From Mesorhizobium sp. WSM4904 (GTDB taxonomy: Bacteria > Pseudomonadota > Alphaproteobacteria > Rhizobiales > Rhizobiaceae), in contig NZ_CP121354.1 in the NCBI RefSeq assembly GCF_029674545.1, positions 2,861,001-2,925,000 of the forward strand: a stretch of 64,000 nucleotides of DNA, given 5' to 3'. The notes under the pieces were generated by a model. That model ran no database searches and was not told the DNA's origin. It worked only from the letters and a program-made list of their open reading frames with translations. A program made the translations under genes and the position numbers. How positions within the stretch are numbered: the stretch's first letter is position 1; each line of letters begins with the position of its first letter. Shown piece after piece: positions 1 through 64,000 of this stretch.

Positions 1-1338
<1,338 letters not shown>

Positions 1339-1364
1339 TACGAAAATCACGGACAGGCAAATCG

Positions 1365-1392
1365 AAAGGGCGTCTCGGGCGCCCTTTTTTTT
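1365..1392 (+). terminator. Rho-independent terminator of rpoD
   Basis: An 8-bp perfect stem (AAAGGGCG/CGCCCTTT, 1365-1372 and 1380-1387) with a 7-base loop runs into an uninterrupted T tract to 1392, shortly after the rpoD stop codon. Confidence 0.9.
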
Positions 1393-1546
1393 GCATCTCC
1401 AGCCACAGCATTGCCTTGCCGGGGCTGCCCGACAGGAGTTTAATTTCAAGGTCGGATGCATTTCTGGGCGACAAGCCGGATGCCCGCCCCGGCGCCGGCC
1501 GTAACGGCCAGGCGCCGCGCTCCGTGGCACCGGAGGGAGGTGTGCC

Positions 1547-1840
1547 ATGACGACCTACATCATGCTGATCAACTGGACGGAGCAGGGCGCCAAGAATGTG
1601 CGCGAGTCGCCGAAGCGGCTCGACGCCGCCAAGAAGCAGCTGAGCGAGATGGGCGGTTCGTTCAAGGCGTTTTATCTGACCATGGGCGAGTGCGACATGG
1701 TGGCCGTGGTCGAGGCGCCGGACGATGCGGTGCTCGCCCGTTTCGCGCTGATGCTGTCGTCGGGCGGCAGCGTACGAACGCGCACGCTCAAGGCCTTCCC
1801 GGAATTCGCCTATCGCGAGATCATCACCTCGCTCGGGTGA
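1547..1840 (+). CDS. GYD domain protein
   Basis: A 97-residue protein of the GYD family, a small alpha/beta-barrel-like family of unknown function named for a Gly-Tyr-Asp motif. Here the equivalent stretch reads MGECDMVAVVEAPDD near residues 46-60. The N-terminus MTTYIMLINWTEQGAKNV is typical of the family. A good ribosome site (GGAGGGAGG) sits a few bases before the ATG at 1547. The gene stands alone between the rpoD terminator and a DCC-family gene. No function can be assigned beyond the family. Confidence 0.85.
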   Translation: MTTYIMLINWTEQGAKNVRESPKRLDAAKKQLSEMGGSFKAFYLTMGECDMVAVVEAPDDAVLARFALMLSSGGSVRTRTLKAFPEFAYREIITSLG

Positions 1841-1917
1841 AGCGGCGACGGAGGCAAGGCTCCATTGCAGCTGCGCGTCATATTGCGATGCCACACCGCG
1901 TCGCCGATAGTCGCGCG

Positions 1918-2298
1918 ATGTCCAAGCCTCGGCTCACCGTCTGGTACAACACACGCTGCCCGGTCTGCGATGCCGGCATCAGGCGCCAAAGGCGGCGGCT
2001 GGTCGAGGCGGTGAAGGCCGGCCGCGTCGAATTCCGAGACATCAATTTCGAGCCGGCGGCGCTGGCCGAACATGGCGCCTCGCTTGAGGACATCCGCCGC
2101 CGGCTGCATGCGACCGATGCCGAGGGCAGGTTGCTGGTGGGCGCCGACGTGGCGGTGGCGGTCTGGCGGATAACGCCGGGCGAAAGCTGGCTGGCGTCAC
2201 TGCTGGGCAACCCGATCGCGCTGCCGCTGACGCGCCTTGCCTATGATCGTTTCGCCGATCTTCTCTACGCCTGGAACCGCCGCAAGGGCCGCTGGTAG
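1918..2298 (+). CDS. DCC-family (DUF393) thiol-disulfide oxidoreductase-like protein
   Basis: A 126-residue protein matching the DCC (DUF393) family, small proteins with a thioredoxin-like CxxC near the N-terminus. The motif appears as NTRCPVCDAGIRRQR at about residues 10-24, so both cysteines of CPVC are present. The C-terminal half has the usual hydrophobic stretch with RLAYDRFADLLYAWNRR. The frame stays open farther upstream, but ATG 1918 gives a family-sized protein and places the CxxC where relatives have it; no strong ribosome site precedes it. Function in the family is not settled; a redox role is inferred from the motif only. Confidence 0.75.
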   Translation: MSKPRLTVWYNTRCPVCDAGIRRQRRRLVEAVKAGRVEFRDINFEPAALAEHGASLEDIRRRLHATDAEGRLLVGADVAVAVWRITPGESWLASLLGNPIALPLTRLAYDRFADLLYAWNRRKGRW

Positions 2299-2369
2299 TC
2301 CGCTTCGGCTTAGCTTGCTGATCGTCATCCCGATCGAGCGGCGCTCCCTCGGTTCCTTCTCGATACATC

Positions 2370-2424
2370 GTAAGATATATCTTGACTCTCTGACGGCTGC
2401 GACCTATGTAAGATATATCGTAAG
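2370..2424 (+). promoter_or_regulatory. Probable PadR operator: repeated GTAAGATATATC
   Basis: The 12-mer GTAAGATATATC occurs at 2370-2381 and again at 2408-2419, 38 bp apart. The first copy contains the perfect palindrome AAGATATATCTT (2372-2383); the second is followed by CGTAAG. Both are AT-rich islands in GC-rich DNA directly upstream of the PadR gene. PadR regulators commonly bind such inverted AT-rich repeats at their own promoter, so autoregulation is inferred. Confidence 0.6.
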
Positions 2425-2445
2425 ACATAACTCGAGGAGCAATCC

Positions 2446-3126
2446 ATGCACAGACATAACCATTCCGGGCACGGCCATTTCGGCGAGCGCATGTTCATGC
2501 ACATGGCCGGCAGGTTCGGCGGGCGGGGCGGCGGCTTCGGTCCGTTCGGCCACGGCATGCGCGGCGGCGGTCGCGGCGGCCCGGGCGACATGTTCCGCGC
2601 CGGCCGCATGCTGGCCGATGGCGATCTCAAGCTGATCACGCTGTCGCTTCTGGCCGAGGCGCCGCGCCACGGCTACGACATCATCAAGGCGCTGGAGGAG
2701 CGCACCAGCGGCATCTACAGCCCGAGCCCGGGCGTGGTCTATCCGACCCTGACCTTCCTCGAGGAAGCGGGCTATGCCGTTTCGTCCAGCGAAGGCAACA
2801 AGAAGGTGTTCTCGATCACCGAGGCGGGCAGGGCGCATCTCGAGGAAAACCGCGAGATGATCGATAACGTGCTCGACCACCTCGAGCGTTTCGGCCGCAA
2901 GATGGCCAAGGCGCGGGACTGGTTCGGCTGGAACGACGAGGGCGAGGATGGCCGACGCGGCCGCCATGAAAGGCGGGATGAAAAGCGCGACCGGTTCCGC
3001 GCGCTGCGCCACCGGCTGCGTGCCGCGCTCAGCGATATCGTCGATGCGAGCGAAGACAAGCAGGCCGAGGCGATCAGCATCCTGGAAGACGCCGCGGCGG
3101 CGCTCGAGGCGCTGTCGCGCCGCTGA
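2446..3126 (+). CDS. PadR family transcriptional regulator
   Basis: A 226-residue regulator. The first 50 residues are a Gly/His/Met-rich low-complexity leader (HRHNHSGHGHFG, then repeated GGRGGG), which could bind metal, though that is a guess. The winged-helix PadR domain runs from about 60 to 140: LKLITLSLLAEAPRHGYDI, then SPGVVYPTLTFLEEAGYV-type recognition helix and wing. A C-terminal Arg/Glu-rich helical part provides dimerisation. Ribosome site GAGGAG precedes ATG 2446. The repeated AT-rich motif just upstream suggests it represses itself. No transporter or efflux target gene sits beside it, so its targets are unknown. Confidence 0.9.
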   Translation: MHRHNHSGHGHFGERMFMHMAGRFGGRGGGFGPFGHGMRGGGRGGPGDMFRAGRMLADGDLKLITLSLLAEAPRHGYDIIKALEERTSGIYSPSPGVVYPTLTFLEEAGYAVSSSEGNKKVFSITEAGRAHLEENREMIDNVLDHLERFGRKMAKARDWFGWNDEGEDGRRGRHERRDEKRDRFRALRHRLRAALSDIVDASEDKQAEAISILEDAAAALEALSRR

Positions 3127-3237
3127 GCGGCGACCGGTTCCCGGGCGGCTATTGCCCGCCAAGCCAAGGACCGCTACTGAAAATCGTCCTGCAACACGCT
3201 ATGTGATGCAGGACGATTGCCGTTGGAGGATACTGAA

Positions 3238-3528
3238 ATGTCTTTTCTGAAACGTCTTTTCGGCGGCGGTAGCGAGGCAACGGATACCGGAGCCGCGAAG
3301 CCGGCAAAGCAGGTCGAGCACAAGGGATTCCTGATCAGCGCCACGCCCTACAAGGCCGACGGCCAGTACCAGACCTGCGGCGTCGTCTCGAAGGAAGTGG
3401 ACGGCGTGATAAAGGAGCACCGTTTCATCCGCGCCGACCGTTTCGCCGGGCTGGACGACGCCGTCGACATCTCGATCAAGAAAGGCATCCAGCTCGTCGA
3501 CGAGCAGGGCGAGAGGATGTTCGGATAG
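3238..3528 (+). CDS. HlyU family protein
   Basis: A 96-residue protein of the HlyU family, named for a Vibrio transcriptional activator but widespread as small proteins in rhizobia where the role is untested. N-terminus MSFLKRLFGGG is typical; the core EHKGFLISATPYKADGQYQTCGVVSKE and HRFIRADRF match the family. Start chosen at ATG 3238 because GGAGGA lies 7 bases before it; an in-frame ATG 21 bases upstream lacks a ribosome site. It is monocistronic, followed by a convergent gene. Confidence 0.8.
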   Translation: MSFLKRLFGGGSEATDTGAAKPAKQVEHKGFLISATPYKADGQYQTCGVVSKEVDGVIKEHRFIRADRFAGLDDAVDISIKKGIQLVDEQGERMFG

Positions 3529-3608
3529 GCGCTGCCTTTCGGCAGCCGCTGCGATAGCGTTTCTCGATCCGGTTGATCCGGACCGAGCTCATCGCCATCG
3601 ATCTCTCG

Positions 3609-4541
3609 CTAGAACGATACCTTGTCGCCGCCCTTGAGCTGCAAGATCTGCCGCGCCTCGTCGGGTGTGGCGATCGAGGCGCCGAGGCCTTCGATGATCT
3701 GGCGAACCTTGGTCACCTGTTCGGCGCTGGAGCGGGCGAGCTGGCCCTTGCCGATCCACAGCGAGTCCTCCAGGCCGACCCGCACATTGCCGCCGAGCGC
3801 GATCGCCTGCGTGGCGATCGGGAGCTGGTGGCGGCCGGCGCCCAGCACCGACCAGTGATACTCGTTGCCGAACAGGCGATCGGCCGTGCGCTTCATGTGG
3901 GCGACGTCTTCCGGGTGGGTGCCGATGCCGCCGAGGATGCCGAACACGCTCTGGACGAAGAACGGCGCCTTCACCAGGCCGCGGTCGACGAAGTGCGACA
4001 GCGTGTAGAGGTGCCCGATGTCGTAGCACTCGATCTCGAAGCGCGTGCCATTGTCGGCGCAGGTGCGCAATATGTGCTCGATGTCGCCGAAAGTGTTGCG
4101 GAAGATGCGGTCGCGGGAGCTTTCGAGGTAGGGTCGCTCCCAATCGTGCTCGAAGGTCTTGAAGCGCTCCAGCATCGGAAACAGCGCGAAATTCATCGAG
4201 CCCATGTTGAGCGAGGCGACCTCAGGGGCGAAAACCTTCGCCGGTTTGACCCGCTCCTCCACGCTCATCGTCGCGGCGCCGCCGGTGGTGATGTTGACGA
4301 CACAGTTGGAGCGCTGTTTGATGACCCGCAGGAAAGGCGCGAACGCCTCGGTCGACTGGTCGGGGCGCCCGTCGACCGGATTGCGGGCATGAAGGTGGAC
4401 GATCGCAGCACCTGCCTCGGCCGCCTCGATGGCCGCGGTGGCGATCTCTTCCGCCGTCACTGGCAGATGCGGCGACATCGACGGGGTATGGATCGATCCC
4501 GTGACCGCGCAGGTGATGATGATCTTATTCTGGTTCGCCAC
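3609..4541 (-). CDS. Beta-keto acid cleavage enzyme (BKACE, DUF849)
   Basis: A 310-residue TIM-barrel enzyme of the BKACE family, which condenses a beta-keto acid with acetyl-CoA to give acetoacetate and a CoA ester (Kce, the lysine-fermentation member, is the model). Metal-binding HLHAR is at about residues 49-53. N-terminal IIITCAVTGSIHTPSMSPHLP and the C-terminal RVGLEDSLWIGKGQ stretch are diagnostic. The substrate cannot be told from sequence. A decayed sugar-ABC permease lies immediately upstream on the same strand, suggesting that this gene once belonged to an uptake and catabolism operon. Confidence 0.88.
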   Translation of the reverse strand: MANQNKIIITCAVTGSIHTPSMSPHLPVTAEEIATAAIEAAEAGAAIVHLHARNPVDGRPDQSTEAFAPFLRVIKQRSNCVVNITTGGAATMSVEERVKPAKVFAPEVASLNMGSMNFALFPMLERFKTFEHDWERPYLESSRDRIFRNTFGDIEHILRTCADNGTRFEIECYDIGHLYTLSHFVDRGLVKAPFFVQSVFGILGGIGTHPEDVAHMKRTADRLFGNEYHWSVLGAGRHQLPIATQAIALGGNVRVGLEDSLWIGKGQLARSSAEQVTKVRQIIEGLGASIATPDEARQILQLKGGDKVSF

Positions 4542-4578
4542 TTTGTGATGTCCTGCTCTCTTCGCTATTCGACCGGCC

Positions 4579-4805
4579 CTATTTGACCGCCCCTTGGGTG
4601 ATGCCGCAGATGAACTGCTTCGACAGCACGATATGGAGCAACGTAATCGGCAGCGCCGCCAGTGTCAGCCCGGTGAACGGCACCTCCAAGCCGGAGGGAA
4701 TTCGCCTGCGAACGCGGTCAGCCCCTGTGGCAGTGTCTTCAAATTGTCGGAAGTGATCAGCACCAGCGGGAAGAAAAGGTCGTTCCAGATCGGCAGCGCT
4801 CGATG
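4579..4805 (-). pseudogene. Remnant of a sugar ABC transporter permease (MalG-type C-terminus)
   Basis: On the minus strand two frames together encode the last part of a carbohydrate ABC permease: IWNDLFFPLVLITSDNLKTL in one frame (upper part, to about 4797) and FTGLTLAALPITLLHIVLSK followed by KQFICGITQGAVK in another, ending at the stop at 4579. This is the EAA-loop-distal end and final helix of MalG-like permeases. The two halves are out of frame with each other and the N-terminal two thirds are absent, so the gene is dead. It sits between the BKACE gene and the AzoR terminator. Confidence 0.75.
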
Positions 4806-4811
4806 ACATGC

Positions 4812-4842
4812 AAAAAGGGCAGGCGCCGACCGGCGCCTGCCC
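4812..4842 (-). terminator. Terminator downstream of AzoR gene
   Basis: An 11-bp perfect GC stem (GGGCAGGCGCC/GGCGCCTGCCC, 4817-4827 and 4832-4842) with a 4-base loop. On the minus strand it is followed by five T residues. It lies 22 bases past the azoreductase stop codon. Confidence 0.85.
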
Positions 4843-4864
4843 CTTCTCATTCCTGGAGCAGCGA

Positions 4865-5503
4865 CTACGCGGCCACTGCGATCTGGTTCGCGGCCGCGGC
4901 AGCGATCGCATCGACCTTGGCGGTCGCCTTGGCGAGCGCGGCGGTGACGGCGTCGGCGCCCATGCCGACGCCTTCGACGCGGATGACTTCGACGTCGGTC
5001 ATGCCCAGGAAGCCAAGCACACTGCGCAGGTAGGGAATGGCGTGATCCATCTGCACTGCGGCGCCTTCCGAATAGATGCCGCCGGAAGCGAGCACGATAT
5101 AGACCTTCTTGCCGGTGACCAGGCCTTTCGGGCCATTCTCACCATAAGCAAAGGTTCGGCCCGAGCGGGCGACGTGGTCGATCCACGACTTCAGCGTTGA
5201 GGAGATGTTGAAGTTGATGAAGCCGGTGGCGAGGATGATCGTGTCGGCCGCGAACACTTCGTCGAGCACGGCATCGGACACGCCGACCACCTCGGCCTGG
5301 CGCTGGCTGCGCGCTTCGGCGGGCGTGTAGATGCCGGTCGTATAGTCAGGGTCGATATGCGGCAGCGGGTTGGCGACGAGGTCGTGCACGACAAGCTTGG
5401 CCGAAGGATCCGCGGCAAGCAGTTTCCGGGCGAGATCGGTGGCGACGCGGGTCGAGTGCGAAGCGGCGCCGCGCGGGCTGGAGGTAACAAGCAGAATAGA
5501 CAT
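4865..5503 (-). CDS. azoR: FMN-dependent NADH:quinone oxidoreductase / azoreductase
   Basis: A 212-residue flavodoxin-like protein of the AzoR family, which reduces quinones and azo dyes with NADH using bound FMN. The FMN-phosphate loop is TSSPRGAASHSTRVA near residues 7-21, and the FMN-ring motifs are ATGFINFNISSTLKSWID and VLASGGIYSEG. ATG 5503 is preceded by AGGGGA; the frame remains open much farther upstream but only by chance across the divergent LysR gene. It is transcribed away from a LysR gene 111 bp off with a palindrome in between, so that regulator probably controls it. Confidence 0.92.
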   Translation of the reverse strand: MSILLVTSSPRGAASHSTRVATDLARKLLAADPSAKLVVHDLVANPLPHIDPDYTTGIYTPAEARSQRQAEVVGVSDAVLDEVFAADTIILATGFINFNISSTLKSWIDHVARSGRTFAYGENGPKGLVTGKKVYIVLASGGIYSEGAAVQMDHAIPYLRSVLGFLGMTDVEVIRVEGVGMGADAVTAALAKATAKVDAIAAAAANQIAVAA

Positions 5504-5590
5504 GGCGGTGTCCCCTTGGGGTTGGATTGAACTTTCCCCGCCAATATGGGATTGCCGCTCTATCGGGAAAACTGGTATAATTTGCATGGT

Positions 5591-5609
5591 ATCCATCGAA
5601 AATATGGAT
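5591..5609. promoter_or_regulatory. LysR-type operator between azoR and LysR gene
   Basis: A 19-bp perfect inverted repeat ATCCAT-N7-ATGGAT lies just before the LysR start codon in the 111-bp divergent gap. Size and symmetry fit a LysR-type binding site. Binding is inferred. Confidence 0.55.
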
Positions 5610-5614
5610 TGATC

Positions 5615-6562
5615 ATGCAGCCAAATCCGACGCTCGACCAATTGCAGATCCTGGTGGCCGTGGCCGACACCGGCAGCTTCTCGGCCGCGGGGCGCAAGCT
5701 GAACCGGGCGCAGTCGGTGGTGAGCTACGGCATCGCCAATCTCGAAGCGCAGCTCGGCCTGAGACTGTTCGAGCGCGAAGGCATGCGCGAGCCGCAGCTG
5801 ACCGATGTCGGCAAGGCGATGCTGGAGGACGCAAGACGCATGATCGGCGTCCTGCAGCGCATCCGCTCGCGCGCCGACGGCTACCGGCAAGGACTGGAGG
5901 CGGAAGTGACGGTATCGGTCGACGTGGCGCTGCCTTCGCCGGCGCTCGTGCGAGTGCTGAAAGCTTTCGAGGCCCAGTTCCCAGCGGTGATGCTGCGGCT
6001 TTATATCGGCTCGCTTGGCCTGATCGTCGATCAGGTCGTCAACGGCCAGTCGGACCTTGGGTTTGGCGGGCTGATAGGTGATGCCGATGTCAACCTGCTG
6101 CGCATCGGCTTCACCTCGATGGTACCAGCGGCGGCACCCGACCACCCGCTGGCGAAACTGCCGAAACCCGTCGCCGTCGAGGATCTGCGCGAGCACATCC
6201 AGCTCGTCGTCTCCGACCAGTCGGAGCGGACGCGCGGCCGTGACTACGGCGTCTTTGCCTATCGCACCTGGCGGCTGACGGATGTGCGCACCAAGCATGC
6301 GCTGATGCGTGAGGGCCTGGGATGGGGCGGCCTGCCGCGCTGGCTGATTGCCGACGATCTCGCCAGCGGCCGGCTGGTCGAGCTCGATCTCGAACCTTAT
6401 CGCGAAGTGCGCTCGCCGCTCTATGCCATGCACCGCACCGACCGCAGCCCCAAGCCCGCCGCATCCTGGCTGATCGATGAATTCAAGCGCCAGCTCGGCT
6501 GCTTCAACGAAATGGAACCGGGCGTGTGGACGGAGGAGGGGCCGGAGACAAGCCGTCCATGA
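5615..6562 (+). CDS. LysR family regulator, divergent from azoR
   Basis: A 315-residue LysR protein. The N-terminal HTH is TLDQLQILVAVADTGSFSAAGRKLNRAQSVVSYGIANLEAQLGLRLFERE; the effector domain follows from about residue 95. ATG 5615 gives the usual N-terminal distance to the HTH; an upstream in-frame ATG at 5546 would add 23 unconserved residues and overlap the operator. The divergent azoreductase is the likely target, a common pairing in rhizobia. The inducer is unknown, probably a quinone or electrophile if it follows its neighbour. Confidence 0.88.
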   Translation: MQPNPTLDQLQILVAVADTGSFSAAGRKLNRAQSVVSYGIANLEAQLGLRLFEREGMREPQLTDVGKAMLEDARRMIGVLQRIRSRADGYRQGLEAEVTVSVDVALPSPALVRVLKAFEAQFPAVMLRLYIGSLGLIVDQVVNGQSDLGFGGLIGDADVNLLRIGFTSMVPAAAPDHPLAKLPKPVAVEDLREHIQLVVSDQSERTRGRDYGVFAYRTWRLTDVRTKHALMREGLGWGGLPRWLIADDLASGRLVELDLEPYREVRSPLYAMHRTDRSPKPAASWLIDEFKRQLGCFNEMEPGVWTEEGPETSRP

Positions 6563-6601
6563 ACGTCATCGCCGCGAACCACTCTATCTCTTTGCTTTCA
6601 C

Positions 6602-6669
6602 GCAATTCCGGACAGAAGGCTACGGCGAAGTCGCCGAGCCCGACCGCTTCACACTTTTCCTGGAACTGC
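6602..6669. repeat. Interspersed palindromic repeat, copy 1 (longer variant)
   Basis: GCAATTCC (6602-6609) and GGAACTGC (6662-6669) bracket an internal CACTTTTCCTGG segment shared with the copy at 11688-11731. This copy has a longer, diverged centre. It lies right at the 3' end of the DegP-like gene. Confidence 0.6.
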
Positions 6670-6670
6670 C

Positions 6671-7615
6671 TTAGCTCCGCGCCACGGGTGTCACCACCAC
6701 CTGGCTGACGCCGGAGCGGCGAACGACGGTGCAGAGCGTCTCGCGGCCGATGCGTTCGGCATCGAGCATGCGCACGAGATCGTCGACGCCGGTGACCGGC
6801 CGGCCGTCTATTGCCGCGATGATGTCGCCTTCCTTCAGGCCGGCCTTCGCGGCGGGACCGTTCTTCTCGACGCTGCGCAGGCGCACCGCCGTGTTCGTGG
6901 TCACCTGCGACAGCAGCGCCGCACGGCGCGGCAGGTTGGTGGTGTCGGCAGAGACGCCGATGAAGGCGCGGCGCACGCGGCCGAAGCGGATGATCTCGGA
7001 AATGACGAAATTGGCGGTATTGGAGGCGACCGCGAAGGCGATGCCTTGCGCGCCGTGGATCATGGCCGTATTGACGCCGATCACCTCGCCTGCCGACGAC
7101 ACCAGCGGTCCGCCGGAATTGCCGGGGTTGAGCGCTGCATCCGTCTGGATGACGTCGTCGATCAGCCGGCCGGTCGAGGCACGCATCGAGCGGCCGAGCG
7201 CCGAGACGACGCCGGCGGTGACGGTCCATTCGAAGCCCAGCGGATTGCCGATCGCTATCGCGATCTGGCCGCGTCTGAGGCGCTTGGAATCGCCGAGTGG
7301 CGCGACGTCGGCGAAGCTGCCGTCGGCGCGCACCAGCGCAATGTCGGTGTCGGGATCGCGGCCAAGCACGTGGCCCTCGCGCGTTGCGCCATCCGGCATC
7401 GTGACGCGCACGGCGCGCGCGTCTCCGACGACATGGAAATTGGTGACGACCAGCCCGTCCTGCGCGATCACGAAGCCCGAGCCATGGCCGCCGGCGCCGA
7501 TGCGCTCGATGCGGCAGACAGCCGGGCCGATGCGGTCGACCGCGTCGGCGACCGATGTCGAGTAGGCGTCGAGCAAGACATCGTCGGATTGGAGTTTTTC
7601 GGCGGCGAAGGCCAT
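6671..7615 (-). CDS. DegP/HtrA-like serine protease with one PDZ domain
   Basis: A 314-residue S1C (trypsin-like) protease. The triad is visible: His in TNFHVVG (about 60), Asp in DPDTDIALV (about 93), Ser in NPGNSGGPL (about 166). A single PDZ domain follows, with NGPAAKAGLKEGDIIAAIDGRPV near residue 255. No signal peptide is evident at the chosen start (ATG 7615, preceded by GGGAG), so it may be cytoplasmic, unlike classical DegP. It is divergent from a paralogue that lost the triad and a LuxR gene. Earlier in-frame starts add only 25 unconserved residues. Confidence 0.9.
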   Translation of the reverse strand: MAFAAEKLQSDDVLLDAYSTSVADAVDRIGPAVCRIERIGAGGHGSGFVIAQDGLVVTNFHVVGDARAVRVTMPDGATREGHVLGRDPDTDIALVRADGSFADVAPLGDSKRLRRGQIAIAIGNPLGFEWTVTAGVVSALGRSMRASTGRLIDDVIQTDAALNPGNSGGPLVSSAGEVIGVNTAMIHGAQGIAFAVASNTANFVISEIIRFGRVRRAFIGVSADTTNLPRRAALLSQVTTNTAVRLRSVEKNGPAAKAGLKEGDIIAAIDGRPVTGVDDLVRMLDAERIGRETLCTVVRRSGVSQVVVTPVARS

Positions 7616-7784
7616 GGGAGGGCTCCCGTGTGATCTGTGCAACGGATGCCTATATGTGCGGAGCGGCCGCACTTGCCGCGACCTGACCACATGGCCAGTC
7701 CGGCCATCGACTAGCCGTCAGGCGAGTACCCGCGGCGGCGCCATGGCGCGATATCTGGGTCACTGAACGCAGGAGATGATTGAT

Positions 7785-8660
7785 ATGAGCAGCTTCAACC
7801 TCAGTGCCTTTTCCGACGCCATTGCCGATGTCGCGGCGACCGCCACGCCGGCTTTGGCGAGCTTTGCCACGCATCACCACCGCACCGCGAGCGCCTTTCA
7901 CTGGCGCGACGGCTTCTTCGTCACCTCCGAGGAAGCGGTCGAGGCGGGCGAGGAGATCGAACTGACGCTGGCCTCGGGCGAAACCGTGAAGGCCGAGCTT
8001 GTCGGCCGCGACCCTTCGACGGGCGTTGCCCTGCTGAAGCCGGCGTCGGCCGCTGCCGATCTGCCGCAGCTGCCCCAGGCCGCCGCCGTGCGCCCCGGCA
8101 ATGTGGCAATCGCCGTCGGCAATAGCGAAGGGGCCGCGTTAGCCGTGTTCGGCACGGTCGGCGAGGTCGGGCCTGCCTGGCGCTCGATGCGCGGCGGCAC
8201 GATCGACCGGCGCATCAATCTCGCCATCAACACCGGCGGCCGCTTCGAGGGTGGTCCGGTGCTCGATGCCAAGGGCGGCCTGATCGGCATGCTGCTGTTC
8301 GGGCCACGCCGGCGGGCGCTGGTCATGCCTTACGAGACGATCGAGCGGGCGGTGGCGACGCTGCGCGAGAAGGGGCACGTCGCGCGCGGTTATCTCGGCG
8401 CCGGGCTGCACCCGATCCGCAATGGCGACACGCAGGGCGCCATGGTGATGAGCCTCGACGACAGCGGCCCGGCAAAAGCTGCCGGCCTGCATGTCGGCGA
8501 CATCATCGTCGCCTGGAATGGCGAAGCGGTGCATGGACCGCGCGAGCTGATCCGCAAGCTTGGGCCGGACAGCGCCGGCTCCGCGGTTACGCTCGGTGTC
8601 CTGAGCGGCGGCGCCGAGCGCGACGTCTCGATCACCATCGGCGAGAAACCTTTGAGCTGA
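7785..8660 (+). CDS. Catalytically dead DegP-like protein (pseudoprotease) with PDZ domain
   Basis: A 291-residue protein that aligns end to end with the neighbouring protease fold. All three catalytic positions are changed: the His motif reads FFVTSEEAV, the Asp motif reads DPSTGVALL, and the Ser motif reads NTGGRFEGGPV in place of NSGGP. The PDZ domain is intact (DDSGPAKAAGLHVGDIIVAWNGEAVHGP). The start at 7785 has AGGAG 9 bases away; ATG 7776 is too close to it. It is probably a regulator, scaffold or adaptor rather than an enzyme. The LuxR gene starts 9 bases after its stop, so the two are likely cotranscribed. Confidence 0.85.
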   Translation: MSSFNLSAFSDAIADVAATATPALASFATHHHRTASAFHWRDGFFVTSEEAVEAGEEIELTLASGETVKAELVGRDPSTGVALLKPASAAADLPQLPQAAAVRPGNVAIAVGNSEGAALAVFGTVGEVGPAWRSMRGGTIDRRINLAINTGGRFEGGPVLDAKGGLIGMLLFGPRRRALVMPYETIERAVATLREKGHVARGYLGAGLHPIRNGDTQGAMVMSLDDSGPAKAAGLHVGDIIVAWNGEAVHGPRELIRKLGPDSAGSAVTLGVLSGGAERDVSITIGEKPLS

Positions 8661-8668
8661 GAGGGGCG

Positions 8669-9310
8669 ATGCCAAGCAGCGCGGCACAAATGATCGTGAG
8701 ACCGGAGCCGGCAAGCCACCGGCTGACGGTGCTGATCGCGCTCGGCGACGCGGCCCGCGCCGAGCAGTTGGCCGACACGCTCGCGGCAAGCGATGATCTG
8801 CTGCCGGCGCTCGCCGGCAGCAGCATGAGTCAGGTGGCGGATGTCGCCTTGGTCGACGAGGCGGCATGGGAAAGCCAGGCTGTGAGCCCGGCAACGCCGT
8901 GCGTGCTGCTGTCGCGTCGCGCCGGCCACGAACGGCCGGCAGGCAACGTGCTTGCGATGCTGCCGGCCTCCGCCGACGGGCTGCTGATTGCCGCTGCTTT
9001 GCGGCTGGCGGCGTCCGGCTACCGCGTCAGCAGGGCAGGGCAGTCAGAGGCACATGGCGATTTCCACGGAGAGGCGTCCGAGGACGAGACGCCTGACGAC
9101 AACCAGCCTCGCGCGGCGTTGTCGCCGCGCGAGGCTGAAGTGCTGGCGCTGCTGGCGGAAGGCGCGCCCAACAAGGTGATCGCCCGGCGGCTCAACATTT
9201 CCGTCCATACGGCGAAATTCCATGTCGCCGCGATCCTGATCAAGCTCGGCGCCGCCAACCGAACCGACGCGATCGCCATCGCGATGCGGCAAGGTCTGGT
9301 TCTGGTCTGA
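8669..9310 (+). CDS. LuxR family regulator with degenerate N-terminal receiver-like domain
   Basis: A 213-residue regulator. The C-terminal LuxR HTH is clear at about 148-208: LSPREAEVLALLAEGAPNKVIARRLNISVHTAKFHVAAILIKLGA. The first 120 residues resemble a response-regulator receiver in length and strand pattern but lack the usual acidic pocket and phosphoacceptor context, so phosphorylation is doubtful. It follows the pseudoprotease gene by 8 bases. The protease/pseudoprotease/regulator set suggests a stress-sensing module, which is inference from position only. Confidence 0.82.
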   Translation: MPSSAAQMIVRPEPASHRLTVLIALGDAARAEQLADTLAASDDLLPALAGSSMSQVADVALVDEAAWESQAVSPATPCVLLSRRAGHERPAGNVLAMLPASADGLLIAAALRLAASGYRVSRAGQSEAHGDFHGEASEDETPDDNQPRAALSPREAEVLALLAEGAPNKVIARRLNISVHTAKFHVAAILIKLGAANRTDAIAIAMRQGLVLV

Positions 9311-9314
9311 CGGG

Positions 9315-9704
9315 TCAGATTGCCGGTTCGATGTCGGTCAGCCGGAAATCATCACCCTTGAACAGCAGCGGCATCGCTTCGAGCCGCGCCGTCGCATAGG
9401 CGATGCAGTCGCCGAAGTTCAACGCCGCCGGATGCCGGCCCTTGCCGTAGCGCAGGAAGGCTTGGCGCGCGACCGCGGCATGGTCGGCGGTGAAGGCGAC
9501 GGTCTCGATAGAAGCCGTCCGCAGCAAGGCGTCGAGCCGGTCCAGGATCTCGTCCTGCCATCCACCGGCGAGCACCGTGCTGGTTTCGAGGAGGGTTGGC
9601 GCAGCAATCAAGCGTCTTGCGGCATCCGCGATCGCCTGCACGAAGCGGTCATGGCCTGGCTCGGCGCGGAGGATCGCGACCAGGGCCGACGAGTCGATTA
9701 TCAC
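9315..9704 (-). CDS. vapC: VapC-type PIN-domain ribonuclease toxin
   Basis: A 129-residue PIN-domain toxin. Metal-binding acidic residues are visible: Asp in MIIDSSALVAIL (residue 4), Glu in TLLETSTVL (about 40), Asp in NFGDCIAYATA (about 98) and Asp in FKGDDFRL (about 117). VapC toxins cleave specific RNAs and are neutralised by VapB. The ATG overlaps the stop of the antitoxin gene by 4 bases, the normal operon arrangement. The gene is convergent with the LuxR gene. Confidence 0.92.
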   Translation of the reverse strand: MIIDSSALVAILRAEPGHDRFVQAIADAARRLIAAPTLLETSTVLAGGWQDEILDRLDALLRTASIETVAFTADHAAVARQAFLRYGKGRHPAALNFGDCIAYATARLEAMPLLFKGDDFRLTDIEPAI

Positions 9705-9967
9705 CGCGTCGGAGCCCCATGTTCGTCATAGCCAAGGATCTCATCCTCGGTCATCGCATTTTCCCGTTTCGGGACCTGCGCGGCGCTGTCCGAAATTGCC
9801 ATCAGCCGTTGGAAAAGGTCGCTGTTCTCGTTGCGAGGCACCAGCCGCTCGCGCGCCACCTCGCGCTCGAGGCTTTGACGGATCGCTTCCGTCACCGATA
9901 TGCGACGGCGACGGGCAAGCTCCCGCGCCAACCGCTCGACCTCCATATTCTTGATCGAGAGCGCCAT
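9701..9967 (-). CDS. vapB: VapB-type antitoxin
   Basis: An 88-residue antitoxin. The N-terminal part MALSIKNMEVERLARELARR and VTEAIRQSLERE forms a ribbon-helix-helix-like DNA-binding domain of the Rv0623/VapB-like family; the C-terminal part, with MTEDEILGYDEHG, would wrap the toxin. It is the first gene of the two-gene operon. A palindrome overlapping its start region is the likely autoregulatory operator. Confidence 0.88.
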   Translation of the reverse strand: MALSIKNMEVERLARELARRRRISVTEAIRQSLEREVARERLVPRNENSDLFQRLMAISDSAAQVPKRENAMTEDEILGYDEHGAPTR

Positions 9968-9994
9968 TCTATATTCCGCCTTTCTGTATAGAAT
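9966..9994. promoter_or_regulatory. vapBC operator palindrome
   Basis: A perfect inverted repeat ATTCTATA-N13-TATAGAAT straddles the vapB start. It is AT-rich in GC-rich surroundings. Toxin-antitoxin complexes typically bind such sites to repress their own operon. Confidence 0.65.
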
Positions 9995-10125
9995 ATATAC
10001 GTCTTCGGTACTAAAGCCGCAAGATGGCGAGGCTCCGCTGCGTCACCACGGGCTGTATGCACGACCCCTTGTGTCCACGGGTTGGCGCAGGCAAGGATCG
10101 CCCGAGGAAGACAGGGAGACGAGAG

Positions 10126-10992
10126 ATGTCGCTCAAGGGAAAGACGCTGTTCATCTCGGGTGGATCGCGCGGCATTGGGCTGGCGATCGCGCTGCGCGCG
10201 GCGCGCGACGGCGCCAATGTGACGATCGCCGCCAAGACCGCGGAGCCGCATCCCAAGCTGCCGGGCACGATCTACACCGCGGCCGATGAGATCGAGCAGG
10301 CCGGCGGCAAGGCGCTGCCGATGCTCTGCGACATCCGCGACGAAACTCAGGTCGCCGATGCGGTGGCAAAGACCGTGGAACGGTTCGGCGGTATCGACAT
10401 CTGCGTCAACAATGCCAGCGCCATCCAGCTTACCGGCACGCTGGAGACCGACATGAAGCGCTACGATCTGATGCACCAGATCAACACGCGCGGCACGTTC
10501 CTGGTCTCCAAAATGTGCATTCCGCACCTGAAGTTGGCCAAGAATCCTCACATCCTGAATCTGGCGCCGCCGCTCGACATGAAAGCCAAGTGGTTCAAGA
10601 ACCATGTCGCTTACACCATGGCCAAGTTCGGCATGTCGATGTGCACGCTCGGCATGAGTGCCGAGTTCGCCGGAGCCGGCATCGCCGTCAACTCGCTGTG
10701 GCCGATCTCGACCATCGACACGGCCGCCGTGCGCAATCTGCTGGGCGGCGCCACGGTCGCGGCGATGAGCCGCTCGCCCGACATCATGGCCGATGCGGCG
10801 CATGCGATCTTCCTGCGCCCGTCGCGCGAGGCGACCGGCAATTTCTACATCGACGAGGAGGTTCTGCGAGCCGAGGGCGTCACGGACTTTTCGGTCTATG
10901 CGCCGGGCGCCAAAGGGCCGCTGGCCGGCGACTTCTTCGTGCCGGACGAGGTATTTGACCGTACAGATACTGAGATAAGGAATATCTACTGA
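10126..10992 (+). CDS. SDR family oxidoreductase (HSDL2-like)
   Basis: A 288-residue short-chain dehydrogenase similar to hydroxysteroid dehydrogenase-like protein 2. Cofactor loop SGGSRGIGLAIA is at about residues 11-22; the NNASA motif is present. The active-site pair is YTMAK (Tyr-x-x-x-Lys). Ala-Pro replaces the usual catalytic Ser region (LNLAPPLDMK), a feature of HSDL2-type proteins. ATG 10126 has AGGGAGACGAGAG before it; upstream in-frame codons lack conservation. No operon partners. Substrate unknown. Confidence 0.85.
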   Translation: MSLKGKTLFISGGSRGIGLAIALRAARDGANVTIAAKTAEPHPKLPGTIYTAADEIEQAGGKALPMLCDIRDETQVADAVAKTVERFGGIDICVNNASAIQLTGTLETDMKRYDLMHQINTRGTFLVSKMCIPHLKLAKNPHILNLAPPLDMKAKWFKNHVAYTMAKFGMSMCTLGMSAEFAGAGIAVNSLWPISTIDTAAVRNLLGGATVAAMSRSPDIMADAAHAIFLRPSREATGNFYIDEEVLRAEGVTDFSVYAPGAKGPLAGDFFVPDEVFDRTDTEIRNIY

Positions 10993-11129
10993 CGGAAATC
11001 GTGCGGGCGTCGCTTCATCTCGATAAAGCGCTCCAAGTCACACGGCTCCGGATTCCCGATTGGTCACCCTCGTCGATTGCCTTACGAAGCCGTTCGAGAT
11101 TTGAATGATCTTCAGTTTCTCCCACGACG

Positions 11130-11645
11130 TCACTCCCTGGCCTTCTTGCCTTTCGCCAGCGCCATCACCCGGTCGATATAGGCAAGCATCAACGCCGAAA
11201 GCACGAAGGCCAGATGCATGACGGTCAGCCACATAAGCTGCTGCGTCGTGTAGGAAGCGTGGTTAAGGAACACCTGCAGCAGGTGGATGGAGGAGATCGC
11301 GACGATGGTCGAGGCGACTTTCACCTTCAGCGATCCGACGTCGATCGTGCCCAGCCAGTGCACCTCGCCATCATGCTCGTCGAAGCGGCTGACGAAATTC
11401 TCGTAGCCCGAAATGATGACCATCACCACCAGCGAGGCGACGAGAGCCGCGTCGATCAGGCCGAGCATCTTCAGGATCGTGTCGGTGTCGCCGAGCGTGA
11501 AGGCGCTCATGACGAACTCGTAGAGCTTCTTGCCGAAGGAGAGCGCGTAAGTCGCCAGCGCCAACCCGAGCCCCAGATAGAAGGCGACCAGCAGCCAACG
11601 TGAGGCAAGGATGACGGATTCGATGGCGAGTTCGAGACGCTTCAT
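11130..11645 (-). CDS. UPF0114 (YqhA) family membrane protein
   Basis: A 171-residue integral membrane protein of the UPF0114/TIGR00645 family. About four hydrophobic segments are visible: SVILASRWLLVAFYLGLGLAL, LIDAALVASLVVMVIISGY, the segment around SIHLLQVFL, and MHLAFVLSALMLAYI. The conserved GYENFVSRFD follows helix 2. Start chosen at ATG 11645 (MKRLELAIES) because relatives begin here; the longer frame runs through a repeat. Function of the family is not established. Confidence 0.85.
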   Translation of the reverse strand: MKRLELAIESVILASRWLLVAFYLGLGLALATYALSFGKKLYEFVMSAFTLGDTDTILKMLGLIDAALVASLVVMVIISGYENFVSRFDEHDGEVHWLGTIDVGSLKVKVASTIVAISSIHLLQVFLNHASYTTQQLMWLTVMHLAFVLSALMLAYIDRVMALAKGKKARE

Positions 11646-11687
11646 GAGATGTTCCGGGGTCGTTTCGCTCTGATTGTTTGTCTTTAC

Positions 11688-11731
11688 GCAATTCCGGACG
11701 GAAAACCGCTGCGCACTTTTCCTGGAATTGC
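11688..11731. repeat. Interspersed palindromic repeat, copy 2
   Basis: GCAATTCC...GGAATTGC form the outer stem (11688-11695/11724-11731) and GGAAAA/TTTTCC an inner stem. The same outer arms and CACTTTTCCTGG core occur at 6602-6669. It lies upstream of the UPF0114 gene. The pattern is that of a small intergenic palindromic repeat family. Confidence 0.65.
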
Positions 11732-11777
11732 TCTTCGGGGTTCGATCGTATTTCGGGCAGGTGTGCTCTCTTTTCAA

Positions 11778-11813
11778 GAAAAAAGCCCCGCCGGAGAGGG
11801 GGCCGGCGGGGCT
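11778..11813 (-). terminator. Terminator-like hairpin on the minus strand
   Basis: An 11-bp stem AGCCCCGCCGG/CCGGCGGGGCT (11784-11794/11803-11813) is followed on the minus strand by a run of T. It would end transcription coming from the OmpA-like gene. A second perfect palindrome, CCGCCCGGATCCGGGCGG at 11944-11961, lies between it and that gene's stop. The rest of the 362-bp gap 11646-12007 holds only the palindromic repeat. Confidence 0.75.
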
Positions 11814-12007
11814 CATGTGTCCCGCTGGAGTCGGGACGGGGCAGGGAACGCCCTAGCTAGAATCTGGGTGCCGGAATGCGGCGATTCAATGAGCTCGGCG
11901 GAACAAGCGGGACAATTCTTCTTGAATTTGCAAGAGAAGGGGCCCGCCCGGATCCGGGCGGCCCGTCTTGTCGTACTGATTCCGAAAATCGGGTCAGGAT
12001 CTTGAAA

Positions 12008-14266
12008 TCATTGCTCGTTGTTGCTCGCCACCGGCGCCACCAGCGAGGTGATGCGGCGGATGGCGACGCGGCGGTTCTCGCGGTTCGGGCCGGGCGTGTT
12101 GACCTTGAGATACTCCTCGCCATAGCCCTGCGTCGTGAGGTTCTCCGCGGGAATACCGAACGAGTTGGTGAGGGCTTCGGCGACCGCCTCGGCGCGTCGG
12201 TCCGACAGCGCGAGGTTCGCGTCGGGCGTGCCAACGGCGTCGGTATGGCCTTCGATCAGGAAGGTTTCCGCCGGGTTCTTCTTCAGAAGCTTTTCCATGG
12301 CGGTGGCCACGCCTTCGAGCTTCTGCACCTCGGTATCGGAAATCGTCGCCGAGCCGAAGTCGAAGTTCAGCGTGTCGAGATCGATGCGACGGGCGATGTC
12401 GCGCACGCGGGCCGAGCGCTTGACCTCGTCGATCGAGTAGAGGCGCTGCACCCTCTCCACCGGCGGCTGTTCGAGGAAGGTGTAATACTCGTCCGGATCC
12501 TCGACTTCCTCCGAATCCAGGATGTAGTCCCGGCGCGGGATGTCGAGCCGCATCGGCGGCAGGTCGTCGCCGGGATCGCGCCATTCGTCGACATCGTTAT
12601 AGTACCGCTCGTCGACATAGCTCAGCACATATTCGTGGCCATCCGGCGTGATGCGCGATCGCCGGATGACGTCGCCATTGCGGTTGCGGATGGTGACGAT
12701 CTGGATGCCGTTCTCGCGCTCGACGATTTCGCGGGTGCGGCCGCCCGAAAGATCCTCGTAGTAGACATCCTTGGCGCCGCGCGTGATGCGAGGCGCCTCG
12801 TTGCTTTCCACGAATGTCTGGTTGTTGAACTGGAGGATCACGCGGTCGCCGAACTGCTTCACCACGTCGGCACCCTGCGGCCGGCGGCGCTCGCGGACAA
12901 TCTCCTGGGGCGTGAGGTCGACGCGCTTGCCTTTTTCCTCGGTGGCAGGAACGATCCTTTCAGGCTGGATCGCCTGCTGCGCCGTTCTGTCGTCGGTGGG
13001 CGGCGGACCCTGATTGACGGGAGCCTGCTTCTCGGCCTGCTGGCCACCTTGCTGTCCGGCCTGGTTACCGCCTTGCTCGACCTGGCCATTCTCGTTCTGG
13101 CCGGCCGGCTGACGGCCCTTGTGCCTGCGCAAGACATCCTTCTGGCTGTCCAGGATGGGTGCCTCGTTCGGATTGGCAGGCGCTTCGCCCTGCGCGGCAT
13201 TGCCGCCATTCGCGGGCTGATTGTTGTTGGCAGGCTCTTCGCCCGTGGCAGGCTGCTGCTGGCCCGTTGCAGGCTGCTCGGTCAGCGGTTTCTTGGCCTG
13301 CCTCTTGTTCTGGTTCGAAGGCTGTTCGCCTTGGGCCGGCGTCTGCTCGGTCCCGGCCGGTGCCTGCTCGGTTCCCGGAACCGGCAAGGGCTTGAGCTTG
13401 CGAGTGCCCTGACCCGCGGGGGCCTGTTCGGCCGGAGTCTGGCCTTGCTCGGCAGGTTGTTGGCCCAGTTTCCGTTTCTTTCCAGGCTGGTTGTCATTTG
13501 CCGGCTGTTGTTCTGACGGCTGTTCCGCTGGCGCAGCTTCCTGCTGCTGATTGAGCTTCCTCTTGCGCAGTTGCTGCTGCTGGTCGGGGGCGACCTGCTC
13601 GGTCGTCGGGGCCGTCTCGCCTTGCTGCTGCTGATTGAGCTTTCTCTTGCGCAGTTGCTGCTGCTGGTCGGGGGCGACCTGCTCGGTCGTCGGGGCCGTC
13701 TCGCCTTGCTGCTGCTGATTGAGCTTCCTCTTGCGCAGTTGCTGCTGCTGGTCCGGCGCGACCTGTTCGGCCGGCTGCTCCGCCGGCGCCGATTCGGTCT
13801 GCTGGTTGCGCTTCTTCTTGCGCGGATTGAACTGCTGCTCGTCGGTCGCGGGCTGACCGCCCTGATCGGCAGGTGCCGCCTCGGTCTGCTGCTGCTGGTC
13901 GCGCTTCTTGCGCGGCCTGAGCTGCTGCTCGGCCGGTGCCGCCTCATCGGACTGGCCGGACTGCATCTGCTGCAGTTCCTGCCGCCTCTTGCGCGGCTTC
14001 TGCTCGGACTCGGCGGGCTGTTCGGCCGGGGCGGATTCCGTCTGCTGTTGCTGCTCGCGCTTCTTTTTCCTCGGCTGCTCCGCTCCCTGCTGGCCTTGCG
14101 CACACTCCTCAGCCGACTGGCCTTCGGCACAGGTCGATTGGGCCAGAATCAACGGTGCCCCCCGCGAGGTGCCGAAATCGGCCTGCAGCGGATACGCGCC
14201 CAACGGCGCGGATGCCATAAGCAGGCCGATTGCCGTACCCGCCAGAATCCGTGGTTGGCGTTTCAT
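12008..14266 (-). CDS. OmpA family protein with long Gln/Pro/Lys-rich repeat region
   Basis: A 752-residue exported protein. The N-terminal signal peptide is MKRQPRILAGTAIGLLMASA with cleavage likely after the Ala-rich end. Residues 40-430 are low-complexity, rich in Gln, Ala, Pro, Glu and patches of RKRK/RKKK, with an exact 28-residue repeat (see the repeat entry). The C-terminal OmpA domain (about 640-740) has FDFGSATIS, EGHTDAVGTPDANLALSDRRAEAVAEAL and the peptidoglycan-binding RRVAIRR. It probably anchors the outer membrane to the cell wall, the repeats spanning or protruding. The large 546-residue frame on the other strand is its shadow. Confidence 0.9.
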   Translation of the reverse strand: MKRQPRILAGTAIGLLMASAPLGAYPLQADFGTSRGAPLILAQSTCAEGQSAEECAQGQQGAEQPRKKKREQQQQTESAPAEQPAESEQKPRKRRQELQQMQSGQSDEAAPAEQQLRPRKKRDQQQQTEAAPADQGGQPATDEQQFNPRKKKRNQQTESAPAEQPAEQVAPDQQQQLRKRKLNQQQQGETAPTTEQVAPDQQQQLRKRKLNQQQQGETAPTTEQVAPDQQQQLRKRKLNQQQEAAPAEQPSEQQPANDNQPGKKRKLGQQPAEQGQTPAEQAPAGQGTRKLKPLPVPGTEQAPAGTEQTPAQGEQPSNQNKRQAKKPLTEQPATGQQQPATGEEPANNNQPANGGNAAQGEAPANPNEAPILDSQKDVLRRHKGRQPAGQNENGQVEQGGNQAGQQGGQQAEKQAPVNQGPPPTDDRTAQQAIQPERIVPATEEKGKRVDLTPQEIVRERRRPQGADVVKQFGDRVILQFNNQTFVESNEAPRITRGAKDVYYEDLSGGRTREIVERENGIQIVTIRNRNGDVIRRSRITPDGHEYVLSYVDERYYNDVDEWRDPGDDLPPMRLDIPRRDYILDSEEVEDPDEYYTFLEQPPVERVQRLYSIDEVKRSARVRDIARRIDLDTLNFDFGSATISDTEVQKLEGVATAMEKLLKKNPAETFLIEGHTDAVGTPDANLALSDRRAEAVAEALTNSFGIPAENLTTQGYGEEYLKVNTPGPNRENRRVAIRRITSLVAPVASNNEQ
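13563..13790. repeat. 84-bp in-frame tandem repeat inside OmpA-like gene
   Basis: The unit beginning TTGCGCAGTTGCTGCTGCTG recurs at 13563, 13647 and 13731, exactly 84 bp apart, about 2.7 copies. It encodes 28 residues containing APDQQQQLRKRKLNQQQQ. Near-identity of copies means recent duplication or ongoing homogenisation; copy number may vary among strains. Confidence 0.85.
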
Positions 14267-14460
14267 ATCTGTTTTCTCCTAGTGGGGTCCCATCGCTGCC
14301 CAAACTTCATCAGCCGCAATTGGTTCCGTCAGGCATTGCAGCCAGCCAAGGATGTCCGGCAGGCCTTTTGAGGGCAATTTCGTGTTTTTCTAATGTTGAT
14401 ACCGGGTCACTGTGACTGCAGCGCTTGACCGGAAGGCCCCGGAGGGCCAAATCCAGCCGC

Positions 14461-14907
14461 ATGAACGCACCGTTTTGGAAAACCAAGACACTTGAGGCAA
14501 TGACCCCGGCCGAGTGGGAATCACTCTGCGACGGCTGCGGCAAATGCTGCCTGTCCAAGCTCGAGGACGAGGATACGGGCGAAATCTATTGGACGAGCGT
14601 CGGCTGCAGGTTGTTCGATGCCGACAAATGCCGCTGCTCGGACTATACCAACCGCTTGGCGCGCGTGCCCGACTGCGTCGGGCTGACGCCGCAGAACGTA
14701 CGCACCATCACCTGGCTGCCCAAGACCTGCGCCTACCGGCTGATCGCCGAGGGGCATGACCTCTATTGGTGGCACAGACTGGTTTCGGGAAGCGCAGAGA
14801 CCGTTCACGAGGCCGGGATTTCGGTCCGCGGCCGGGTGAAGGCCAAGGAAACCGATATGGCCGAGCCAGACGACTATTTCGATTACATACTTGACGACGA
14901 ACCCTGA
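14461..14907 (+). CDS. UPF0260 (YcgN) family cysteine cluster protein
   Basis: A 148-residue protein of the UPF0260/YcgN family with the zinc- or iron-binding type cysteine cluster: [14 protein letters not shown] at about 22-35, then [15 protein letters not shown] and PKTCAYR. N-terminus [23 protein letters not shown] is diagnostic. ATG 14461 gives family length; an in-frame start 36 bases upstream is less likely. Function unknown; the cysteines suggest metal binding. Confidence 0.9.
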
Positions 14908-15160
14908 CGGGTTCGCGTTTTGACGACGAACCCTAGTGGGACGGGTCGCATCTTGAGCCTTGATGGGAACCGAGCGCGCCACGGCGCGTTTCCGGCTCCA
15001 GATTTTGAAGCGAGCGGGGCGAGGATCTGCATTTCCTTCCACATGAACCGGACATGAACGGCCGGTTCGCAAAAAGTTCAGACACGAAAAGGCATTTTGC
15101 AATCATTGGTTCGCCAATCATCAGTTCAAGGGCGACAGGCCCACAATAAGGAGAGAGACG

Positions 15161-15511
15161 ATGTTCAACCAGATCAAGACGGCAGCCCTTTCGGCCCTTG
15201 TCGGACTTGGCACGCTCGGCGCTATCCCGGCGCATGCGGACAGCCTCTATCTCGGCTTCGGCAACAACCAGGATCCGCGTTTCGGCGTCTACACCGGCGA
15301 CGACTACGATGGCTATCGTCGTGATCGCGACTGGCGCCGCCGCGGCTGCTCGCCGGACCGCGCGCTCGACAAGGCCGAGCGCATGGGCCTGCATCGCGCC
15401 CGCATCGTCGACGTCAGCCGCCGCACGGTGAAGGTCGTCGGCCGGCAGTATGGCGACCGCGTGGTGGTGGTCTTCGCCAACGAGCGCGGCTGCCCGATCA
15501 TCTATCGCTGA
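15161..15511 (+). CDS. Small secreted protein of unknown function
   Basis: A 116-residue protein with a clear Sec signal: MFNQIKTAALSALVGLGTLG, AIPAHA, likely cleaved after AHA at residue 26. The mature part has a Tyr/Asp/Gly/Arg-rich segment (YTGDDYDGYRRDRDWRRR) and a C-terminal domain with two Cys (RRGCSPD and ERGCPI) that could form a disulfide. GGAGAGAG precedes ATG 15161. Similar small periplasmic proteins are common in Mesorhizobium; none is characterised that I can name. A bidirectional terminator follows. Confidence 0.8.
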   Translation: MFNQIKTAALSALVGLGTLGAIPAHADSLYLGFGNNQDPRFGVYTGDDYDGYRRDRDWRRRGCSPDRALDKAERMGLHRARIVDVSRRTVKVVGRQYGDRVVVVFANERGCPIIYR

Positions 15512-15574
15512 GGGTTTGTCCGGCGGGATCGCCTGCAAGTCGAGCCTTCGGCCAGGCTGAAGCGCCCGGCTCGA

Positions 15575-15606
15575 AAAACCCCGGAGGATTGCTCCCTCCG
15601 GGGTTT
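15575..15606. terminator. Bidirectional terminator between convergent genes
   Basis: Stem AAAACCCCGGAGG/CCTCCGGGGTTTT (15575-15587/15594-15606) has A and T tracts on its two sides, so it works for both the secreted-protein gene and the SIMPL gene. Confidence 0.85.
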
Positions 15607-15625
15607 TGTTTGCGGTCCGACAGCC

Positions 15626-16336
15626 TCACTTCAACTCGAACGTGACGGTGACCTGGACAGAGTAGGAATTCTCGCCGGCCTGCACCGGCACGGCCGCCCG
15701 GGCGGCGTCGAAAGCCTTGGCGTTCATCGGCATCGGTACAGGCGCGACGTTCTGGTCGGTGATCTCGATGACCCTGCCAAGGCTGACGCCGGCGGCCTCG
15801 GCAAGCGTCTTGGCCTTGGCGATCGCGTCGGCAACAGCCTTCTTGCGCGCTTCGGCGACGGTGGCCTTCGGATCATCATTGGTGAAAGCGATGCCGCCGC
15901 CCTGGTTGACGCCGAGAGACACCGCCTTGTCGAGAATGTCGCCGGTCTTGTCGACGTCGCGCACCCGCACCGACAGCGTATTGGTCACCTGGTAGGCGAC
16001 GAGTTCGGCTTCCTGGCTGCCGTCCGCCTTGTTGGTGTAGTTGTAACGCGGATTGATCTGGATGCCGGCGGTCTGCAGGTCGCGATCGGCGATGCCCGCC
16101 GATTTCATCGCCGCGATCACCGCCGCCATGGCGTCGTTGTTGGCATCGAGCGCGGCGCGCGCGGTCTTTGCCTCGCGCATGACGCTGAGCGTCAGGATCG
16201 CCATGTCCGGCGCAACGGTCGCTTCGCCCTCGCCGGAGACGACAATGCGCGGGGGCGGCTGCGTGTCGGCGGCGCTTGCCAGCGCCGGAAACGCGAACGC
16301 GGCAGCGAGCGCGACAGGCAAAAGATGTCTGGTCAT
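15626..16336 (-). CDS. SIMPL domain (DUF541) periplasmic protein
   Basis: A 236-residue exported protein with signal MTRHLLPVALAAAFAFPALASA. The SIMPL (DUF541) domain fills the rest, with the hallmarks VSGEGEATVAPDMAILTLSV near residue 32, a long alternating helix, IQINPRYNYTNK, and a C-terminal beta strand YSVQVTVTFEL. Members include Brucella BP26/OMP28, a periplasmic oligomer-forming antigen. Function is not settled. It is the last core-like gene before the tRNA and integrase. Confidence 0.9.
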   Translation of the reverse strand: MTRHLLPVALAAAFAFPALASAADTQPPPRIVVSGEGEATVAPDMAILTLSVMREAKTARAALDANNDAMAAVIAAMKSAGIADRDLQTAGIQINPRYNYTNKADGSQEAELVAYQVTNTLSVRVRDVDKTGDILDKAVSLGVNQGGGIAFTNDDPKATVAEARKKAVADAIAKAKTLAEAAGVSLGRVIEITDQNVAPVPMPMNAKAFDAARAAVPVQAGENSYSVQVTVTFELK

Positions 16337-16558
16337 GAAAACTCCTCGAGATCTGCGATCCGGTATCCCTGCCGCCTTCTGCCCGACTCGAAAAACGCGT
16401 CGATTCCCGGCAGTGCGGTGCTGGCCCGGACCTGTTCACGCGCCTTATGGGCGCGCACGCCGCTGTAGGGAGCGAATATGGGCTGATTTTGGCGTTTGCC
16501 GCCAGCGCTTTCGAAAGCCTTGTGCCGCGGAGCGAAAAACACTAAGCCAGCCCGGGTG

Positions 16559-16634
16559 GGGCCTGTAGCTCAATGGTTAGAGCCGGCGGCTCATAACCGC
16601 TTGGTTGGGGGTTCGAGTCCCTCCGGGCCCACCA
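16559..16634 (+). tRNA. tRNA with CAU anticodon (probably tRNA-Ile2, often labelled tRNA-Met)
   Basis: A complete 76-base cloverleaf with encoded CCA. Acceptor stem GGGCCTG/CGGGCCC, D arm GCTC...GAGC, anticodon stem GGCGG/CCGCT with loop CTCATAA (anticodon 16592-16594), T arm GGGGG TTCGAGT CCCTC. The D-loop, anticodon arm and variable loop resemble E. coli ileX (lysidine-modified Ile2) more than elongator tRNA-Met. It is the integration target of the integrase gene that overlaps its 3' half. Confidence 0.95.
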
Positions 16635-17818
16635 TTATCGTTATTTATCAATGCTTTATAGGGTGGTTCGCCACGAGGTTCGCCAATAGGTTCGCCAAGC
16701 ATCGGCTTGCGCGTCACCAGACGCACGACGCGGTCCATCCCCTGGACCGCCAGCCGAACCTGCGAGGCCTCGCGCGAATAGAGTTCGGCATGATCGATAT
16801 CGTCGTGCCCGAGCACGTCCATGAGCTGCCTGGTCGAGGCCTCGGCTTCCGCTAGATAGACGCCAAGCGACTTCCGCAAGCCATGCAGGGTCAGTCCCTT
16901 CGGCAGGCCGGCAAGCTTGCACCAATGCGCCATCATTCCAGTCAGCGACTTGGCGGAGAACGGCTCACCATAGCCATTGACCAGCACGGTCTCGCCGCGC
17001 CTGTCGGCCGCATCCAGGATCTCAGACAGCATCGGCGTGATCGGCACAAACAGTCGCTTGCCGCCTGTTCGTCCCTTGTTCTTGGCCTGAACGATATCAA
17101 ACCCGTCGAAGTGACGCTCGACACCATCAATGAAGACACGGCGGGTGACCCTTTGGTCCCAACGCAGGCCCGCCACGTCGCCGCGGCGATTGCCCAGCCA
17201 AAGCGCCAAACCGTAGCAAGTGCGTGCCGCGGTGCCGAGCTGCCAACGGTTTTCGAATTGCGCCATCGCCTCGCGCGACCAGGCTTTCCAACCGGCATAG
17301 GCAGGGCGCCACTCGACCGCCGCTGTGGGGTCGATTTTGATCCAGTCTTGCCGCAGCGCGACATAGACCAGCTTGCGTATGCCGACCAATAGGTGTTTGG
17401 CCTTGTGGGGCGTGGCGATGAAGCGGCCTAGAAGCTCTTCAACATGGATGCGTCTAAGATTCTTAACCGGCACGTTCCGCCAGATGAGTGGGTGATCAGG
17501 GACCACCCGCAGTTCTAAAAACTCTTCGATGAGCCGCGTGTTCTTGCGCTTGCTGGCTTCGTCAAGCGCCAGCCACTTGACTGAGATCTTCAATCGTTGA
17601 AAGGCGGCTCCAAACGTGCCGGGTAAGGCAGCTCCTGGCATTTGGACGACGGGCGCCTTGGGGACTTTCCGGCCCTCGACCGCTGCTTGGTAGGCATCCT
17701 TGAAACCGCGTTGGTTGGGCGCCGGCAGACTAACAACACGCTCCTTCGTCCGATAGCGCCAGCGCAGTTTTCCATGGCGATCAGTGTAGGAGGAGAGGCC
17801 GGGATATTTGTCGGTCAT
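16577..17818 (-). CDS. Tyrosine recombinase / tRNA-targeting island integrase (IntM-like)
   Basis: A 413-residue tyrosine recombinase. Catalytic residues visible: Arg in LGNRRGDVAGLRW (about 219), His-x-x-Arg in LHGLRKSLG (about 312-315), His in LGHDDIDHAEL (about 337) and the nucleophile Tyr in ELYSRE (about 346). The N-terminal SAM-like core-binding part spans about 75-180. The last 18 residues are encoded by the antisense of the tRNA gene, so the C-terminus depends on the integrated junction. Site and arrangement match what is known for IntM of tripartite Mesorhizobium ICEs, which use a met-tRNA site; orthology needs checking. The excisionase-like gene starts 12 bases upstream. Confidence 0.9.
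   Translation of the reverse strand: MTDKYPGLSSYTDRHGKLRWRYRTKERVVSLPAPNQRGFKDAYQAAVEGRKVPKAPVVQMPGAALPGTFGAAFQRLKISVKWLALDEASKRKNTRLIEEFLELRVVPDHPLIWRNVPVKNLRRIHVEELLGRFIATPHKAKHLLVGIRKLVYVALRQDWIKIDPTAAVEWRPAYAGWKAWSREAMAQFENRWQLGTAARTCYGLALWLGNRRGDVAGLRWDQRVTRRVFIDGVERHFDGFDIVQAKNKGRTGGKRLFVPITPMLSEILDAADRRGETVLVNGYGEPFSAKSLTGMMAHWCKLAGLPKGLTLHGLRKSLGVYLAEAEASTRQLMDVLGHDDIDHAELYSREASQVRLAVQGMDRVVRLVTRKPMLGEPIGEPRGEPPYKALINNDNGGPGGTRTPNQAVMSRRL
16590..16634. other. Presumed attachment site (att) of the integrative element
   Basis: The integrase gene reads into the tRNA from the island side and stops inside it (16577). This is the usual layout of an att core in the anticodon-to-3' part of a tRNA gene. 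I found no second copy of the tRNA 3' end elsewhere in the window, so the exact core and the other boundary cannot be fixed. Confidence 0.5.
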
Positions 17819-17830
17819 GGCAGAATGAAT

Positions 17831-18085
17831 CTATTCCCTGCGATGATTCCCTTGCAACAGGAAGTCGACGATATTCTCTTCATCGTCTCCAGGTAGTTCG
17901 GCAAACGCGGCTTCGAGTTTCAAGCGATCCCAAATCACGCGGCCGTCAACCTTCTTCGGCCTCGGCATGCGGTGGTCAGCGACCATTTGATCGAATTTGG
18001 TCACGCCCACGCCAACGTACCGGGCGGCTTCTTCACGCGACAGACCCCGAGGAGGATAGGAGAGGGAATCGCTTTTCATGACCAT
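17831..18085 (-). CDS. Small HTH protein, probable recombination directionality factor (excisionase)
   Basis: An 84-residue MerR/AlpA-like helix-turn-helix protein: GLSREEAARYVGVGVTKFDQ forms the HTH at about 14-33, followed by a basic wing (RMPRPKKVDGRVIWDR) and an acidic tail (PGDDEENIVDF). Size, fold and position 12 bases upstream of the integrase fit an excisionase/RDF, as with the Rdf proteins of Mesorhizobium ICEs. ATG 18085 follows AGGTGGG; an alternative ATG is 6 bases downstream, and the longest frame (to 18157) adds unconserved residues. It could instead be a transcription factor for the integrase operon. Confidence 0.75.
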   Translation of the reverse strand: MVMKSDSLSYPPRGLSREEAARYVGVGVTKFDQMVADHRMPRPKKVDGRVIWDRLKLEAAFAELPGDDEENIVDFLLQGNHRRE

Positions 18086-18682
18086 GCCCACCTGCGGTCC
18101 CCGCGACTTTGCGGGTGGATTTATGTGCAGCGATTGGGATCTAGATCGTGACAGCAACCACCGGAAGAGACGTGGGACGGACTGTGCGGTGAATTACTGT
18201 CGAGGCGTATGAACGGGATCGTTTGGCCGTCCGCAATGTAACCTCGAGGAGTCGAGTCGAAGGTCCGCTACCACCATCCCGCCGACGGGAAGAGCAGCAG
18301 CAGGCCTTTCAGCGGCGCTATGGACGTGACGAGCCGCATGGCACCGATCGGTATCACGATGTTGTAGCCGAGGGAGGCGTAAGCCTCTGCCGCACGTTAA
18401 AATAATCTATGCTCGACGGAAAAGCTTTCCGTCGAAATCACCGAGAGCAAGGGTCTAGTCCGCAAGGTGAAATATTGCGCATAGATCCCACTCTCCAGAA
18501 GGTGAAGTCAAACCAGCCGCAGATGACGAACAGCAGCACGGGATAAGATCCAGCCGACCTGCGCGCCAATCTGTCGAGACGTTGGATTGCCTCGTAGTGC
18601 AGGGAAGACCGACCGCGCCACGCACGCCTTCAGGTCAATATTGCTCAAGACACCGATCTGCTGGGTTCATGGTGCAGCCCCT
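18086..18682. other. Gene-poor island segment with a perfect hairpin and faint gene debris
   Basis: About 600 bases without a credible gene. A perfect inverted repeat CGACGGAAA-AGC-TTTCCGTCG is at 18414-18434. On the minus strand around 18250-18380 a short open stretch reads LGYNIVIPIGAMRLVTSIAPL and continues hydrophobic to a stop, which looks like the end of a lost membrane protein; I cannot name it. The segment separates the integration module from the DapA-family gene. Confidence 0.4.
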
Positions 18683-19621
18683 CTACCACCACTCCGGAAA
18701 GCTCGTACGAACCGCCGTTGCCAACGGCACGATCTCAGCATCGGGGACGCAACAGTATGGCCACAAAAGGCGCGGGCCGATCTTGCCCCAGCCGCCGGCC
18801 GCAGCCATTGCCTTGTCCAGCGCGGCGTCGCTGACCTGGCAACGCTCGCGGAGCGGCAATACGTGATCGGCCAAGAATGCCCCTATGCGCGCCTGCATCT
18901 CGATAGCATCCGGTGCGCCGCTCAATATCTGCTGCCACCACGACAATGCACCCTTTGGACTGAGACAGGCGACATTGGAATAGCTGCCGTGGGCGCCTTG
19001 AGCGTAACCAGTCGCCAGCGTATGCCCGGGCACGAATACCGAGAAACCCGGCAGCAGCTTTCGCATCTCATCGAACCAGTTCTCGTCGCCTCCCGGTAGC
19101 TTCGCGCCGATCAATGTCGGCACTGCCTCACGGAGGCGCGCTATAGCCTGCAACGTAAGCCGTCGTTTCGCATGCGGCGGGTTGTAGAGGACAAGGGGGA
19201 GGCTTGGCGCCGTCTCGGCGAGGCCCTTCGCGAAACGCCAAATCTCATCGTCGCTCGGCGGCCACCAGTCGGGCAGGGTGAACTGGATGGCTGAAGGCGA
19301 CAACTCCACAACACGCCGCAGACGCTCGCGCGCCACGCGCGCGTTCGACTGGCTAATGCCAATCTGGAAAAGAACACCGGCACGATCTGCCTCCTCCGCG
19401 ACCAACGCGTTCAGTCTGTCGAACTCGTCTTCGGTCTGAGAGTGGAACTCGCATGCCGTGCCGTTCGAATAGATGCCGTCGACGCCGGAGGCGCACAGGC
19501 TGGCAATGGTTTCGCGCGTCGCGCTCCAGTCGATCTCACCATCCTCGCCGACAGCAAGCAGGACGGCGCCCCAGATGCCTCGCGGCGCGTTGGCGGGCAG
19601 GGCGGCGAGATGGTCAGGCAA
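18683..19621 (-). CDS. Dihydrodipicolinate synthase/N-acetylneuraminate lyase family protein
   Basis: A 312-residue class I aldolase-like TIM barrel (DapA/NAL superfamily). Visible: GIYSNGTACEFHSQTEDEF (substrate-carboxylate loop, about 47-65), LVLYNPP with the catalytic Tyr, and the Schiff-base Lys in GAKLPGGDENW. TTG 19621 is chosen because GGAGGAAG lies just upstream and it overlaps the preceding oxidoreductase stop by 8 bases; the longer frame has no ribosome site. It is the last gene of a minus-strand trio with two Gfo/Idh/MocA enzymes. Such members act on keto-sugar acids or related compounds; the actual substrate is unknown. Do not read it as lysine-pathway dapA. Confidence 0.85.
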   Translation of the reverse strand: MPDHLAALPANAPRGIWGAVLLAVGEDGEIDWSATRETIASLCASGVDGIYSNGTACEFHSQTEDEFDRLNALVAEEADRAGVLFQIGISQSNARVARERLRRVVELSPSAIQFTLPDWWPPSDDEIWRFAKGLAETAPSLPLVLYNPPHAKRRLTLQAIARLREAVPTLIGAKLPGGDENWFDEMRKLLPGFSVFVPGHTLATGYAQGAHGSYSNVACLSPKGALSWWQQILSGAPDAIEMQARIGAFLADHVLPLRERCQVSDAALDKAMAAAGGWGKIGPRLLWPYCCVPDAEIVPLATAVRTSFPEWW

Positions 19622-20600
19622 GTTCTTCCTCCCTGCGGCTTTTGTTCGATCGGTATGCAGCCTCGATAATGGCGATGATCTTGCGGCCATAGTTACCGGT
19701 CACGGTGACCGGCGCATCGTTAAGGATCGCGTCGCGCAAATGTGTCCATTCGCGGATAACGGCATTGTGCATCCAGTTTGGCTCGAATGAGTTCGGCAGA
19801 TCGGTCAATCGGGTGCCGCGACCGAGCGACGTGCCCCGGTCCATGTCGATCCGCAGCGTGCCGTGCTCGCAGACCAAATCCATTGCGAAACTGGCGACGC
19901 CGTCGCGGTAGCCGACGCTTTGGATCTGGCCGATGCCACCGCCTGCGAAGCGGAGGCTGAGCATTGAGGCGTCGTCCGCCTCTTGGTCATGGAATTTGGC
20001 GCCGAGCATGGCGCCGACCGAGACGACGTCGTCGTCCATCAGCCAGACCAGCCGGTCGAGCGCATGAATCCCCGCGGTCATGAGCATGCCGCCGCCGGTT
20101 CCATAGCCGAGATGCCAATCCCGCCGGTTCTGCTCCATCCACAACTTGATCATCCAGCTTGAAGCGATCAGCGGGCGGCCGAGCGACCCCTCGGCGAGCG
20201 CCTCCTTTGCCGCCATGCAAGGGCGTGAGAAATGCATCAGATGGCCGACCATCAACTTGACGCCATTCGCAGCGGCCGCGGCATTGATCGCGTCGCAGGC
20301 GGCGGCGGTCGGAGCCATCGGCTTCTCCAGCAGGATGTGCTTTCCGGCCTGTGCCGCGCCGATCGCCATCTCCGTGTGCAGATGGTGCGGCGTGGCGATG
20401 AGAACGGCATCGACATCCCTGTCTTCGACGAGTGCGCGCCAGTCCCTGTAGCCGCGGCCGCCGTGCTCGGCGGTGAAGGCGCTAAGCGCGGGCTCGTCGT
20501 TGCGGCATGCCGCGACAAGGCGGACGCCATCTACCTTTTCGATCGCATGCGCGTGCGCGGCGCCAAAATGCCCGGCGCCGATAATCCCAACTCCAATCAT
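19614..20600 (-). CDS. Gfo/Idh/MocA family NAD(P)-dependent oxidoreductase
   Basis: A 328-residue oxidoreductase. The Rossmann fold opens with VGIIGAGHFGAAHAHAIEK; the family signature EKPMAPTAAACDAI (Lys of EKP is catalytic) is at about 92-105; GAGIHALD-like segment AGIHALDRLVWL carries the catalytic His. The family oxidises sugars, inositols and related polyols, or reduces their keto forms. It overlaps both neighbours (4 bases with the upstream oxidoreductase), so the three are one operon. A second oxidoreductase of the same family next door suggests two successive redox steps or a double oxidation/reduction. Confidence 0.88.
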   Translation of the reverse strand: MIGVGIIGAGHFGAAHAHAIEKVDGVRLVAACRNDEPALSAFTAEHGGRGYRDWRALVEDRDVDAVLIATPHHLHTEMAIGAAQAGKHILLEKPMAPTAAACDAINAAAAANGVKLMVGHLMHFSRPCMAAKEALAEGSLGRPLIASSWMIKLWMEQNRRDWHLGYGTGGGMLMTAGIHALDRLVWLMDDDVVSVGAMLGAKFHDQEADDASMLSLRFAGGGIGQIQSVGYRDGVASFAMDLVCEHGTLRIDMDRGTSLGRGTRLTDLPNSFEPNWMHNAVIREWTHLRDAILNDAPVTVTGNYGRKIIAIIEAAYRSNKSRREEELA

Positions 20601-21571
20601 TCTCGTGTCTTCCGGTAAGCGGTATCGATGAGCGACATTGCCGCGACGTAGTCATTGAGAGAGATCGTCGCCGGCTCGTTTCGCGCCAGCCGGCCGAAAG
20701 TGTCGCGCATGCAAAGGCGGTAGCGCGTCGCCGGCGGTTCCGGCGTGAGCTCTGTGCCTGCTCCATCATCCAGGCTGGCCGAGATAGCTTTGTCGCCGTG
20801 ATCGATCAAAGTCGCGTTGGCGCTGACGATGCGCCATTCGAAATCACCGCCGGGGCGCATGGATGCAAAGGTATAGCCCGCCTCGACGGTGAACATCGCA
20901 CCGGTCTCGTCCTCGAGCACCAGCAGGGCATAGTCTTCGACAGGTGAATTGTGGATGCGGTTGCCCACGTATGCCGTTCTCAGCCTGAGGCGGCCGGCAG
21001 CGAGGTCGAGCGCGGCGTCGATGCCGTGGATGCCCAGATTGCGCAACGCGCCGCCACCGCCGATTTCTGGGTCGGCCATCCAGGCTACCCCATCTTGCGC
21101 ATAGCGTTCGGGCGGGCCGTTGACGATCCTGAAGTGGCCATGCGCAACGGTCCCGGCGCGGCCTTGCTGCTGCAGCTTGCGGAACGCGGTGACCGCTGGC
21201 CCGAAGCGGTTGGGGAACGGCACGCTCACGAAGGCACTTCGACGCCGGCTCAGCTCGAGCAGTTCCGACAAAATCTCGGTGTTGCTTGCCGCCGGCTTCT
21301 CAAGGATCAACGGAATGCCTGCATCAATAATCCGGCGCGCCCGCTCCGGCACACTGCGGGGATGTCCCATCAGAAGAATGACGTCGGCTCCGGCCGCGAG
21401 CACATCGTCGAAGCGATCGATTGAGCAGTAAAGCGAATTCGACCGCGCAAACATCTCTGCGTGTTGTTGATTCTCGTCCCAAACACCGATGATTTCGCCG
21501 CCGGCGGCGCGGGCAGCGTCCAGGTGCATTCCGGCGTGCCAGTGGCTCGAACCGGCAAGAATGATCTTCAT
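20597..21571 (-). CDS. Gfo/Idh/MocA family NAD(P)-dependent oxidoreductase
   Basis: A 324-residue member of the same superfamily but diverged from its neighbour. The Rossmann start is MKIILAGSSHWHAGMHLDAA, with Gly-Ser-Ser in place of the classical GxGxxG; EKPAASNTEILSEL holds the catalytic Lys, and GALRNLGIHGIDAALDL the His. ATG 21571 chosen over 21583, which is adjacent to the only AAGGA. First gene of the minus-strand operon, divergent from the FadR-type regulator; the shared gap carries a strong palindromic operator. Confidence 0.85.
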   Translation of the reverse strand: MKIILAGSSHWHAGMHLDAARAAGGEIIGVWDENQQHAEMFARSNSLYCSIDRFDDVLAAGADVILLMGHPRSVPERARRIIDAGIPLILEKPAASNTEILSELLELSRRRSAFVSVPFPNRFGPAVTAFRKLQQQGRAGTVAHGHFRIVNGPPERYAQDGVAWMADPEIGGGGALRNLGIHGIDAALDLAAGRLRLRTAYVGNRIHNSPVEDYALLVLEDETGAMFTVEAGYTFASMRPGGDFEWRIVSANATLIDHGDKAISASLDDGAGTELTPEPPATRYRLCMRDTFGRLARNEPATISLNDYVAAMSLIDTAYRKTRE

Positions 21572-21593
21572 GTGCAGGCGCATTCCTTTACTG

Positions 21594-21613
21594 CTTGCAG
21601 GATATCCTACAAG
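21594..21613. promoter_or_regulatory. FadR-type operator palindrome
   Basis: CTTGCAGGATATCCTACAAG is a 20-bp palindrome with a single mismatched pair, centred between the divergent oxidoreductase and GntR/FadR regulator genes. It is 23 bases upstream of the oxidoreductase start and about 50 upstream of the regulator, so one bound dimer could control both directions. Confidence 0.7.
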
Positions 21614-21662
21614 TCGCTATCAGTACAAGCCGACGACCCTTATTTCGTGGAAGCATGCGGAA

Positions 21663-22400
21663 ATGGCCAAGGAGGAAGAAGCAAACGTGCAGGCGATGAA
21701 GTCGCTTGAGCCACTCAATCGCCAACCCTTGCTGCATGTCACGGTGCAGGAGAGCCTCAGGAACTACATAGAGGCGAACAAGCTCAAGGCCGGGGACGCG
21801 CTGCCCCCGGAAACATTCCTTGCCCAGCAGCTCGGTGTCGGACGCAACTCCGTTCGTGAGGCCATCAAGGCGCTGGAGTCGATCGGCATCTTGGAGACGC
21901 GCCGAGGCATCGGCGTCTTCGTCAAGGAGTTCTCTTTCAAGCCGCTGCTCGACAATCTCGCTTATGGCTTGCAGGACTCGTTGCGCGACGTCGAGGAGCT
22001 CCGCGAAATGCGCCGCGTGCTTGAGACGGGGCTCATCGGCAAGACGATCGAGATGATCAGCGCCGAGGACATCGAGGCTCTGCGCGGCTTGACCGAGGAA
22101 ATGCGCCGGCGCGCCGAGCGAAACGAAAGCTTCGCCGCCGAGGACCAGCAGTTCCACCAGCTGCTGTTCCGTTGCCAGAACAACCGAATGCTGAGCGCGC
22201 TGATCGACATCTTCTGGATCGCGTTCAACAAGGCATCGAACTTCGCGAACCTGGACAATCCGACGCCCCTCGCCACCTGGCGGGACCATCACGAGATCGT
22301 TGAGGCCGTGGCGGCCAAGGATACCGAGCGCGCGCGCCAGCGCCTCGACGATCACTATCGAGGAATCCAGCAAGTCATAGCCAAAAATCGAAACACGTGA
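21663..22400 (+). CDS. GntR family regulator, FadR subfamily (FCD domain)
   Basis: A 245-residue regulator. The winged HTH is at about 25-85: TVQESLRNYIEANKLKAGDALPPE, then LGVGRNSVREAIKALESIGI and the wing RRGIGVFV. The C-terminal FCD ligand domain has metal-type residues in EDQQFHQLLFRC and RDHHEIVEAV. Start is uncertain: ATG 21663 is used; GTG 21687 has AGGAGGA nearby. It lies between two units it probably governs, the minus-strand oxidoreductase/DapA trio and the plus-strand ABC transporter operon whose first gene starts 20 bases after its stop. Ligand likely a sugar acid or keto acid intermediate. Confidence 0.88.
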   Translation: MAKEEEANVQAMKSLEPLNRQPLLHVTVQESLRNYIEANKLKAGDALPPETFLAQQLGVGRNSVREAIKALESIGILETRRGIGVFVKEFSFKPLLDNLAYGLQDSLRDVEELREMRRVLETGLIGKTIEMISAEDIEALRGLTEEMRRRAERNESFAAEDQQFHQLLFRCQNNRMLSALIDIFWIAFNKASNFANLDNPTPLATWRDHHEIVEAVAAKDTERARQRLDDHYRGIQQVIAKNRNT

Positions 22401-22420
22401 AAATGCCAAGGGAGGAAATC

Positions 22421-24007
22421 ATGGGCATAAGGAACACTGCGTGTCGTCTGGCCCTTGCCGGCCTGCTGATCGCCGGAACCGCTTTCGCTGCGGTCGACGA
22501 GGCACAGGCTGGCAAGACCATCACCGGCGGCTTCGATGTCGGCCCAGGCGGCTTGCCCAAGAACTTCAACCCGCTCGTGTCGACCGCCGGCTTTACCTGG
22601 CTCAGCACCTATTTCGAGCCGCTGGTCGTCTGGAACGCCGAGCTGACCGAGCTGAAAGGCAGTCTTGCCAAGGACTGGAAGGTCAGCGACGACCAGCTGA
22701 CCTATACATTCAACCTTGCCAAGGAGACCTGGCACGACGGCAAGCCCTTCACCTCCAAGGACGTGAAGTTCACATTGGATCTTGCGAGGAACAAGGCATC
22801 GGGCAGCCTGTTTGCCGCCCGCTTGGGCGACATCCAATCGGTCGAGACGCCGGATGACCGCACGGTGGTGATCAAGCTGTCGAAGCCCAATGGCTCCTTC
22901 CTCGCCGTCATCACCCAGGTGCTGATCCTGCCTGAGCACGCACTTGCCGGCATCGCGCCAGAACAGCTGGCCAACAGCAAATGGTGGTCGACGACGCCGG
23001 TCGGAACGGGTCCGTTCAAATTCAAGCAATACGTGACGGACCAGTATGTCGAGCTCTCCGCGGATGACGACTACCGCGGCGGCAAGCCCAAGGTCGACAC
23101 GCTCATCAACCGCTATTTCGAGAACCCGGCGGCGGCCGTCGCCGCGCTTCGTGCCGGCGAAATCCAGTTCACCTATGTCGAGCCGGACGACGCCGCCACA
23201 TTCAAGAACGACAGCAACTACACGCTGATCGAAGGTGGCTCCTACGTGGTCAACTACATCGGCCTCAACCAGAAGGTGGACCTTTTCAAGGACCTGAAGG
23301 TGCGCCAGGCAATCATGTATGCGATCGATCGCAATGCGATCGTCAAGAGCCTCTATGGCGGTGCCGCTAAGGTCGCAAACTGCGGCTACGTCGCGCCGCA
23401 TCTGGTGCCTGAAGGGCTGGAGCCCTACGCCTACGATCCGCAAAAGGCCAAGGCACTGCTCTCCGAGGCCGGCTGGGACAAGATCAACGGCGACAAGCCG
23501 ATCACCCTGCTGACCTATTACGGCTCGCCGCAGGCCGCCAACGTCATGGCTGCCATCCAGTCGATGCTCGCCCAGGTCGGCGTCAACATCGTGCCGCGTG
23601 TCGTCGATACGCCCACCTATAACGGCATCGTCTACAAGCAAGGCACGCCGGACTGGAACGCGTTTCCGATGATCTATGCCGGCCTGCAGAACGGTCCGAA
23701 TCCGGCGGGGCTCAATCCTGGCCTCAACAAGTCGCAGCTCCCCCCGGCGGGCTTCAACACCATGCGCATCGAGTTCGACGACCTGAGCGAAGCGTTTGAT
23801 GCCGCTCTCGGGCAGACCGATCCCGCAAAGGTCAACGCTTCCTGGCAGGATGTCTGCAAGGCGATGAACAAGGACCTGCCCTGGGCGACCTTGTGGGTAG
23901 CAAATCGCTACGGCGTCGCTTCCAAGAAGTTGAAGGATTTCGTGTGGACGCCGGCTCCGGCGGGCGGCCCCTATGCCGCCCATCCCGAACTCTGGGACAT
24001 CCAGTGA
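22421..24007 (+). CDS. ABC transporter periplasmic binding protein, peptide/opine (SBP_bac_5) type
   Basis: A 528-residue extracellular solute-binding protein family 5 member. Sec signal IRNTACRLALAGLLIAGTAF ends near residue 30; no lipobox is seen. Family motifs: FEPLVVWN, WKVSDDQLTYTFNLAKETWHDGKPFTSKDVKF, TGPFKF and KVRQAIMYAIDRNAIV. This type binds peptides but also opines, sugars and other compounds. GGGAGG precedes ATG 22421. First structural gene after the FadR regulator; it feeds the two permeases and two ATPases that follow. Its presence with DapA-type and MocA-type enzymes argues for a non-peptide ligand. Confidence 0.9.
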   Translation: MGIRNTACRLALAGLLIAGTAFAAVDEAQAGKTITGGFDVGPGGLPKNFNPLVSTAGFTWLSTYFEPLVVWNAELTELKGSLAKDWKVSDDQLTYTFNLAKETWHDGKPFTSKDVKFTLDLARNKASGSLFAARLGDIQSVETPDDRTVVIKLSKPNGSFLAVITQVLILPEHALAGIAPEQLANSKWWSTTPVGTGPFKFKQYVTDQYVELSADDDYRGGKPKVDTLINRYFENPAAAVAALRAGEIQFTYVEPDDAATFKNDSNYTLIEGGSYVVNYIGLNQKVDLFKDLKVRQAIMYAIDRNAIVKSLYGGAAKVANCGYVAPHLVPEGLEPYAYDPQKAKALLSEAGWDKINGDKPITLLTYYGSPQAANVMAAIQSMLAQVGVNIVPRVVDTPTYNGIVYKQGTPDWNAFPMIYAGLQNGPNPAGLNPGLNKSQLPPAGFNTMRIEFDDLSEAFDAALGQTDPAKVNASWQDVCKAMNKDLPWATLWVANRYGVASKKLKDFVWTPAPAGGPYAAHPELWDIQ

Positions 24008-24078
24008 AATAGATAACTTCGCCATCCATGCCGGCATCACCATGGTGCCGGCCTGGTCAGCCGCCAGACGTGAAAGCC

Positions 24079-25038
24079 ATGCTGAGCTTCATCGCCCGCC
24101 GCAGCGCCGCAGGATTGTTGATGGTGCTCGCATTGAGCGTCCTGATCTTCCTCCTGCTGCGGCTAGCGCCCGGCGATCCGATCGACGCCTATATCAATCC
24201 GTCGGTGCCACTGTCGCCGCAAGACCTGGAGGCACTGCGGCTGCGCCTCGGCCTCGATCAGCCGCTGCCGATCCAGTATCTCGGCTGGCTTCGCGCCGCC
24301 CTGTCGGGAGATTTCGGCTATTCGATCCAGCGGAGCGGCGACGCGGTGCTTCCGCTGGTGCTGGAACGCGTCGGCCCGACTGCGCTTCTCATGGGGACCG
24401 GCCTCGCGATAGCGATCGTCGCTGGAATCGCCGGCGGCATCGTCAGCGCTGTTCGACGCAACGCATGGCCCGACATTTCCCTTTCGGTGCTGTCGTTTGT
24501 CGGCATTTCCAGTCCGGCCTTCCTGACCGCGTTACTGGGCCTATATTTCTTCTCGGTTCTGCTGCGCTGGGCTCCATCCGGCGGTATGCAGACGCCCGGA
24601 ACGCCATTCTCGGTGTTTGACGTGCTTACACATCTCATCCTTCCCGCCTGCCTGCTGTCGATCGGCCATGCGGCCATGATCATGCGGTATATGCGTTCCT
24701 CGCTGCTCGAGGTTCTCGGCCAGGACTATGTGCGCACGGCGCGGGCCAAGGGCGTGCGCGAGTTCTGGGTGATCATGAAACATGCGACGCGCAACGCGCT
24801 GCTTCCCGTAATCACCTTGATCGGCTCGACCATCGGTATCGCGGTGGGTGGAGCGATCTTTCTCGAGAGCGTCTTCAACTGGCCGGGCATGGGGCTTTTG
24901 CTAGTGAACGCCGTCGGCACCCGCGACTATCCGGTCATCATGGGCGCGACGCTGGTAGTCGGCGCCTGCGTCATCCTTGTCAATCTTCTCACCGACATCG
25001 CCTATGCGTTTGTCGATCCGCGCATTCGGGTTTCGTGA
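24079..25038 (+). CDS. ABC transporter permease, DppB type
   Basis: A 319-residue inner-membrane permease. The start [20 protein letters not shown] is the first helix; the conserved DppB N-terminal part [11 protein letters not shown] follows. The EAA-like coupling loop is [24 protein letters not shown] at about 225-248. The C-terminus ends [16 protein letters not shown], typical of DppB. Start ATG 24079 preferred; GTG 24070 is possible; longer starts fall before the first helix. Its stop overlaps the next permease start. Confidence 0.9.
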
Positions 25039-25928
25039 TGGCCCTAACGATAAGCATGGGACAGGGAGTGCCACGGACAAAGGGTCCGCTGCGCCGGGCA
25101 TTTGGCCGCTTCATCGCAAACCGCGCCGCACGCGCCGGTCTCATCATCCTGATCCCGATCCTGCTTGCCGTCTCGACCTATCACCTGTGGTGGCCGGTCG
25201 GACCGAATGCAATCGATCTCAGGGCAATGAACAAAGGCCCGTCGGTGGCGCATTGGCTGGGCAGCGACGGCGTCGGCCGTGATGTCATGGCGCGTGTCCT
25301 TGAGGGCGGTCGCATCTCCCTGATCGTTGCCGTGGGCTCGGTCGCAATCTCGACAGTCATCGGCTTTCTGGTCGGTGCGATCGCCAGTTTCGGCGGCCGC
25401 GTGGTCGACAGCACCGTCATGCGCCTCGTCGATCTCGCAATGACCTTGCCGCCGGTGATCTTTCTTCTGGTGCTCGCCTCGATTGCCGGGACGGGGATCA
25501 TGCCAACCATTCTCGTCATCTCGCTGCTGTCCTGGCCGGTGCTCTCGCGCATGGTCCGCGCACGCCTCATGGAACTGCGCGAACGCGATTTCGTCGTTGC
25601 GGCGCGCGGGATGGGTGCGCGGATGCCGCACCTCCTGTTACGCCATGGCTTGCCGAACTCAATCGACATACTGGTCGTCTACGCCACCTTGCAGATCGCC
25701 AATGCGATCCTGCTGGAGGCTGGCCTCTCCTTCCTTGGGCTCGGCATACCGCCGCCCGAGGCCAGCTGGGGCAACATGCTCAACCTTGCCCGTTCGACCA
25801 TCGTGCTGGAGCAGTATCCCTGGCAATGGATGTTTCCTGGCGCGGCCCTCGTACTCACCGTTCTGGCCATCAACTTCATCGGTGACGGCCTGCGCGACGC
25901 CTTCGACCCCAGATCCGATCTCAACTGA
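25038..25928 (+). CDS. ABC transporter permease, DppC type
   Basis: A 296-residue permease with N-terminal segment [20 protein letters not shown], then the DppC signature [24 protein letters not shown] and coupling loop [27 protein letters not shown]. The C-terminus [14 protein letters not shown] is diagnostic of the family. It starts at ATG 25038, overlapping the upstream stop by one base, so translation is coupled. Partners are the preceding DppB-type permease and the ATPases at 26865 and 27875. Confidence 0.92.
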
Positions 25929-25942
25929 CCAAAAGGTTCAAA

Positions 25943-26860
25943 ATGCCTCTCTTCACCGGCGTCGTGCCACCCGTCGTCACCCCGCTCAATCCCGATTTCA
26001 GCGTCGACTTCCCGTCCTTCACGCGGGTTCTCGAAAATCTCCTGAATGGTGGCGTGCACGGTCTGTTCGTGCTCGGCTCGACCAGTGAAGTCGTGTTCCA
26101 CGATGAAACCGCCCGCCAGGCGATCGTCGACCATGCGGTCAAGGTCAACAACGGGCGAGTGCCTCTCTTCGTCGGTGTCATCGACCCGACAACCGACCGC
26201 GTCATCAATCATTCCCGGATTGCCAAGGCGGCCGGTGCCGATGCCATCGTCGTCACCGCGCCGTTTTATGCACGGACCAGCCAGCCCGAAATCATCGACC
26301 ACTTCCGCTACATCAGGGATGCGGTCGATATCCCGATCATCGCCTATGACATTCCGGTCTGCGTCCACGTAAAACTGGAGCGCAAGACGACCGTGACCAT
26401 GGCCAGGGAAGGGATCGTGGCCGGACTGAAGGACTCCAGCGGCGACGACGGCAATCTTCGCTACGTGCTGCAGGATATGGCCAGCGACCGCGGCTTCTTC
26501 GGCATGACCGGGTCGGAGATCATGGTCGACACCGCGCTGTCGATGGGCGCTCATGGTGTCGTTCCGGGGCTCGCCAATGTCGACCCGCGTGGCTACGTCA
26601 AGCTCTGGAATCTCTTACAGGCGGGTGACCACAAGGCTGCTCGGGCCGAACAGGAGCGCCTCTTGAAGCTGTTCGAGATCGTGACGATCTCGCTTGGCCG
26701 TACAAGCGCCGGCTCGGCCGGCGTCGGCGCCTTCAAGTCGGCGATGCGCAGCCTGGGGATTATCGCCTCGCACACGATGGCGCGCCCGCAGCGCACGTTG
26801 AACGACGAGGAGGCGGCGAAGATCGACACCATCCTGCGCGACGTTGGATTGTTTGGCTGA
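25943..26860 (+). CDS. Dihydrodipicolinate synthase family aldolase/lyase (second copy)
   Basis: A 305-residue DapA/NAL superfamily protein inside the ABC operon. [15 protein letters not shown] is the classical start; [22 protein letters not shown] is the carboxylate loop (usually GTTGE, here GSTSE). The catalytic Tyr lies in [10 protein letters not shown] and the Schiff-base Lys in [13 protein letters not shown]. It is different from the copy at 18683, so the pathway has two such enzymes. Placement between permease and ATPase genes ties it to the imported compound. The reaction is not predictable beyond a Schiff-base aldolase, lyase or dehydratase on a 2-oxo acid. Confidence 0.9.
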
Positions 26861-26864
26861 AGCC

Positions 26865-27872
26865 GTGGGCGCGCCTACCCTCGACGTCTGCGGCCTGCGC
26901 GCCGCGTTCCGCATCGCGGGGCGCGAGATCGCTGCCATCCAGGACATCGGCCTGACGATCGCGCCGGGCGAAACCGTCGCGCTCGTTGGCGAGTCGGGAT
27001 CCGGCAAGTCTGTGACGAGCCTGTCGATCATGGGCTTGCTGCCGCGACGCGTCGGCAGGATTGTCGAGGGATCGATCAGGCTCAGGCGCAAGGACGGCAC
27101 CGAAGCTGAGCTGACCACCCTTGATGCCGAAGGGTTGCGGCGCATCAGGGGGAATGACATCGGTATGGTGTTTCAGGAGCCGATGACCAGCCTTAATCCG
27201 GTCTTCACGGTCGGCGAGCAGATCGCGGAGCCGATCCGCATCCATCTTGGCAAATCGCGACGCGAGGCCGCGCTGGATGCAGTGCGGCTGCTGGTGCAGG
27301 TTGGCATTCCGGATCCCGAACGACGGGCGCTCCAATACCCGCACGAGTTGTCGGGCGGCATGCGCCAGCGCGTGACGATCGCCATGGCGCTTGCCTGCGA
27401 CCCGACGCTGCTCATTGCCGACGAGCCGACGACGGCGCTCGACGTGACCATCCAGGCACAGATCCTGGCGCTTATGGAAAAACTGCAGGCAGAGCGCGGC
27501 ATGAGCATTCTTTTCGTCACCCACAATCTCGGCGTCGTGGCCGAGATCGCCGACCGGGTCGCCGTCATGTATGCGGGACGCATCGTCGAATCCGGACCGG
27601 TGGCGCAGGTGTTTTCCCATCCGCGTCACCCCTACACGGTTGGCCTCATGCGCTCCGCGCCGCGCCTCGGCGAGGCGACCGCGCTGAAGGCCGCCGGCAC
27701 ACCGCTGCCCACCATCGCCGGCAATGTTCCCTCGCTGGCCATGCTGCCAAAGGGCTGTGCCTTCGCGCCACGCTGCAGCATGGCGATCGATGCCTGCCGG
27801 ACCGCCGTGCCGCAACTTTATCAGGTGTCGCCGAGCCAGAAGAGCCGGTGTCTCAGATGGGAGGAACTCTAG
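26865..27872 (+). CDS. ABC transporter ATPase, DppD type
   Basis: A 335-residue ATPase. Walker [14 protein letters not shown] (about 44), Q-loop [13 protein letters not shown], signature [15 protein letters not shown], Walker [14 protein letters not shown] and the H-loop [12 protein letters not shown] are all intact. The C-terminal oligopeptide-transporter domain has the Fe-S-like cysteines [16 protein letters not shown]. No clear ribosome site is seen; GTG 26865, 4 bases after the aldolase stop, is chosen, TTG 26844 being the alternative. Pairs with the ATPase that follows. Confidence 0.9.
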
Positions 27873-27874
27873 CG

Positions 27875-28840
27875 ATGCCGGCCCCCTATCTTTCTGTCCG
27901 CAACCTGACCAAGCACTTCGCGCCTCAAGCCTTTTCCCGTGGTCCGGTGGTCAAGGCACTTCAGGATGTTTCTTTCGACATCGAGCGTGGCGAAGTCGTC
28001 GGGCTCGTCGGCGAATCCGGCTCGGGCAAGACCACGATCGGACGCTCGGTGCTCCGGCTCATCGAGCCGACTTCAGGCGAGATCAGATTCGAGGGGATCG
28101 ACATCACCAAGCTCGGCGCGACCGAGCTGCGCCGGCAGCGGCGCAAGATGCAGTATATCTTCCAGGATCCCTTCGCCAGCCTCTCGCCGCGCATGACGAT
28201 CGGACAGATCCTGACCGAAGGCCTGGATATCCAGTGCATCGGCAGTAAGGCCGAGCGCCGCGCGCGAGCGAAGGAGGCTCTCCTCGCGGTCGAGCTATCT
28301 GCAGACGCGTTCGACTGCTATGCGCACGAATTCTCCGGCGGTCAGCGGCAGCGCATCGGCATTGCGCGCGCTCTCACGCTGGAGCCTGAATTCATCGTCG
28401 CTGACGAGCCGGTATCCGCGCTCGACGTCTCGATCCAGGCGCAAGTCATCAATCTCCTGCACGACCTCAAGCTTCGCCTTGGTCTGACGATGCTGTTCAT
28501 CTCGCATGACCTCGCGGTCGTCGAATATATCTGCGACATGGTCGTGGTGCTCTATCTGGGGCGGATCATGGAAGTGGCCCCCGCCGCGGAGCTTTATGCG
28601 AGCCCGCGACATCCCTACACCCGGGCTTTGCTCTCCGCGATCCCTTCGCTCGACACCGCCGTCAAGCGGCGGCGACAAGTTCTCAACGGCGACATACCAA
28701 GCCCGGCAAATCCGCCGTCGGGCTGCGTTTTCCGGACGCGCTGTCCGTACGCCGTCGAAGCTTGCGCTGAGATGGCGCCTGCCTTGACAGAGGTCGCTCC
28801 CCGGCACCGGAAGGCCTGCATCCGCGACGACATCGAGTGA
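27875..28840 (+). CDS. ABC transporter ATPase, DppF type
   Basis: A 321-residue ATPase, last gene of the transport operon. Walker [15 protein letters not shown]-loop [14 protein letters not shown], signature [15 protein letters not shown], Walker [15 protein letters not shown]-loop [13 protein letters not shown]-terminal [15 protein letters not shown] completes the DppF pattern. GGGAGG lies 10 bases before ATG 27875. With 26865 it forms the heterodimeric motor for the 24079/25038 permeases. Confidence 0.92.
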
Positions 28841-28967
28841 AGCGAATTGTTGATGTCCGCTGCGCATGCCCGCAACAAAGATCCGGTGATGATCGAGTAT
28901 CTGAAGAGGCCGCCGAACCGGGCGCGGCTATGTGGTCCGAGCTTCAGCGTTTTTTTTTACGCTGTGC

Positions 28968-29849
28968 TCAGTTCAAAAACTTGTTCTTATTCACATCGAC
29001 GACCGCGTCCAAGCCGATGTCGAGGATCGGCGCGCTATGCGTGATCCAGCCAACGGAAATCAGGTCGACCCCGGTCGCGGCGATTGCGGGTGCAGTCTGC
29101 ACGCTTATCTGGCCAGATGCTTCGGTGATGGCGCGGCCACCCACCATCGCTACCGCGTGAGTCAGTTGCTCAACGGACATGTTATCCAGCAGCACCGCGT
29201 CGACTCCCGTCGCTAGTGCGACATCGAGTTGCTCAAGTGTGTCGACCTCGACTTCGATCTTCACCATGTGACCTGCAGCTGTCCGCGCCCGCTCGATGGC
29301 CGTGCGGATATCGCCAGCGATTGCAATATGGTTGTCCTTGATAAGCATGGCGTCGTCGAGACCGAAGCGGTGATTGACCCCGCCGCCCGCGCGGACGGCA
29401 TATTTTTCCAGAGCGCGCAGGCCGGGCGTCGTCTTTCGCGTACAGACGATTTTGGCCTTGTGCCCGCGCACCCCTTCGACGATCGCCGCGGTTCGCGTGG
29501 CGATGCCGCTAAGATGGCAAAGGAAGTTGGGCGCCGTGCGCTCGGCGGCGAGCAGGGCGCATGCCGGCCCGCTCACGCTGGCGATGGTTTCACCCGCCGC
29601 GATTTCGCTGCCGTCAGGGCGCTGCATCTGCAGGTCGATCGTCGATTCGATGAGCAGGAAGGCGTAGGCTGCCAAATCGAGACCGGCAATCACGCCGGCC
29701 TGCCGCGCGGTAAGCGCAAACGTAGCGGTACTGTCATAAGGGATAACTGCATCGCTTGTCAGATCGCCGCCTCTGCCTAGGTCCTCCAGCAGCGCACTGC
29801 GCACAATCGGTTCGATAACGATCGAGGGTAGAGGCAATGGTGACGTCAT
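28968..29849 (-). CDS. nadC: Nicotinate-nucleotide pyrophosphorylase (quinolinate phosphoribosyltransferase)
   Basis: A 293-residue enzyme that converts quinolinate and PRPP to nicotinate mononucleotide in NAD synthesis. Motifs: LEDLGRGGDLTSDAVIP near residue 20, FLCHLSGIATRTA, CTRKTTPGLRALEKYAVRAGGG (quinolinate and PRPP binding), HRFGLDDAMLIKDNHI, and the barrel end LLDNMSVEQLTHAV. The sequence is intact. Upstream on the same strand nadB survives only as a fragment and nadA is missing, so this copy is the remnant of a nadABC operon. A broken piece of a second nadC is at about 36.9 kb. Confidence 0.95.
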   Translation of the reverse strand: MTSPLPLPSIVIEPIVRSALLEDLGRGGDLTSDAVIPYDSTATFALTARQAGVIAGLDLAAYAFLLIESTIDLQMQRPDGSEIAAGETIASVSGPACALLAAERTAPNFLCHLSGIATRTAAIVEGVRGHKAKIVCTRKTTPGLRALEKYAVRAGGGVNHRFGLDDAMLIKDNHIAIAGDIRTAIERARTAAGHMVKIEVEVDTLEQLDVALATGVDAVLLDNMSVEQLTHAVAMVGGRAITEASGQISVQTAPAIAATGVDLISVGWITHSAPILDIGLDAVVDVNKNKFLN

Positions 29850-29851
29850 TG

Positions 29852-30530
29852 TTAAGCGATCCTTGCTGGGGCTGGGTTGCTAAGGGCGATTGACGCCTTG
29901 AAGGCCTCGTCGAGCGTCAACGGCAGCGTTCGTGGCCGTGCATCGCGTTGCGGGAAATCGCTCCGAAAGTGCGAGCCCCGGCTTCCCTCGCGGCGAAGGG
30001 CGGCGATCGTGATCATCAGCGCGACAAGCGCTAGATCGGACGCCGCTTCGTCTGCGTTGGCAATCGGCGCCAGGGCTCTCGCCGCATTACGCAGCGCTTC
30101 GCCGTCGCGTTCGATGCCGAGCGCCTGCAAGACGATCGGGCGGATGCGCGAGGCATCGGCTCGTGGCGGCACGATCGCGGGCTTGAGCCGTCCGGGCATG
30201 CCGGGGGAGGCGGCGGCGACGCTTGCCCCGACCCAGGCGGCGCCGACCACGGCTTCGATGAGCGAGTTGCTGGCGAGACGGTTGGCGCCGTGCAGCCCGG
30301 TCCGGGCGACCTCGCCACAGGCCCACAGGCCGGCAACCGTGCTGCGGCCCTCGGCATCTGCCGTCACGCCGCCCATGTGATAGTGGGCGGCCGGTCGCAC
30401 GGGGATCGGCTGCGAGGCAGGATCGATGCCGGCCTCGCGGCAAAGCGATGCGATCGCTGGAAAGCGTTCGGCGAATCTCGGCCCGAGTCACGGTCGGGCA
30501 TCGAGGAAGTGCCGGACGGGCTGTTCGTCT
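29852..30530 (-). pseudogene. nadB: L-aspartate oxidase remnant (3' third only)
   Basis: The minus strand encodes the NadB C-terminal part: FLDARP, then LGPRFAERFPAIASLCREAG, IDPASQPIPVRPAAHYHMGG and GLWACGEVARTGLHGANRLAS, then the helical C-terminal domain to the stop near nadC. An in-frame TGA at 30488-30490 interrupts the fragment and the flavin-binding N-terminal two thirds are gone (the family is about 510-540 residues). The frame open from 30400 starts at an internal GTG and is not a functional gene. Upstream homology fades before about 30,530. Confidence 0.85.
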
Positions 30531-31136
30531 CGCTGCACGATGGGACCGCACAGCATATCTTGCAGCCAGGACCACCACTCTCGCGGCAGATTGAAGTTTA
30601 GGCGGGCTTGGAGGGCATGGGCGGCCTTCCTGTCACGAACGTGCGAACGAACTCATTCCATCGTGCCGCCGCCGCGCTCGGCCACTTCAATACCTTCTTT
30701 TGACCGCGACAGGCGGCAGGGAACGCGACACATCGATCGTCGAGCCTCAGCTCCGGCCGACGTTGGCTCCTTTCAGGCTTTCGCGCTGCCCACGGGTATA
30801 TACGCGTCCGACAAGGATCTTACTGGCGGTGTGCTCCGGTCCGAACTGATCCTGAAGCGGGCGGCTCGAGCCGTTGATGAGATTGCCGTTGTGCTCGCGA
30901 AGAGGTCCGGCGTCAGAATAGCCGCTGAACAGTTAGACGGCAGTGCTCCAGCGGTACATCCTGAGTTTCTTCTGGCCAACGGTCTGCAGGCTGATGAAGG
31001 CCTGCTGCTTTTGCCGATCATCCCAAAACCGGGCTGTCCGCTTCCGGCCCCACTCGAGCCGTTCGCCATCTTGTCACCAAGCGTCTGCAACAACGACTCA
31101 TAGGCCGTGACAGGATCATGGCTTGCGGGGTCCGAG
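30531..31136. other. Unassigned 600-bp segment between nadB debris and bioZ
   Basis: No gene that I recognise. A plus-strand frame to 31103 (with ALPTGIYASDKDLTGGVLRS in it) and a minus-strand frame 30773-31147 overlap each other; neither shows a known domain and neither has a convincing ribosome site. It probably holds the scar where the 5' part of nadB and nadA were lost. Confidence 0.4.
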
Positions 31137-32120
31137 TTAGACGCCAACCGCCAATGCCCCGCCGGTGAGGCCGGCGCCGGCTGCAGCTAGAAGCAGTTTC
31201 TCGCCCGGTCGAAACGGATTGGCGCTGTGGGCAACCGACAGCGACAGCGGGATCGTTGCGGCCGACGAGTTGCCATAATCGGCGATGGTCTTGACGATGC
31301 GCTCATCCTCGATGCCGAGCGACTTGCCGACCGCATTGAAGATGCGGACATTTGCCTGGTGTGGCACGAAACGGGCGATATCCGACGCCGAAAGGCCGGA
31401 CGCCGCCAGCGCCTCGGTTGAACAGCGGCTCATCATCTCCACCGCCTTGGCGAAGACTTCTCGGCCGTTCGTGATCGTCATGCGGGTGTCGACGATGTCG
31501 ATCTCCTCCGAGAAAGGACGGCTGCTACCGCCGGCCGGGATGTGGATCAGGCCATAGGCGGACCCGTCCGAGGCGAGCGAGGTGCCGAGGATGCCGTGGC
31601 TGGGGTCACTGGAAGGGGCCAGCACCACCGCGCCCGCGGCATCGGCGAACAGCACGGCGCTGGCGCGCTCGGCCGGATTGATCCGACGGCTCAATATGTT
31701 GGCCGCAATGACGATGGCCGGCTTGTTGTGCAGGCGCACGAAGCCGTCGGCGAATGTCATGGCATAGATGAAACCCGCGCAGGCGCCTGCCAAGTCGACG
31801 CCGCCGGCCTTTTCAAGGCCAAGCCTGTGCGCCACCAGCGGCGCGCTTGGCGGCAGCAGATGGTCAGGCGTCGATGTGGCAAGCAGAAGCAGGCCGATCT
31901 CCTTGCGATCGATGCCGGCAGCCTGCAGCGCCATGGCGCCTGCCTCGGCCGCCAGCCCGGACAGTGTGTCGCCTGGCTCCGCCCAGAAACGCGAGCGGAT
32001 GCCGGTTCGTCCCTCGATCCAGGCGCCCTCCAGCCCAAGACTTGCCTCGATCTCTGCATTGCCGACTTTTCGAGCCGGCACGTGATGGCCAAGGCCTATG
32101 ATGCGCGTCGTGCGGGTCAT
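31137..32120 (-). CDS. bioZ: BioZ, ketoacyl-ACP synthase III-like enzyme of biotin synthesis
   Basis: A 327-residue FabH-fold condensing enzyme. Catalytic triad: Cys in [12 protein letters not shown] (about 113), His in [11 protein letters not shown] (about 250) and Asn in [12 protein letters not shown] (about 280). In alphaproteobacteria BioZ makes the pimeloyl-ACP precursor from glutaryl-CoA and malonyl-ACP. ATG 32120 overlaps the bioA stop by 4 bases; the longer frame is open only through bioA. It is the last gene of bioBFDAZ. Confidence 0.93.
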
Positions 32121-33382
32121 CGCTGGTCGCCCGCAAGCCCGGCGGCCTCGTCTATTGCCGCGTAGAGCCGGTCGAGTTCGTCCGACGTCACGCAATAGGG
32201 TGGCAGCACGTAGATGACGTTGCCGAGCGGCCGCACCAGCAAGCCGCGCTCGAGGAAGAAGGCGCGCAGCTTGGGCCCGACCTCGGCCAGATAGCCGGCA
32301 CTGCCGACGCGAAGGTCGAGCGCGGCGATGGTGCCGCTGGCGCGGACATTTTCGAAACGCGGATCCTGGCTGAAACGCGCAACTTTTTCGGCCTGCATCC
32401 GCGCCAGGGTGGCTACGCGCTCCGCCACGGGCTCGTCGTTCCAGATGCCCACATTCGCAAGTGCAGCCGCGCAGGCGATCGGGTTTGCCGTGTAGGAACT
32501 CGAATGAAAGAAGGTCCTGGCCCGATCCCTGGAGTAATGCGCGCGAAAGATCGCATCGGTGGCAAGCGTCGCCGCAAGCGGCAGTGAGCCGCCCGTCAGT
32601 CCCTTGGACGTGCACAATATATCGGGAGCGATCGCAGCCTGCTCGCAGGCGAAGATCGTGCCGGTGCGGCCCCAGCCGGTCATGACTTCGTCGGCGATAA
32701 AAAGCGTTTCGGAGCGCTCGGCAATGCGTTTGAGTTCGGCGAGTACCCAGGCAGGGTACATGAGCATGCCGCCGGCGCCGAGCACCAGCGGCTCGACAAT
32801 CAATGCGGCAACTTTGCGGTCACGTGCCAGCCGTTCGAAGGCATCCAGCGTTTCCTGCTCGCGGCTAGCCGCGGGGAAGGGGATGGTGTCGACCTCGAAC
32901 AGCAGCGGCTCGTAAGCGGCGTTGAAGACGCCGCGCGCGCCGACGCTCATCGTGCCGATGGTGTCGCCGTGATAGCTGTGCTCCATCACGACGATGCGCG
33001 AGCGCGGGAGGCCCCTGTTGCGGTGAAAGCCCAGCGCCATTTTCAGCGCCACCTCGACGCTGGTCGAGCCGCTGTCGGAGAAAAAGACCCAGTCAAGGCC
33101 CGCTGGCGTCATGTCGACCAGTGCGGCGCCCAATTGCTCGGCCGGCTCGTGGCAGAGGCCGGCGAAGATCACCTGGTCGAGCGTTTCGGTCGCCTCGCGG
33201 ATCGCCTCCAGGATCTTCGGGTGGCGGTGGCCGTGGGTGATGACCCACCAGGAGGAGATCGCATCGAGGATGCGCCTGCCTTCGCGCGTCTCGACATAGG
33301 CGCCCTCTGTGCGCACGATCGTCGGCGGAACCGGCTCGGTGGCATGTTGGGTGAAGGGATGCCAGACAGCGGAGCGGCTCAT
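32117..33382 (-). CDS. bioA: Adenosylmethionine-8-amino-7-oxononanoate aminotransferase
   Basis: A 421-residue PLP class III aminotransferase that converts 7-keto-8-aminopelargonate to 7,8-diaminopelargonate with S-adenosylmethionine as amino donor. [11 protein letters not shown] near the N-terminus, [13 protein letters not shown] and [13 protein letters not shown] are BioA signatures; the PLP Lys is in [15 protein letters not shown] (about 272); [11 protein letters not shown] carries the Asp that holds the pyridine ring. It overlaps bioD and bioZ by 4 bases each, indicating coupled translation. Confidence 0.95.
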
Positions 33383-34017
33383 GCCCGGATCTCCCTGAAG
33401 TCGGCGATTTTAAATGCGGCCTGCATAGCCGCGGAAAGCACCTCAGGCGTTAGCGGGTCGAGACGCGGCAGGCGACCAAGCATTCGTACATTACCCATTT
33501 CGGCGATCGTCCTTTGCGTATCGGCCATCTCGTCGCCGATGAAGGCGATGCCAAGCAACGGTATCGAACGGGCACGCAGAGCTTCCAACGAAAGCAGGGT
33601 GTGGTTGATGGTGCCGAGCGCCGTGCGGGCGCAAAGAATGACCGGTAGTTGCCATTCCCGGAAAATATCAATGAACCGCATCTGCCGACTGAGCGGCACC
33701 ATCAGCCCGCCAGCACCTTCGATGACGAGCGGGCCCGGCAAATCTGGGAGCGAAAGCCTTGCCGCCTCGATCGCGACGCCGTCAATTTCGGCCGACCGAT
33801 GCGGCGACAGAGGCGTCCTCAGGCGGTACACTTCCGGCAGGACGCGCCCCGCCGGCAGGCCGGAGAGGCGAGCAACGATCTCGCTGTCGGTCTCCTCGTC
33901 GAGGCCCGATTGCACCGGCTTCCAATAGAAGCCGTCGAGCAGGCCCGCCAGACCGGCCGCAAACACGGTCTTGCCGATTCCGGTGTCGGTGCCGGTCACG
34001 ATGAAGCGCGCCGTCAT
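33379..34017 (-). CDS. bioD: Dethiobiotin synthetase
   Basis: A 212-residue ATP-dependent enzyme forming the ureido ring of dethiobiotin. P-loop [16 protein letters not shown] at residues 6-21; [14 protein letters not shown] and the [10 protein letters not shown] loop (about 105-114) are conserved. Start ATG 34017 ([12 protein letters not shown]) matches relatives; an in-frame ATG 15 bases upstream is less likely. Overlaps bioF and bioA by 4 bases. Confidence 0.94.
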
Positions 34018-35141
34018 GGCCTGCGCCCCCATTCCTCGGCAAGCGCATCGAACAGCGCCGAGACGTCGTCCTCGCCGACATTCAGCGTCAGCGAGATCCT
34101 GAGCCTCGCCGTCCCTTCGGGAACGGTTGGGGGGCGGATGCCGCGCACATCGAAGTCGCTTGACTGCAAAGCCAGCGCCAGCGCCATGGCGCGCGCATTG
34201 TCGCCTACGATGATTGGCAGGATCTGCGAACCGCTCGCAGGCAGGCCCAACTCCCCAGCCTTCTTGGAGGCGAGCGCGACCAGCCCCGCCAGCCGTTCAC
34301 GGCGATCCGGTTCGTCGGCGACGATGTCGAGGGCCGTCGCCGCCGCCACAGCCATCAGCGGCGAGGGCGCGGTGGCGTAGATGAAGGGCCGGCAGCGGTT
34401 GACGAGATAGTCGCACAGCAATTCTGGCGCGGTGACCAGCGCGCCGGATGCGCCCAGCGCCTTGCCGCAGGTGTGGAGCACCACGACATTGTCGCGGCCT
34501 TCGAGATCGTGCGCGAGACCGCGCCCGTCGGGACCATAGACGCCGGTAGCGTGCGCCTCGTCGACGAACAGGAATGCATCATGCTGGTCCGCGATCTCGA
34601 TCAATTCACCAAGCGGAGCCCGGTCGCCGTCCATGCTGTAGAGGCTCTCGACCACGATCCACGCGCGGCCGGTGCCACCTCTCGCGCGCCAGGTTTGGAT
34701 CGCATCGTCTACGGCGTCGGCATCGTTGTGCGCTGCTTCAGTCAGTTCGGCGCGGCCGGCTCGCGCCCCCTCATGCGCGCTGGCATGGATGAGCTCGTCC
34801 AGCACGATCAGATCGCCCTTCTGGGGCAAGGTCGTGAGCACCGCGAAATTGGCAACATAGCCGCCGCCGAAGAACAGCGCGCGCTCGGCGCCGAAGAAGC
34901 CGGCGGCCTTGGCTTCGAGTACCTCGTGTTCGGGGTCGTTACCGCGCAGGAGCCGCGAACCGGTCGCCCCAACGAGGGTGCCGGCGGCGAGTGCCGCGGC
35001 GACCGCCTCTGCCATACGCTTCGAGCGCGCCAGGCCGAGATAGTCGTTGGAGGCGAAATCGAGCCCGGCGCGGCCGCTCAGGGCCCGCAACCGCTTCTTG
35101 CGGGCCAGCCCGCTCAAGGTTGCTTCGTAGCGGTCGAGCAT
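34014..35141 (-). CDS. bioF: 8-Amino-7-oxononanoate synthase
   Basis: A 375-residue PLP enzyme joining pimeloyl thioester and alanine. Motifs: [14 protein letters not shown] (about 28-41), [39 protein letters not shown], and the PLP Lys in [14 protein letters not shown] (about 234). ATG 35141 is chosen from homology; the frame stays open upstream through bioB as a shadow, giving a misleading 646-residue frame. The gene lies 23 bases after bioB. Confidence 0.94.
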
Positions 35142-35164
35142 AGCTCGGCCGTTCACCCGCCCGT

Positions 35165-36163
35165 TCACTGGGCTTCGCGCTCCATCGGCTTGATGCCCAG
35201 CCGGCGGAACAGCGCGCTGTCCTTGTCCTCGCCTGGGTTTTCGGCGGTCAGCAAAGTGTCGCCGACGAAGATGGAGTTGGCGCCGGCGAAGAAGCACAAC
35301 GCCTGCATCTCGTCGCTCATCGCCGTGCGCCCGGCCGAGAGCCGCACGTGCGACTTCGGCATCATTATGCGGGCAAGGGCGATGGTGCGCACGAATTCGA
35401 TCGGCTCGATCGGGTCGGCCTCGCCGAGCGGCGTGCCTTCGATCGGGATCAGCATGTTGATGGGCACGCTGTCGGGCGGCTCCGGCAGGTTGGCTAAAGT
35501 CACCAGCATGTCGATGCGGTCGGCTTTGTCCTCGCCCATGCCGACGATGCCGCCGCAGCAGACCTTGATGCCGCTGTCGCGGACGTTGGCCAGCGTCTCC
35601 AGCCGGTCGGCGAAGGTCCGCGTCGAGATAATCTCGCTGTAGTAGCGCTCGGAGGTGTCGATGTTGTGGTTGTAGTAGTCGAGGCCGGCCTGCTTCAGCC
35701 GCTGGGCCTGGCCGAGGTCGAGCATGCCGAGCGTCATGCAGGTCTCCATGCCGAGCGCCTTCACGCCCTCCACCATGGCGATGACCGCCTCCATGTCGCG
35801 CTCCTTGGGGCTGCGCCATGCGGCGCCCATGCAATATCGCGTGGCGCCTGCGTCGCGCGCCTTTCTTGCCTCGGCGATGACGCGCTGAACCTCCATCAGC
35901 TTCGAGGCCTTGAGGCCGGACTGGTGATGCGCCGACTGGCTGCAATAGCCGCAATCCTCAGGGCAGCCGCCTGTCTTGATCGACAGCAGGCGCGACAGCT
36001 GCACCCGGTTGGGGTCGAAATTCTCCCGGTGGATGGTCTGGGCCCGGAACAGCAGGTCGTTGAACGGCAGATCGTGGATAGCCTGGGCGGTTTCCCGCTT
36101 CCATTGGGAGGACACTTCGTTGAACAGCTCAACGGCCGCGTTCAGATGCAATTCGGCGTTCAT
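35165..36163 (-). CDS. bioB: Biotin synthase (radical SAM)
   Basis: A 332-residue radical SAM enzyme inserting sulfur into dethiobiotin. The [4Fe-4S] motif is in [15 protein letters not shown] (three Cys, about 52-60); further cluster residues lie in [10 protein letters not shown] and METCMTLGM, and [10 protein letters not shown] is conserved. First gene of bioBFDAZ, 87 bases after panD on the same strand. I saw no TTATCTATAA-type BioR box upstream, unlike chromosomal bio operons of many alphaproteobacteria. Confidence 0.96.
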
Positions 36164-36250
36164 TCCGTCTCCATCGTCTAGATGTCCATTTGCAGCCGGT
36201 TCCGCTGAACGAGCTTGAACTTTTCCGCAGTGGCCAGCCTGGCCAGCTTT

Positions 36251-36700
36251 TTAGCCGCCCACGAGCGCCGGTATCGGCAGAGCGTCGTGGACCTCGTTGA
36301 GTATCGAGAAGCTGTAGCCTCCGCCGGCGTTGCGCTCAACTGAATAGGTCAACTGGTCGACGACGCGATTATCCTTGTCGAAGGTCAGCACGCGCGGCTT
36401 GAGTGCGGTCAGGTCCGTCTCGTGCGCATACACTGCGTTGCAGATGATCACCTGATCGCCCGGCTGGCAGGTGCGGGCCGCGGCGCCGTTGAGAATGCAG
36501 CAGCGGGATCCGCGTTCGCCGAGGATGACATAGGTCGAGATCCGTGCGCCCGAGTTCTTGTTCCAGATATCGACGAATTCCATCGGCAGGATGCCCGCTT
36601 TCTCGCAATGGTCGGGATCGAGCGTGACCGAACCATGGTAGTCGAGATTGGCCTCGGTGACGTGGATGCCGTGCAGCTTGCCGGCGACGATTTTGCGCAT
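36251..36700 (-). CDS. panD: Aspartate 1-decarboxylase
   Basis: A 149-residue pyruvoyl enzyme making beta-alanine for pantothenate. The self-cleavage Gly-Ser is in [13 protein letters not shown] (Ser 25, which becomes the pyruvoyl group). [22 protein letters not shown] and [14 protein letters not shown] match the family. ATG 36700 is spaced correctly from GGAG; the long upstream frame is not conserved. It heads the vitamin block on the minus strand, so biotin, NAD and CoA precursors are supplied together. Confidence 0.93.
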
Positions 36701-36854
36701 GGACATCTCCAGAACAGCTTGCGATTTTAATGCAACCGCTTTGCGCCTCTCATTCACCTCGGCGGCTGCGACTGGCCGCAAAGCGGCCTCCCCACCGGGC
36801 GCGCCGGTTTCTGTCGTGGCCGTATGTGCTACGATCAAAAGCCAATGAAGCTGG

Positions 36855-37010
36855 TATCAGGTCGATGCCCGCCGCGGCAATTGCCGATGCTGTCTGCGCG
36901 ATCACCCGGCCGGATGGTTCGGTGATCGCGCGGCCGCCGACCATCGCCATCGCCCGGGTCAAACGACATGTTGTCCAGCACTGCGTCTTGGTGGGCGCGA
37001 TCGGGCCTGC
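36855..37010 (-). pseudogene. nadC: Fragment of a second nadC
   Basis: The minus strand carries the 3' end of a nadC in two frames: DAVLDNMSFD in one, then MAMVGGRAITEPSGRVIAQT and [12 protein letters not shown] in another. The intact copy at 28968-29849 has DAVLLDNMSVEQL and AMVGGRAITEASGQISVQT at the same place. A short deletion shifts the frame, and both ends are missing. It lies between panD and the SDR gene; the rest of 36701-37110 holds nothing I recognise. Confidence 0.85.
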
Positions 37011-37110
37011 TCATCATAACAGCCACCATTTCATTTCTCGATGCAGGCGCCAGCGATCATCGTTCGAAGGCCACTTTGGGAGTTGTCTACGCTGTCATAT
37101 CGTTCGACTA

Positions 37111-37857
37111 TCAGGCGTTGGATCCGCGATCGATCGTGTAGACGGAGCCAGTAACGCTGGCTGCGCCGGGCCCAGCAAGCCAAGATACGAGCCCGGCTAT
37201 GTCCTCAGGAGTAGCAAAGCGCCCCGGCAGCGCCATCCGCGCCCGTTGATTGTCGGCGAATGCACCATCAGCAGGGTTCATTTCCGTATCTGTGGAACCT
37301 GGCTGAACGACGTTTACGGTTATGCCTTTCTGGCCGAGTTCGCGGGCGAGGGCTTTGGACATCCCAACAAGGGCGGCCTTGCTCATGGAATACAGGCTTA
37401 AGCCCGGTCGAGGCGCTCGATCAGCAAGATTGCTGCCGATTGAAATGATCCTTCCGCCCGCACGCATTTGGCGGCCAGCCGCGCGGCAAGCTAGAAAGGG
37501 AGCTCGTACGTTGATTGCAATGGTCTGCTCAAAATCCTCGAGCGTGAAGTCCTCAATTGGCCCGGTGTGCAGAATCCCAGCGTTGTTGACGAGAATGTCC
37601 AGACCTCCGAGCTTGGCGATCGTTTCGTTCACGGCAAGATCCATTGCTTCAGCGGCCAGATTGTCGGCACGGATAGCGATGGCGCGGCGGCCGATGGCCT
37701 CCATTTCCTTGACCACTTCATCGGCTTTGTCTTTGGCCGAAGTGTAAGTGATGGCGACGTTCGCACCGTCGCGCGCAAGGTGCTTCGCTATTGCGGCGCC
37801 GATGCCGCGGCTGCCTCCTGTGACCAAGGCGATCTTGCCTTCAAGTGCAGAGCTCAT
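37111..37857 (-). CDS. SDR family oxidoreductase, 3-oxoacyl-ACP reductase-like
   Basis: A 248-residue classical SDR: cofactor loop VTGGSRGIGAAIAKH (about 13-27), NNAGIL, catalytic Ser in SIGSNLAD and Tyr/Lys in YSMSKAALVG; the C-terminus TGSVYTIDRGSNA fits. The Arg of YTSAKDK region suggests NADPH use. ATG 37857 follows GGAGG at good spacing. A sigma-54 promoter with only its last base off consensus sits 36 bases upstream (37893-37908), divergent from the pnt operon, so it is expected to be expressed under enhancer control. It is probably not the housekeeping fabG, as no fab genes are nearby. Confidence 0.88.
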   Translation of the reverse strand: MSSALEGKIALVTGGSRGIGAAIAKHLARDGANVAITYTSAKDKADEVVKEMEAIGRRAIAIRADNLAAEAMDLAVNETIAKLGGLDILVNNAGILHTGPIEDFTLEDFEQTIAINVRAPFLACRAAGRQMRAGGRIISIGSNLADRAPRPGLSLYSMSKAALVGMSKALARELGQKGITVNVVQPGSTDTEMNPADGAFADNQRARMALPGRFATPEDIAGLVSWLAGPGAASVTGSVYTIDRGSNA

Positions 37858-37892
37858 CAACTAATCCTCCCGAGTGATGCCGTCATTCTCTT

Positions 37893-37908
37893 CGCAATAA
37901 CCATGCCA
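37893..37908 (-). promoter_or_regulatory. Sigma-54 promoter of SDR gene
   Basis: On the minus strand TGGCATGGTTATTGCG matches the -24/-12 consensus TGGCAYRNNNNTTGCW at all but the last base, with exact GG-to-GC spacing. Expected transcript start is near 37882, leaving a leader of about 25 bases with a good ribosome site before ATG 37857. Confidence 0.75.
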
Positions 37909-37982
37909 TTCCGCTGGCAGCCAGGGATGGCGAGAAAAACATCAACCCAAGCGCTGACCTTCACGCGCACACCGGTGCTGGC

Positions 37983-38019
37983 TGTCCTTGATAAACACAT
38001 GATGTTGCCACCGGAAACA
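37983..38019. promoter_or_regulatory. Pair of TGT-N11-ACA motifs (possible NifA-type enhancer)
   Basis: TGT-N11-ACA occurs at 37983-37999 and at 38003-38019, offset by exactly 20 bp (two helical turns). They lie about 75-110 bp from each of the two flanking sigma-54 promoters. The classical NifA site is TGT-N10-ACA; N9 to N11 variants have been discussed for Mesorhizobium. No other activator site is evident here. Confidence 0.5.
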
Positions 38020-38084
38020 CCGGGATCCTCCTGCCTGGAAACAGACGAGTAGCTGGTAGCCAGTTACTCGGCCTCCATCCTCTC

Positions 38085-38100
38085 TGGCACGGGACTTGCT
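38085..38100 (+). promoter_or_regulatory. Sigma-54 promoter of pnt operon
   Basis: TGGCACGGGACTTGCT matches TGGCAYRNNNNTTGCW at every fixed position. The -12 GC is 40 bases before the pntAA start; a transcript start near 38111 leaves a leader of about 29 bases. Confidence 0.8.
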
Positions 38101-38139
38101 ACTGAGCGCGGCAACGAACCGACAGAAAGATTAACCCGT

Positions 38140-39426
38140 TTGGCAGCGACACAAACCATATTCATCCCTCGTGAGCTTGATGCGAACGAGCCGCGTGTCG
38201 CGGCTTCGCCTGAGACGGTGAAACGGCTGGCGGGTCTGGGCTTCGAGGTGATCGTCGAGAAGGGCGCGGGCCTCGGCTCGCGCATCACCGATCAGGAGTT
38301 TGCCACGGCGGGTGCCGCGATCGGCAAGGCTGCCGACGCGTCGAAGGCCGATGTGGTGCTGAAAGTGCGCCGGCCGACCGATGCGGAGCTGAAGGGCTAC
38401 AAGTCCGGCGCGGCCGTCATCGCCATCATGGATCCCTACGGCAACGATGCGGCGGTGGCCGCGATGGCCAAGGCCGGCATCACCTCCTTCTCGATGGAGT
38501 TCATGCCGCGCATCACCCGCGCGCAGGTGATGGACGTGCTTTCCTCGCAGGCCAATCTCGCCGGCTACCAGGCGGTGATCGACGCGGCCGCCGAATATGA
38601 CCGCGCGCTGCCGATGATGATGACGGCGGCGGGCACCGTGCCGGCGGCGAAAGCCTTCATCATGGGCGTCGGCGTCGCCGGCCTGCAGGCGATCGCCACC
38701 GCGCGTCGCCTCGGCGCCGTCGTCACCGCCACAGATGTGCGCCCGGCGGTGAAGGAGCAGGTCCAGTCACTCGGCGCGAAGTTCCTCGCCGTCGAGGACG
38801 AGGAATTCAAGGCGGCCGAGACGGCCGGCGGCTACGCCAAGGAAATGTCGAAGGAATACCAGGCCAAGCAGGCGGCGCTGACCGCCGAGCACATCGCCAA
38901 GCAGGATATCGTCATCACCACGGCGCTGATTCCGGGTCGTCCGGCGCCGAAGCTGGTCTCGGCCGCCATGGTCGCCTCAATGAAACCGGGCTCGGTGATC
39001 GTCGACCTCGCGGTCGAGCGCGGCGGCAATGTCGAGGGCGCGGTGCCCGGCAAGGTCGTCACGACCGAAAACGGCGTCAAGATCGTCGGCCATCTCAACG
39101 TCCCGGGCCGCGTCGCGGCATCGGCCTCGCTGCTCTACGCCAAGAACCTCTACGCCTTCCTCGAGACGATGGTCGACAAGGCGGCGAAGCAGCTTGCCAT
39201 CAAGCGCGACGACGAGCTGGTCAAGGCGACGATGCTGACCGACGCTGGCCAGGTCGTGCATCCCAATTTCGCCAAGGCCGCCGATGCGCCGCGCACGGAG
39301 CCGGCTGCGATCCCGGCCACGATCATGGTTGCCGGCGCCGGCGACACGAAACCGGCACCCCGGAAAACCAACAACAGGAAGGCCGCGGCCAAGTCGCCCT
39401 CGTCCAAGCCAGAAGGGAGCGCGTGA
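38140..39426 (+). CDS. pntAA: NAD(P) transhydrogenase, alpha1 subunit (NAD-binding domain I)
   Basis: A 428-residue soluble subunit of the proton-translocating transhydrogenase, which moves hydride between NADH and NADP while protons cross the inner membrane. [21 protein letters not shown] is the family start; the NAD-binding fold carries [29 protein letters not shown] with the downstream RQD-type loop region. A disordered Lys/Pro/Ala tail ends the protein. It must start at TTG 38140, since conserved residues follow at once. Stop overlaps pntAB. The split alpha1/alpha2/beta layout is the alphaproteobacterial one. Expression is probably sigma-54 dependent here. Confidence 0.95.
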
Positions 39427-39848
39427 TGGAACAGCTGCAGAAAGCCCTCGACCAGCTCGATCAGGCGACGGCCGCCGTCCGCCTTGCCGTGCATGACCTC
39501 GCCAACGCGCCCGCCGGCGCCGAGGCTGCCGGCAACGCCGCACATGCGCTCTCTGGCGGCGCCATCGATCCCTTCGTCTTCCGCTTCGCCATCTTCGTGC
39601 TGGCGATCTTCGTCGGCTACTATGTCGTCTGGTCGGTGACGCCGGCGCTGCACACGCCGCTGATGGCCGTCACCAACGCCATCTCCTCGGTCATCGTCGT
39701 CGGCGCGCTGCTTGCCGTCGGCATCGCGGCTTCCGGCCTTGCCGCGGGCTTCGGCTTCATCGCCCTGGTGCTGGTTTCGGTCAACATTTTCGGCGGCTTC
39801 CTCGTCACCCAGCGCATGCTCGCCATGTACAAGAAGAAGGAAAAGTGA
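39426..39848 (+). CDS. pntAB: NAD(P) transhydrogenase, alpha2 subunit (membrane)
   Basis: A 140-residue membrane subunit with three to four helices: [39 protein letters not shown], and [20 protein letters not shown], ending [13 protein letters not shown] as usual. It forms part of the proton channel with PntB. ATG 39426 overlaps the pntAA stop by one base; GTG 39423 is the alternative. The N-terminal 40 residues form a soluble helix. Confidence 0.93.
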
Positions 39849-39849
39849 C

Positions 39850-41247
39850 GTGACCGTCAATCTCGCTTCCTTCCTCTATCTGGTCTCCGGCATCCTCTTC
39901 ATCCTGGCGCTGCGCGGCCTGTCGCACCCGACCACCAGCCGGCAGGGCAATCTCTACGGCATGATCGGCATGGGCATTGCTCTTTGCACCACGCTGGCGC
40001 TGGCGCTGCCCTCGGCGGGCCGCTTCGGCCTGATCGTGCTGGGGCTAGCCATCGGTGGCGGCGTCGGCGCCTATGTGGCGCGGCGCATCGCCATGACCTC
40101 GATGCCGCAGCTGGTCGCCGCCTTCCACTCGCTCGTCGGCTTCGCCGCCGTCATGGTGGCGGCAGCCGCCATCTACGCGCCGGAAAGCTTCGGCATCGGC
40201 ACGGCGGGCGACATCCACGCCCAGGCGCTCATCGAAATGAGCCTCGGTGTGGCCATCGGCGCCATCACCTTCACCGGCTCGGTTATCGCCTTCCTGAAGC
40301 TCGACGGCCGCATGTCCGGCAAGCCGATCATGATCGGCGGCCGCCACATGATCAACATCGCGCTGGGTGTTGCCCTGGTGGTGCTGATCGTGCTGCTGGT
40401 CACCACCGAGTCCAAGCTGGTCTTCTGGCTGATCGTCGCCGCCTCGCTGGTGCTCGGCGTGCTCCTGATTATCCCGATCGGCGGCGCCGACATGCCGGTC
40501 GTGGTGTCGATGCTGAATTCCTATTCCGGCTGGGCGGCGGCAGCGCTTGGCTTCACGCTCGGCAACTTGGCGCTGATCATCACCGGCGCGCTGGTCGGTT
40601 CGTCCGGTGCGATCCTGTCCTACATCATGTGCAAGGGCATGAACCGCTCCTTCATCTCCGTCATCCTCGGCGGTTTCGGCGGCGAAACCGCTGCCGCTGC
40701 CGACGACGGCATCGAGCGCACCGTCAAGCAGGGATCGGCCGACGACGCCGCCTACCTGATGATGAACGCGCAGAAGGTCATCATCGTGCCGGGCTACGGC
40801 ATGGCGGTCGCCCAGGCGCAGCACGCGCTGCGCGAGATGGCCGACAAGCTCAAGGCCAACGGCGTCGAGGTCAAATACGCCATCCACCCGGTCGCCGGGC
40901 GCATGCCCGGCCACATGAACGTGCTGCTCGCCGAGGCCAACGTGCCCTATGACGAGGTGTTCGAGCTCGAGGACATCAACTCCGAATTCGCGCAGGCCGA
41001 CGTCGCCTATGTCATCGGCGCCAACGACGTCACCAACCCGTCCGCGCGCGACGACAAGTCCTCGCCGATCTACGGCATGCCGATCCTCGACGTCGACAAG
41101 GCCCGCACCTGCCTCTTCGTCAAGCGCTCGCTCGGCTCCGGCTATGCCGGCATCGACAACACGCTGTTCTACAAGGACGGCACCATGATGTTGCTCGGCG
41201 ACGCCAAGAAGATGACCGAGGAAATCGTCAAGGCCATGGATCACTGA
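39850..41247 (+). CDS. pntB: NAD(P) transhydrogenase, beta subunit
   Basis: A 465-residue subunit with about nine membrane helices (residues 5-260) and the NADP-binding domain III at the C-terminus: VIIVPGYGMAVAQAQHAL, IHPVAGRMPGHMNVLLAEA, VIGANDVTNPSARDDKSSPIYGMPILDVDKA. GTG 39850 starts 1 base after the pntAB stop and gives family length; the longer open frame is accidental. 13 bases after its stop an SDR gene begins with noticeably lower GC, so an island junction may lie at about 41,250. Confidence 0.95.
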   Translation: MTVNLASFLYLVSGILFILALRGLSHPTTSRQGNLYGMIGMGIALCTTLALALPSAGRFGLIVLGLAIGGGVGAYVARRIAMTSMPQLVAAFHSLVGFAAVMVAAAAIYAPESFGIGTAGDIHAQALIEMSLGVAIGAITFTGSVIAFLKLDGRMSGKPIMIGGRHMINIALGVALVVLIVLLVTTESKLVFWLIVAASLVLGVLLIIPIGGADMPVVVSMLNSYSGWAAAALGFTLGNLALIITGALVGSSGAILSYIMCKGMNRSFISVILGGFGGETAAAADDGIERTVKQGSADDAAYLMMNAQKVIIVPGYGMAVAQAQHALREMADKLKANGVEVKYAIHPVAGRMPGHMNVLLAEANVPYDEVFELEDINSEFAQADVAYVIGANDVTNPSARDDKSSPIYGMPILDVDKARTCLFVKRSLGSGYAGIDNTLFYKDGTMMLLGDAKKMTEEIVKAMDH

Positions 41248-41260
41248 TGCTAGGTGGCTT

Positions 41261-42067
41261 TTGACTGAGTTCGCAACGACGAATAAGGCTGCCGCACCGA
41301 AGAAGGTCGCACTGGTGACGGGCGCTAGCCGAGGCATTGGCCGGGCTATCGCATTGGAACTCGCAAAGGGCGGCTTTTCTCTTTGCTTGGCTGCTCGCGA
41401 CAGTCAGTCACTCGCCGAAACACAGCAGGCTGCGACAGCACTTTCTGGCGCGCCAGCAGCTGTCACTATTGCAGATCTGAAAAAGCCTGACGCCCCGGAT
41501 CGATGCGTAGCGTTTGCATTAGGTCAGTTCGGTCAGCTCGATCTTTTGGTCAACTGCGCCGGCGACACCAGGCGAGGGGAGTTTCTGGATTTTACTTATG
41601 AGGATTGGTTGGATGGGTTCTCGTTAAAATTTTATGCGAGCGTGCTTCTGTGCCGGGCGGCGTGGCCGCATCTGGCTTCACGCGGCGGCTCTATTATCAA
41701 CATAGTAGGCTCGAGCTCTCGCACGCCAAGCGCGGATTTCACAATTGGCGGCGCGGTCAATTCGGCACTGCTGAACCTGACAAAGGCCTTGGCTGATAAG
41801 GGAAGTCGCGACGGCGTTCGAGTGAATGCGGTAAACCCGGGCTATATCAAATCGGGTAGGCTATTCGCCCGCATCGAGTCTTTGATGAGGGAGCGACAGT
41901 TAAGCGAAAGCGCCATCGAGAACGAGCTACTTGCTGGCCACCAGATCGTGCGCTTCGGGTCCCCAGAGGATGTGGCTCGGCTTGTTGCCTTTCTTGCATC
42001 CGATCAGTCAGCCTACATCCAAGGCGCCACGATTGACATCGACGGCGGCGCTGCCCGGGGAATTTAG
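41261..42067 (+). CDS. SDR family oxidoreductase
   Basis: A 268-residue classical SDR: VALVTGASRGIGRAIALELAK (about 16-36), VNCAGD, catalytic Ser in IINIVGSSSRT, while the usual Tyr position in the YxxxK motif reads FTIGGAVNSAL, so Tyr and Lys are not both visible: the enzyme may be altered or inactive. C-terminus ends YIQGATIDIDGGAARG. It begins at TTG 41261, 13 bases past pntB, and could be cotranscribed from the pnt promoter. Base composition is more AT-rich than pntB. A hairpin follows. Confidence 0.8.
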   Translation: MTEFATTNKAAAPKKVALVTGASRGIGRAIALELAKGGFSLCLAARDSQSLAETQQAATALSGAPAAVTIADLKKPDAPDRCVAFALGQFGQLDLLVNCAGDTRRGEFLDFTYEDWLDGFSLKFYASVLLCRAAWPHLASRGGSIINIVGSSSRTPSADFTIGGAVNSALLNLTKALADKGSRDGVRVNAVNPGYIKSGRLFARIESLMRERQLSESAIENELLAGHQIVRFGSPEDVARLVAFLASDQSAYIQGATIDIDGGAARGI

Positions 42068-42096
42068 TACTGTCGGTCCCCTCCGGCTCTAACGAC

Positions 42097-42120
42097 TGAG
42101 CGGCCCAAATGGGCCGCTCA
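42097..42120. terminator. Hairpin between convergent genes
   Basis: A 10-bp perfect stem TGAGCGGCCC/GGGCCGCTCA with loop AAAT lies between the SDR and the convergent oxidoreductase. It has no T tract, so termination is likely but not textbook. Confidence 0.6.
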
Positions 42121-42144
42121 GATGGTCACTGGTTTGAGATGCCC

Positions 42145-43140
42145 CTAGGTGTTCAGCGACACAACCACTTTGCCAAATTGTTCGTTTGATTCGAGATATC
42201 GATAGGCTTCGACGATATCTGCAAAATCAAAGGTCTTGGCGATCACAGGCTTCAGGGATCCGTCCGTGAGTCCCTCGGCAATGAAAGTCTTGGCGGCTTC
42301 GAGGCGGCGAGGATCCTGAACGATCTCATGTACAAGGTAACCGCGAAGCGTCAGACATTTACCCAGCACCGTGAAAAGCGGGAAAGGGGTAGGCTCGGGG
42401 CTTAGTCCGCCATATTCGAGCAGGATGCCGCCGCGAGCCATGGCAGCAGTCAGTGGATTGAAGATTGGGCCACCGACTGCGTCGAGAACGACCCGCACGC
42501 CAGTCGAGCCGGAAATGGCCTTCAGCCGGGCTTCCAAATCCTCCTCATTTGCCGCGATCACATGGGTTGCGCCGAAATCGATCAACGCCTGCTTCTTGGC
42601 GGACGATCGGGTAATGGCAATTGGCGTGGCGCCAACCTTTTTGGCGATCTGAATGGCCGCCAGTCCGACACTGCTTGACGCCGCGGTAATAGCGACGAAG
42701 TCCCCGGCGCGCAGCTGGGCGATCTCGATCAAAGCGCCGTACGCCGTGAGAAACTGCATCCATAAAGCAGCAGCAGCTTCGAAGGTGAGGCTCGCAGGGT
42801 GCTTGACAATGTGCGCGGCTGGGAATGTGGCGAGTTCGCCATGGGCCGGGTATTCGATCATCGAGATCGGTGGAATGGTACTGACAACGTCACCAGCCGC
42901 GAACCCGCTTACGCCGGATCCGAGTGCGTCAACGATGCCGGCGGCCTCGAGGCCAAGACGCGAGGGCAACTCAGGGGTCTCGATATAGGTGCCAGCGCGC
43001 ATCAGCGCTTCAGCCCGATTGAGGCCGATGGCCTTCACGCGAATACGGACTTGCCCCGGGCCGGGAGGCGCCACATCGATATTTTCTATGCGCAGAACCT
43101 CAGGGCCACCAAACTCATGAAAACGGACGACTTTTGTCAT
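42145..43140 (-). CDS. Zinc-independent medium-chain (quinone) oxidoreductase
   Basis: A 331-residue MDR protein of the quinone oxidoreductase branch. N-terminus VVRFHEFGGPEVLRIENI; GLNRAEALMRAGTY; NADPH loop ITAASSSVGLAAIQIAKKVGA (about 148-168). The Cys/His zinc ligands of alcohol dehydrogenases are absent. AGGAG precedes ATG 43140; the longer frame overlaps the divergent LysR gene. It is probably controlled by that LysR regulator 100 bp away. The substrate is an enone or quinone by family analogy only. Confidence 0.87.
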   Translation of the reverse strand: MTKVVRFHEFGGPEVLRIENIDVAPPGPGQVRIRVKAIGLNRAEALMRAGTYIETPELPSRLGLEAAGIVDALGSGVSGFAAGDVVSTIPPISMIEYPAHGELATFPAAHIVKHPASLTFEAAAALWMQFLTAYGALIEIAQLRAGDFVAITAASSSVGLAAIQIAKKVGATPIAITRSSAKKQALIDFGATHVIAANEEDLEARLKAISGSTGVRVVLDAVGGPIFNPLTAAMARGGILLEYGGLSPEPTPFPLFTVLGKCLTLRGYLVHEIVQDPRRLEAAKTFIAEGLTDGSLKPVIAKTFDFADIVEAYRYLESNEQFGKVVVSLNT

Positions 43141-43240
43141 TATAACTCCTAACGATTTGCATCGAATTGGCTTTACCATGCACAAATCGGGAAGATATAT
43201 TGGCTCGCAGGAAGATAAGACTAAACCAACGGTTTGGAAT

Positions 43241-44137
43241 ATGGATCGTCTTGCCAGCATGACTGCCTTCGTCAAAGCCGTGGATCTAGGCTCATTCGAA
43301 GCGGCGGCCTCTGCCCTTCAAATGTCTGGCCCAATGGTTGGGAAGCATGTGCGTTTCTTGGAGGAGCGGCTCGGGGTTCGGCTGCTCAACCGCACCACGC
43401 GCAGGCAGAGCCTCACCGATATCGGCAAGATTTATTATGAGCGCTGCCGCATCATTCTTACCGAGGCTGAAGCTGCCGACGCACTAGCAGCCGATCAACT
43501 CTCGGAGCCAAGGGGCAAACTGAGAGTAACAATGCCGGTCCATTTTGGCCGGCAATGCGCAGCCCCCGTAATGCTAAACTTGGCCAAGCGCTATCCTGGA
43601 TTGGAGTTGGAGCTCTCTTTCACCGATCGGCTTGTCGACCTCATGGAAGGCGGGTTCGACCTCGCGATTAGGACGGGAGAATTGACCGATAGAGCCGGAC
43701 TCATGGCCAAGCGACTCGCGCAGCAACGCATGATCGTTTGTGCTTCGCCAAGCTACATTGCCGAGCGTGGCATGCCCCAAGATCTGTCTGACATCGCGGG
43801 CCATGAGACAGTGGTTTATTGGCGCGCTGGGCCGGTTCCTCCTTGGCTGTTCCCGCGCGATAGCGAAGCGCCTTTTGAGATCGTTCCGCCGAGCCGATTT
43901 CGCTTCGACGATCTCAATGTGATTGCCGAAGCCGCTGCAGCAGGGGCTGGCCTTGCATGGCTGCCCTCATGGTTGGTGCGCGGTCATATTGCTAATGGCA
44001 GCTTGAGGGATGTGTTTCCGACAATGCCGAGCTTTCCTTACGACGCTTATGCCGTCTGGTTGCGGGCGCCGCTGATGCCAGTCAAGTTGAGGCTTGCCAT
44101 AGATGAGCTGGCAGCATCCTTGCCGAAATTGATGTGA
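43241..44137 (+). CDS. LysR family regulator
   Basis: A 298-residue LysR protein. The N-terminus is MDRLASMTAFVKAVDLGSFEAAA with recognition helix MSGPMVGKHVRFLEERLGVRLLNRTTRR. The effector domain has FDLAIRTGELTD, typical of the CrgA/DsdC-like group. ATG 43241 fixes the HTH at the usual place. Divergent from the quinone oxidoreductase, its likely target. Unrelated to the sigma-54 regulator downstream as far as sequence shows. Confidence 0.88.
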   Translation: MDRLASMTAFVKAVDLGSFEAAASALQMSGPMVGKHVRFLEERLGVRLLNRTTRRQSLTDIGKIYYERCRIILTEAEAADALAADQLSEPRGKLRVTMPVHFGRQCAAPVMLNLAKRYPGLELELSFTDRLVDLMEGGFDLAIRTGELTDRAGLMAKRLAQQRMIVCASPSYIAERGMPQDLSDIAGHETVVYWRAGPVPPWLFPRDSEAPFEIVPPSRFRFDDLNVIAEAAAAGAGLAWLPSWLVRGHIANGSLRDVFPTMPSFPYDAYAVWLRAPLMPVKLRLAIDELAASLPKLM

Positions 44138-44307
44138 GAGCTCAGAAATGGCGGCCTGTGTGCAGCGTGGGAACGGGCCGGACTGTCGTCCGACCCGTTG
44201 CCAATATGAGCCATCAGGCGTTGAGATCGTCATTCGGCTGTCGGTTTGAAGGTAAGGTGGCCGTCCGCGTCCTTGATCCATAAACGATGAATTCTGCCAA
44301 GGCGTGG

Positions 44308-44892
44308 TCAGCGAACTAGGGGAAGCGCTTCGGGCTGCTCGGTGATTACCAGATCGGAGATGGGCTCGTAGAAAGCCTCGTTGACACCTGCGATTGCAGC
44401 GTAGGCGGTGTCTGATTTTTCGACCGAAAGGCCGAGAAGGGGTGTGTGCCTGTCGAGGCCGACAGATCGGAACCATCTGGTACCGGGTCGCTCGGCATCG
44501 ATTTGGGAATGGGCATCCGTGGCATATGCTTCCGACGCGCCCTCGAAAGAAACCAGGCGCAACAACTCGCGTGGTCGCAGCTTGGGCGCCGTCACCGAAT
44601 GCCCGTTACGGGCTTCAAACAGGTCGCGGCTCCAATCGACTATATAGGGGTGCCATTCGAAGAAGCCCCAGTCGCTTGTATATTCGTTGGTGGTGAAGGC
44701 GTCCGCGGACGCGATGGTCCAGAAGGCGAGGTAGTTTCGCCCCGATCCCGAAACTCGTCGAAATCGCTGCACGGTCAGGAAGTGTGGCTTTGCCAACATC
44801 TGCCTCAGCTTCGGGCCACTATACCAGTCGTTCCAGGCGGCCTCGCGTGAGGCATCGTTGAAGTTGCAGCGTACGACATAAGCGAGATTCAT
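44308..44892 (-). CDS. EthD/DUF4286-like dimeric alpha-beta barrel protein, sigma-54 dependent
   Basis: A 194-residue protein I cannot name. The first half has the pattern NDASREAAWNDWYSGPKLRQ, then MLAKPHFLTVQRFRRVSG and NYLAFWTIASADAFTT, matching the small EthD-like protein at 60870-61181. The second half (LLRLVSFEGASEAYATD, and VNEAFYEPISDL) may be a second ferredoxin-like unit. ATG 44892 is well spaced from GAGG. A perfect sigma-54 promoter (44931-44946) sits 39 bases upstream, tying it to the activator gene next door. EthD-like proteins often accompany degradation of cyclic compounds. The 170-bp gap before it holds no clear gene. Confidence 0.7.
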   Translation of the reverse strand: MNLAYVVRCNFNDASREAAWNDWYSGPKLRQMLAKPHFLTVQRFRRVSGSGRNYLAFWTIASADAFTTNEYTSDWGFFEWHPYIVDWSRDLFEARNGHSVTAPKLRPRELLRLVSFEGASEAYATDAHSQIDAERPGTRWFRSVGLDRHTPLLGLSVEKSDTAYAAIAGVNEAFYEPISDLVITEQPEALPLVR

Positions 44893-44930
44893 ATTCATCC
44901 TCAGATAGGCCCGGCGATCTGGCCTGATCT

Positions 44931-44946
44931 TGCAACCAATGTGCCA
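44931..44946 (-). promoter_or_regulatory. Sigma-54 promoter of EthD-like gene
   Basis: On the minus strand TGGCACATTGGTTGCA matches TGGCAYRNNNNTTGCW at every fixed position with exact spacing. Transcription would begin near 44920, 28 bases before ATG 44892. A half-site GTGTC near 45014-45018 resembles the element upstream of the second promoter of this pair. Confidence 0.82.
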
Positions 44947-45077
44947 GTCAGTCTGGGCGGCTTCGGGCGGGTCGTAAAACGTCCCTCGGATATGCTTCGC
45001 TGCCTTTCTGAAGGACACGGAAGTCACTGAATGCCTGTGCTGCGGACATGGACCGCAATTCCGTGGGCTGTCTCGCA

Positions 45078-46712
45078 CTAACGGTCGACTTCACCGAGGA
45101 CCTTGTAGAGATAAGATCGTGAAATGCCGAGTTCATCGGCGACACGTTTCTTGTTCCCGCCAAAGGCTTGCATTGCTTCCCGGATAAGCGCGGTTTCGGT
45201 ACGCTCGATGGCATCCTTCAACCGCGGTAGACTGGCTCGGGGTTCCCGTTCAAGCGGCAGTTCCGAACGCGCGGCGCTCGCTTCCAGACCGCCATGTTGG
45301 ATCAATGTCTCGGTGGTGATCAGACCGTCCTCGGCAAAGATGAAGGCCCGCTCGATGACGTGACGAAGCTGGCGGACATTGCCAGGCCAAGTCCGCTCCA
45401 TCAGATAGGTGCCGGCGCTCTCGCTTATCTTCGGAACCGGTTTACGGTGAATACGCGAGAACTCGTCGAGGAAATGTGCAGTAAGCAGCTCGATGTCCTC
45501 AACACGCCTGCGAAGCGGCGGCACTTCGATAACGACAGGTGAGATCCGGTAGTAGAGATCGAGACGAAACTTCTCTTGCGAAACGAATGACTGCAAGTCC
45601 CGGTTGGTCGCCGAAACAAGGCGAAAGTCGACATGCCGCGGACGCTCGCCACCGACACGTTCAACGACCCGGTCCTGCAGGACGCGTAGCAACTTGGCCT
45701 GCACGTCGAGTGGCATGTCGCCGATCTCGTCAAGGAAGATGGTGCCGTCAGCAGCCTGTTCGAACTTACCCTTGCGACCCTTCCGGTCGGCACCGGTGAA
45801 AGCGCCGCCCTCATAACCAAAGAGTTCCGATTCAACCAGATTGGCCGGGAGCGCAGCAGCATTGACCATGACAAGCGGGTTGTCGCGGCGTGGGCTCAAG
45901 CGGTGCAGTGCATGCGCCACCAGTTCCTTGCCCGTCCCGCTCTCGCCGGAGACCAGTACCGGGACCTCCAAGGGCGCCACCTTGGTGATCTCTGTTTTAA
46001 GGCGCTGCATAGGCGCGCTTTCGCCGATCAGGTGCTCGAGGCCGAAACTGCGTCCGCGCAAGACTGCTGCTTCGCGGCGGTGGAACTCGACCTCACCCTC
46101 CAATTGACTGATGCGCTTGCTCAGCGCGGCGAGTTGCTCAGGGCCCTTGAACATGATGCGGCCGATCGCGCCGAGGGTCTTTCCATCGCGCAGGATCGGC
46201 TGTCGCGAGACCACGCGTTCAACGCCGTTCATGCGCTGGATCTCCCCGATTTCGGGGCGCCCCGACCGCACGACTGAATCCAATCTTGTGTTTTCGATGA
46301 CGCGCGCGACGGGACGACCATTGGCTTCGCCATGTCGCAGGCCAAAAAAGGCCTCATGCACGGGCGAGATGTAGACAAGACGCGCCTCGCGATCGACCAC
46401 TGTCATGGCCTCGAAAGGATCGGTCAGCAGCTTCTCGATAATGTCGTAGGCGAAGTCGACGGAGCCGATGAATTCAAGAACCGCGTTGCGGCTCGTGCTG
46501 ATGAAGATGACGTCGCCATCGGCGTACGAAGAGATGAGCGCCGAATAGTCCTTGCCGCGCAACAGGAGCGGTTGCAGCCGGCGCGTTCTCGCTTCCGCTA
46601 TCCATTCCCGGTCAGTTGCAAGGGCCCGCACCCGGGGATCGGCACCAGCGCCGCACGCAAAGACAACGCCCTTACCCGTCTGGGTAACCACAAGGCCCTC
46701 AATGCCCGACAT
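45078..46712 (-). CDS. Sigma-54-dependent transcriptional activator (PAS-AAA+-Fis)
   Basis: A 544-residue enhancer-binding protein. An N-terminal sensory part (1-90) has no close family I can name; a PAS-like domain (about 90-190, DPFEAMTVVDREARLVYISP) follows. The AAA+ domain has Walker A GESGTGKELVAHA, the sigma-54-contacting GAFTGA loop and Walker B IFLDEIGDMPLDVQ, with the arginine region RLDLYYRISPVVIEVPPLRRR. The Fis-type HTH is at the C-terminus (GGNKKRVADELGISRSYLYK). Start ATG 46712 has AGGAGGG before it; starting at 46793 would cover the inverted repeat. Divergent from the catabolic operon and flanked by two sigma-54 promoters, it is evidently their activator. The PAS ligand is probably the substrate or its CoA ester. 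Confidence 0.92.
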   Translation of the reverse strand: MSGIEGLVVTQTGKGVVFACGAGADPRVRALATDREWIAEARTRRLQPLLLRGKDYSALISSYADGDVIFISTSRNAVLEFIGSVDFAYDIIEKLLTDPFEAMTVVDREARLVYISPVHEAFFGLRHGEANGRPVARVIENTRLDSVVRSGRPEIGEIQRMNGVERVVSRQPILRDGKTLGAIGRIMFKGPEQLAALSKRISQLEGEVEFHRREAAVLRGRSFGLEHLIGESAPMQRLKTEITKVAPLEVPVLVSGESGTGKELVAHALHRLSPRRDNPLVMVNAAALPANLVESELFGYEGGAFTGADRKGRKGKFEQAADGTIFLDEIGDMPLDVQAKLLRVLQDRVVERVGGERPRHVDFRLVSATNRDLQSFVSQEKFRLDLYYRISPVVIEVPPLRRRVEDIELLTAHFLDEFSRIHRKPVPKISESAGTYLMERTWPGNVRQLRHVIERAFIFAEDGLITTETLIQHGGLEASAARSELPLEREPRASLPRLKDAIERTETALIREAMQAFGGNKKRVADELGISRSYLYKVLGEVDR

Positions 46713-46741
46713 CACACCCTCCTGAGCCCGAAGACGAGCAA

Positions 46742-46808
46742 GTGTCGTCAAAAAAGACACACCAGCGCGTTCCGCTGTACTGGATGAATACAATCAGACA
46801 GGGCTGAT
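46742..46808. promoter_or_regulatory. Candidate upstream activator sites
   Basis: Two inverted repeats lie between regulator and operon: GTGTC-N9-GACAC (46742-46760) and ATCAG-N6-CTGAT (46793-46808). They are about 105 and 57 bp upstream of the -24 element. Fis-type activators bind such palindromes at 80-150 bp, so the first is favoured. Confidence 0.55.
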
Positions 46809-46864
46809 GTAAATCTTAGCCGGATTTCGGTTCAAAATTCTTCGCGTGAGGCATGGGACGCGAT

Positions 46865-46880
46865 TGGCATGCGACTTGCT
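46865..46880 (+). promoter_or_regulatory. Sigma-54 promoter of the catabolic operon
   Basis: TGGCATGCGACTTGCT matches TGGCAYRNNNNTTGCW at every fixed position with exact spacing. Predicted transcript start is about 46891, 16 bases before ATG 46908. An in-frame ATG at 46869 lies inside the promoter and cannot be the translation start. Confidence 0.85.
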
Positions 46881-46907
46881 GATAACGGCTTAGCAGTGAG
46901 GAACCGC

Positions 46908-48164
46908 ATGTCGCATGACCACATGATTGCAGGAGGCTTGCCGCTCGACCAGCTTCCCGTCGAGCAAGTAGGCAACAAGGGCTTTGACTTGCTGGAGGGG
47001 GTGCGTGTGATCGATTTGACTACGTCGATCGCTGGTCCTTATGCCGCGCAATTGCTCGCCGATTTCGGCGCCGACGTTATCAAGGTCGAGCGGCCTGGCG
47101 GCGACGACGCTCGGGCATGGGGGCCGCCCTTCCTTGACGGTGAGTCGCTTTGGTTCGAAAGCGTCAACCGAAACAAGCGCAGCCTGTGTCTGGACTATAG
47201 TCAGCCGGAAGGCGTGGCGATCTTGCGCGACCTGGCCGAGAGAGCTGATGTTATCCTGATCAACACCTCTGTACGGGTCGCCGCAAAGCTTGGCCTTGAC
47301 CAGGAAACCGTGCGTTCGTGGAACCCCCGGCTGGTCTATGTCTCAATCACCGGTTTCGGAATGACTGGGCTCCGATCTGATTTGCCCTGCTACGACCTGA
47401 TTGCAGAGGGGTATTCAGGGATCATGGACGTCACCGGCGCGGCTGACGGAGATCCGCAGAAGGTCGGCGCGCCTGCGGCCGACATGTTGGCTGGCCAGGA
47501 TGCCGCCCTCGCGGCAATCGCCGCGTTGATGAGGCGCGCCCGAACAAACGTGGGCGCAACAGTCGACATCGCATTGGTCGATTCGATGTCGCGCTTTGTC
47601 GCCTGTCGGATCGTGCCGTTCCTGGGTTCCGGCGAACTCCCCCGGCGGTCCGGCGGTAAGGACAGCGTGATTGCAATCTATCAAGCGTTTGAGACCGCCG
47701 ATGCTCCGATCACGCTTGGGCTTGGTAATAACAATATCTGGCAACGGTTCTGGGAGGCGCTCGGCAAACACGAAATCGCTGGCGACGGGCGCTTCGCCAG
47801 CAACGCGCTACGACGCGAGTGCAGGACAGAAATTGTAGCGTTGATCCAAGAGGTTCTTCTGGGCAAGCCTCGCGCCCATTGGCTGTCCCTGTTTGCCAAG
47901 GCGCGGATACCGGCCGGACCTATAAACCGTGTCGATGACCTCGTCAGCGACCACCACCTGCTCGAGCGCGGCCTGTTCTATGCCTTGCAAAGCGGCGATC
48001 GCAAAGTTCCGCAGGTTGGCATCGGCATTCAGGTCGATGGGGCGGTCAGCAGGCCGCGGCTTGGGCCACCGCTTCTCGGCGAGCATAGCGCCGAGATACT
48101 CGAAAATCTTTTGAGGTACGATCAGGAGCGCCTTACGGATTTGCGCCGCCTGAAGGTGGTCTAG
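46908..48164 (+). CDS. Class III (CaiB/BaiF) CoA-transferase
   Basis: A 418-residue family III CoA-transferase, first gene of the operon. LLEGVRVIDLTTSIAGPYAAQLLADFGADVIKVERP begins the Rossmann-like fold; the catalytic Asp is in GAPAADMLAGQDAAL (about 194). RNKRSLCLD and YVSITGFGMTG are conserved. It moves CoA from a donor thioester to a free acid. ATG 46908 has GAGGA 7 bases before it and lies correctly after the promoter; ATG 46923 is an alternative. With the AMP ligase (49007) there are two independent ways to activate acids here. Confidence 0.9.
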   Translation: MSHDHMIAGGLPLDQLPVEQVGNKGFDLLEGVRVIDLTTSIAGPYAAQLLADFGADVIKVERPGGDDARAWGPPFLDGESLWFESVNRNKRSLCLDYSQPEGVAILRDLAERADVILINTSVRVAAKLGLDQETVRSWNPRLVYVSITGFGMTGLRSDLPCYDLIAEGYSGIMDVTGAADGDPQKVGAPAADMLAGQDAALAAIAALMRRARTNVGATVDIALVDSMSRFVACRIVPFLGSGELPRRSGGKDSVIAIYQAFETADAPITLGLGNNNIWQRFWEALGKHEIAGDGRFASNALRRECRTEIVALIQEVLLGKPRAHWLSLFAKARIPAGPINRVDDLVSDHHLLERGLFYALQSGDRKVPQVGIGIQVDGAVSRPRLGPPLLGEHSAEILENLLRYDQERLTDLRRLKVV

Positions 48165-48222
48165 TCATACAAGAACAACGTCGCTCAGGCGGCAAGCTGG
48201 CAAGCAAGGGAACCAGGATTCA

Positions 48223-49002
48223 ATGAGCTACGATACAATCATTTATGAAGAAGACGGTCCGATTGGGACGCTTACGCTCAATCGTCCTGACGATGGCAAC
48301 ATGTTCAACCTGACAATGTGCCACGAAATTCGGGATTGCCTGAACGAGGTCCGCCGTGAAACGCGCACGCGCGTGATTGTGCTGACCGGCGCGGGCGACC
48401 AGTTCTTCTGCGTCGGTGGCCGCAAGGATGGTATGGAGGATAGCCTGCTTTATGCCGGCACGCTCCCCACTCTGGAGATGTACGAGACGATCGACCGGCT
48501 GCAGAAACCTGTCATTGCCTCAGTCAACGGTTTCGCGGTCGGTGGCGGCAACGTTCTGCAGATGGTTTGCGATTGTACGATCGCCAAGGAGAGTGCCGTC
48601 TTCCGCCAGGTCGGTCCGATGGTCGGATCCTTCGATGCCGGCTATGGCACCTGGTACCTGGAAGATCTGGTCGGCAAGAAGAAGGCGAAGGAAATCTGGT
48701 ACCGCAACCCGAAGATTCCGGCCCATGAAGCGCTTGAGCTCGGTTTGATCAACAAGGTGGTGCCCGACGCCGACCTCAAGGAGGAGACGCGCAAGTTTGC
48801 GCTGGAGATCGCCGAGCGTGGCTCTTTTGCGCTTGCCTCGATCAAGGCGGCCTTCAACGCTCGCCATGGCGGCGTGTCAGGCCTGTCCCGCATGGCTCAC
48901 GACCTGTTGTTGCGGGCCTATCTCGAGACGGATGAGAGTCATGAACTTGCCAGCGCCTTCACCGAGCGGCGCAAGCCCGATCCCTCCAAATTCGGGGCCT
49001 GA
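48223..49002 (+). CDS. Crotonase-family ring hydrolase/DHNA-CoA synthase-like (BadI/MenB group)
   Basis: A 259-residue crotonase-fold enzyme that clearly belongs with MenB and BadI. Signatures: VGGRKDG (oxyanion loop), VGGGNVLQMVCDCTIA, VGPMVGSFDAGYGTWYLE with the catalytic Asp of the group, KKKAKEIWYRNPK, and the C-terminal KPDPSKF. MenB makes 1,4-dihydroxynaphthoyl-CoA; BadI hydrolyses 2-ketocyclohexanecarboxyl-CoA to pimelyl-CoA. No men genes are near, so ring hydrolysis of a beta-keto alicyclic CoA ester is favoured. It is the key enzyme for interpreting the operon. Confidence 0.82.
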   Translation: MSYDTIIYEEDGPIGTLTLNRPDDGNMFNLTMCHEIRDCLNEVRRETRTRVIVLTGAGDQFFCVGGRKDGMEDSLLYAGTLPTLEMYETIDRLQKPVIASVNGFAVGGGNVLQMVCDCTIAKESAVFRQVGPMVGSFDAGYGTWYLEDLVGKKKAKEIWYRNPKIPAHEALELGLINKVVPDADLKEETRKFALEIAERGSFALASIKAAFNARHGGVSGLSRMAHDLLLRAYLETDESHELASAFTERRKPDPSKFGA

Positions 49003-49006
49003 TGCG

Positions 49007-50623
49007 ATGCGCCCATATCTGACGCTGCACCATCCTACGGTGGCGCGCGATTATTACGATGCAGGGCTTTGGCAGCCGGACACGTTCTATTCGCTGCTCC
49101 AGCGCAACGCTCGAAGGCGACCCGACGATGCGGCCCTGCAAGACGGCCGTTCCGTGCTGTCGTGGGCAGAGCTATTGGGGCGTGTCGATGGGGTCGCTGC
49201 GGATCTGAGGATCTACGGCCTTGTACCCGGTGATCGCGTCTCGATCTGGATGTCCAACAAGATTGAGGCCGTCATACTATTCCTGGCCTGCGCGCGCGAG
49301 GGCTTTGCCTGCAATCCTTCGCTTCATCGTACCTATACCTGCGCGGAAGTCGCAGGACTTCTCAATCGGCTCTCCGCGCGCGCCTTGTTAACGGAAGAAG
49401 GGTGGGGCGCGGACCGAGCGACGGCAAAGTTCGATCAGTTACTCGCCGGTGTGCGATCGCTGAAGATCGTATACACGCCGAAAAGCCTGCCGGTTGCCGC
49501 CCCGAATTTGTCGGAACCGTCCCGCGATCCAGACAAGGTCGTCTACCTTGCATTTACATCCGGCACCACAGGGGCACCCAAATGCGTCATGCATTCCGAC
49601 AACACGCTGTTGGCGAATGCGCGCGAACTCGTGCGCGACTGGGGCCAAGGGTCAGAGACGGTTGTCATGGTATTGGCTCCGCTCTCGCATCACATTGCCT
49701 GGGTGGCAGTATCCCAGTGGCTTTTGACCGGCGGGCGTTTTGTCACCGATGACCCGCCAGAGGGTATGAGCCGCCTTGACTGGATTCTGAAGACCGGCGC
49801 CACCTATGTGCTTGGGGTGCCTACGCACGCGATGGACATCCTGGCAGAGCAGCAGCAACGGGGTCTGCCACGGCTTGGAAGTGTGGCGACGTTCTATATG
49901 GCTGGATCTCCAATCCCGCCTTCCGTGGCGAGCGCTTTCCTGGCGCAGGGGGTCAAGGCACAAAACGTCTACGGCATGACCGAGAATTCATCTCATCAAT
50001 ACACGCATCCGGACGATGATGAGCTAACGATCGTCAACACCTGCGGACGAGGGGGTAACGCTTATCGGGTGCAGATCTTCGATGCAGCCGATCAGGATGT
50101 AGCTCTGCCTGCCGGCCAGATCGGTCAGATCGGCGGCAAAGGGGCTTCGCTCATGCTTGGCTATTTCGATAACCAGACGGCGACTGAAGGTAGCTTCAAC
50201 CGTGACGGCTGGTTTATGTCGGGAGACCTCGGCATCCTCGATGAGAAGGGCAATCTGCGCATAGAGGGCCGCATCAAGGACGTCATCATTCGTGGCGGCC
50301 ATAACATCTACCCGGCGCATATAGAGGCCATTGCACTGCGCCATGCTCAGGTCGATCGGGTTGCGTGTTTCCCCGTTGCCGACGTCCGGCTCGGCGAAAA
50401 GGTCTGCATCGCCGTGATCGGTACGGTCGATGCGGGTGAGCTACTCGAACACCTGGCCCGCGAAGGTCTGTCTAGGTTCGACATGCCGGAATACTTCATC
50501 AGGCTGAGCGAGTTGCCTCTGACCCCAAGCGGCAAGGTGCTCAAACGCGAACTGGTCGAACAGGTCAAGCGCGGCGAGATCGCCCCGATAGCTATTCGCT
50601 ACCAGGCGAGGACGCCAGCATGA
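49007..50623 (+). CDS. AMP-forming acyl-CoA ligase
   Basis: A 538-residue ANL-superfamily enzyme forming acyl-CoA via an acyl-adenylate. The P-loop-like motif is YLAFTSGTTGAPKCVMHS (about 179-196); A5 is VYGMTENSSHQYTHP; A7 GWFMSGDLGILDEKGNL; the hinge and lid GRIKDVIIRGGHNIYP; the catalytic Lys is in LTPSGKVLKREL. The pattern resembles cyclohexanecarboxylate and medium-chain ligases such as AliA. It starts 4 bases past the BadI-like gene's stop. Confidence 0.9.
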   Translation: MRPYLTLHHPTVARDYYDAGLWQPDTFYSLLQRNARRRPDDAALQDGRSVLSWAELLGRVDGVAADLRIYGLVPGDRVSIWMSNKIEAVILFLACAREGFACNPSLHRTYTCAEVAGLLNRLSARALLTEEGWGADRATAKFDQLLAGVRSLKIVYTPKSLPVAAPNLSEPSRDPDKVVYLAFTSGTTGAPKCVMHSDNTLLANARELVRDWGQGSETVVMVLAPLSHHIAWVAVSQWLLTGGRFVTDDPPEGMSRLDWILKTGATYVLGVPTHAMDILAEQQQRGLPRLGSVATFYMAGSPIPPSVASAFLAQGVKAQNVYGMTENSSHQYTHPDDDELTIVNTCGRGGNAYRVQIFDAADQDVALPAGQIGQIGGKGASLMLGYFDNQTATEGSFNRDGWFMSGDLGILDEKGNLRIEGRIKDVIIRGGHNIYPAHIEAIALRHAQVDRVACFPVADVRLGEKVCIAVIGTVDAGELLEHLAREGLSRFDMPEYFIRLSELPLTPSGKVLKRELVEQVKRGEIAPIAIRYQARTPA

Positions 50624-51387
50624 GTGTCACCCTTGATCGGAAGGACGATTGCGCCATCGTGACGCTAGATCGCCCGGGGAAGCTGAACGCGCTGTCATTC
50701 TCGCTGATCGCAGAGTTGGACGCCGTGTTGGACCAAGCCGCAAGCATGCCTGTGCGCGCCCTGGTCGTTACAGGTGCCGGTGAAAAGGCGTTCTGCGCAG
50801 GAGCCGACATTGAAGAGTTACGCGGGCGTAGCCAGACCGAACAGCAGCGCGGCGCAGAGCTTGGTCAGGCGGTGTTCGAGAGACTTTCACATTTTCCTGT
50901 GCCCTCGATCGCCGCAATTAAGGGTTATGCATTCGGCGGCGGGCTGGAGCTCGCCATGGCATGCACCTTCCGCATCGCCGCGCGGACGGCGCGTCTGTCG
51001 TTGCCCGAGATCAAGCTTGGCCTGATCCCGGGCTATGGGGGGACCCAGCGCTTGCCGAGGCTGGTTGGTGAGGCGCGCGCCATGGAACTCATTTTGACGG
51101 GGCGCATGGTCGATGCCGTGGAAGCCTTTCAGATCGGCCTCGTCAACCGTGTGGCTGATGGGGAGCCAGTCGCAGCGGCTATCGAATTCGCAGGGGCATT
51201 CATGCGGCATGGCCTGGTAGCGCTGCGGTTGGCGCGATCCGCAGTCGCAAGGGCGCTCGACAATCCGATCCAGGTGGGGCTCAAGATCGAGGCCGATCTG
51301 TCAACCCTCGCCTATCAGACTCGTGATTCCGAGGAGGGCATGGCTGCCTTCCTGGAGAAGCGCAAGCCGGAGTTTCGAGATGCCTGA
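50620..51387 (+). CDS. Enoyl-CoA hydratase
   Basis: A 255-residue canonical crotonase. CAGADIEEL forms the oxyanion loop, both catalytic Glu are present (YAFGGGLELAMACTFRIA and LPEIKLGLIPGYGGTQRL), and FLEKRKPEF ends the protein. It would hydrate a ring or chain 2-enoyl-CoA, as BadK does in the cyclohexane route. Overlaps the ligase stop by 4 bases and the following SDR by 8. Confidence 0.9.
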   Translation: MSVTLDRKDDCAIVTLDRPGKLNALSFSLIAELDAVLDQAASMPVRALVVTGAGEKAFCAGADIEELRGRSQTEQQRGAELGQAVFERLSHFPVPSIAAIKGYAFGGGLELAMACTFRIAARTARLSLPEIKLGLIPGYGGTQRLPRLVGEARAMELILTGRMVDAVEAFQIGLVNRVADGEPVAAAIEFAGAFMRHGLVALRLARSAVARALDNPIQVGLKIEADLSTLAYQTRDSEEGMAAFLEKRKPEFRDA

Positions 51388-52087
51388 GCAGCAGATTATC
51401 GTCACGGGCGCGAGCAAGGGCATTGGCGCCGCCATCGCTACAGACCTCGATCGGCGTGGCTTCATTGTGGCCGGTCTTTCACGCTCCGGCGAAGTGCCTG
51501 CCGGTTATGGGCTCGCATGCGACGTCTCCGATCAGCATTCGATTGCGGCCGCAGTGAACGCGGTGGCGGCCAGAGGATACATCACTGGCGTTGTGAACTG
51601 CGCCGGAGCGCACGCATCAACCCCGAGCGCGGACTTGCCGGTCGAAGACTTTGAAAGCACCATGCGCCTCAATGCGACCTCGGTGCTCGCCGTCTGCCAG
51701 CAAGCCTACCGCCATCTGGTCCGTGCCGAGACGTCGCTAGTCGTCAATATCGGCTCCTTTTACGACAAGCTCGCCGTGGCAGAGAACGTCGCTTACTGCG
51801 CCTCGAAAGCGGCGGTCGGCGCGATCACCCGTTGCCTCGCGGCGGAATGGGCCAAGGACGGGGTGCGGGTCATCAATATTGCCCCTGGATATATCGAGAC
51901 CGATCTCAACCGCGAGTTCCTTGCCAAGGACAAGATCCGGGCCTGGATCGGCAAGCGCGTACCGGTCGGACGGACCGGCAAGCCGGATGAAGTGGCCAGG
52001 CTGGTCGGCGCGCTATTTACCGAAAACATCGGCTTTTTGAGCGGCGAGACGATCTATCTGGACGGTATGCAAGGGATCAATCTGTAA
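51380..52087 (+). CDS. SDR family dehydrogenase (possible 2-hydroxyacyl-ring-CoA dehydrogenase)
   Basis: A 235-residue SDR: IIVTGASKGIGAAIATDLD, VNCAGAHA, Ser in VVNIGSFYDKL, Tyr/Lys in YCASKAAVGA; it ends SGETIYLDGMQGIN. By analogy with BadH it could oxidise a hydroxy-ring CoA ester to the beta-keto ester that the BadI-like enzyme opens. That role is inference from operon content. ATG 51380 overlaps the hydratase. Confidence 0.85.
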   Translation: MPEQQIIVTGASKGIGAAIATDLDRRGFIVAGLSRSGEVPAGYGLACDVSDQHSIAAAVNAVAARGYITGVVNCAGAHASTPSADLPVEDFESTMRLNATSVLAVCQQAYRHLVRAETSLVVNIGSFYDKLAVAENVAYCASKAAVGAITRCLAAEWAKDGVRVINIAPGYIETDLNREFLAKDKIRAWIGKRVPVGRTGKPDEVARLVGALFTENIGFLSGETIYLDGMQGINL

Positions 52088-53253
52088 TGAAGTTTCTGGA
52101 TCAACTTGAGCGCCGGCGCGGCTGGTCGTCAGACGAGCGCATGGTTCTCGACCAGGTGCGGCGGCTTTGCCAGGAATTGATTGGCCCAAGCGCCGAACAC
52201 CATGACCGGACGGGCGAGTTTCCGGCCGAAAACCTCGCTGCGCTGAACGCCCTTGGCCTGAACGCGATCTTCGTTCCGGAAGCCTATGGCGGCTCGCCGA
52301 TGTCATACCGACTCTACCTCGAAGTCGTGAAGACTATTGCGGAGGCTTGCGCGTCGACTGGCATTATCTACGCAACGAACTTCCACGGCATGAAACCTCT
52401 GGTGGACTTCGGCAGCGAAGAACAGAAAGCGAGGCTGCTGCCACGCATCGCGGAAGGTGGTATCGGCGCGCTGGCGATCACCGAAAACAGTGCCGGTTCG
52501 GATGCCACGGGCATGAAGACGCGCTTCCGGCCTGACGGTGACGAGATCGTCGTCGATGGCAACAAGCTTTTCATCACCAATGGCGATGTCGCCGACCTCA
52601 TTCTGCTGTTCGGCAAATGGAGTGAGATCGACGATGCCCGTGCAGCCATCTCGGTTCTGGTGTTTGAGAAGGGAACGCCAGGCTTTGAGGTCGTGCGGCT
52701 CGAAGACAAGATGGGGCATCGCGGTTCGTCGACGGCTGCGATCGCATTTCACGAATGCCGGGTTCCACACGCAAATCTCATAGGCAACCCCGGGGATGGG
52801 CTTCGCATCCTGCTTGCTTCACTTAACAAGTCGCGTCCCAGCATCGCGGCGCACGCGCTAGGCATTGCCCGTGCAGCGTTCTCCGATGCGGTCGCATACT
52901 CGAACCAGCGACGCCAATTCGGCCACGCCTTGCTCGAATTTCAGGGCAACCAATTCACCTTCGCCGACCTATCAACGGAACTCGCAATGACAGAGCTGTG
53001 GCTCGATTATGTCGGCCGGCTGATCGATGACGGAGAGGTCGACTTTGGGCTCGAGGCCTCCATGGCGAAAATGCGAGCCTCCGACCTTGCCATGCGTCTC
53101 AGCACCGAAGCGGTCCAAATGCACGGCGGCTACGGCTATTGCAAGGATTACCGCGTGGAGCGCCTGATGCGCGACGCCAAGATCACGCAGATCTGGGAGG
53201 GCACCAATCAACTGCATCGTCAATTGATCGGCAGGAGTCTCATCGCCAAATGA
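52087..53253 (+). CDS. Acyl-CoA dehydrogenase
   Basis: A 388-residue FAD flavoenzyme. N-terminal helices, then ALAITENSAGSDATGMKTRF and FITNGDVADLILLFGKW (flavin/substrate loops), RRQFGHALLEFQGNQFTFADL, VQMHGGYGYCKDYRVERLMRDAKITQIWEGTNQLHRQ with the catalytic Glu in EGT. It introduces a double bond into an acyl-CoA, possibly the saturated ring CoA as in AliB. The ATG overlaps the SDR stop by one base. Confidence 0.92.
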   Translation: MKFLDQLERRRGWSSDERMVLDQVRRLCQELIGPSAEHHDRTGEFPAENLAALNALGLNAIFVPEAYGGSPMSYRLYLEVVKTIAEACASTGIIYATNFHGMKPLVDFGSEEQKARLLPRIAEGGIGALAITENSAGSDATGMKTRFRPDGDEIVVDGNKLFITNGDVADLILLFGKWSEIDDARAAISVLVFEKGTPGFEVVRLEDKMGHRGSSTAAIAFHECRVPHANLIGNPGDGLRILLASLNKSRPSIAAHALGIARAAFSDAVAYSNQRRQFGHALLEFQGNQFTFADLSTELAMTELWLDYVGRLIDDGEVDFGLEASMAKMRASDLAMRLSTEAVQMHGGYGYCKDYRVERLMRDAKITQIWEGTNQLHRQLIGRSLIAK

Positions 53254-54128
53254 GCAACATAAAGACAGTAGGGGTGTGTGGCGCGGGCGGCACCATGGGG
53301 GCTGGCATCGCGATCGTGGCAGCGCGGGCGGGCTTCCGCACCATTTGCTTCGACAGGTCGGCCGAGGCACTCGACCGGTCAAGGCAGAGCACGGCCACAT
53401 TCTTCGGCAAGTCCGTGGAACGAGGCAAGATGACGACTGCGGAGCGGACTGCCATACTCGACAACATGCGCTCGACCACCGCGCTTGATGTTCTGGGTGA
53501 ATGCGACCTGGTCATAGAGGCGGTATTCGAGGACCTGGAGACTAAGCGCCAGCTGCTTGGAGCGCTCGACAGCGCATGCGGGCCGCAAACAATTTTCGCA
53601 TCAAACACCTCGACCTTGTCCATCACCGAGATTGCTGCTGGTTCCAAGCATCCGGAACGGGTGGTCGGTATGCATTTTTGCCTACCGGCACAGTTGATGA
53701 AGCTCATCGAGATGTCGCCGGGCCTGCTGACTTCGACCGAGACCTTCGCTGCTGCCTGGGATTGGACGGAGGCCTGCGGCCAGATCCCGGTCAGAACCCA
53801 AGACAAGCCGGGCTTCATCCTCAACGCACTCCTGGTGCCATTCAACAACGACGCCATCCGGGCCGTGGAAGCCGGCGTTGCATCGCCGGCAGACATCGAC
53901 AAGGCGATCAAAGCGGGCCTCGGTTACAAGATGGGGCCGCTGGAGTTGCTCGACTTGATCGGCCTCGACACGCAGATAAGGCTGTCGGAAGCCTTCTATC
54001 CCATAACGCTCGACGCACGAGCAGCGGCGCCGCCACTTCTGCGGCGGATGGTTGCCGCAGGCCTGCTCGGGCGGAAGTCGGGAAGAGGGTTCTTCAGCTA
54101 TGCCGGCGATAAGATGTTCGGAGCTTGA
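53250..54128 (+). CDS. 3-Hydroxyacyl-CoA dehydrogenase (single unit)
   Basis: A 292-residue NAD-dependent HAD. GVCGAGGTMGAGIAIVAARAG binds NAD; ASNTSTLSITEIA carries the Ser; VVGMHFCLPAQLMKLIE carries the catalytic His but with CLP in place of the usual FNP; PGFILNALLVPF has the conserved Asn. The C-terminal domain ends GRKSGRGFFSYAGD. Acts in beta-oxidation after ring opening. Overlaps the dehydrogenase stop by 4 bases and is followed by an odd HAD-like C-terminal protein. Confidence 0.9.
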   Translation: MSNIKTVGVCGAGGTMGAGIAIVAARAGFRTICFDRSAEALDRSRQSTATFFGKSVERGKMTTAERTAILDNMRSTTALDVLGECDLVIEAVFEDLETKRQLLGALDSACGPQTIFASNTSTLSITEIAAGSKHPERVVGMHFCLPAQLMKLIEMSPGLLTSTETFAAAWDWTEACGQIPVRTQDKPGFILNALLVPFNNDAIRAVEAGVASPADIDKAIKAGLGYKMGPLELLDLIGLDTQIRLSEAFYPITLDARAAAPPLLRRMVAAGLLGRKSGRGFFSYAGDKMFGA

Positions 54129-54129
54129 G

Positions 54130-54771
54130 ATGCGCTACACACTGGTAAAGAAAGGCACCAGTCCATCGTTCCCCGACGACGACCCCTTCCTGGCGGCGGC
54201 GGTTGCCGACCCGGACGCAGAGGCGGTGATCTACCTATCGGGGACCAAGCTGCAAAGCGATAGCTCGAAGTCCGCTATCCTTGTAGAGCTCGGCCTTGAA
54301 AGCCTAGGCTTCCATACAGGCGAAGCGGCGGGAGAAGAGGGCTCCAACATCCTCGGTTTCGCGCGCTATCGGAATGGGGCGGACGCGCCTTCCTCCCTCA
54401 TCGAACTCGTCACGCAGCCCAAGACTTCCCCCCAAGCCGTGACTGCTGCGCGCGCCTTGCTGGAATCGGCCGAGTTCGCCGTGATCATTTGCAGCGACCA
54501 GGCAGGGCGCATCATCGATCGATTGGTCCGGCCAAAATACAACGCGGCGCTGCGGCTGCTCGATGAAGGCCTTGCCAGCCAGAAGGATATCGATCTGACC
54601 TGTCGCCTTGGCCTCGGCTATCCCGATGGACCGATTGAACGCACGGTGCGCGGCGGTCTTGCCTATCATCACGACGTCTGCAGGGCCTTATTTGAAACCT
54701 ATGGCACCCCGGCTTTCGCGCCAGCGCGCCGTGCCGTTGTCGCTGCCCAGCGCAGGGAGGCAGGCGATTGA
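54130..54771 (+). CDS. Orphan 3-hydroxyacyl-CoA dehydrogenase C-terminal-like protein
   Basis: A 213-residue protein with the HAD C-terminal helical domain at about 130-200 (RLVRPKYNAALRLLDEGLAS, DIDLTCRLGLGYPDGPIERT) and an N-terminal part that has lost the GxGxxG NAD motif and the catalytic His segment (IYLSGTKLQSDSSKSAILV). So it is not an active HAD by itself. It could be a noncatalytic partner of 53250-54128 or a relic kept for binding. The gene is in frame, with intact overlaps to its neighbours, so it is presumably expressed. Confidence 0.7.
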   Translation: MRYTLVKKGTSPSFPDDDPFLAAAVADPDAEAVIYLSGTKLQSDSSKSAILVELGLESLGFHTGEAAGEEGSNILGFARYRNGADAPSSLIELVTQPKTSPQAVTAARALLESAEFAVIICSDQAGRIIDRLVRPKYNAALRLLDEGLASQKDIDLTCRLGLGYPDGPIERTVRGGLAYHHDVCRALFETYGTPAFAPARRAVVAAQRREAGD

Positions 54772-55895
54772 GACCACTACAGGGACTGCGCGTACTCGAC
54801 TTCTCGACGCTGCTGCCTGGTCCGCTTGCTTCGCTGTTGTTGGCCGAGGCCGGCGCCGACGTCGTCAAGATCGAGCGCCCGGGGACAGGCGAAGATATGC
54901 GTGGCTACGAGCCGCGATGGGGGCGGGACAGCGTCAATTTCGCCATGCTGAACCGAGGCAAGAAAAGTCTTGCCCTGGATTTGAAGCGGGACAGAGACCG
55001 CGCCGTGTTAGCGCCGTTGTTGGAGAGCGCCGACATTGTCCTGGAGCAGTTCCGGCCCGGTGTCATGCAGCGGTTGGGATTGGATTACGCGACAGTCGCG
55101 AAGACCAATCCGAGGGTTATCTATTGCTCGATAACCGGTTACGGACAAAGCGGCCCCAAGCGCGACGTGGCTGGGCATGATCTGAACTATATTGGCGACA
55201 CAGGCCTGCTTTCGCTCTCGATGGGAACACCACAGATGCCGGTCCTTCCGCCGGCGCTGGTTGCTGACATCGCGGGTGGCGCCTACCCTGCGGTGATCAA
55301 TATTCTGCTGGCTCTAGAGGAGCGTCGCGCGACGGGCAAAGGCCGCCATCTCGATATCGCGATGACCGACAATCTGTTCACTTTCATGTACTGGGCGATG
55401 GGCAGTGGCCTGGTCACGCAGAAATGGCCCGGCAACGGCACCGATCTGGTAACGGGCGGCACCCCCCGCTATCGCCTCTATCCCACGCAAGATGGCCGGT
55501 TCGTTGCCGCGGCGCCGATCGAACAGAAATTCTGGGATCATTTTTGTGATCTGATCGATTTGCAGCAGCGCTATCGCGACGACACGATCGATCCGTCCGA
55601 GACTGTCCGCCAGGTCACGACGATCATCTCATCGCGTCCCTCGCAGCACTGGCGAGAGAGTTTCGCTGGTCGCGACTGTTGTTGCTCGATTGTCGCGACT
55701 CTCAAGGAAGCACTAGCCGATCCTCACTTTGCCGCCCGCGGGGTTTTCAGCCATCTCGTGACGAACGAAGCCGGCCAGACACTGAAGGCCCTGCCTGTGC
55801 CAATCAACGCCGGATTCCGTGGCGATGCAGGTGAGCCTCTGGCAGCCCCAATCCTCGGCGGGTTCGGGGCGGAACCAAACGGATCGGGGCGATGA
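54768..55895 (+). CDS. Alpha-methylacyl-CoA racemase-like (class III CoA-transferase superfamily)
   Basis: A 375-residue CaiB-fold protein whose details point to alpha-methylacyl-CoA racemase rather than a transferase. [14 protein letters not shown] has the His, [13 protein letters not shown] the Asp and [15 protein letters not shown] the Glu of the MCR/AMACR active site. [15 protein letters not shown] is also typical. Racemases invert 2-methyl branches before beta-oxidation, so a methyl-branched substrate is suggested. It begins at TTG 54768, overlapping the previous stop. A CoA-transferase role cannot be excluded. Confidence 0.78.
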
Positions 55896-55950
55896 GGCGG
55901 TTTTGCGAACCGGACTTACCTGCGCAAAATCAACAACAGGACAACGCAAA

Positions 55951-57387
55951 ATGAGCGCTCTGTCGCAAGATTCACTTGTCGCCGTGGTCGGTACCGGCGC
56001 GATGGGTTCCGGTATAGCTCAGGTGGCAGCGACGGCTGGACATCCGGTCATCATCTACGATGCAATCGAGGGCGCAGCGGCACGCGGCCTCAAGCGCATA
56101 GAAGACAGCCTTGCCGGTCTCGTGTCAAAGGGGCGGCTTGGCGACGACGAGCGCCGAAATGTTCTTGGCCGCATCACGCCGGCTGAGGGTTTGGACGGAC
56201 TGGCCGGCGCCAAATTGTGCGTTGAAGCAATCAACGAGGACCTCGCGGCAAAGCGATCGCTTTTTGCCGCGGTTGAGGACAAGCTGGAGACAAGCTCCAT
56301 CCTCGTCACTAATACGTCGTCCCTGTCGATCCCCGCCATTGCGGCCGGCCTCGCAAGCCCCCAACGCTTTGCAGGCATGCATTTCTTCAATCCTGCGCCG
56401 GTGATGAAACTCGTGGAGGTCGTCAAGGGGCCGGCAACATTGCCCGAGGTCGCCACCACCATTTTCGACACCGCCCAGGCATGGGGTAAAGCGGCGGTCC
56501 TTTGCCGATCGACCCCCGGCTTCATCGTCAACCGCATCGCCCGACCTTTCTATGGCGAGGCCCTGCGCATCCTCGAGGAGGGTGTGGCAGACGTCTCGAC
56601 GATTGACACTTTGATGGTGGAGAGCGGTGGCTTCCGCATGGGGCCTTTCGCGCTGATGGATCTCATCGGACAGGATGTCAACTATGCCGTCACCTGTTCT
56701 GTTTTCGAGGCTTACTACGGGGATCCGCGCTATCGGCCTTCCCTGCTGCAAAAGGAACTGGTCGAAGCCGGTTGGCTCGGTCGCAAGACCGGGCGCGGCT
56801 TTTACAATTATTCCGACGGTGTTCGGTCTGGTAGCGATCGGCCCGGCGCCGATTCCACCGTGGTGGCTACGGCCGGCCGCCGGTTCGCGGAGCGCATCGA
56901 AGGTGTACGCTTCCAGCGCACGGATGGGCGTATGGCAGCCGAGGTCGCGCGAACCCTTGGCGAGCCGGTCATCCTGCACGACCTCGCCCTTGATGCCGGC
57001 AGCAGCGGGAGGATCGGTATCTCCGCCTCGCCGGATCTACCGGCCGCGCTGCTGCAACGCGTGATCAAGGCACTCCAGGAAGACGGGCTAGCGGTCTCCT
57101 GCCTGAGTGATCACCCCGGACTTGTCGTGATGCGGGTTGTCGCGATGCTGGTGAACGAGGCCTATGAGGCAGCCATGCACAAGGTCGCAACGCCTGATGC
57201 CATCGATATGGCCATGCGCCTTGGTGTCAACTATCCGGTCGGCCCGATCGCCTGGGGACAGCGCATTGGCCTGAACGCGGTGCTTCAGGTCCTCGAAGCT
57301 GTTCTTGAGCGCACAGGCGACACTCGATACCGGCCGTCACTTGGCCTCAGGCGAGCATGCCTGGCCGACGAGCTTTTGTCGGCGTGA
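55951..57387 (+). CDS. 3-Hydroxyacyl-CoA dehydrogenase (PaaH-type, duplicated C-terminal domain)
   Basis: A 478-residue HAD of the PaaH/PaaC type with an NAD domain and two C-terminal units. [21 protein letters not shown] binds [18 protein letters not shown] has the catalytic His; [23 protein letters not shown] and, later, [19 protein letters not shown] are the two C-terminal repeats. PaaH oxidises 3-hydroxyadipyl-CoA, which agrees with the 3-oxoadipyl-type thiolase nearby. ATG 55951 lies 55 bases after the racemase stop. Confidence 0.92.
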
Positions 57388-57424
57388 CGACTGACATTTT
57401 TCCTAAAGCGGTGAGGTGGGGCAG

Positions 57425-58231
57425 ATGACGCGAATGAACGGCAAGGTTATTTTCATCACCGGCGCCGGCGGTGGGCAGGGAGCAGCCGAAGCCGAGCTGT
57501 TTGCTCGGGAAGGGGCATCGCTGGTTCTGAGCGATGTCGATTCGAGCAGGGTCGCTGCTATTGCAGCCAAGGTAGAGAAGGCTGGATCGCGGGCGATATG
57601 GTGCAAACAGGACGTGACCATCGAGGCTGATTGGGTCTCTGCGGTCGAGAAAGCACGGCAAACATTTGGCGCCCTTCATGTCCTGGTCAACAACGCCGGC
57701 ACCATCAGCCGGCAAGGAATTGCAAACACCGAGCTCGCCAATTGGAACAGGACGATCGATGTTAATCTGACAGGCGCGATGCTGGGCATGAAGCATTGCG
57801 CGCCTGCCATGCGCGACTCTGGCGGAGGCGCTATCATCAACGTGTCCTCGACGGCCGGACTTGGCGCTCACTATGACGCCGCCTATACGGCGAGCAAATG
57901 GGGCCTCCGCGGTCTCACTAAGTCGGCGTCGGTGGAGTTCGTCGAATGGAACATTCGAGTCAACTCCATTCATCCTGGCCAGATTGTCGATACAAGCTTC
58001 TACCGCGAAGGGTCACCGGGTCACGCTGAATCTGGCCGGCTAAGCGTGCCGATGCAGCGCCAGGGCACGCCGTTGGAATGCGCCCAACTTGTGCTCTTCC
58101 TCGCTAGCGATGAGGCCAGTTACATCACCGGAGCCGAAATCGCCATTGACGGCGGTTATTCTGCAGCTGGCGGTCTCTGGTTGCGCAACCGCCTGCGCGA
58201 TGCGTTAGCTGCCAGTTCGTCGCAGCACTAG
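57425..58231 (+). CDS. SDR family dehydrogenase (3-alpha/20-beta-HSD-like)
   Basis: A 268-residue classical SDR: VIFITGAGGGQGAAEAELFA, LSDVD (Asp selecting NAD), NNAGTIS, Ser in NVSSTAGLGAHYD and Tyr/Lys in YTASKWGLRG; C-terminus TGAEIAIDGGYSA. Relatives act on cyclic alcohols and steroids. Last gene of the sigma-54 operon, 37 bases after the HAD. GAGGTGGGGCAG precedes ATG 57425; GTG 57416 is possible. The 237-bp gap to the convergent thiolase shows no gene. Confidence 0.87.
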   Translation: MTRMNGKVIFITGAGGGQGAAEAELFAREGASLVLSDVDSSRVAAIAAKVEKAGSRAIWCKQDVTIEADWVSAVEKARQTFGALHVLVNNAGTISRQGIANTELANWNRTIDVNLTGAMLGMKHCAPAMRDSGGGAIINVSSTAGLGAHYDAAYTASKWGLRGLTKSASVEFVEWNIRVNSIHPGQIVDTSFYREGSPGHAESGRLSVPMQRQGTPLECAQLVLFLASDEASYITGAEIAIDGGYSAAGGLWLRNRLRDALAASSSQH

Positions 58232-58468
58232 ATGGCGATCTATGGTGTCGCGGGCCGAGTGCATTTTTCGGCCGCGCTGCGGACGGGATCATTCCGCCGG
58301 GAGCATTCGTTCTGGCCTTGCGAAGGAAGTCGGGAGCGCGCGTTAACTGGAGAAGACGATGGTCACTCGCCCTCGTGTTGAGTGCGAGTCATGCTTTTGT
58401 GAACACGGTCCTGCTGTATGCGCAAGGCGAGCCGTACTGGGCCGCATCACCCCGCCCAAGGGGCGTAA

Positions 58469-59674
<1,206 letters not shown>

Positions 59675-59834
59675 TTATGCGGCTTTCCCTTTGGCGGTTC
59701 TCGTCGGCGCCGGCGTATCGTCAGGCGCTTCGGCAAATTCTACGATTGAATATCGCAAGGGTTTTGCACCTGCTGACGCGTAACGTCCGGATGTAGCGAG
59801 ACCAGACAATTCCTTGGTGACCTGCGTTTGCACG

Positions 59835-60833
59835 TCATTCTGATCCAATATTGAGGACGATCTTGCCCTGCGCCTTGCCGTCGCGCAGCAGCCTTAGTCC
59901 TTCGGCGAATTCCTCCAGCGCGAACTCTCGACTGATGATGGGATCAATCTTGCCTGCCATAAATAGCGAGGAAATCTGCTCCTGAGCCTCTTTCACCCGC
60001 TCTGGGGTCCGTTCGCGATAGTCGGACCATTGCAAGCCGGTGACGGCGATGTTCTTCACCAGCAGATAGTTGGCTTTGATCGTCGGAATCGTGCCGCTGG
60101 CGAAGCCAATAATGACCAAGCGCCCGCACCAGGCCAGCGACCGCAAAGCTGCGGCATTCGAGTCTCCGCCCACCGGATCAATGACGATGTCGACTCCATT
60201 TCCGCCCGTCAGCTCTTTGACCTGATCGCGCAATGCGTCCTGTAGATTGGATGCGCAGAGGTTGATAACCGCGTCAGCCCCGGCTTGTCGCGCAATCGCA
60301 TCGTTGCCTGGCCCGATGATACCAGCGATGACAGTCGATGCCCCCAGTGCCTTGGCCAGCTGGATGCTGGCAACGCCGATGCCGCCAGATCCCCCAAGAA
60401 CCAGCACGCTTTCGCCTGCCTTGAATGAAGCCCGGTCCTGCAAGGCAAACCAGGCGGTTTGGTAGACCAGGCCGAGAGAAGCGGCCTTGGCGAAGGGCAT
60501 GCCTTCGGGCAGCACGAAGCAACTTTCCTCGCGGACCCGCAATTTCTGAGCATAGGCGCCATATTCGGTCTGTGCCGCGACCCTTTGACCGACGCTCAGC
60601 GATGCCACGCCCGCCCCGATGGAAGAGACGACACCAGCGGCGCATTTCCCGGGAGAGAATGGCAGGGGTGGCTTGATCTGGTATCTGCCCTCAATGGCCA
60701 GAATGTCGGGATAATTCGCTTCCGCAGCTTGCACCTCAATGACGACCTCGCCCGGGCCTGCAACGGGATCGGGGACGTCTGCGACGCGGACCTGCTCGAA
60801 CGGCGCAAATTCAGTTACCCAAACTGCTTTCAT
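59835..60833 (-). CDS. NADPH:quinone oxidoreductase family protein
   Basis: A 332-residue MDR protein: KAVWVTEFAPFEQVRVADVP; AAEANYPDILAIEGRYQIKPPLPFSPG; VLVLGGSGGIGVASIQLAKALGA binds NADPH. Zinc ligands absent. AGGAG precedes ATG 60833. It forms a minus-strand set with the EthD-like protein (36 bases upstream) and the aldehyde dehydrogenase. Substrate unknown. Confidence 0.9.
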   Translation of the reverse strand: MKAVWVTEFAPFEQVRVADVPDPVAGPGEVVIEVQAAEANYPDILAIEGRYQIKPPLPFSPGKCAAGVVSSIGAGVASLSVGQRVAAQTEYGAYAQKLRVREESCFVLPEGMPFAKAASLGLVYQTAWFALQDRASFKAGESVLVLGGSGGIGVASIQLAKALGASTVIAGIIGPGNDAIARQAGADAVINLCASNLQDALRDQVKELTGGNGVDIVIDPVGGDSNAAALRSLAWCGRLVIIGFASGTIPTIKANYLLVKNIAVTGLQWSDYRERTPERVKEAQEQISSLFMAGKIDPIISREFALEEFAEGLRLLRDGKAQGKIVLNIGSE

Positions 60834-60869
60834 GGTAACGTCTCCTGCTGGCAAGGGTTGTCGACGGCC

Positions 60870-61181
60870 TTAGCGTAGTCGGCGGAACATGGCGTGGCGG
60901 CGGACCGAGAGGTGAGGGCGGATCGTCTCCGCCCAACTCGATTTGACCGAGGCCTCGAGCCAGGCTGGCGATTTGGGGACGTCCGGCGAATCGACTTCAT
61001 AGATGGCGAGATATTCTGGTGCCTTCTCGCCATCGGTCCACTCCAGGCGATAGCGGCTCACCGCTCTAACGCCGGGCAGTTTCAGGAGCTGGGGCAGATA
61101 GCGATTGTCGTAGAAATCATTGAACCGCCGATCAAACTCTTCAGGCACGGACAGCTGCGCCAGATACACGTAGTCGCTCAT
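60870..61181 (-). CDS. EthD-like small protein
   Basis: A 103-residue dimeric alpha-beta barrel protein: YLAQLSVPEEFDRRFNDFYDNRY, LPQLLKLPGVRAVSRYRLEW and PEYLAIYEVDSPD. EthD-type proteins are found with enzymes for ethers and cyclic compounds; some, such as those in aromatic polyketide pathways, act as cyclases or monooxygenase partners. The same sequence plan occurs in the first half of the sigma-54-dependent protein at 44308-44892. ATG 61181 follows GGAGTGG. Confidence 0.75.
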   Translation of the reverse strand: MSDYVYLAQLSVPEEFDRRFNDFYDNRYLPQLLKLPGVRAVSRYRLEWTDGEKAPEYLAIYEVDSPDVPKSPAWLEASVKSSWAETIRPHLSVRRHAMFRRLR

Positions 61182-61292
61182 TCCACCACTCCTTTCTTCA
61201 AGACCCTGTCTGGCAAGTTGGTCACGTGGCACACCTCACGGTTTGCGAGATAGGCGACGCACCGCTCCCAGCTACTCAGAGGCCAACAAACC

Positions 61293-62771
61293 TCAACCGA
61301 GTTTGAAGGGATCTCTCGGCTGGCCGCTGAGCTCCACAAACACCGTCTTGGTTTCCGTGAACTCCCGCATCGCGTCGGGCCCGTTTTCACGTCCCAGCCC
61401 GCTTTCGCCAAACCCGCCAAAGGGAGCCATGTAGCTGACGACGCGGTAGGCGTTTATCCATACTGTGCCGGCACGCAACTTGGCTGATACGCGGTGAGCG
61501 CGATGCACATTCTTGGTCCAAACTGCGGCTGCCAGACCAAACCGCGTGTCGTTGGCGATCGCGATCGCCTCCTCCTCCGTCTTGAAGCGGATGACGCTGA
61601 GGATCGGTCCAAAAACCTCCTCCTGCGCGATACGCATGTCGTTGGTGACATCGGCGAATATGGTTGGCTTCACGAAATAGGAGCCGATATCGGTGACAGC
61701 CTCGCCGCCTTCGACCAGTCGCGCGCCCTCTTGCTTTGCCATCTCGATTGAGGACAGAACCTTCCGATACTGCGGCTCATTCGCGATCGGCCCCATCTGG
61801 GTTTCAGCGTCCATCGGATCGCCCAGACGAATTGTCCGGGTCTGTTGAATCAGCTTCTCTAGAAAGGAGTCATGGATGCTCTCTTGGAGCAGCAGGCGAG
61901 AGCCGGCGGAGCAAGATTGGCCACTGGCGCCGAATATGCCGGCAATCGCACCGTTTACCGCGACATCGAGGTCCGCGTCCTCAAACACAATGTTCGGAGA
62001 TTTGCCGCCGAGCTCAAGGGAGACCCGCGTCAGATTAGCCGCGGCGCTGGCAGCGATGCGCTTGCCGGTCTCTGTACCGCCCGTGAATGCGATCTTGTCT
62101 ATGCCCGGGTGGTTGACTAGTGCCGCGCCTACCACGCCACCGCCAGTGACGACGTTGAACACGCCGGGCGGGAAGCCTGCTTCGTCGGCACGCTTGGCAA
62201 GTTCAATGGTCGAGATCGGCGTGTATTCGGATGGCTTGACGACAAAGGTGCAGCCGGCTGCGAGCCCGGCTGCGAGTTTCATGATGAGCAGCATTCCGGG
62301 CGAGTTCCACGCTGTGATGGCGCCGACAACGCCCACTGGCTCCTGGCGTGTGAACAGGTGGAAGTTCTGGCGATCCGAGGCGAGCACGCTCCCAGCAAGC
62401 TTGTCCGCCATACCCGCGAAATAATAGAAGTATTCCGGCAGGTAGCGCCATTGTCCAAGCATCTCGCGATAGAGCTTGCCATTGTCTGCCGTTTCCATGC
62501 GCGCGAACGCTTCCGCATCCCGGGCGACGATATCGCCAAGCTTGCGCAGGAGGTGACCGCGCTGGGTCGCGGTTATCATGCTCCAGGGTCCGGTCTCGAA
62601 GGCGTCACGGGCCGCCTTCACGGCGGCGTCGACATGCGATGCATCGCCATCTGGCACTCGGGCCCACGCCCGGCCCGTGTAGGGATTGACGGTGTCAACG
62701 TATTTGTCATGCATCACATCCGCACCCCCGATGCGCATGCCGTAGCTCTCAATCTTAGCTTCGAAGCCCAT
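61293..62771 (-). CDS. NAD(P)-dependent aldehyde dehydrogenase
   Basis: A 492-residue ALDH. Motifs: TAWNSPGMLLIMKLAAGLAAGCTFVVKPSEYTP, FTGGTETGKRIA, LELGGKSPNIVF with the general-base Glu, and the nucleophile Cys in GASGQSCSAGSRLL. FGGFGESGLGRENG near the end is typical. AAGGAGG precedes ATG 62771. It would oxidise an aldehyde to the acid that the ligase or transferase of the neighbouring operon could activate; substrate unidentified. Confidence 0.93.
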   Translation of the reverse strand: MGFEAKIESYGMRIGGADVMHDKYVDTVNPYTGRAWARVPDGDASHVDAAVKAARDAFETGPWSMITATQRGHLLRKLGDIVARDAEAFARMETADNGKLYREMLGQWRYLPEYFYYFAGMADKLAGSVLASDRQNFHLFTRQEPVGVVGAITAWNSPGMLLIMKLAAGLAAGCTFVVKPSEYTPISTIELAKRADEAGFPPGVFNVVTGGGVVGAALVNHPGIDKIAFTGGTETGKRIAASAAANLTRVSLELGGKSPNIVFEDADLDVAVNGAIAGIFGASGQSCSAGSRLLLQESIHDSFLEKLIQQTRTIRLGDPMDAETQMGPIANEPQYRKVLSSIEMAKQEGARLVEGGEAVTDIGSYFVKPTIFADVTNDMRIAQEEVFGPILSVIRFKTEEEAIAIANDTRFGLAAAVWTKNVHRAHRVSAKLRAGTVWINAYRVVSYMAPFGGFGESGLGRENGPDAMREFTETKTVFVELSGQPRDPFKLG

Positions 62772-62843
62772 AGGTCCTCCTTCGGGCGTCCCAGCGGACG
62801 CCACATCAAGCGTTGATATTCAGGTCAGATCAGGCGATAGGCC

Positions 62844-63818
62844 TTAGCCATATCCTCGTCGCAGACGATCGAGGCGGTCTGCCTCGTGTCGCCGAGCCGC
62901 GAGGGCGGTGGGCATGTCGACCGGAGCGAAGCGTATTTTCTGATGGGGTTGCAACTGGCCAATCAGGTCCATGTCGGCCGCGATGACGGTGCCGAGCGTG
63001 AAATAGCCGCCGCCTGACACGGCATCACGGTGCAATACGATCGGTTCGGTGCCGGCGGGAACCTGGATTGAGCCGTAAGGATAGCAGGCATCGACAATGT
63101 TGGACGGATCGGCGCCAGCGCCGAATGGCTGTTCTCGCGCCTTGAACTCCAATGGTGACCCGCCTCGAAACCGGTAGCCGACGCGATCAGCGTCAGGCGC
63201 CACCGCCCATGTGTCATCATAGAAACGCTGTTCGGCAACGGGCGTGAGGCGATGGTTATAGAGTCCGGGAAGCACGCGCAATACCACATCCGCAGGCATG
63301 GTGCGCCGCATTTCATCCGCTACTCGCAACCGGCTCCCCGACTGTCGCTTGCGCGCTCCGGCGGGCAAGCGGTCGCCACTTTTGAGAGGCCGCCCGTCCA
63401 GGCCGCCGAACTGGCCATGCACATAGGTCGATCGGCTGCCCAGCAGCAGCGGCACTTCAAATCCACCCGAAATGGCAATATATGCCCTGGCGCCTCGCTT
63501 GAGAAACCCGAAAGACAAGGTCTGACCCGGTTCGACCTCGAATGCCGCCCATGTGGGCCGGGATTCTCCGTCGACTTTTGGAGGCAAATCGGCTCCCGTA
63601 ACCGCGATGATCCTATGGTCGGTAAAGGTCAGCTCCGGCCCCGTGAAGACAGCCTCCAACGCTGCGTCGCCTTCATCATTTCCGACCAGAAGATTGGCCG
63701 CCCGCAAGGCATGGCGGTCCATGGCGCCAGAGATCGGGATGCCGAGATGATAGTAGCCGGGACGGCCGAGGTCCTGGATGGTGGTGAGAAGGCCAGGCTT
63801 GATGACTTCAATGTCCAT
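62844..63818 (-). CDS. Biotin-dependent carboxyltransferase-type protein (AHS2, PxpC/KipA family)
   Basis: A 324-residue AHS2-domain protein. IEVIKPGLLTTIQDLGRPGYYHLGIPISGAMDRHALRAANLLVGN is the classical start; SGGFEVPLLLGSRSTYVHG and the C-terminal GGYFTLGTVIAADMDLIGQL are diagnostic. Family members are PxpC (5-oxoprolinase subunit), KipA, and the C-terminal part of urea carboxylase-like enzymes. Overlaps the AHS1 partner by 11 bases. Whether it is an oxoprolinase or part of a different ATP-dependent amidase/carboxylase cannot be said without the genes beyond the window. Confidence 0.88.
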   Translation of the reverse strand: MDIEVIKPGLLTTIQDLGRPGYYHLGIPISGAMDRHALRAANLLVGNDEGDAALEAVFTGPELTFTDHRIIAVTGADLPPKVDGESRPTWAAFEVEPGQTLSFGFLKRGARAYIAISGGFEVPLLLGSRSTYVHGQFGGLDGRPLKSGDRLPAGARKRQSGSRLRVADEMRRTMPADVVLRVLPGLYNHRLTPVAEQRFYDDTWAVAPDADRVGYRFRGGSPLEFKAREQPFGAGADPSNIVDACYPYGSIQVPAGTEPIVLHRDAVSGGGYFTLGTVIAADMDLIGQLQPHQKIRFAPVDMPTALAARRHEADRLDRLRRGYG

Positions 63819-64000
63819 CGATTGCCTCCAGCATTTGCTGGTTAAACGCCTTGATGTCTCGCTCGAAGTCGTCGAGCGAGAATGAGGCTGGCGTCTGGCG
63901 CAGCTGAAAATCTCCGGTCTTCACTTGCTCCGCGAGGTCGTCATACTCATTGCGGCCGATAGGGCGCATTCGCACGATGTCGCCGGGGCGAAACAGGATC
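63808..64000 (-). CDS. AHS1 (PxpB/KipI family) protein, 5' end cut by window
   Basis: Only the last 63 residues are visible: ILFRPGDIVRMRPIGRNEYD, then a helical tail to the stop at 63808-63810. FRPGDIVRMRPI is the conserved end of the AHS1 (PxpB/KipI) domain. The gene continues beyond base 64000. It overlaps the AHS2 start, the usual B-C arrangement. Confidence 0.8.
   Translation of the reverse strand, partial: ILFRPGDIVRMRPIGRNEYDDLAEQVKTGDFQLRQTPASFSLDDFERDIKAFNQQMLEAIDGH

Follow-up and report, generated by a model that had tools for sequence, protein, structure and literature searches.

Gene content and candidate divergent promoters of the SDR-pnt block

The window, by which we mean the whole 64-kb stretch of Mesorhizobium sp. 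WSM4904 DNA that was analysed, contains a transhydrogenase operon and an SDR-family oxidoreductase gene in divergent orientation. The SDR gene (37111..37857, minus strand), recognised as an ORF with a model match, has a 77% identical relative that adjoins the extra pntAA of another Mesorhizobium genome, G001. pntAA (38140..39426, plus strand) starts with TTG, its product being 97% identical in amino acids to that of G000:C1:340997-342229 in the same genome (G000), and is followed on the same strand by pntAB (39423..39848) and pntB (39850..41247, start as in the ORF); all three are second copies. Assignment to the proton-translocating transhydrogenases comes from the NF006942 match of pntAA (420.6 against a 383-bit cut-off), the PNTB_4TM match of pntAB and the three-gene layout. 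TIGR00561 scored pntAA under its cut-off (374.5 versus 444.4), and pntB was recognised from its ORF by DNA homology only, the homology to the other operon ending at 41247. A second SDR gene (41261..42067, plus strand; ORF and model match) begins 13 bases past pntB and is probably part of the pnt operon. On the other side, panD and a bio operon lie downstream of the first SDR gene on the same strand, about 410 bases off (37111-36251), so that read-through from the SDR promoter into the vitamin genes is possible in this genome. The first-pass annotation had treated this vitamin block as a regulatory clue, which finds no support in the relative: bioB and panD had no match in the first 60 kb of the G001 contig.

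Two -24/-12 elements and two palindromic boxes had been proposed for the gap between the SDR gene and pntAA, and all four are there. The promoter element of pntAA-pntAB-pntB, TGGCACGGGACTTGCT (38085..38100, plus strand), matches TGGCAY-N5-TTGCW exactly. That of the SDR gene, TGGCATGGTTATTGCG (37893..37908, minus strand), has one mismatch to this pattern and two to TGGCAC-N5-TTGCW. The GC at -12 is separated from the start codon by 42 bases for pntAA (TTG) and 38 for the SDR gene (ATG). Both sites, at 38085 and 37893, thus have the features of a sigma-54 promoter, with GG at -24, GC at -12, the right spacing and a gene close by; upstream activator boxes are provided by two TGT-N11-ACA palindromes, the second of which is weak. 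Three exact TGGCAY-N5-TTGCW sites occur on the two strands of the window against a mean of 0.12 expected from 100 dinucleotide shuffles, and none of the 100 had three. They are located at 38085 (plus), 44931 (minus) and 46865 (plus), 42, 35 and 30 bases ahead of correctly oriented start codons, and all belong to the same cluster (pnt, a 196-aa ORF and a catabolic operon). The pattern with two mismatches was not enriched (27 in the window versus 31 expected), which makes the SDR-side site weak by itself. A simple consensus scan of 37800-38200 gave no sigma-70 promoter, the alternative that the first-pass annotation had named, and simple patterns for NtrC, FixK/FNR and -35-like sites gave none in the SDR-pntAA gap. 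The genome contains two rpoN genes. A terminator-like short hairpin on the minus strand (37919-37904; 0.3 expected in shuffles) overlaps the SDR -24 element.

A local sigma-54 activator, its candidate boxes and a probable catabolic operon

About 7 kb from the SDR-pntAA boxes lies the gene for a sigma-54 activator (45078..46712, minus strand), which we propose as the regulator. Its product contains the sigma-54 interaction AAA+ domain (Sigma54_activat, PF00158, 225.9 bits), with the GAFTGA loop legible in the ORF, together with AAA_lid_14 and a Fis-type HTH (HTH_8, PF02954). PrdR was the best among the NCBIfam models displayed, under its cut-off at 380 of 795 bits. Two candidate activator boxes, TGTCGTCAAAAAAGACA (46743..46759) and TGTACTGGATGAATACA (46776..46792), both found as TGT-N11-ACA and by the matrix described below, are 33 bp apart, a spacing equal to that in G001. 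An exact -24/-12 element, TGGCATGCGACTTGCT (46865..46880, plus strand), precedes a catabolic gene run (46908..58231, plus strand) that diverges from the activator and is probably an operon, as judged from the ORFs, model matches and synteny with G001. The 196-aa ORF (44308..44898, minus strand), to which no Pfam or NCBIfam model matched, has its own exact element, TGGCACATTGGTTGCA (44931..44946, minus strand), and a 68% relative after the G001 activator; a possible degenerate box near its promoter (45001-45017) had matrix rank 6 or 17.

The catabolic run encodes a CoA-transferase, an enoyl-CoA hydratase/BadI-like protein, a ligase, an SDR, an acyl-CoA dehydrogenase, 3-hydroxyacyl-CoA dehydrogenases, a second CoA-transferase and a ChcB-like SDR. 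BadI and ChcB steps belong to the logic of the cyclohexanecarboxylate pathway. Models of such pathways (BadI, ligase, dehydrogenase, ChcB) were hit here, all under cut-off: ChcB1 was the top NCBIfam model for the SDR at 57434, BadI and cyclohexane-1-carbonyl-CoA dehydrogenase were the second-best models of their proteins and cyclohexanecarboxylate-CoA ligase the third; higher scores went to models for DHNA-CoA synthase, acryloyl-CoA reductase and a fatty-acid ligase. For a separate thiolase, 3-oxoadipyl-CoA thiolase models exceeded their cut-off. At most, it is plausible that the operon acts on a cyclic carboxylic acid. An extra TGT-N11-ACA, TGTAGCGAGACCAGACA, is found at 59792-59808 ahead of a thiolase gene, in a gap lacking a -24/-12 element.

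The two candidate boxes of the SDR-pntAA gap, box 1 TGTCCTTGATAAACACA (37983..37999) and the weaker box 2 TGTTGCCACCGGAAACA (38003..38019), are both N11 and 20 bp apart. TGT-N11-ACA occurs 10 times in the window against 5.1 expected, an excess that is modest taken alone, with at least 10 in 4 of 100 shuffles. Eight boxes, taken from seven non-Mesorhizobium lineages, went into a matrix, with an overlapping second reading in G202 left out. When the 63,984 17-mers of the window were scored with this matrix, the activator's own two boxes came first and second and box 1 third, and shuffled windows contained on average 0.07 17-mers as good as box 1. Box 2 ranked 12, a level reached by about four 17-mers in shuffled windows; with the G001 boxes and the second overlapping G202 reading added, the four boxes of the window took ranks 1 to 4, box 2 being fourth. 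Box 1 and a box ahead of the G202 activator have 15 of 17 letters in common.

The combination GCAA-N5-RTGCCA, 60-90 bases, TGT-N11-ACA had four matches in the 6.65-Mb genome, three in the SDR-pntAA gap and one upstream of the CoA-transferase operon, and its reversed form had none in the same genome; the 60-90 range was chosen after these sites were known. Across the genus, 69 of the 146 genomes contained the combination and 3 contained the reversed control. A good number of the genus matches (G062, G019, G087 and others) are members of a recurrent look-alike family of -24/-12 plus TGT-N11-ACA (GCAAGCGCCGTGCCAATTTGAAAATAG...), pointing to another conserved sigma-54 regulon in the genus, and the pattern by itself therefore cannot name the regulator. 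A pattern derived from the own genome, TGTNCTNGATNAANACA, gave two exact matches (the pnt box and the activator box) and five with one mismatch; we do not take it as proof because it was derived from those same two boxes. TGT-N13-ACA, tried as a second signal and present in 7 of 12 activator regions, was rejected because in five of the seven it is produced by the TGT-N11-ACA box itself, lengthened to TGTGT or ACACA.

These activator regions, the 250 bases 5' of the gene, were compared in 12 lineages: the own one, G001, G202, G258, G301, G388, G446, Hoeflea and the plasmid loci of Aminobacter, Celeribacter, Cupriavidus and Salipiger. G202, G258, G301, G388 and G446 were the five non-own matches among 394 family genomes, Hoeflea was the best of 80 loci, and the plasmid loci were 4 of 16 plasmid matches. 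G121 was excluded as near-identical, and Methylorubrum extorquens AM1 (L162) was dropped before the count, its match beginning at residue 121 with neither box nor promoter seen. TGT-N11-ACA is found upstream of the activator in nine lineages, all but Celeribacter, Salipiger and G446 (mean 0.75 and maximum 4 in 1000 shuffles), and TGT-N10-ACA in one. A divergent -24/-12 element with at most one mismatch is found in 11, all except Salipiger. Presence of a candidate box in 9 of 12 lineages makes the regulon searchable and its effector testable. The activator relative on Salipiger abyssi plasmid pPABY4 (L160 1903-3333), upstream of which neither box nor promoter was found, adjoins its own rpoN. 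The ten activator loci outside Mesorhizobium (20-42 kb each) contained no pntAA or pntAB match and no SDR match of at least 55%, which suggests that pnt joined the activator cluster within Mesorhizobium; for the same reason, the evidence tying pnt to the activator comes from three genomes, of which two are close.

Those genomes are G000, G121 and G001: at E values no higher than 1e-120 the activator was detected in 3 of the 146 genomes of the genus. The full SDR-pntAA gap matched in only two of the 146, the own genome and G121, and most other matching genomes did so only at the start of pntAA. In G001 the locus has diverged, with a 75% identical activator and syntenic catabolic genes. The divergent layout, which had been suggested for a search in other Mesorhizobium, recurs there although the gap DNA itself has no match: two divergent -24/-12 sites, TGGCACAGAGCTTGCG and TGGCACGCACCTTGCA, the latter the counterpart (in L072) of the SDR element, lie between pntAA and the SDR gene. 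The proposal of divergent sigma-54-type promoters with a common pair of boxes is supported for the own genome, and the divergent -24/-12 pair is retained in this relative (L072). The activator/CoA-transferase gap of G001 has two TGT-N11-ACA, and the counterpart of the 196-aa ORF has a -24/-12 site with TGT-N11-ACA. In the G001 pnt gap no TGT-N11-ACA is exact; the best candidate there, TGTCGTTGTAGCAGGCA, took rank 7 of 59,984 with the eight-box matrix, and the gap contains one exact TGT-N10-ACA. At the pnt promoter, box and -24/-12 element are thus both present in G000 and G121, and in G001 the -24/-12 element is present with a degenerate box. An element with at most one mismatch reads into pntAA in all three island copies. 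None was found on the same strand upstream of pntAA in a control set of 47, made up of 29 other loci and 11 more copies or fragments from the genus plus 7 from plasmids; one of the controls, L220, has a two-mismatch site.

Origin of the second pnt copy

That the island pnt is a second copy had escaped the first-pass annotation. The other pntAA, at 0.34 Mb, is taken as the housekeeping copy. Nucleotide homology between the two operons (96.6%) covers only the coding region (38171 to 41247, where pntB stops); it begins within the ORF in G000 and G121 and about 20 bases upstream of the ORF in G001. In a tree of 35 sequences (pntAA plus pntAB), the island copy and the other copy are sisters in each of the three genomes (100/99, 100/100 and 100/100). 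Grouping the island copies of G000 and G121 in one clade was rejected (p-AU 1e-55), as was a clade of all three island copies (p 0.0012), the tested groups having been named after a first quick tree was known. The island pntAA and pntAB are open without stops. Across 517 codons the island and other copies differ by 40 synonymous and 6 non-synonymous changes in G000 and by 27 and 4 in G121; this synonymous excess suggests that both copies were kept functional for most of their history.

From the second copy and the tree we infer gene conversion over repeated capture: the pattern suggests that the coding region was converted in each host after one old acquisition, which is the simplest history because the divergent promoter layout is common to all three island copies. 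The pnt promoter is the island's own, and the coding region, closest to the host's other copy, fits conversion host by host. An argument from a 98% likeness of island DNA between G000 and G121, against 93% for pnt, was dropped, the aligned stretch being mostly 80-95% alike, and the conversion argument therefore rests on the tree. Independent capture of the housekeeping pnt behind the same island promoter in each host would equally make each island copy sister to its host's copy, and the slightly different places at which homology begins across G000/G121 and G001 speak for it; as it needs the same insertion, the same promoter and the same SDR neighbour at least twice, we consider it unlikely, though a serious competitor. 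Under gene conversion the locus would be a natural case of an island gene that has its own promoter and a coding sequence tracking the host's copy.

The housekeeping pntAA of G000 (L061, G000:C1:342229-340997) lacks a net four residues of the conserved first N-terminal strand, where VFIPR reads as G with 12 bases gone and the frame kept. The other full-start pntAA genes examined in the genus align from residue 2-6 without this loss. Should this loss be genuine and damaging, the working copy may be the inducible one on the island. It is a long shot that the substrate-inducible island copy, kept current by gene conversion, is the only intact transhydrogenase here; a housekeeping redox enzyme would in that event have moved from constitutive to sigma-54, effector-dependent control.

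Candidate regulators and related systems

A membrane transhydrogenase forms NADPH from NADH at the expense of the proton gradient. The reading that we favour, with a probability of roughly 0.75, is that the island pnt copy is induced by the local, effector-responsive sigma-54 activator together with the catabolic pathway. On this view the SDR-pntAA gap would serve an island-borne catabolic regulon as a sigma-54 control region acting in both directions. From the sites, their positions and their conservation, as read from the sequence, we infer activator binding, inducibility, substrate and direction of flux as follows. The activator most likely binds TGT-N11-ACA palindromes, roughly TGTC-N9-GACA, both ahead of its own gene and between the SDR gene and pntAA. 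Once bound, it would open RpoN-held polymerase at four promoters, those of the CoA-transferase operon, the 196-aa ORF, the SDR gene and pntAA-pntAB-pntB-SDR. The catabolic operon may act on a cyclic carboxylic acid; NADH should come from the 3-hydroxyacyl-CoA and SDR dehydrogenases that it encodes, and the pnt enzyme would convert that NADH to NADPH, spending the proton gradient. If true, a core redox enzyme has been recruited into a mobile catabolic regulon, with NADPH supply matched to the NADH output of the pathway.

The first-pass annotation had instead suggested NifA, which with RpoN (perhaps RpoN2) would drive the SDR gene and pnt in microaerobic cells or bacteroids. The genome does have nifH (1.298 Mb) and two rpoN genes, the second of which (1.283 Mb) is about 13 kb from nifH, and the NifA site, TGT-N10-ACA (PMC4999443), resembles the TGT...ACA boxes. 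Those boxes, however, are N11 in G000 and G121, and 37861-38139 contains no TGT-N10-ACA. Upstream of the own nifH is TGTCGTGTCCGTGACA, an N10 site, with no N11 within the same 520 bases; among the four nifH loci of these genomes, three have N10 upstream and none has N11. The window spans 2.861-2.925 Mb, which places the block 1.56 Mb away from nifH; with nifH and the second rpoN about 1.6 Mb off, it is not adjacent to nif. A better-matching activator is encoded locally. The exact TGT-N10-ACA in the G001 pnt gap, where N11 is only degenerate, would fit NifA or cross-binding, and the NifA-dependent induction of the transhydrogenase cluster azo1003-1005 in Azoarcus BH72 (PMC3916325) also speaks for NifA; against it, the paper on the NifA regulon of M. 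loti (PMC3538637) uses neither 'pnt' nor 'transhydrogenase' in its main text. NifA or bacteroid control is left unsupported by N11 in place of N10, by the resemblance of the boxes to the local activator's sites and by the distance to nif; NifA is probably the wrong regulator of pnt, and we regard its control of the block as improbable.

It is quite improbable that the sigma-54 promoters are driven by another, or several, of the genome's activators. The genus has the other frequent promoter-plus-box family described above, and Fis-type activators often have similar palindromes; yet box 1 fits the local activator's boxes in detail, and no third genome site carries the promoter-plus-box pair as defined by the pattern used. 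The -24/-12 elements could also be relics or chance matches, with pnt read from some other promoter, and for this the mismatch on the SDR side and the unenriched two-mismatch pattern may be cited. The three exact sites where 0.12 were expected, and the recurrence of the sites in a relative despite the loss of any DNA match across the gap, make this very remote.

Induction of pnt by the local activator, as we favour it, would combine parts of known kinds. The NifA-RpoN regulon of M. loti R7A likewise has -24/-12 promoters with upstream boxes on island DNA (PMC3538637); unlike that regulon, the pnt locus has N11 boxes, a local activator and no nif nearby. Catabolic activators of the PrdR/PrpR/AtoC type have an AAA+ domain and a Fis-type HTH and are divergent from catabolic genes, as here, but the present activator is under the cut-off of the NCBIfam models displayed. 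The closest precedent is the NifA-dependent transhydrogenase cluster of Azoarcus BH72 (PMC3916325), where azo1003-azo1005 are in the wider regulon of a sigma-54 activator; that case is a microarray effect, with no promoter or box named for it in the passages on the cluster, and not a second copy in a catabolic cluster. It adds a caveat to the earlier statement that no such control had been described for pnt. Searches of the open PMC literature gave no earlier case that combines an island transhydrogenase in a regulon of this kind with coding DNA that tracks the host. Among related reports, an RpoN-type motif precedes sthA, for a soluble transhydrogenase, in Bradyrhizobium DOA9 (PMC13207237), pntA is tabulated for another sigma factor (PMC5493296), and pntAA is named, in the text available, only for a transposon insertion (PMC9045368).

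Extra pnt operons on alphaproteobacterial plasmids are also on accessory DNA, several beside catabolic genes; unlike the island pnt, none of seven (from the 7 of 56 plasmid records examined) has a -24/-12 element reading into pntAA. As for the island itself, a tyrosine integrase gene overlaps a tRNA-Met at its end (16559-17818), as at the end of an integrated island. DNA of the integrase end is found again, in the same orientation, at 3,052,179 and 3,130,470, and 17 bases of the tRNA end are found, as a weak match, at 3,186,254; these recurring ends are a lead towards a tandem array of islands.
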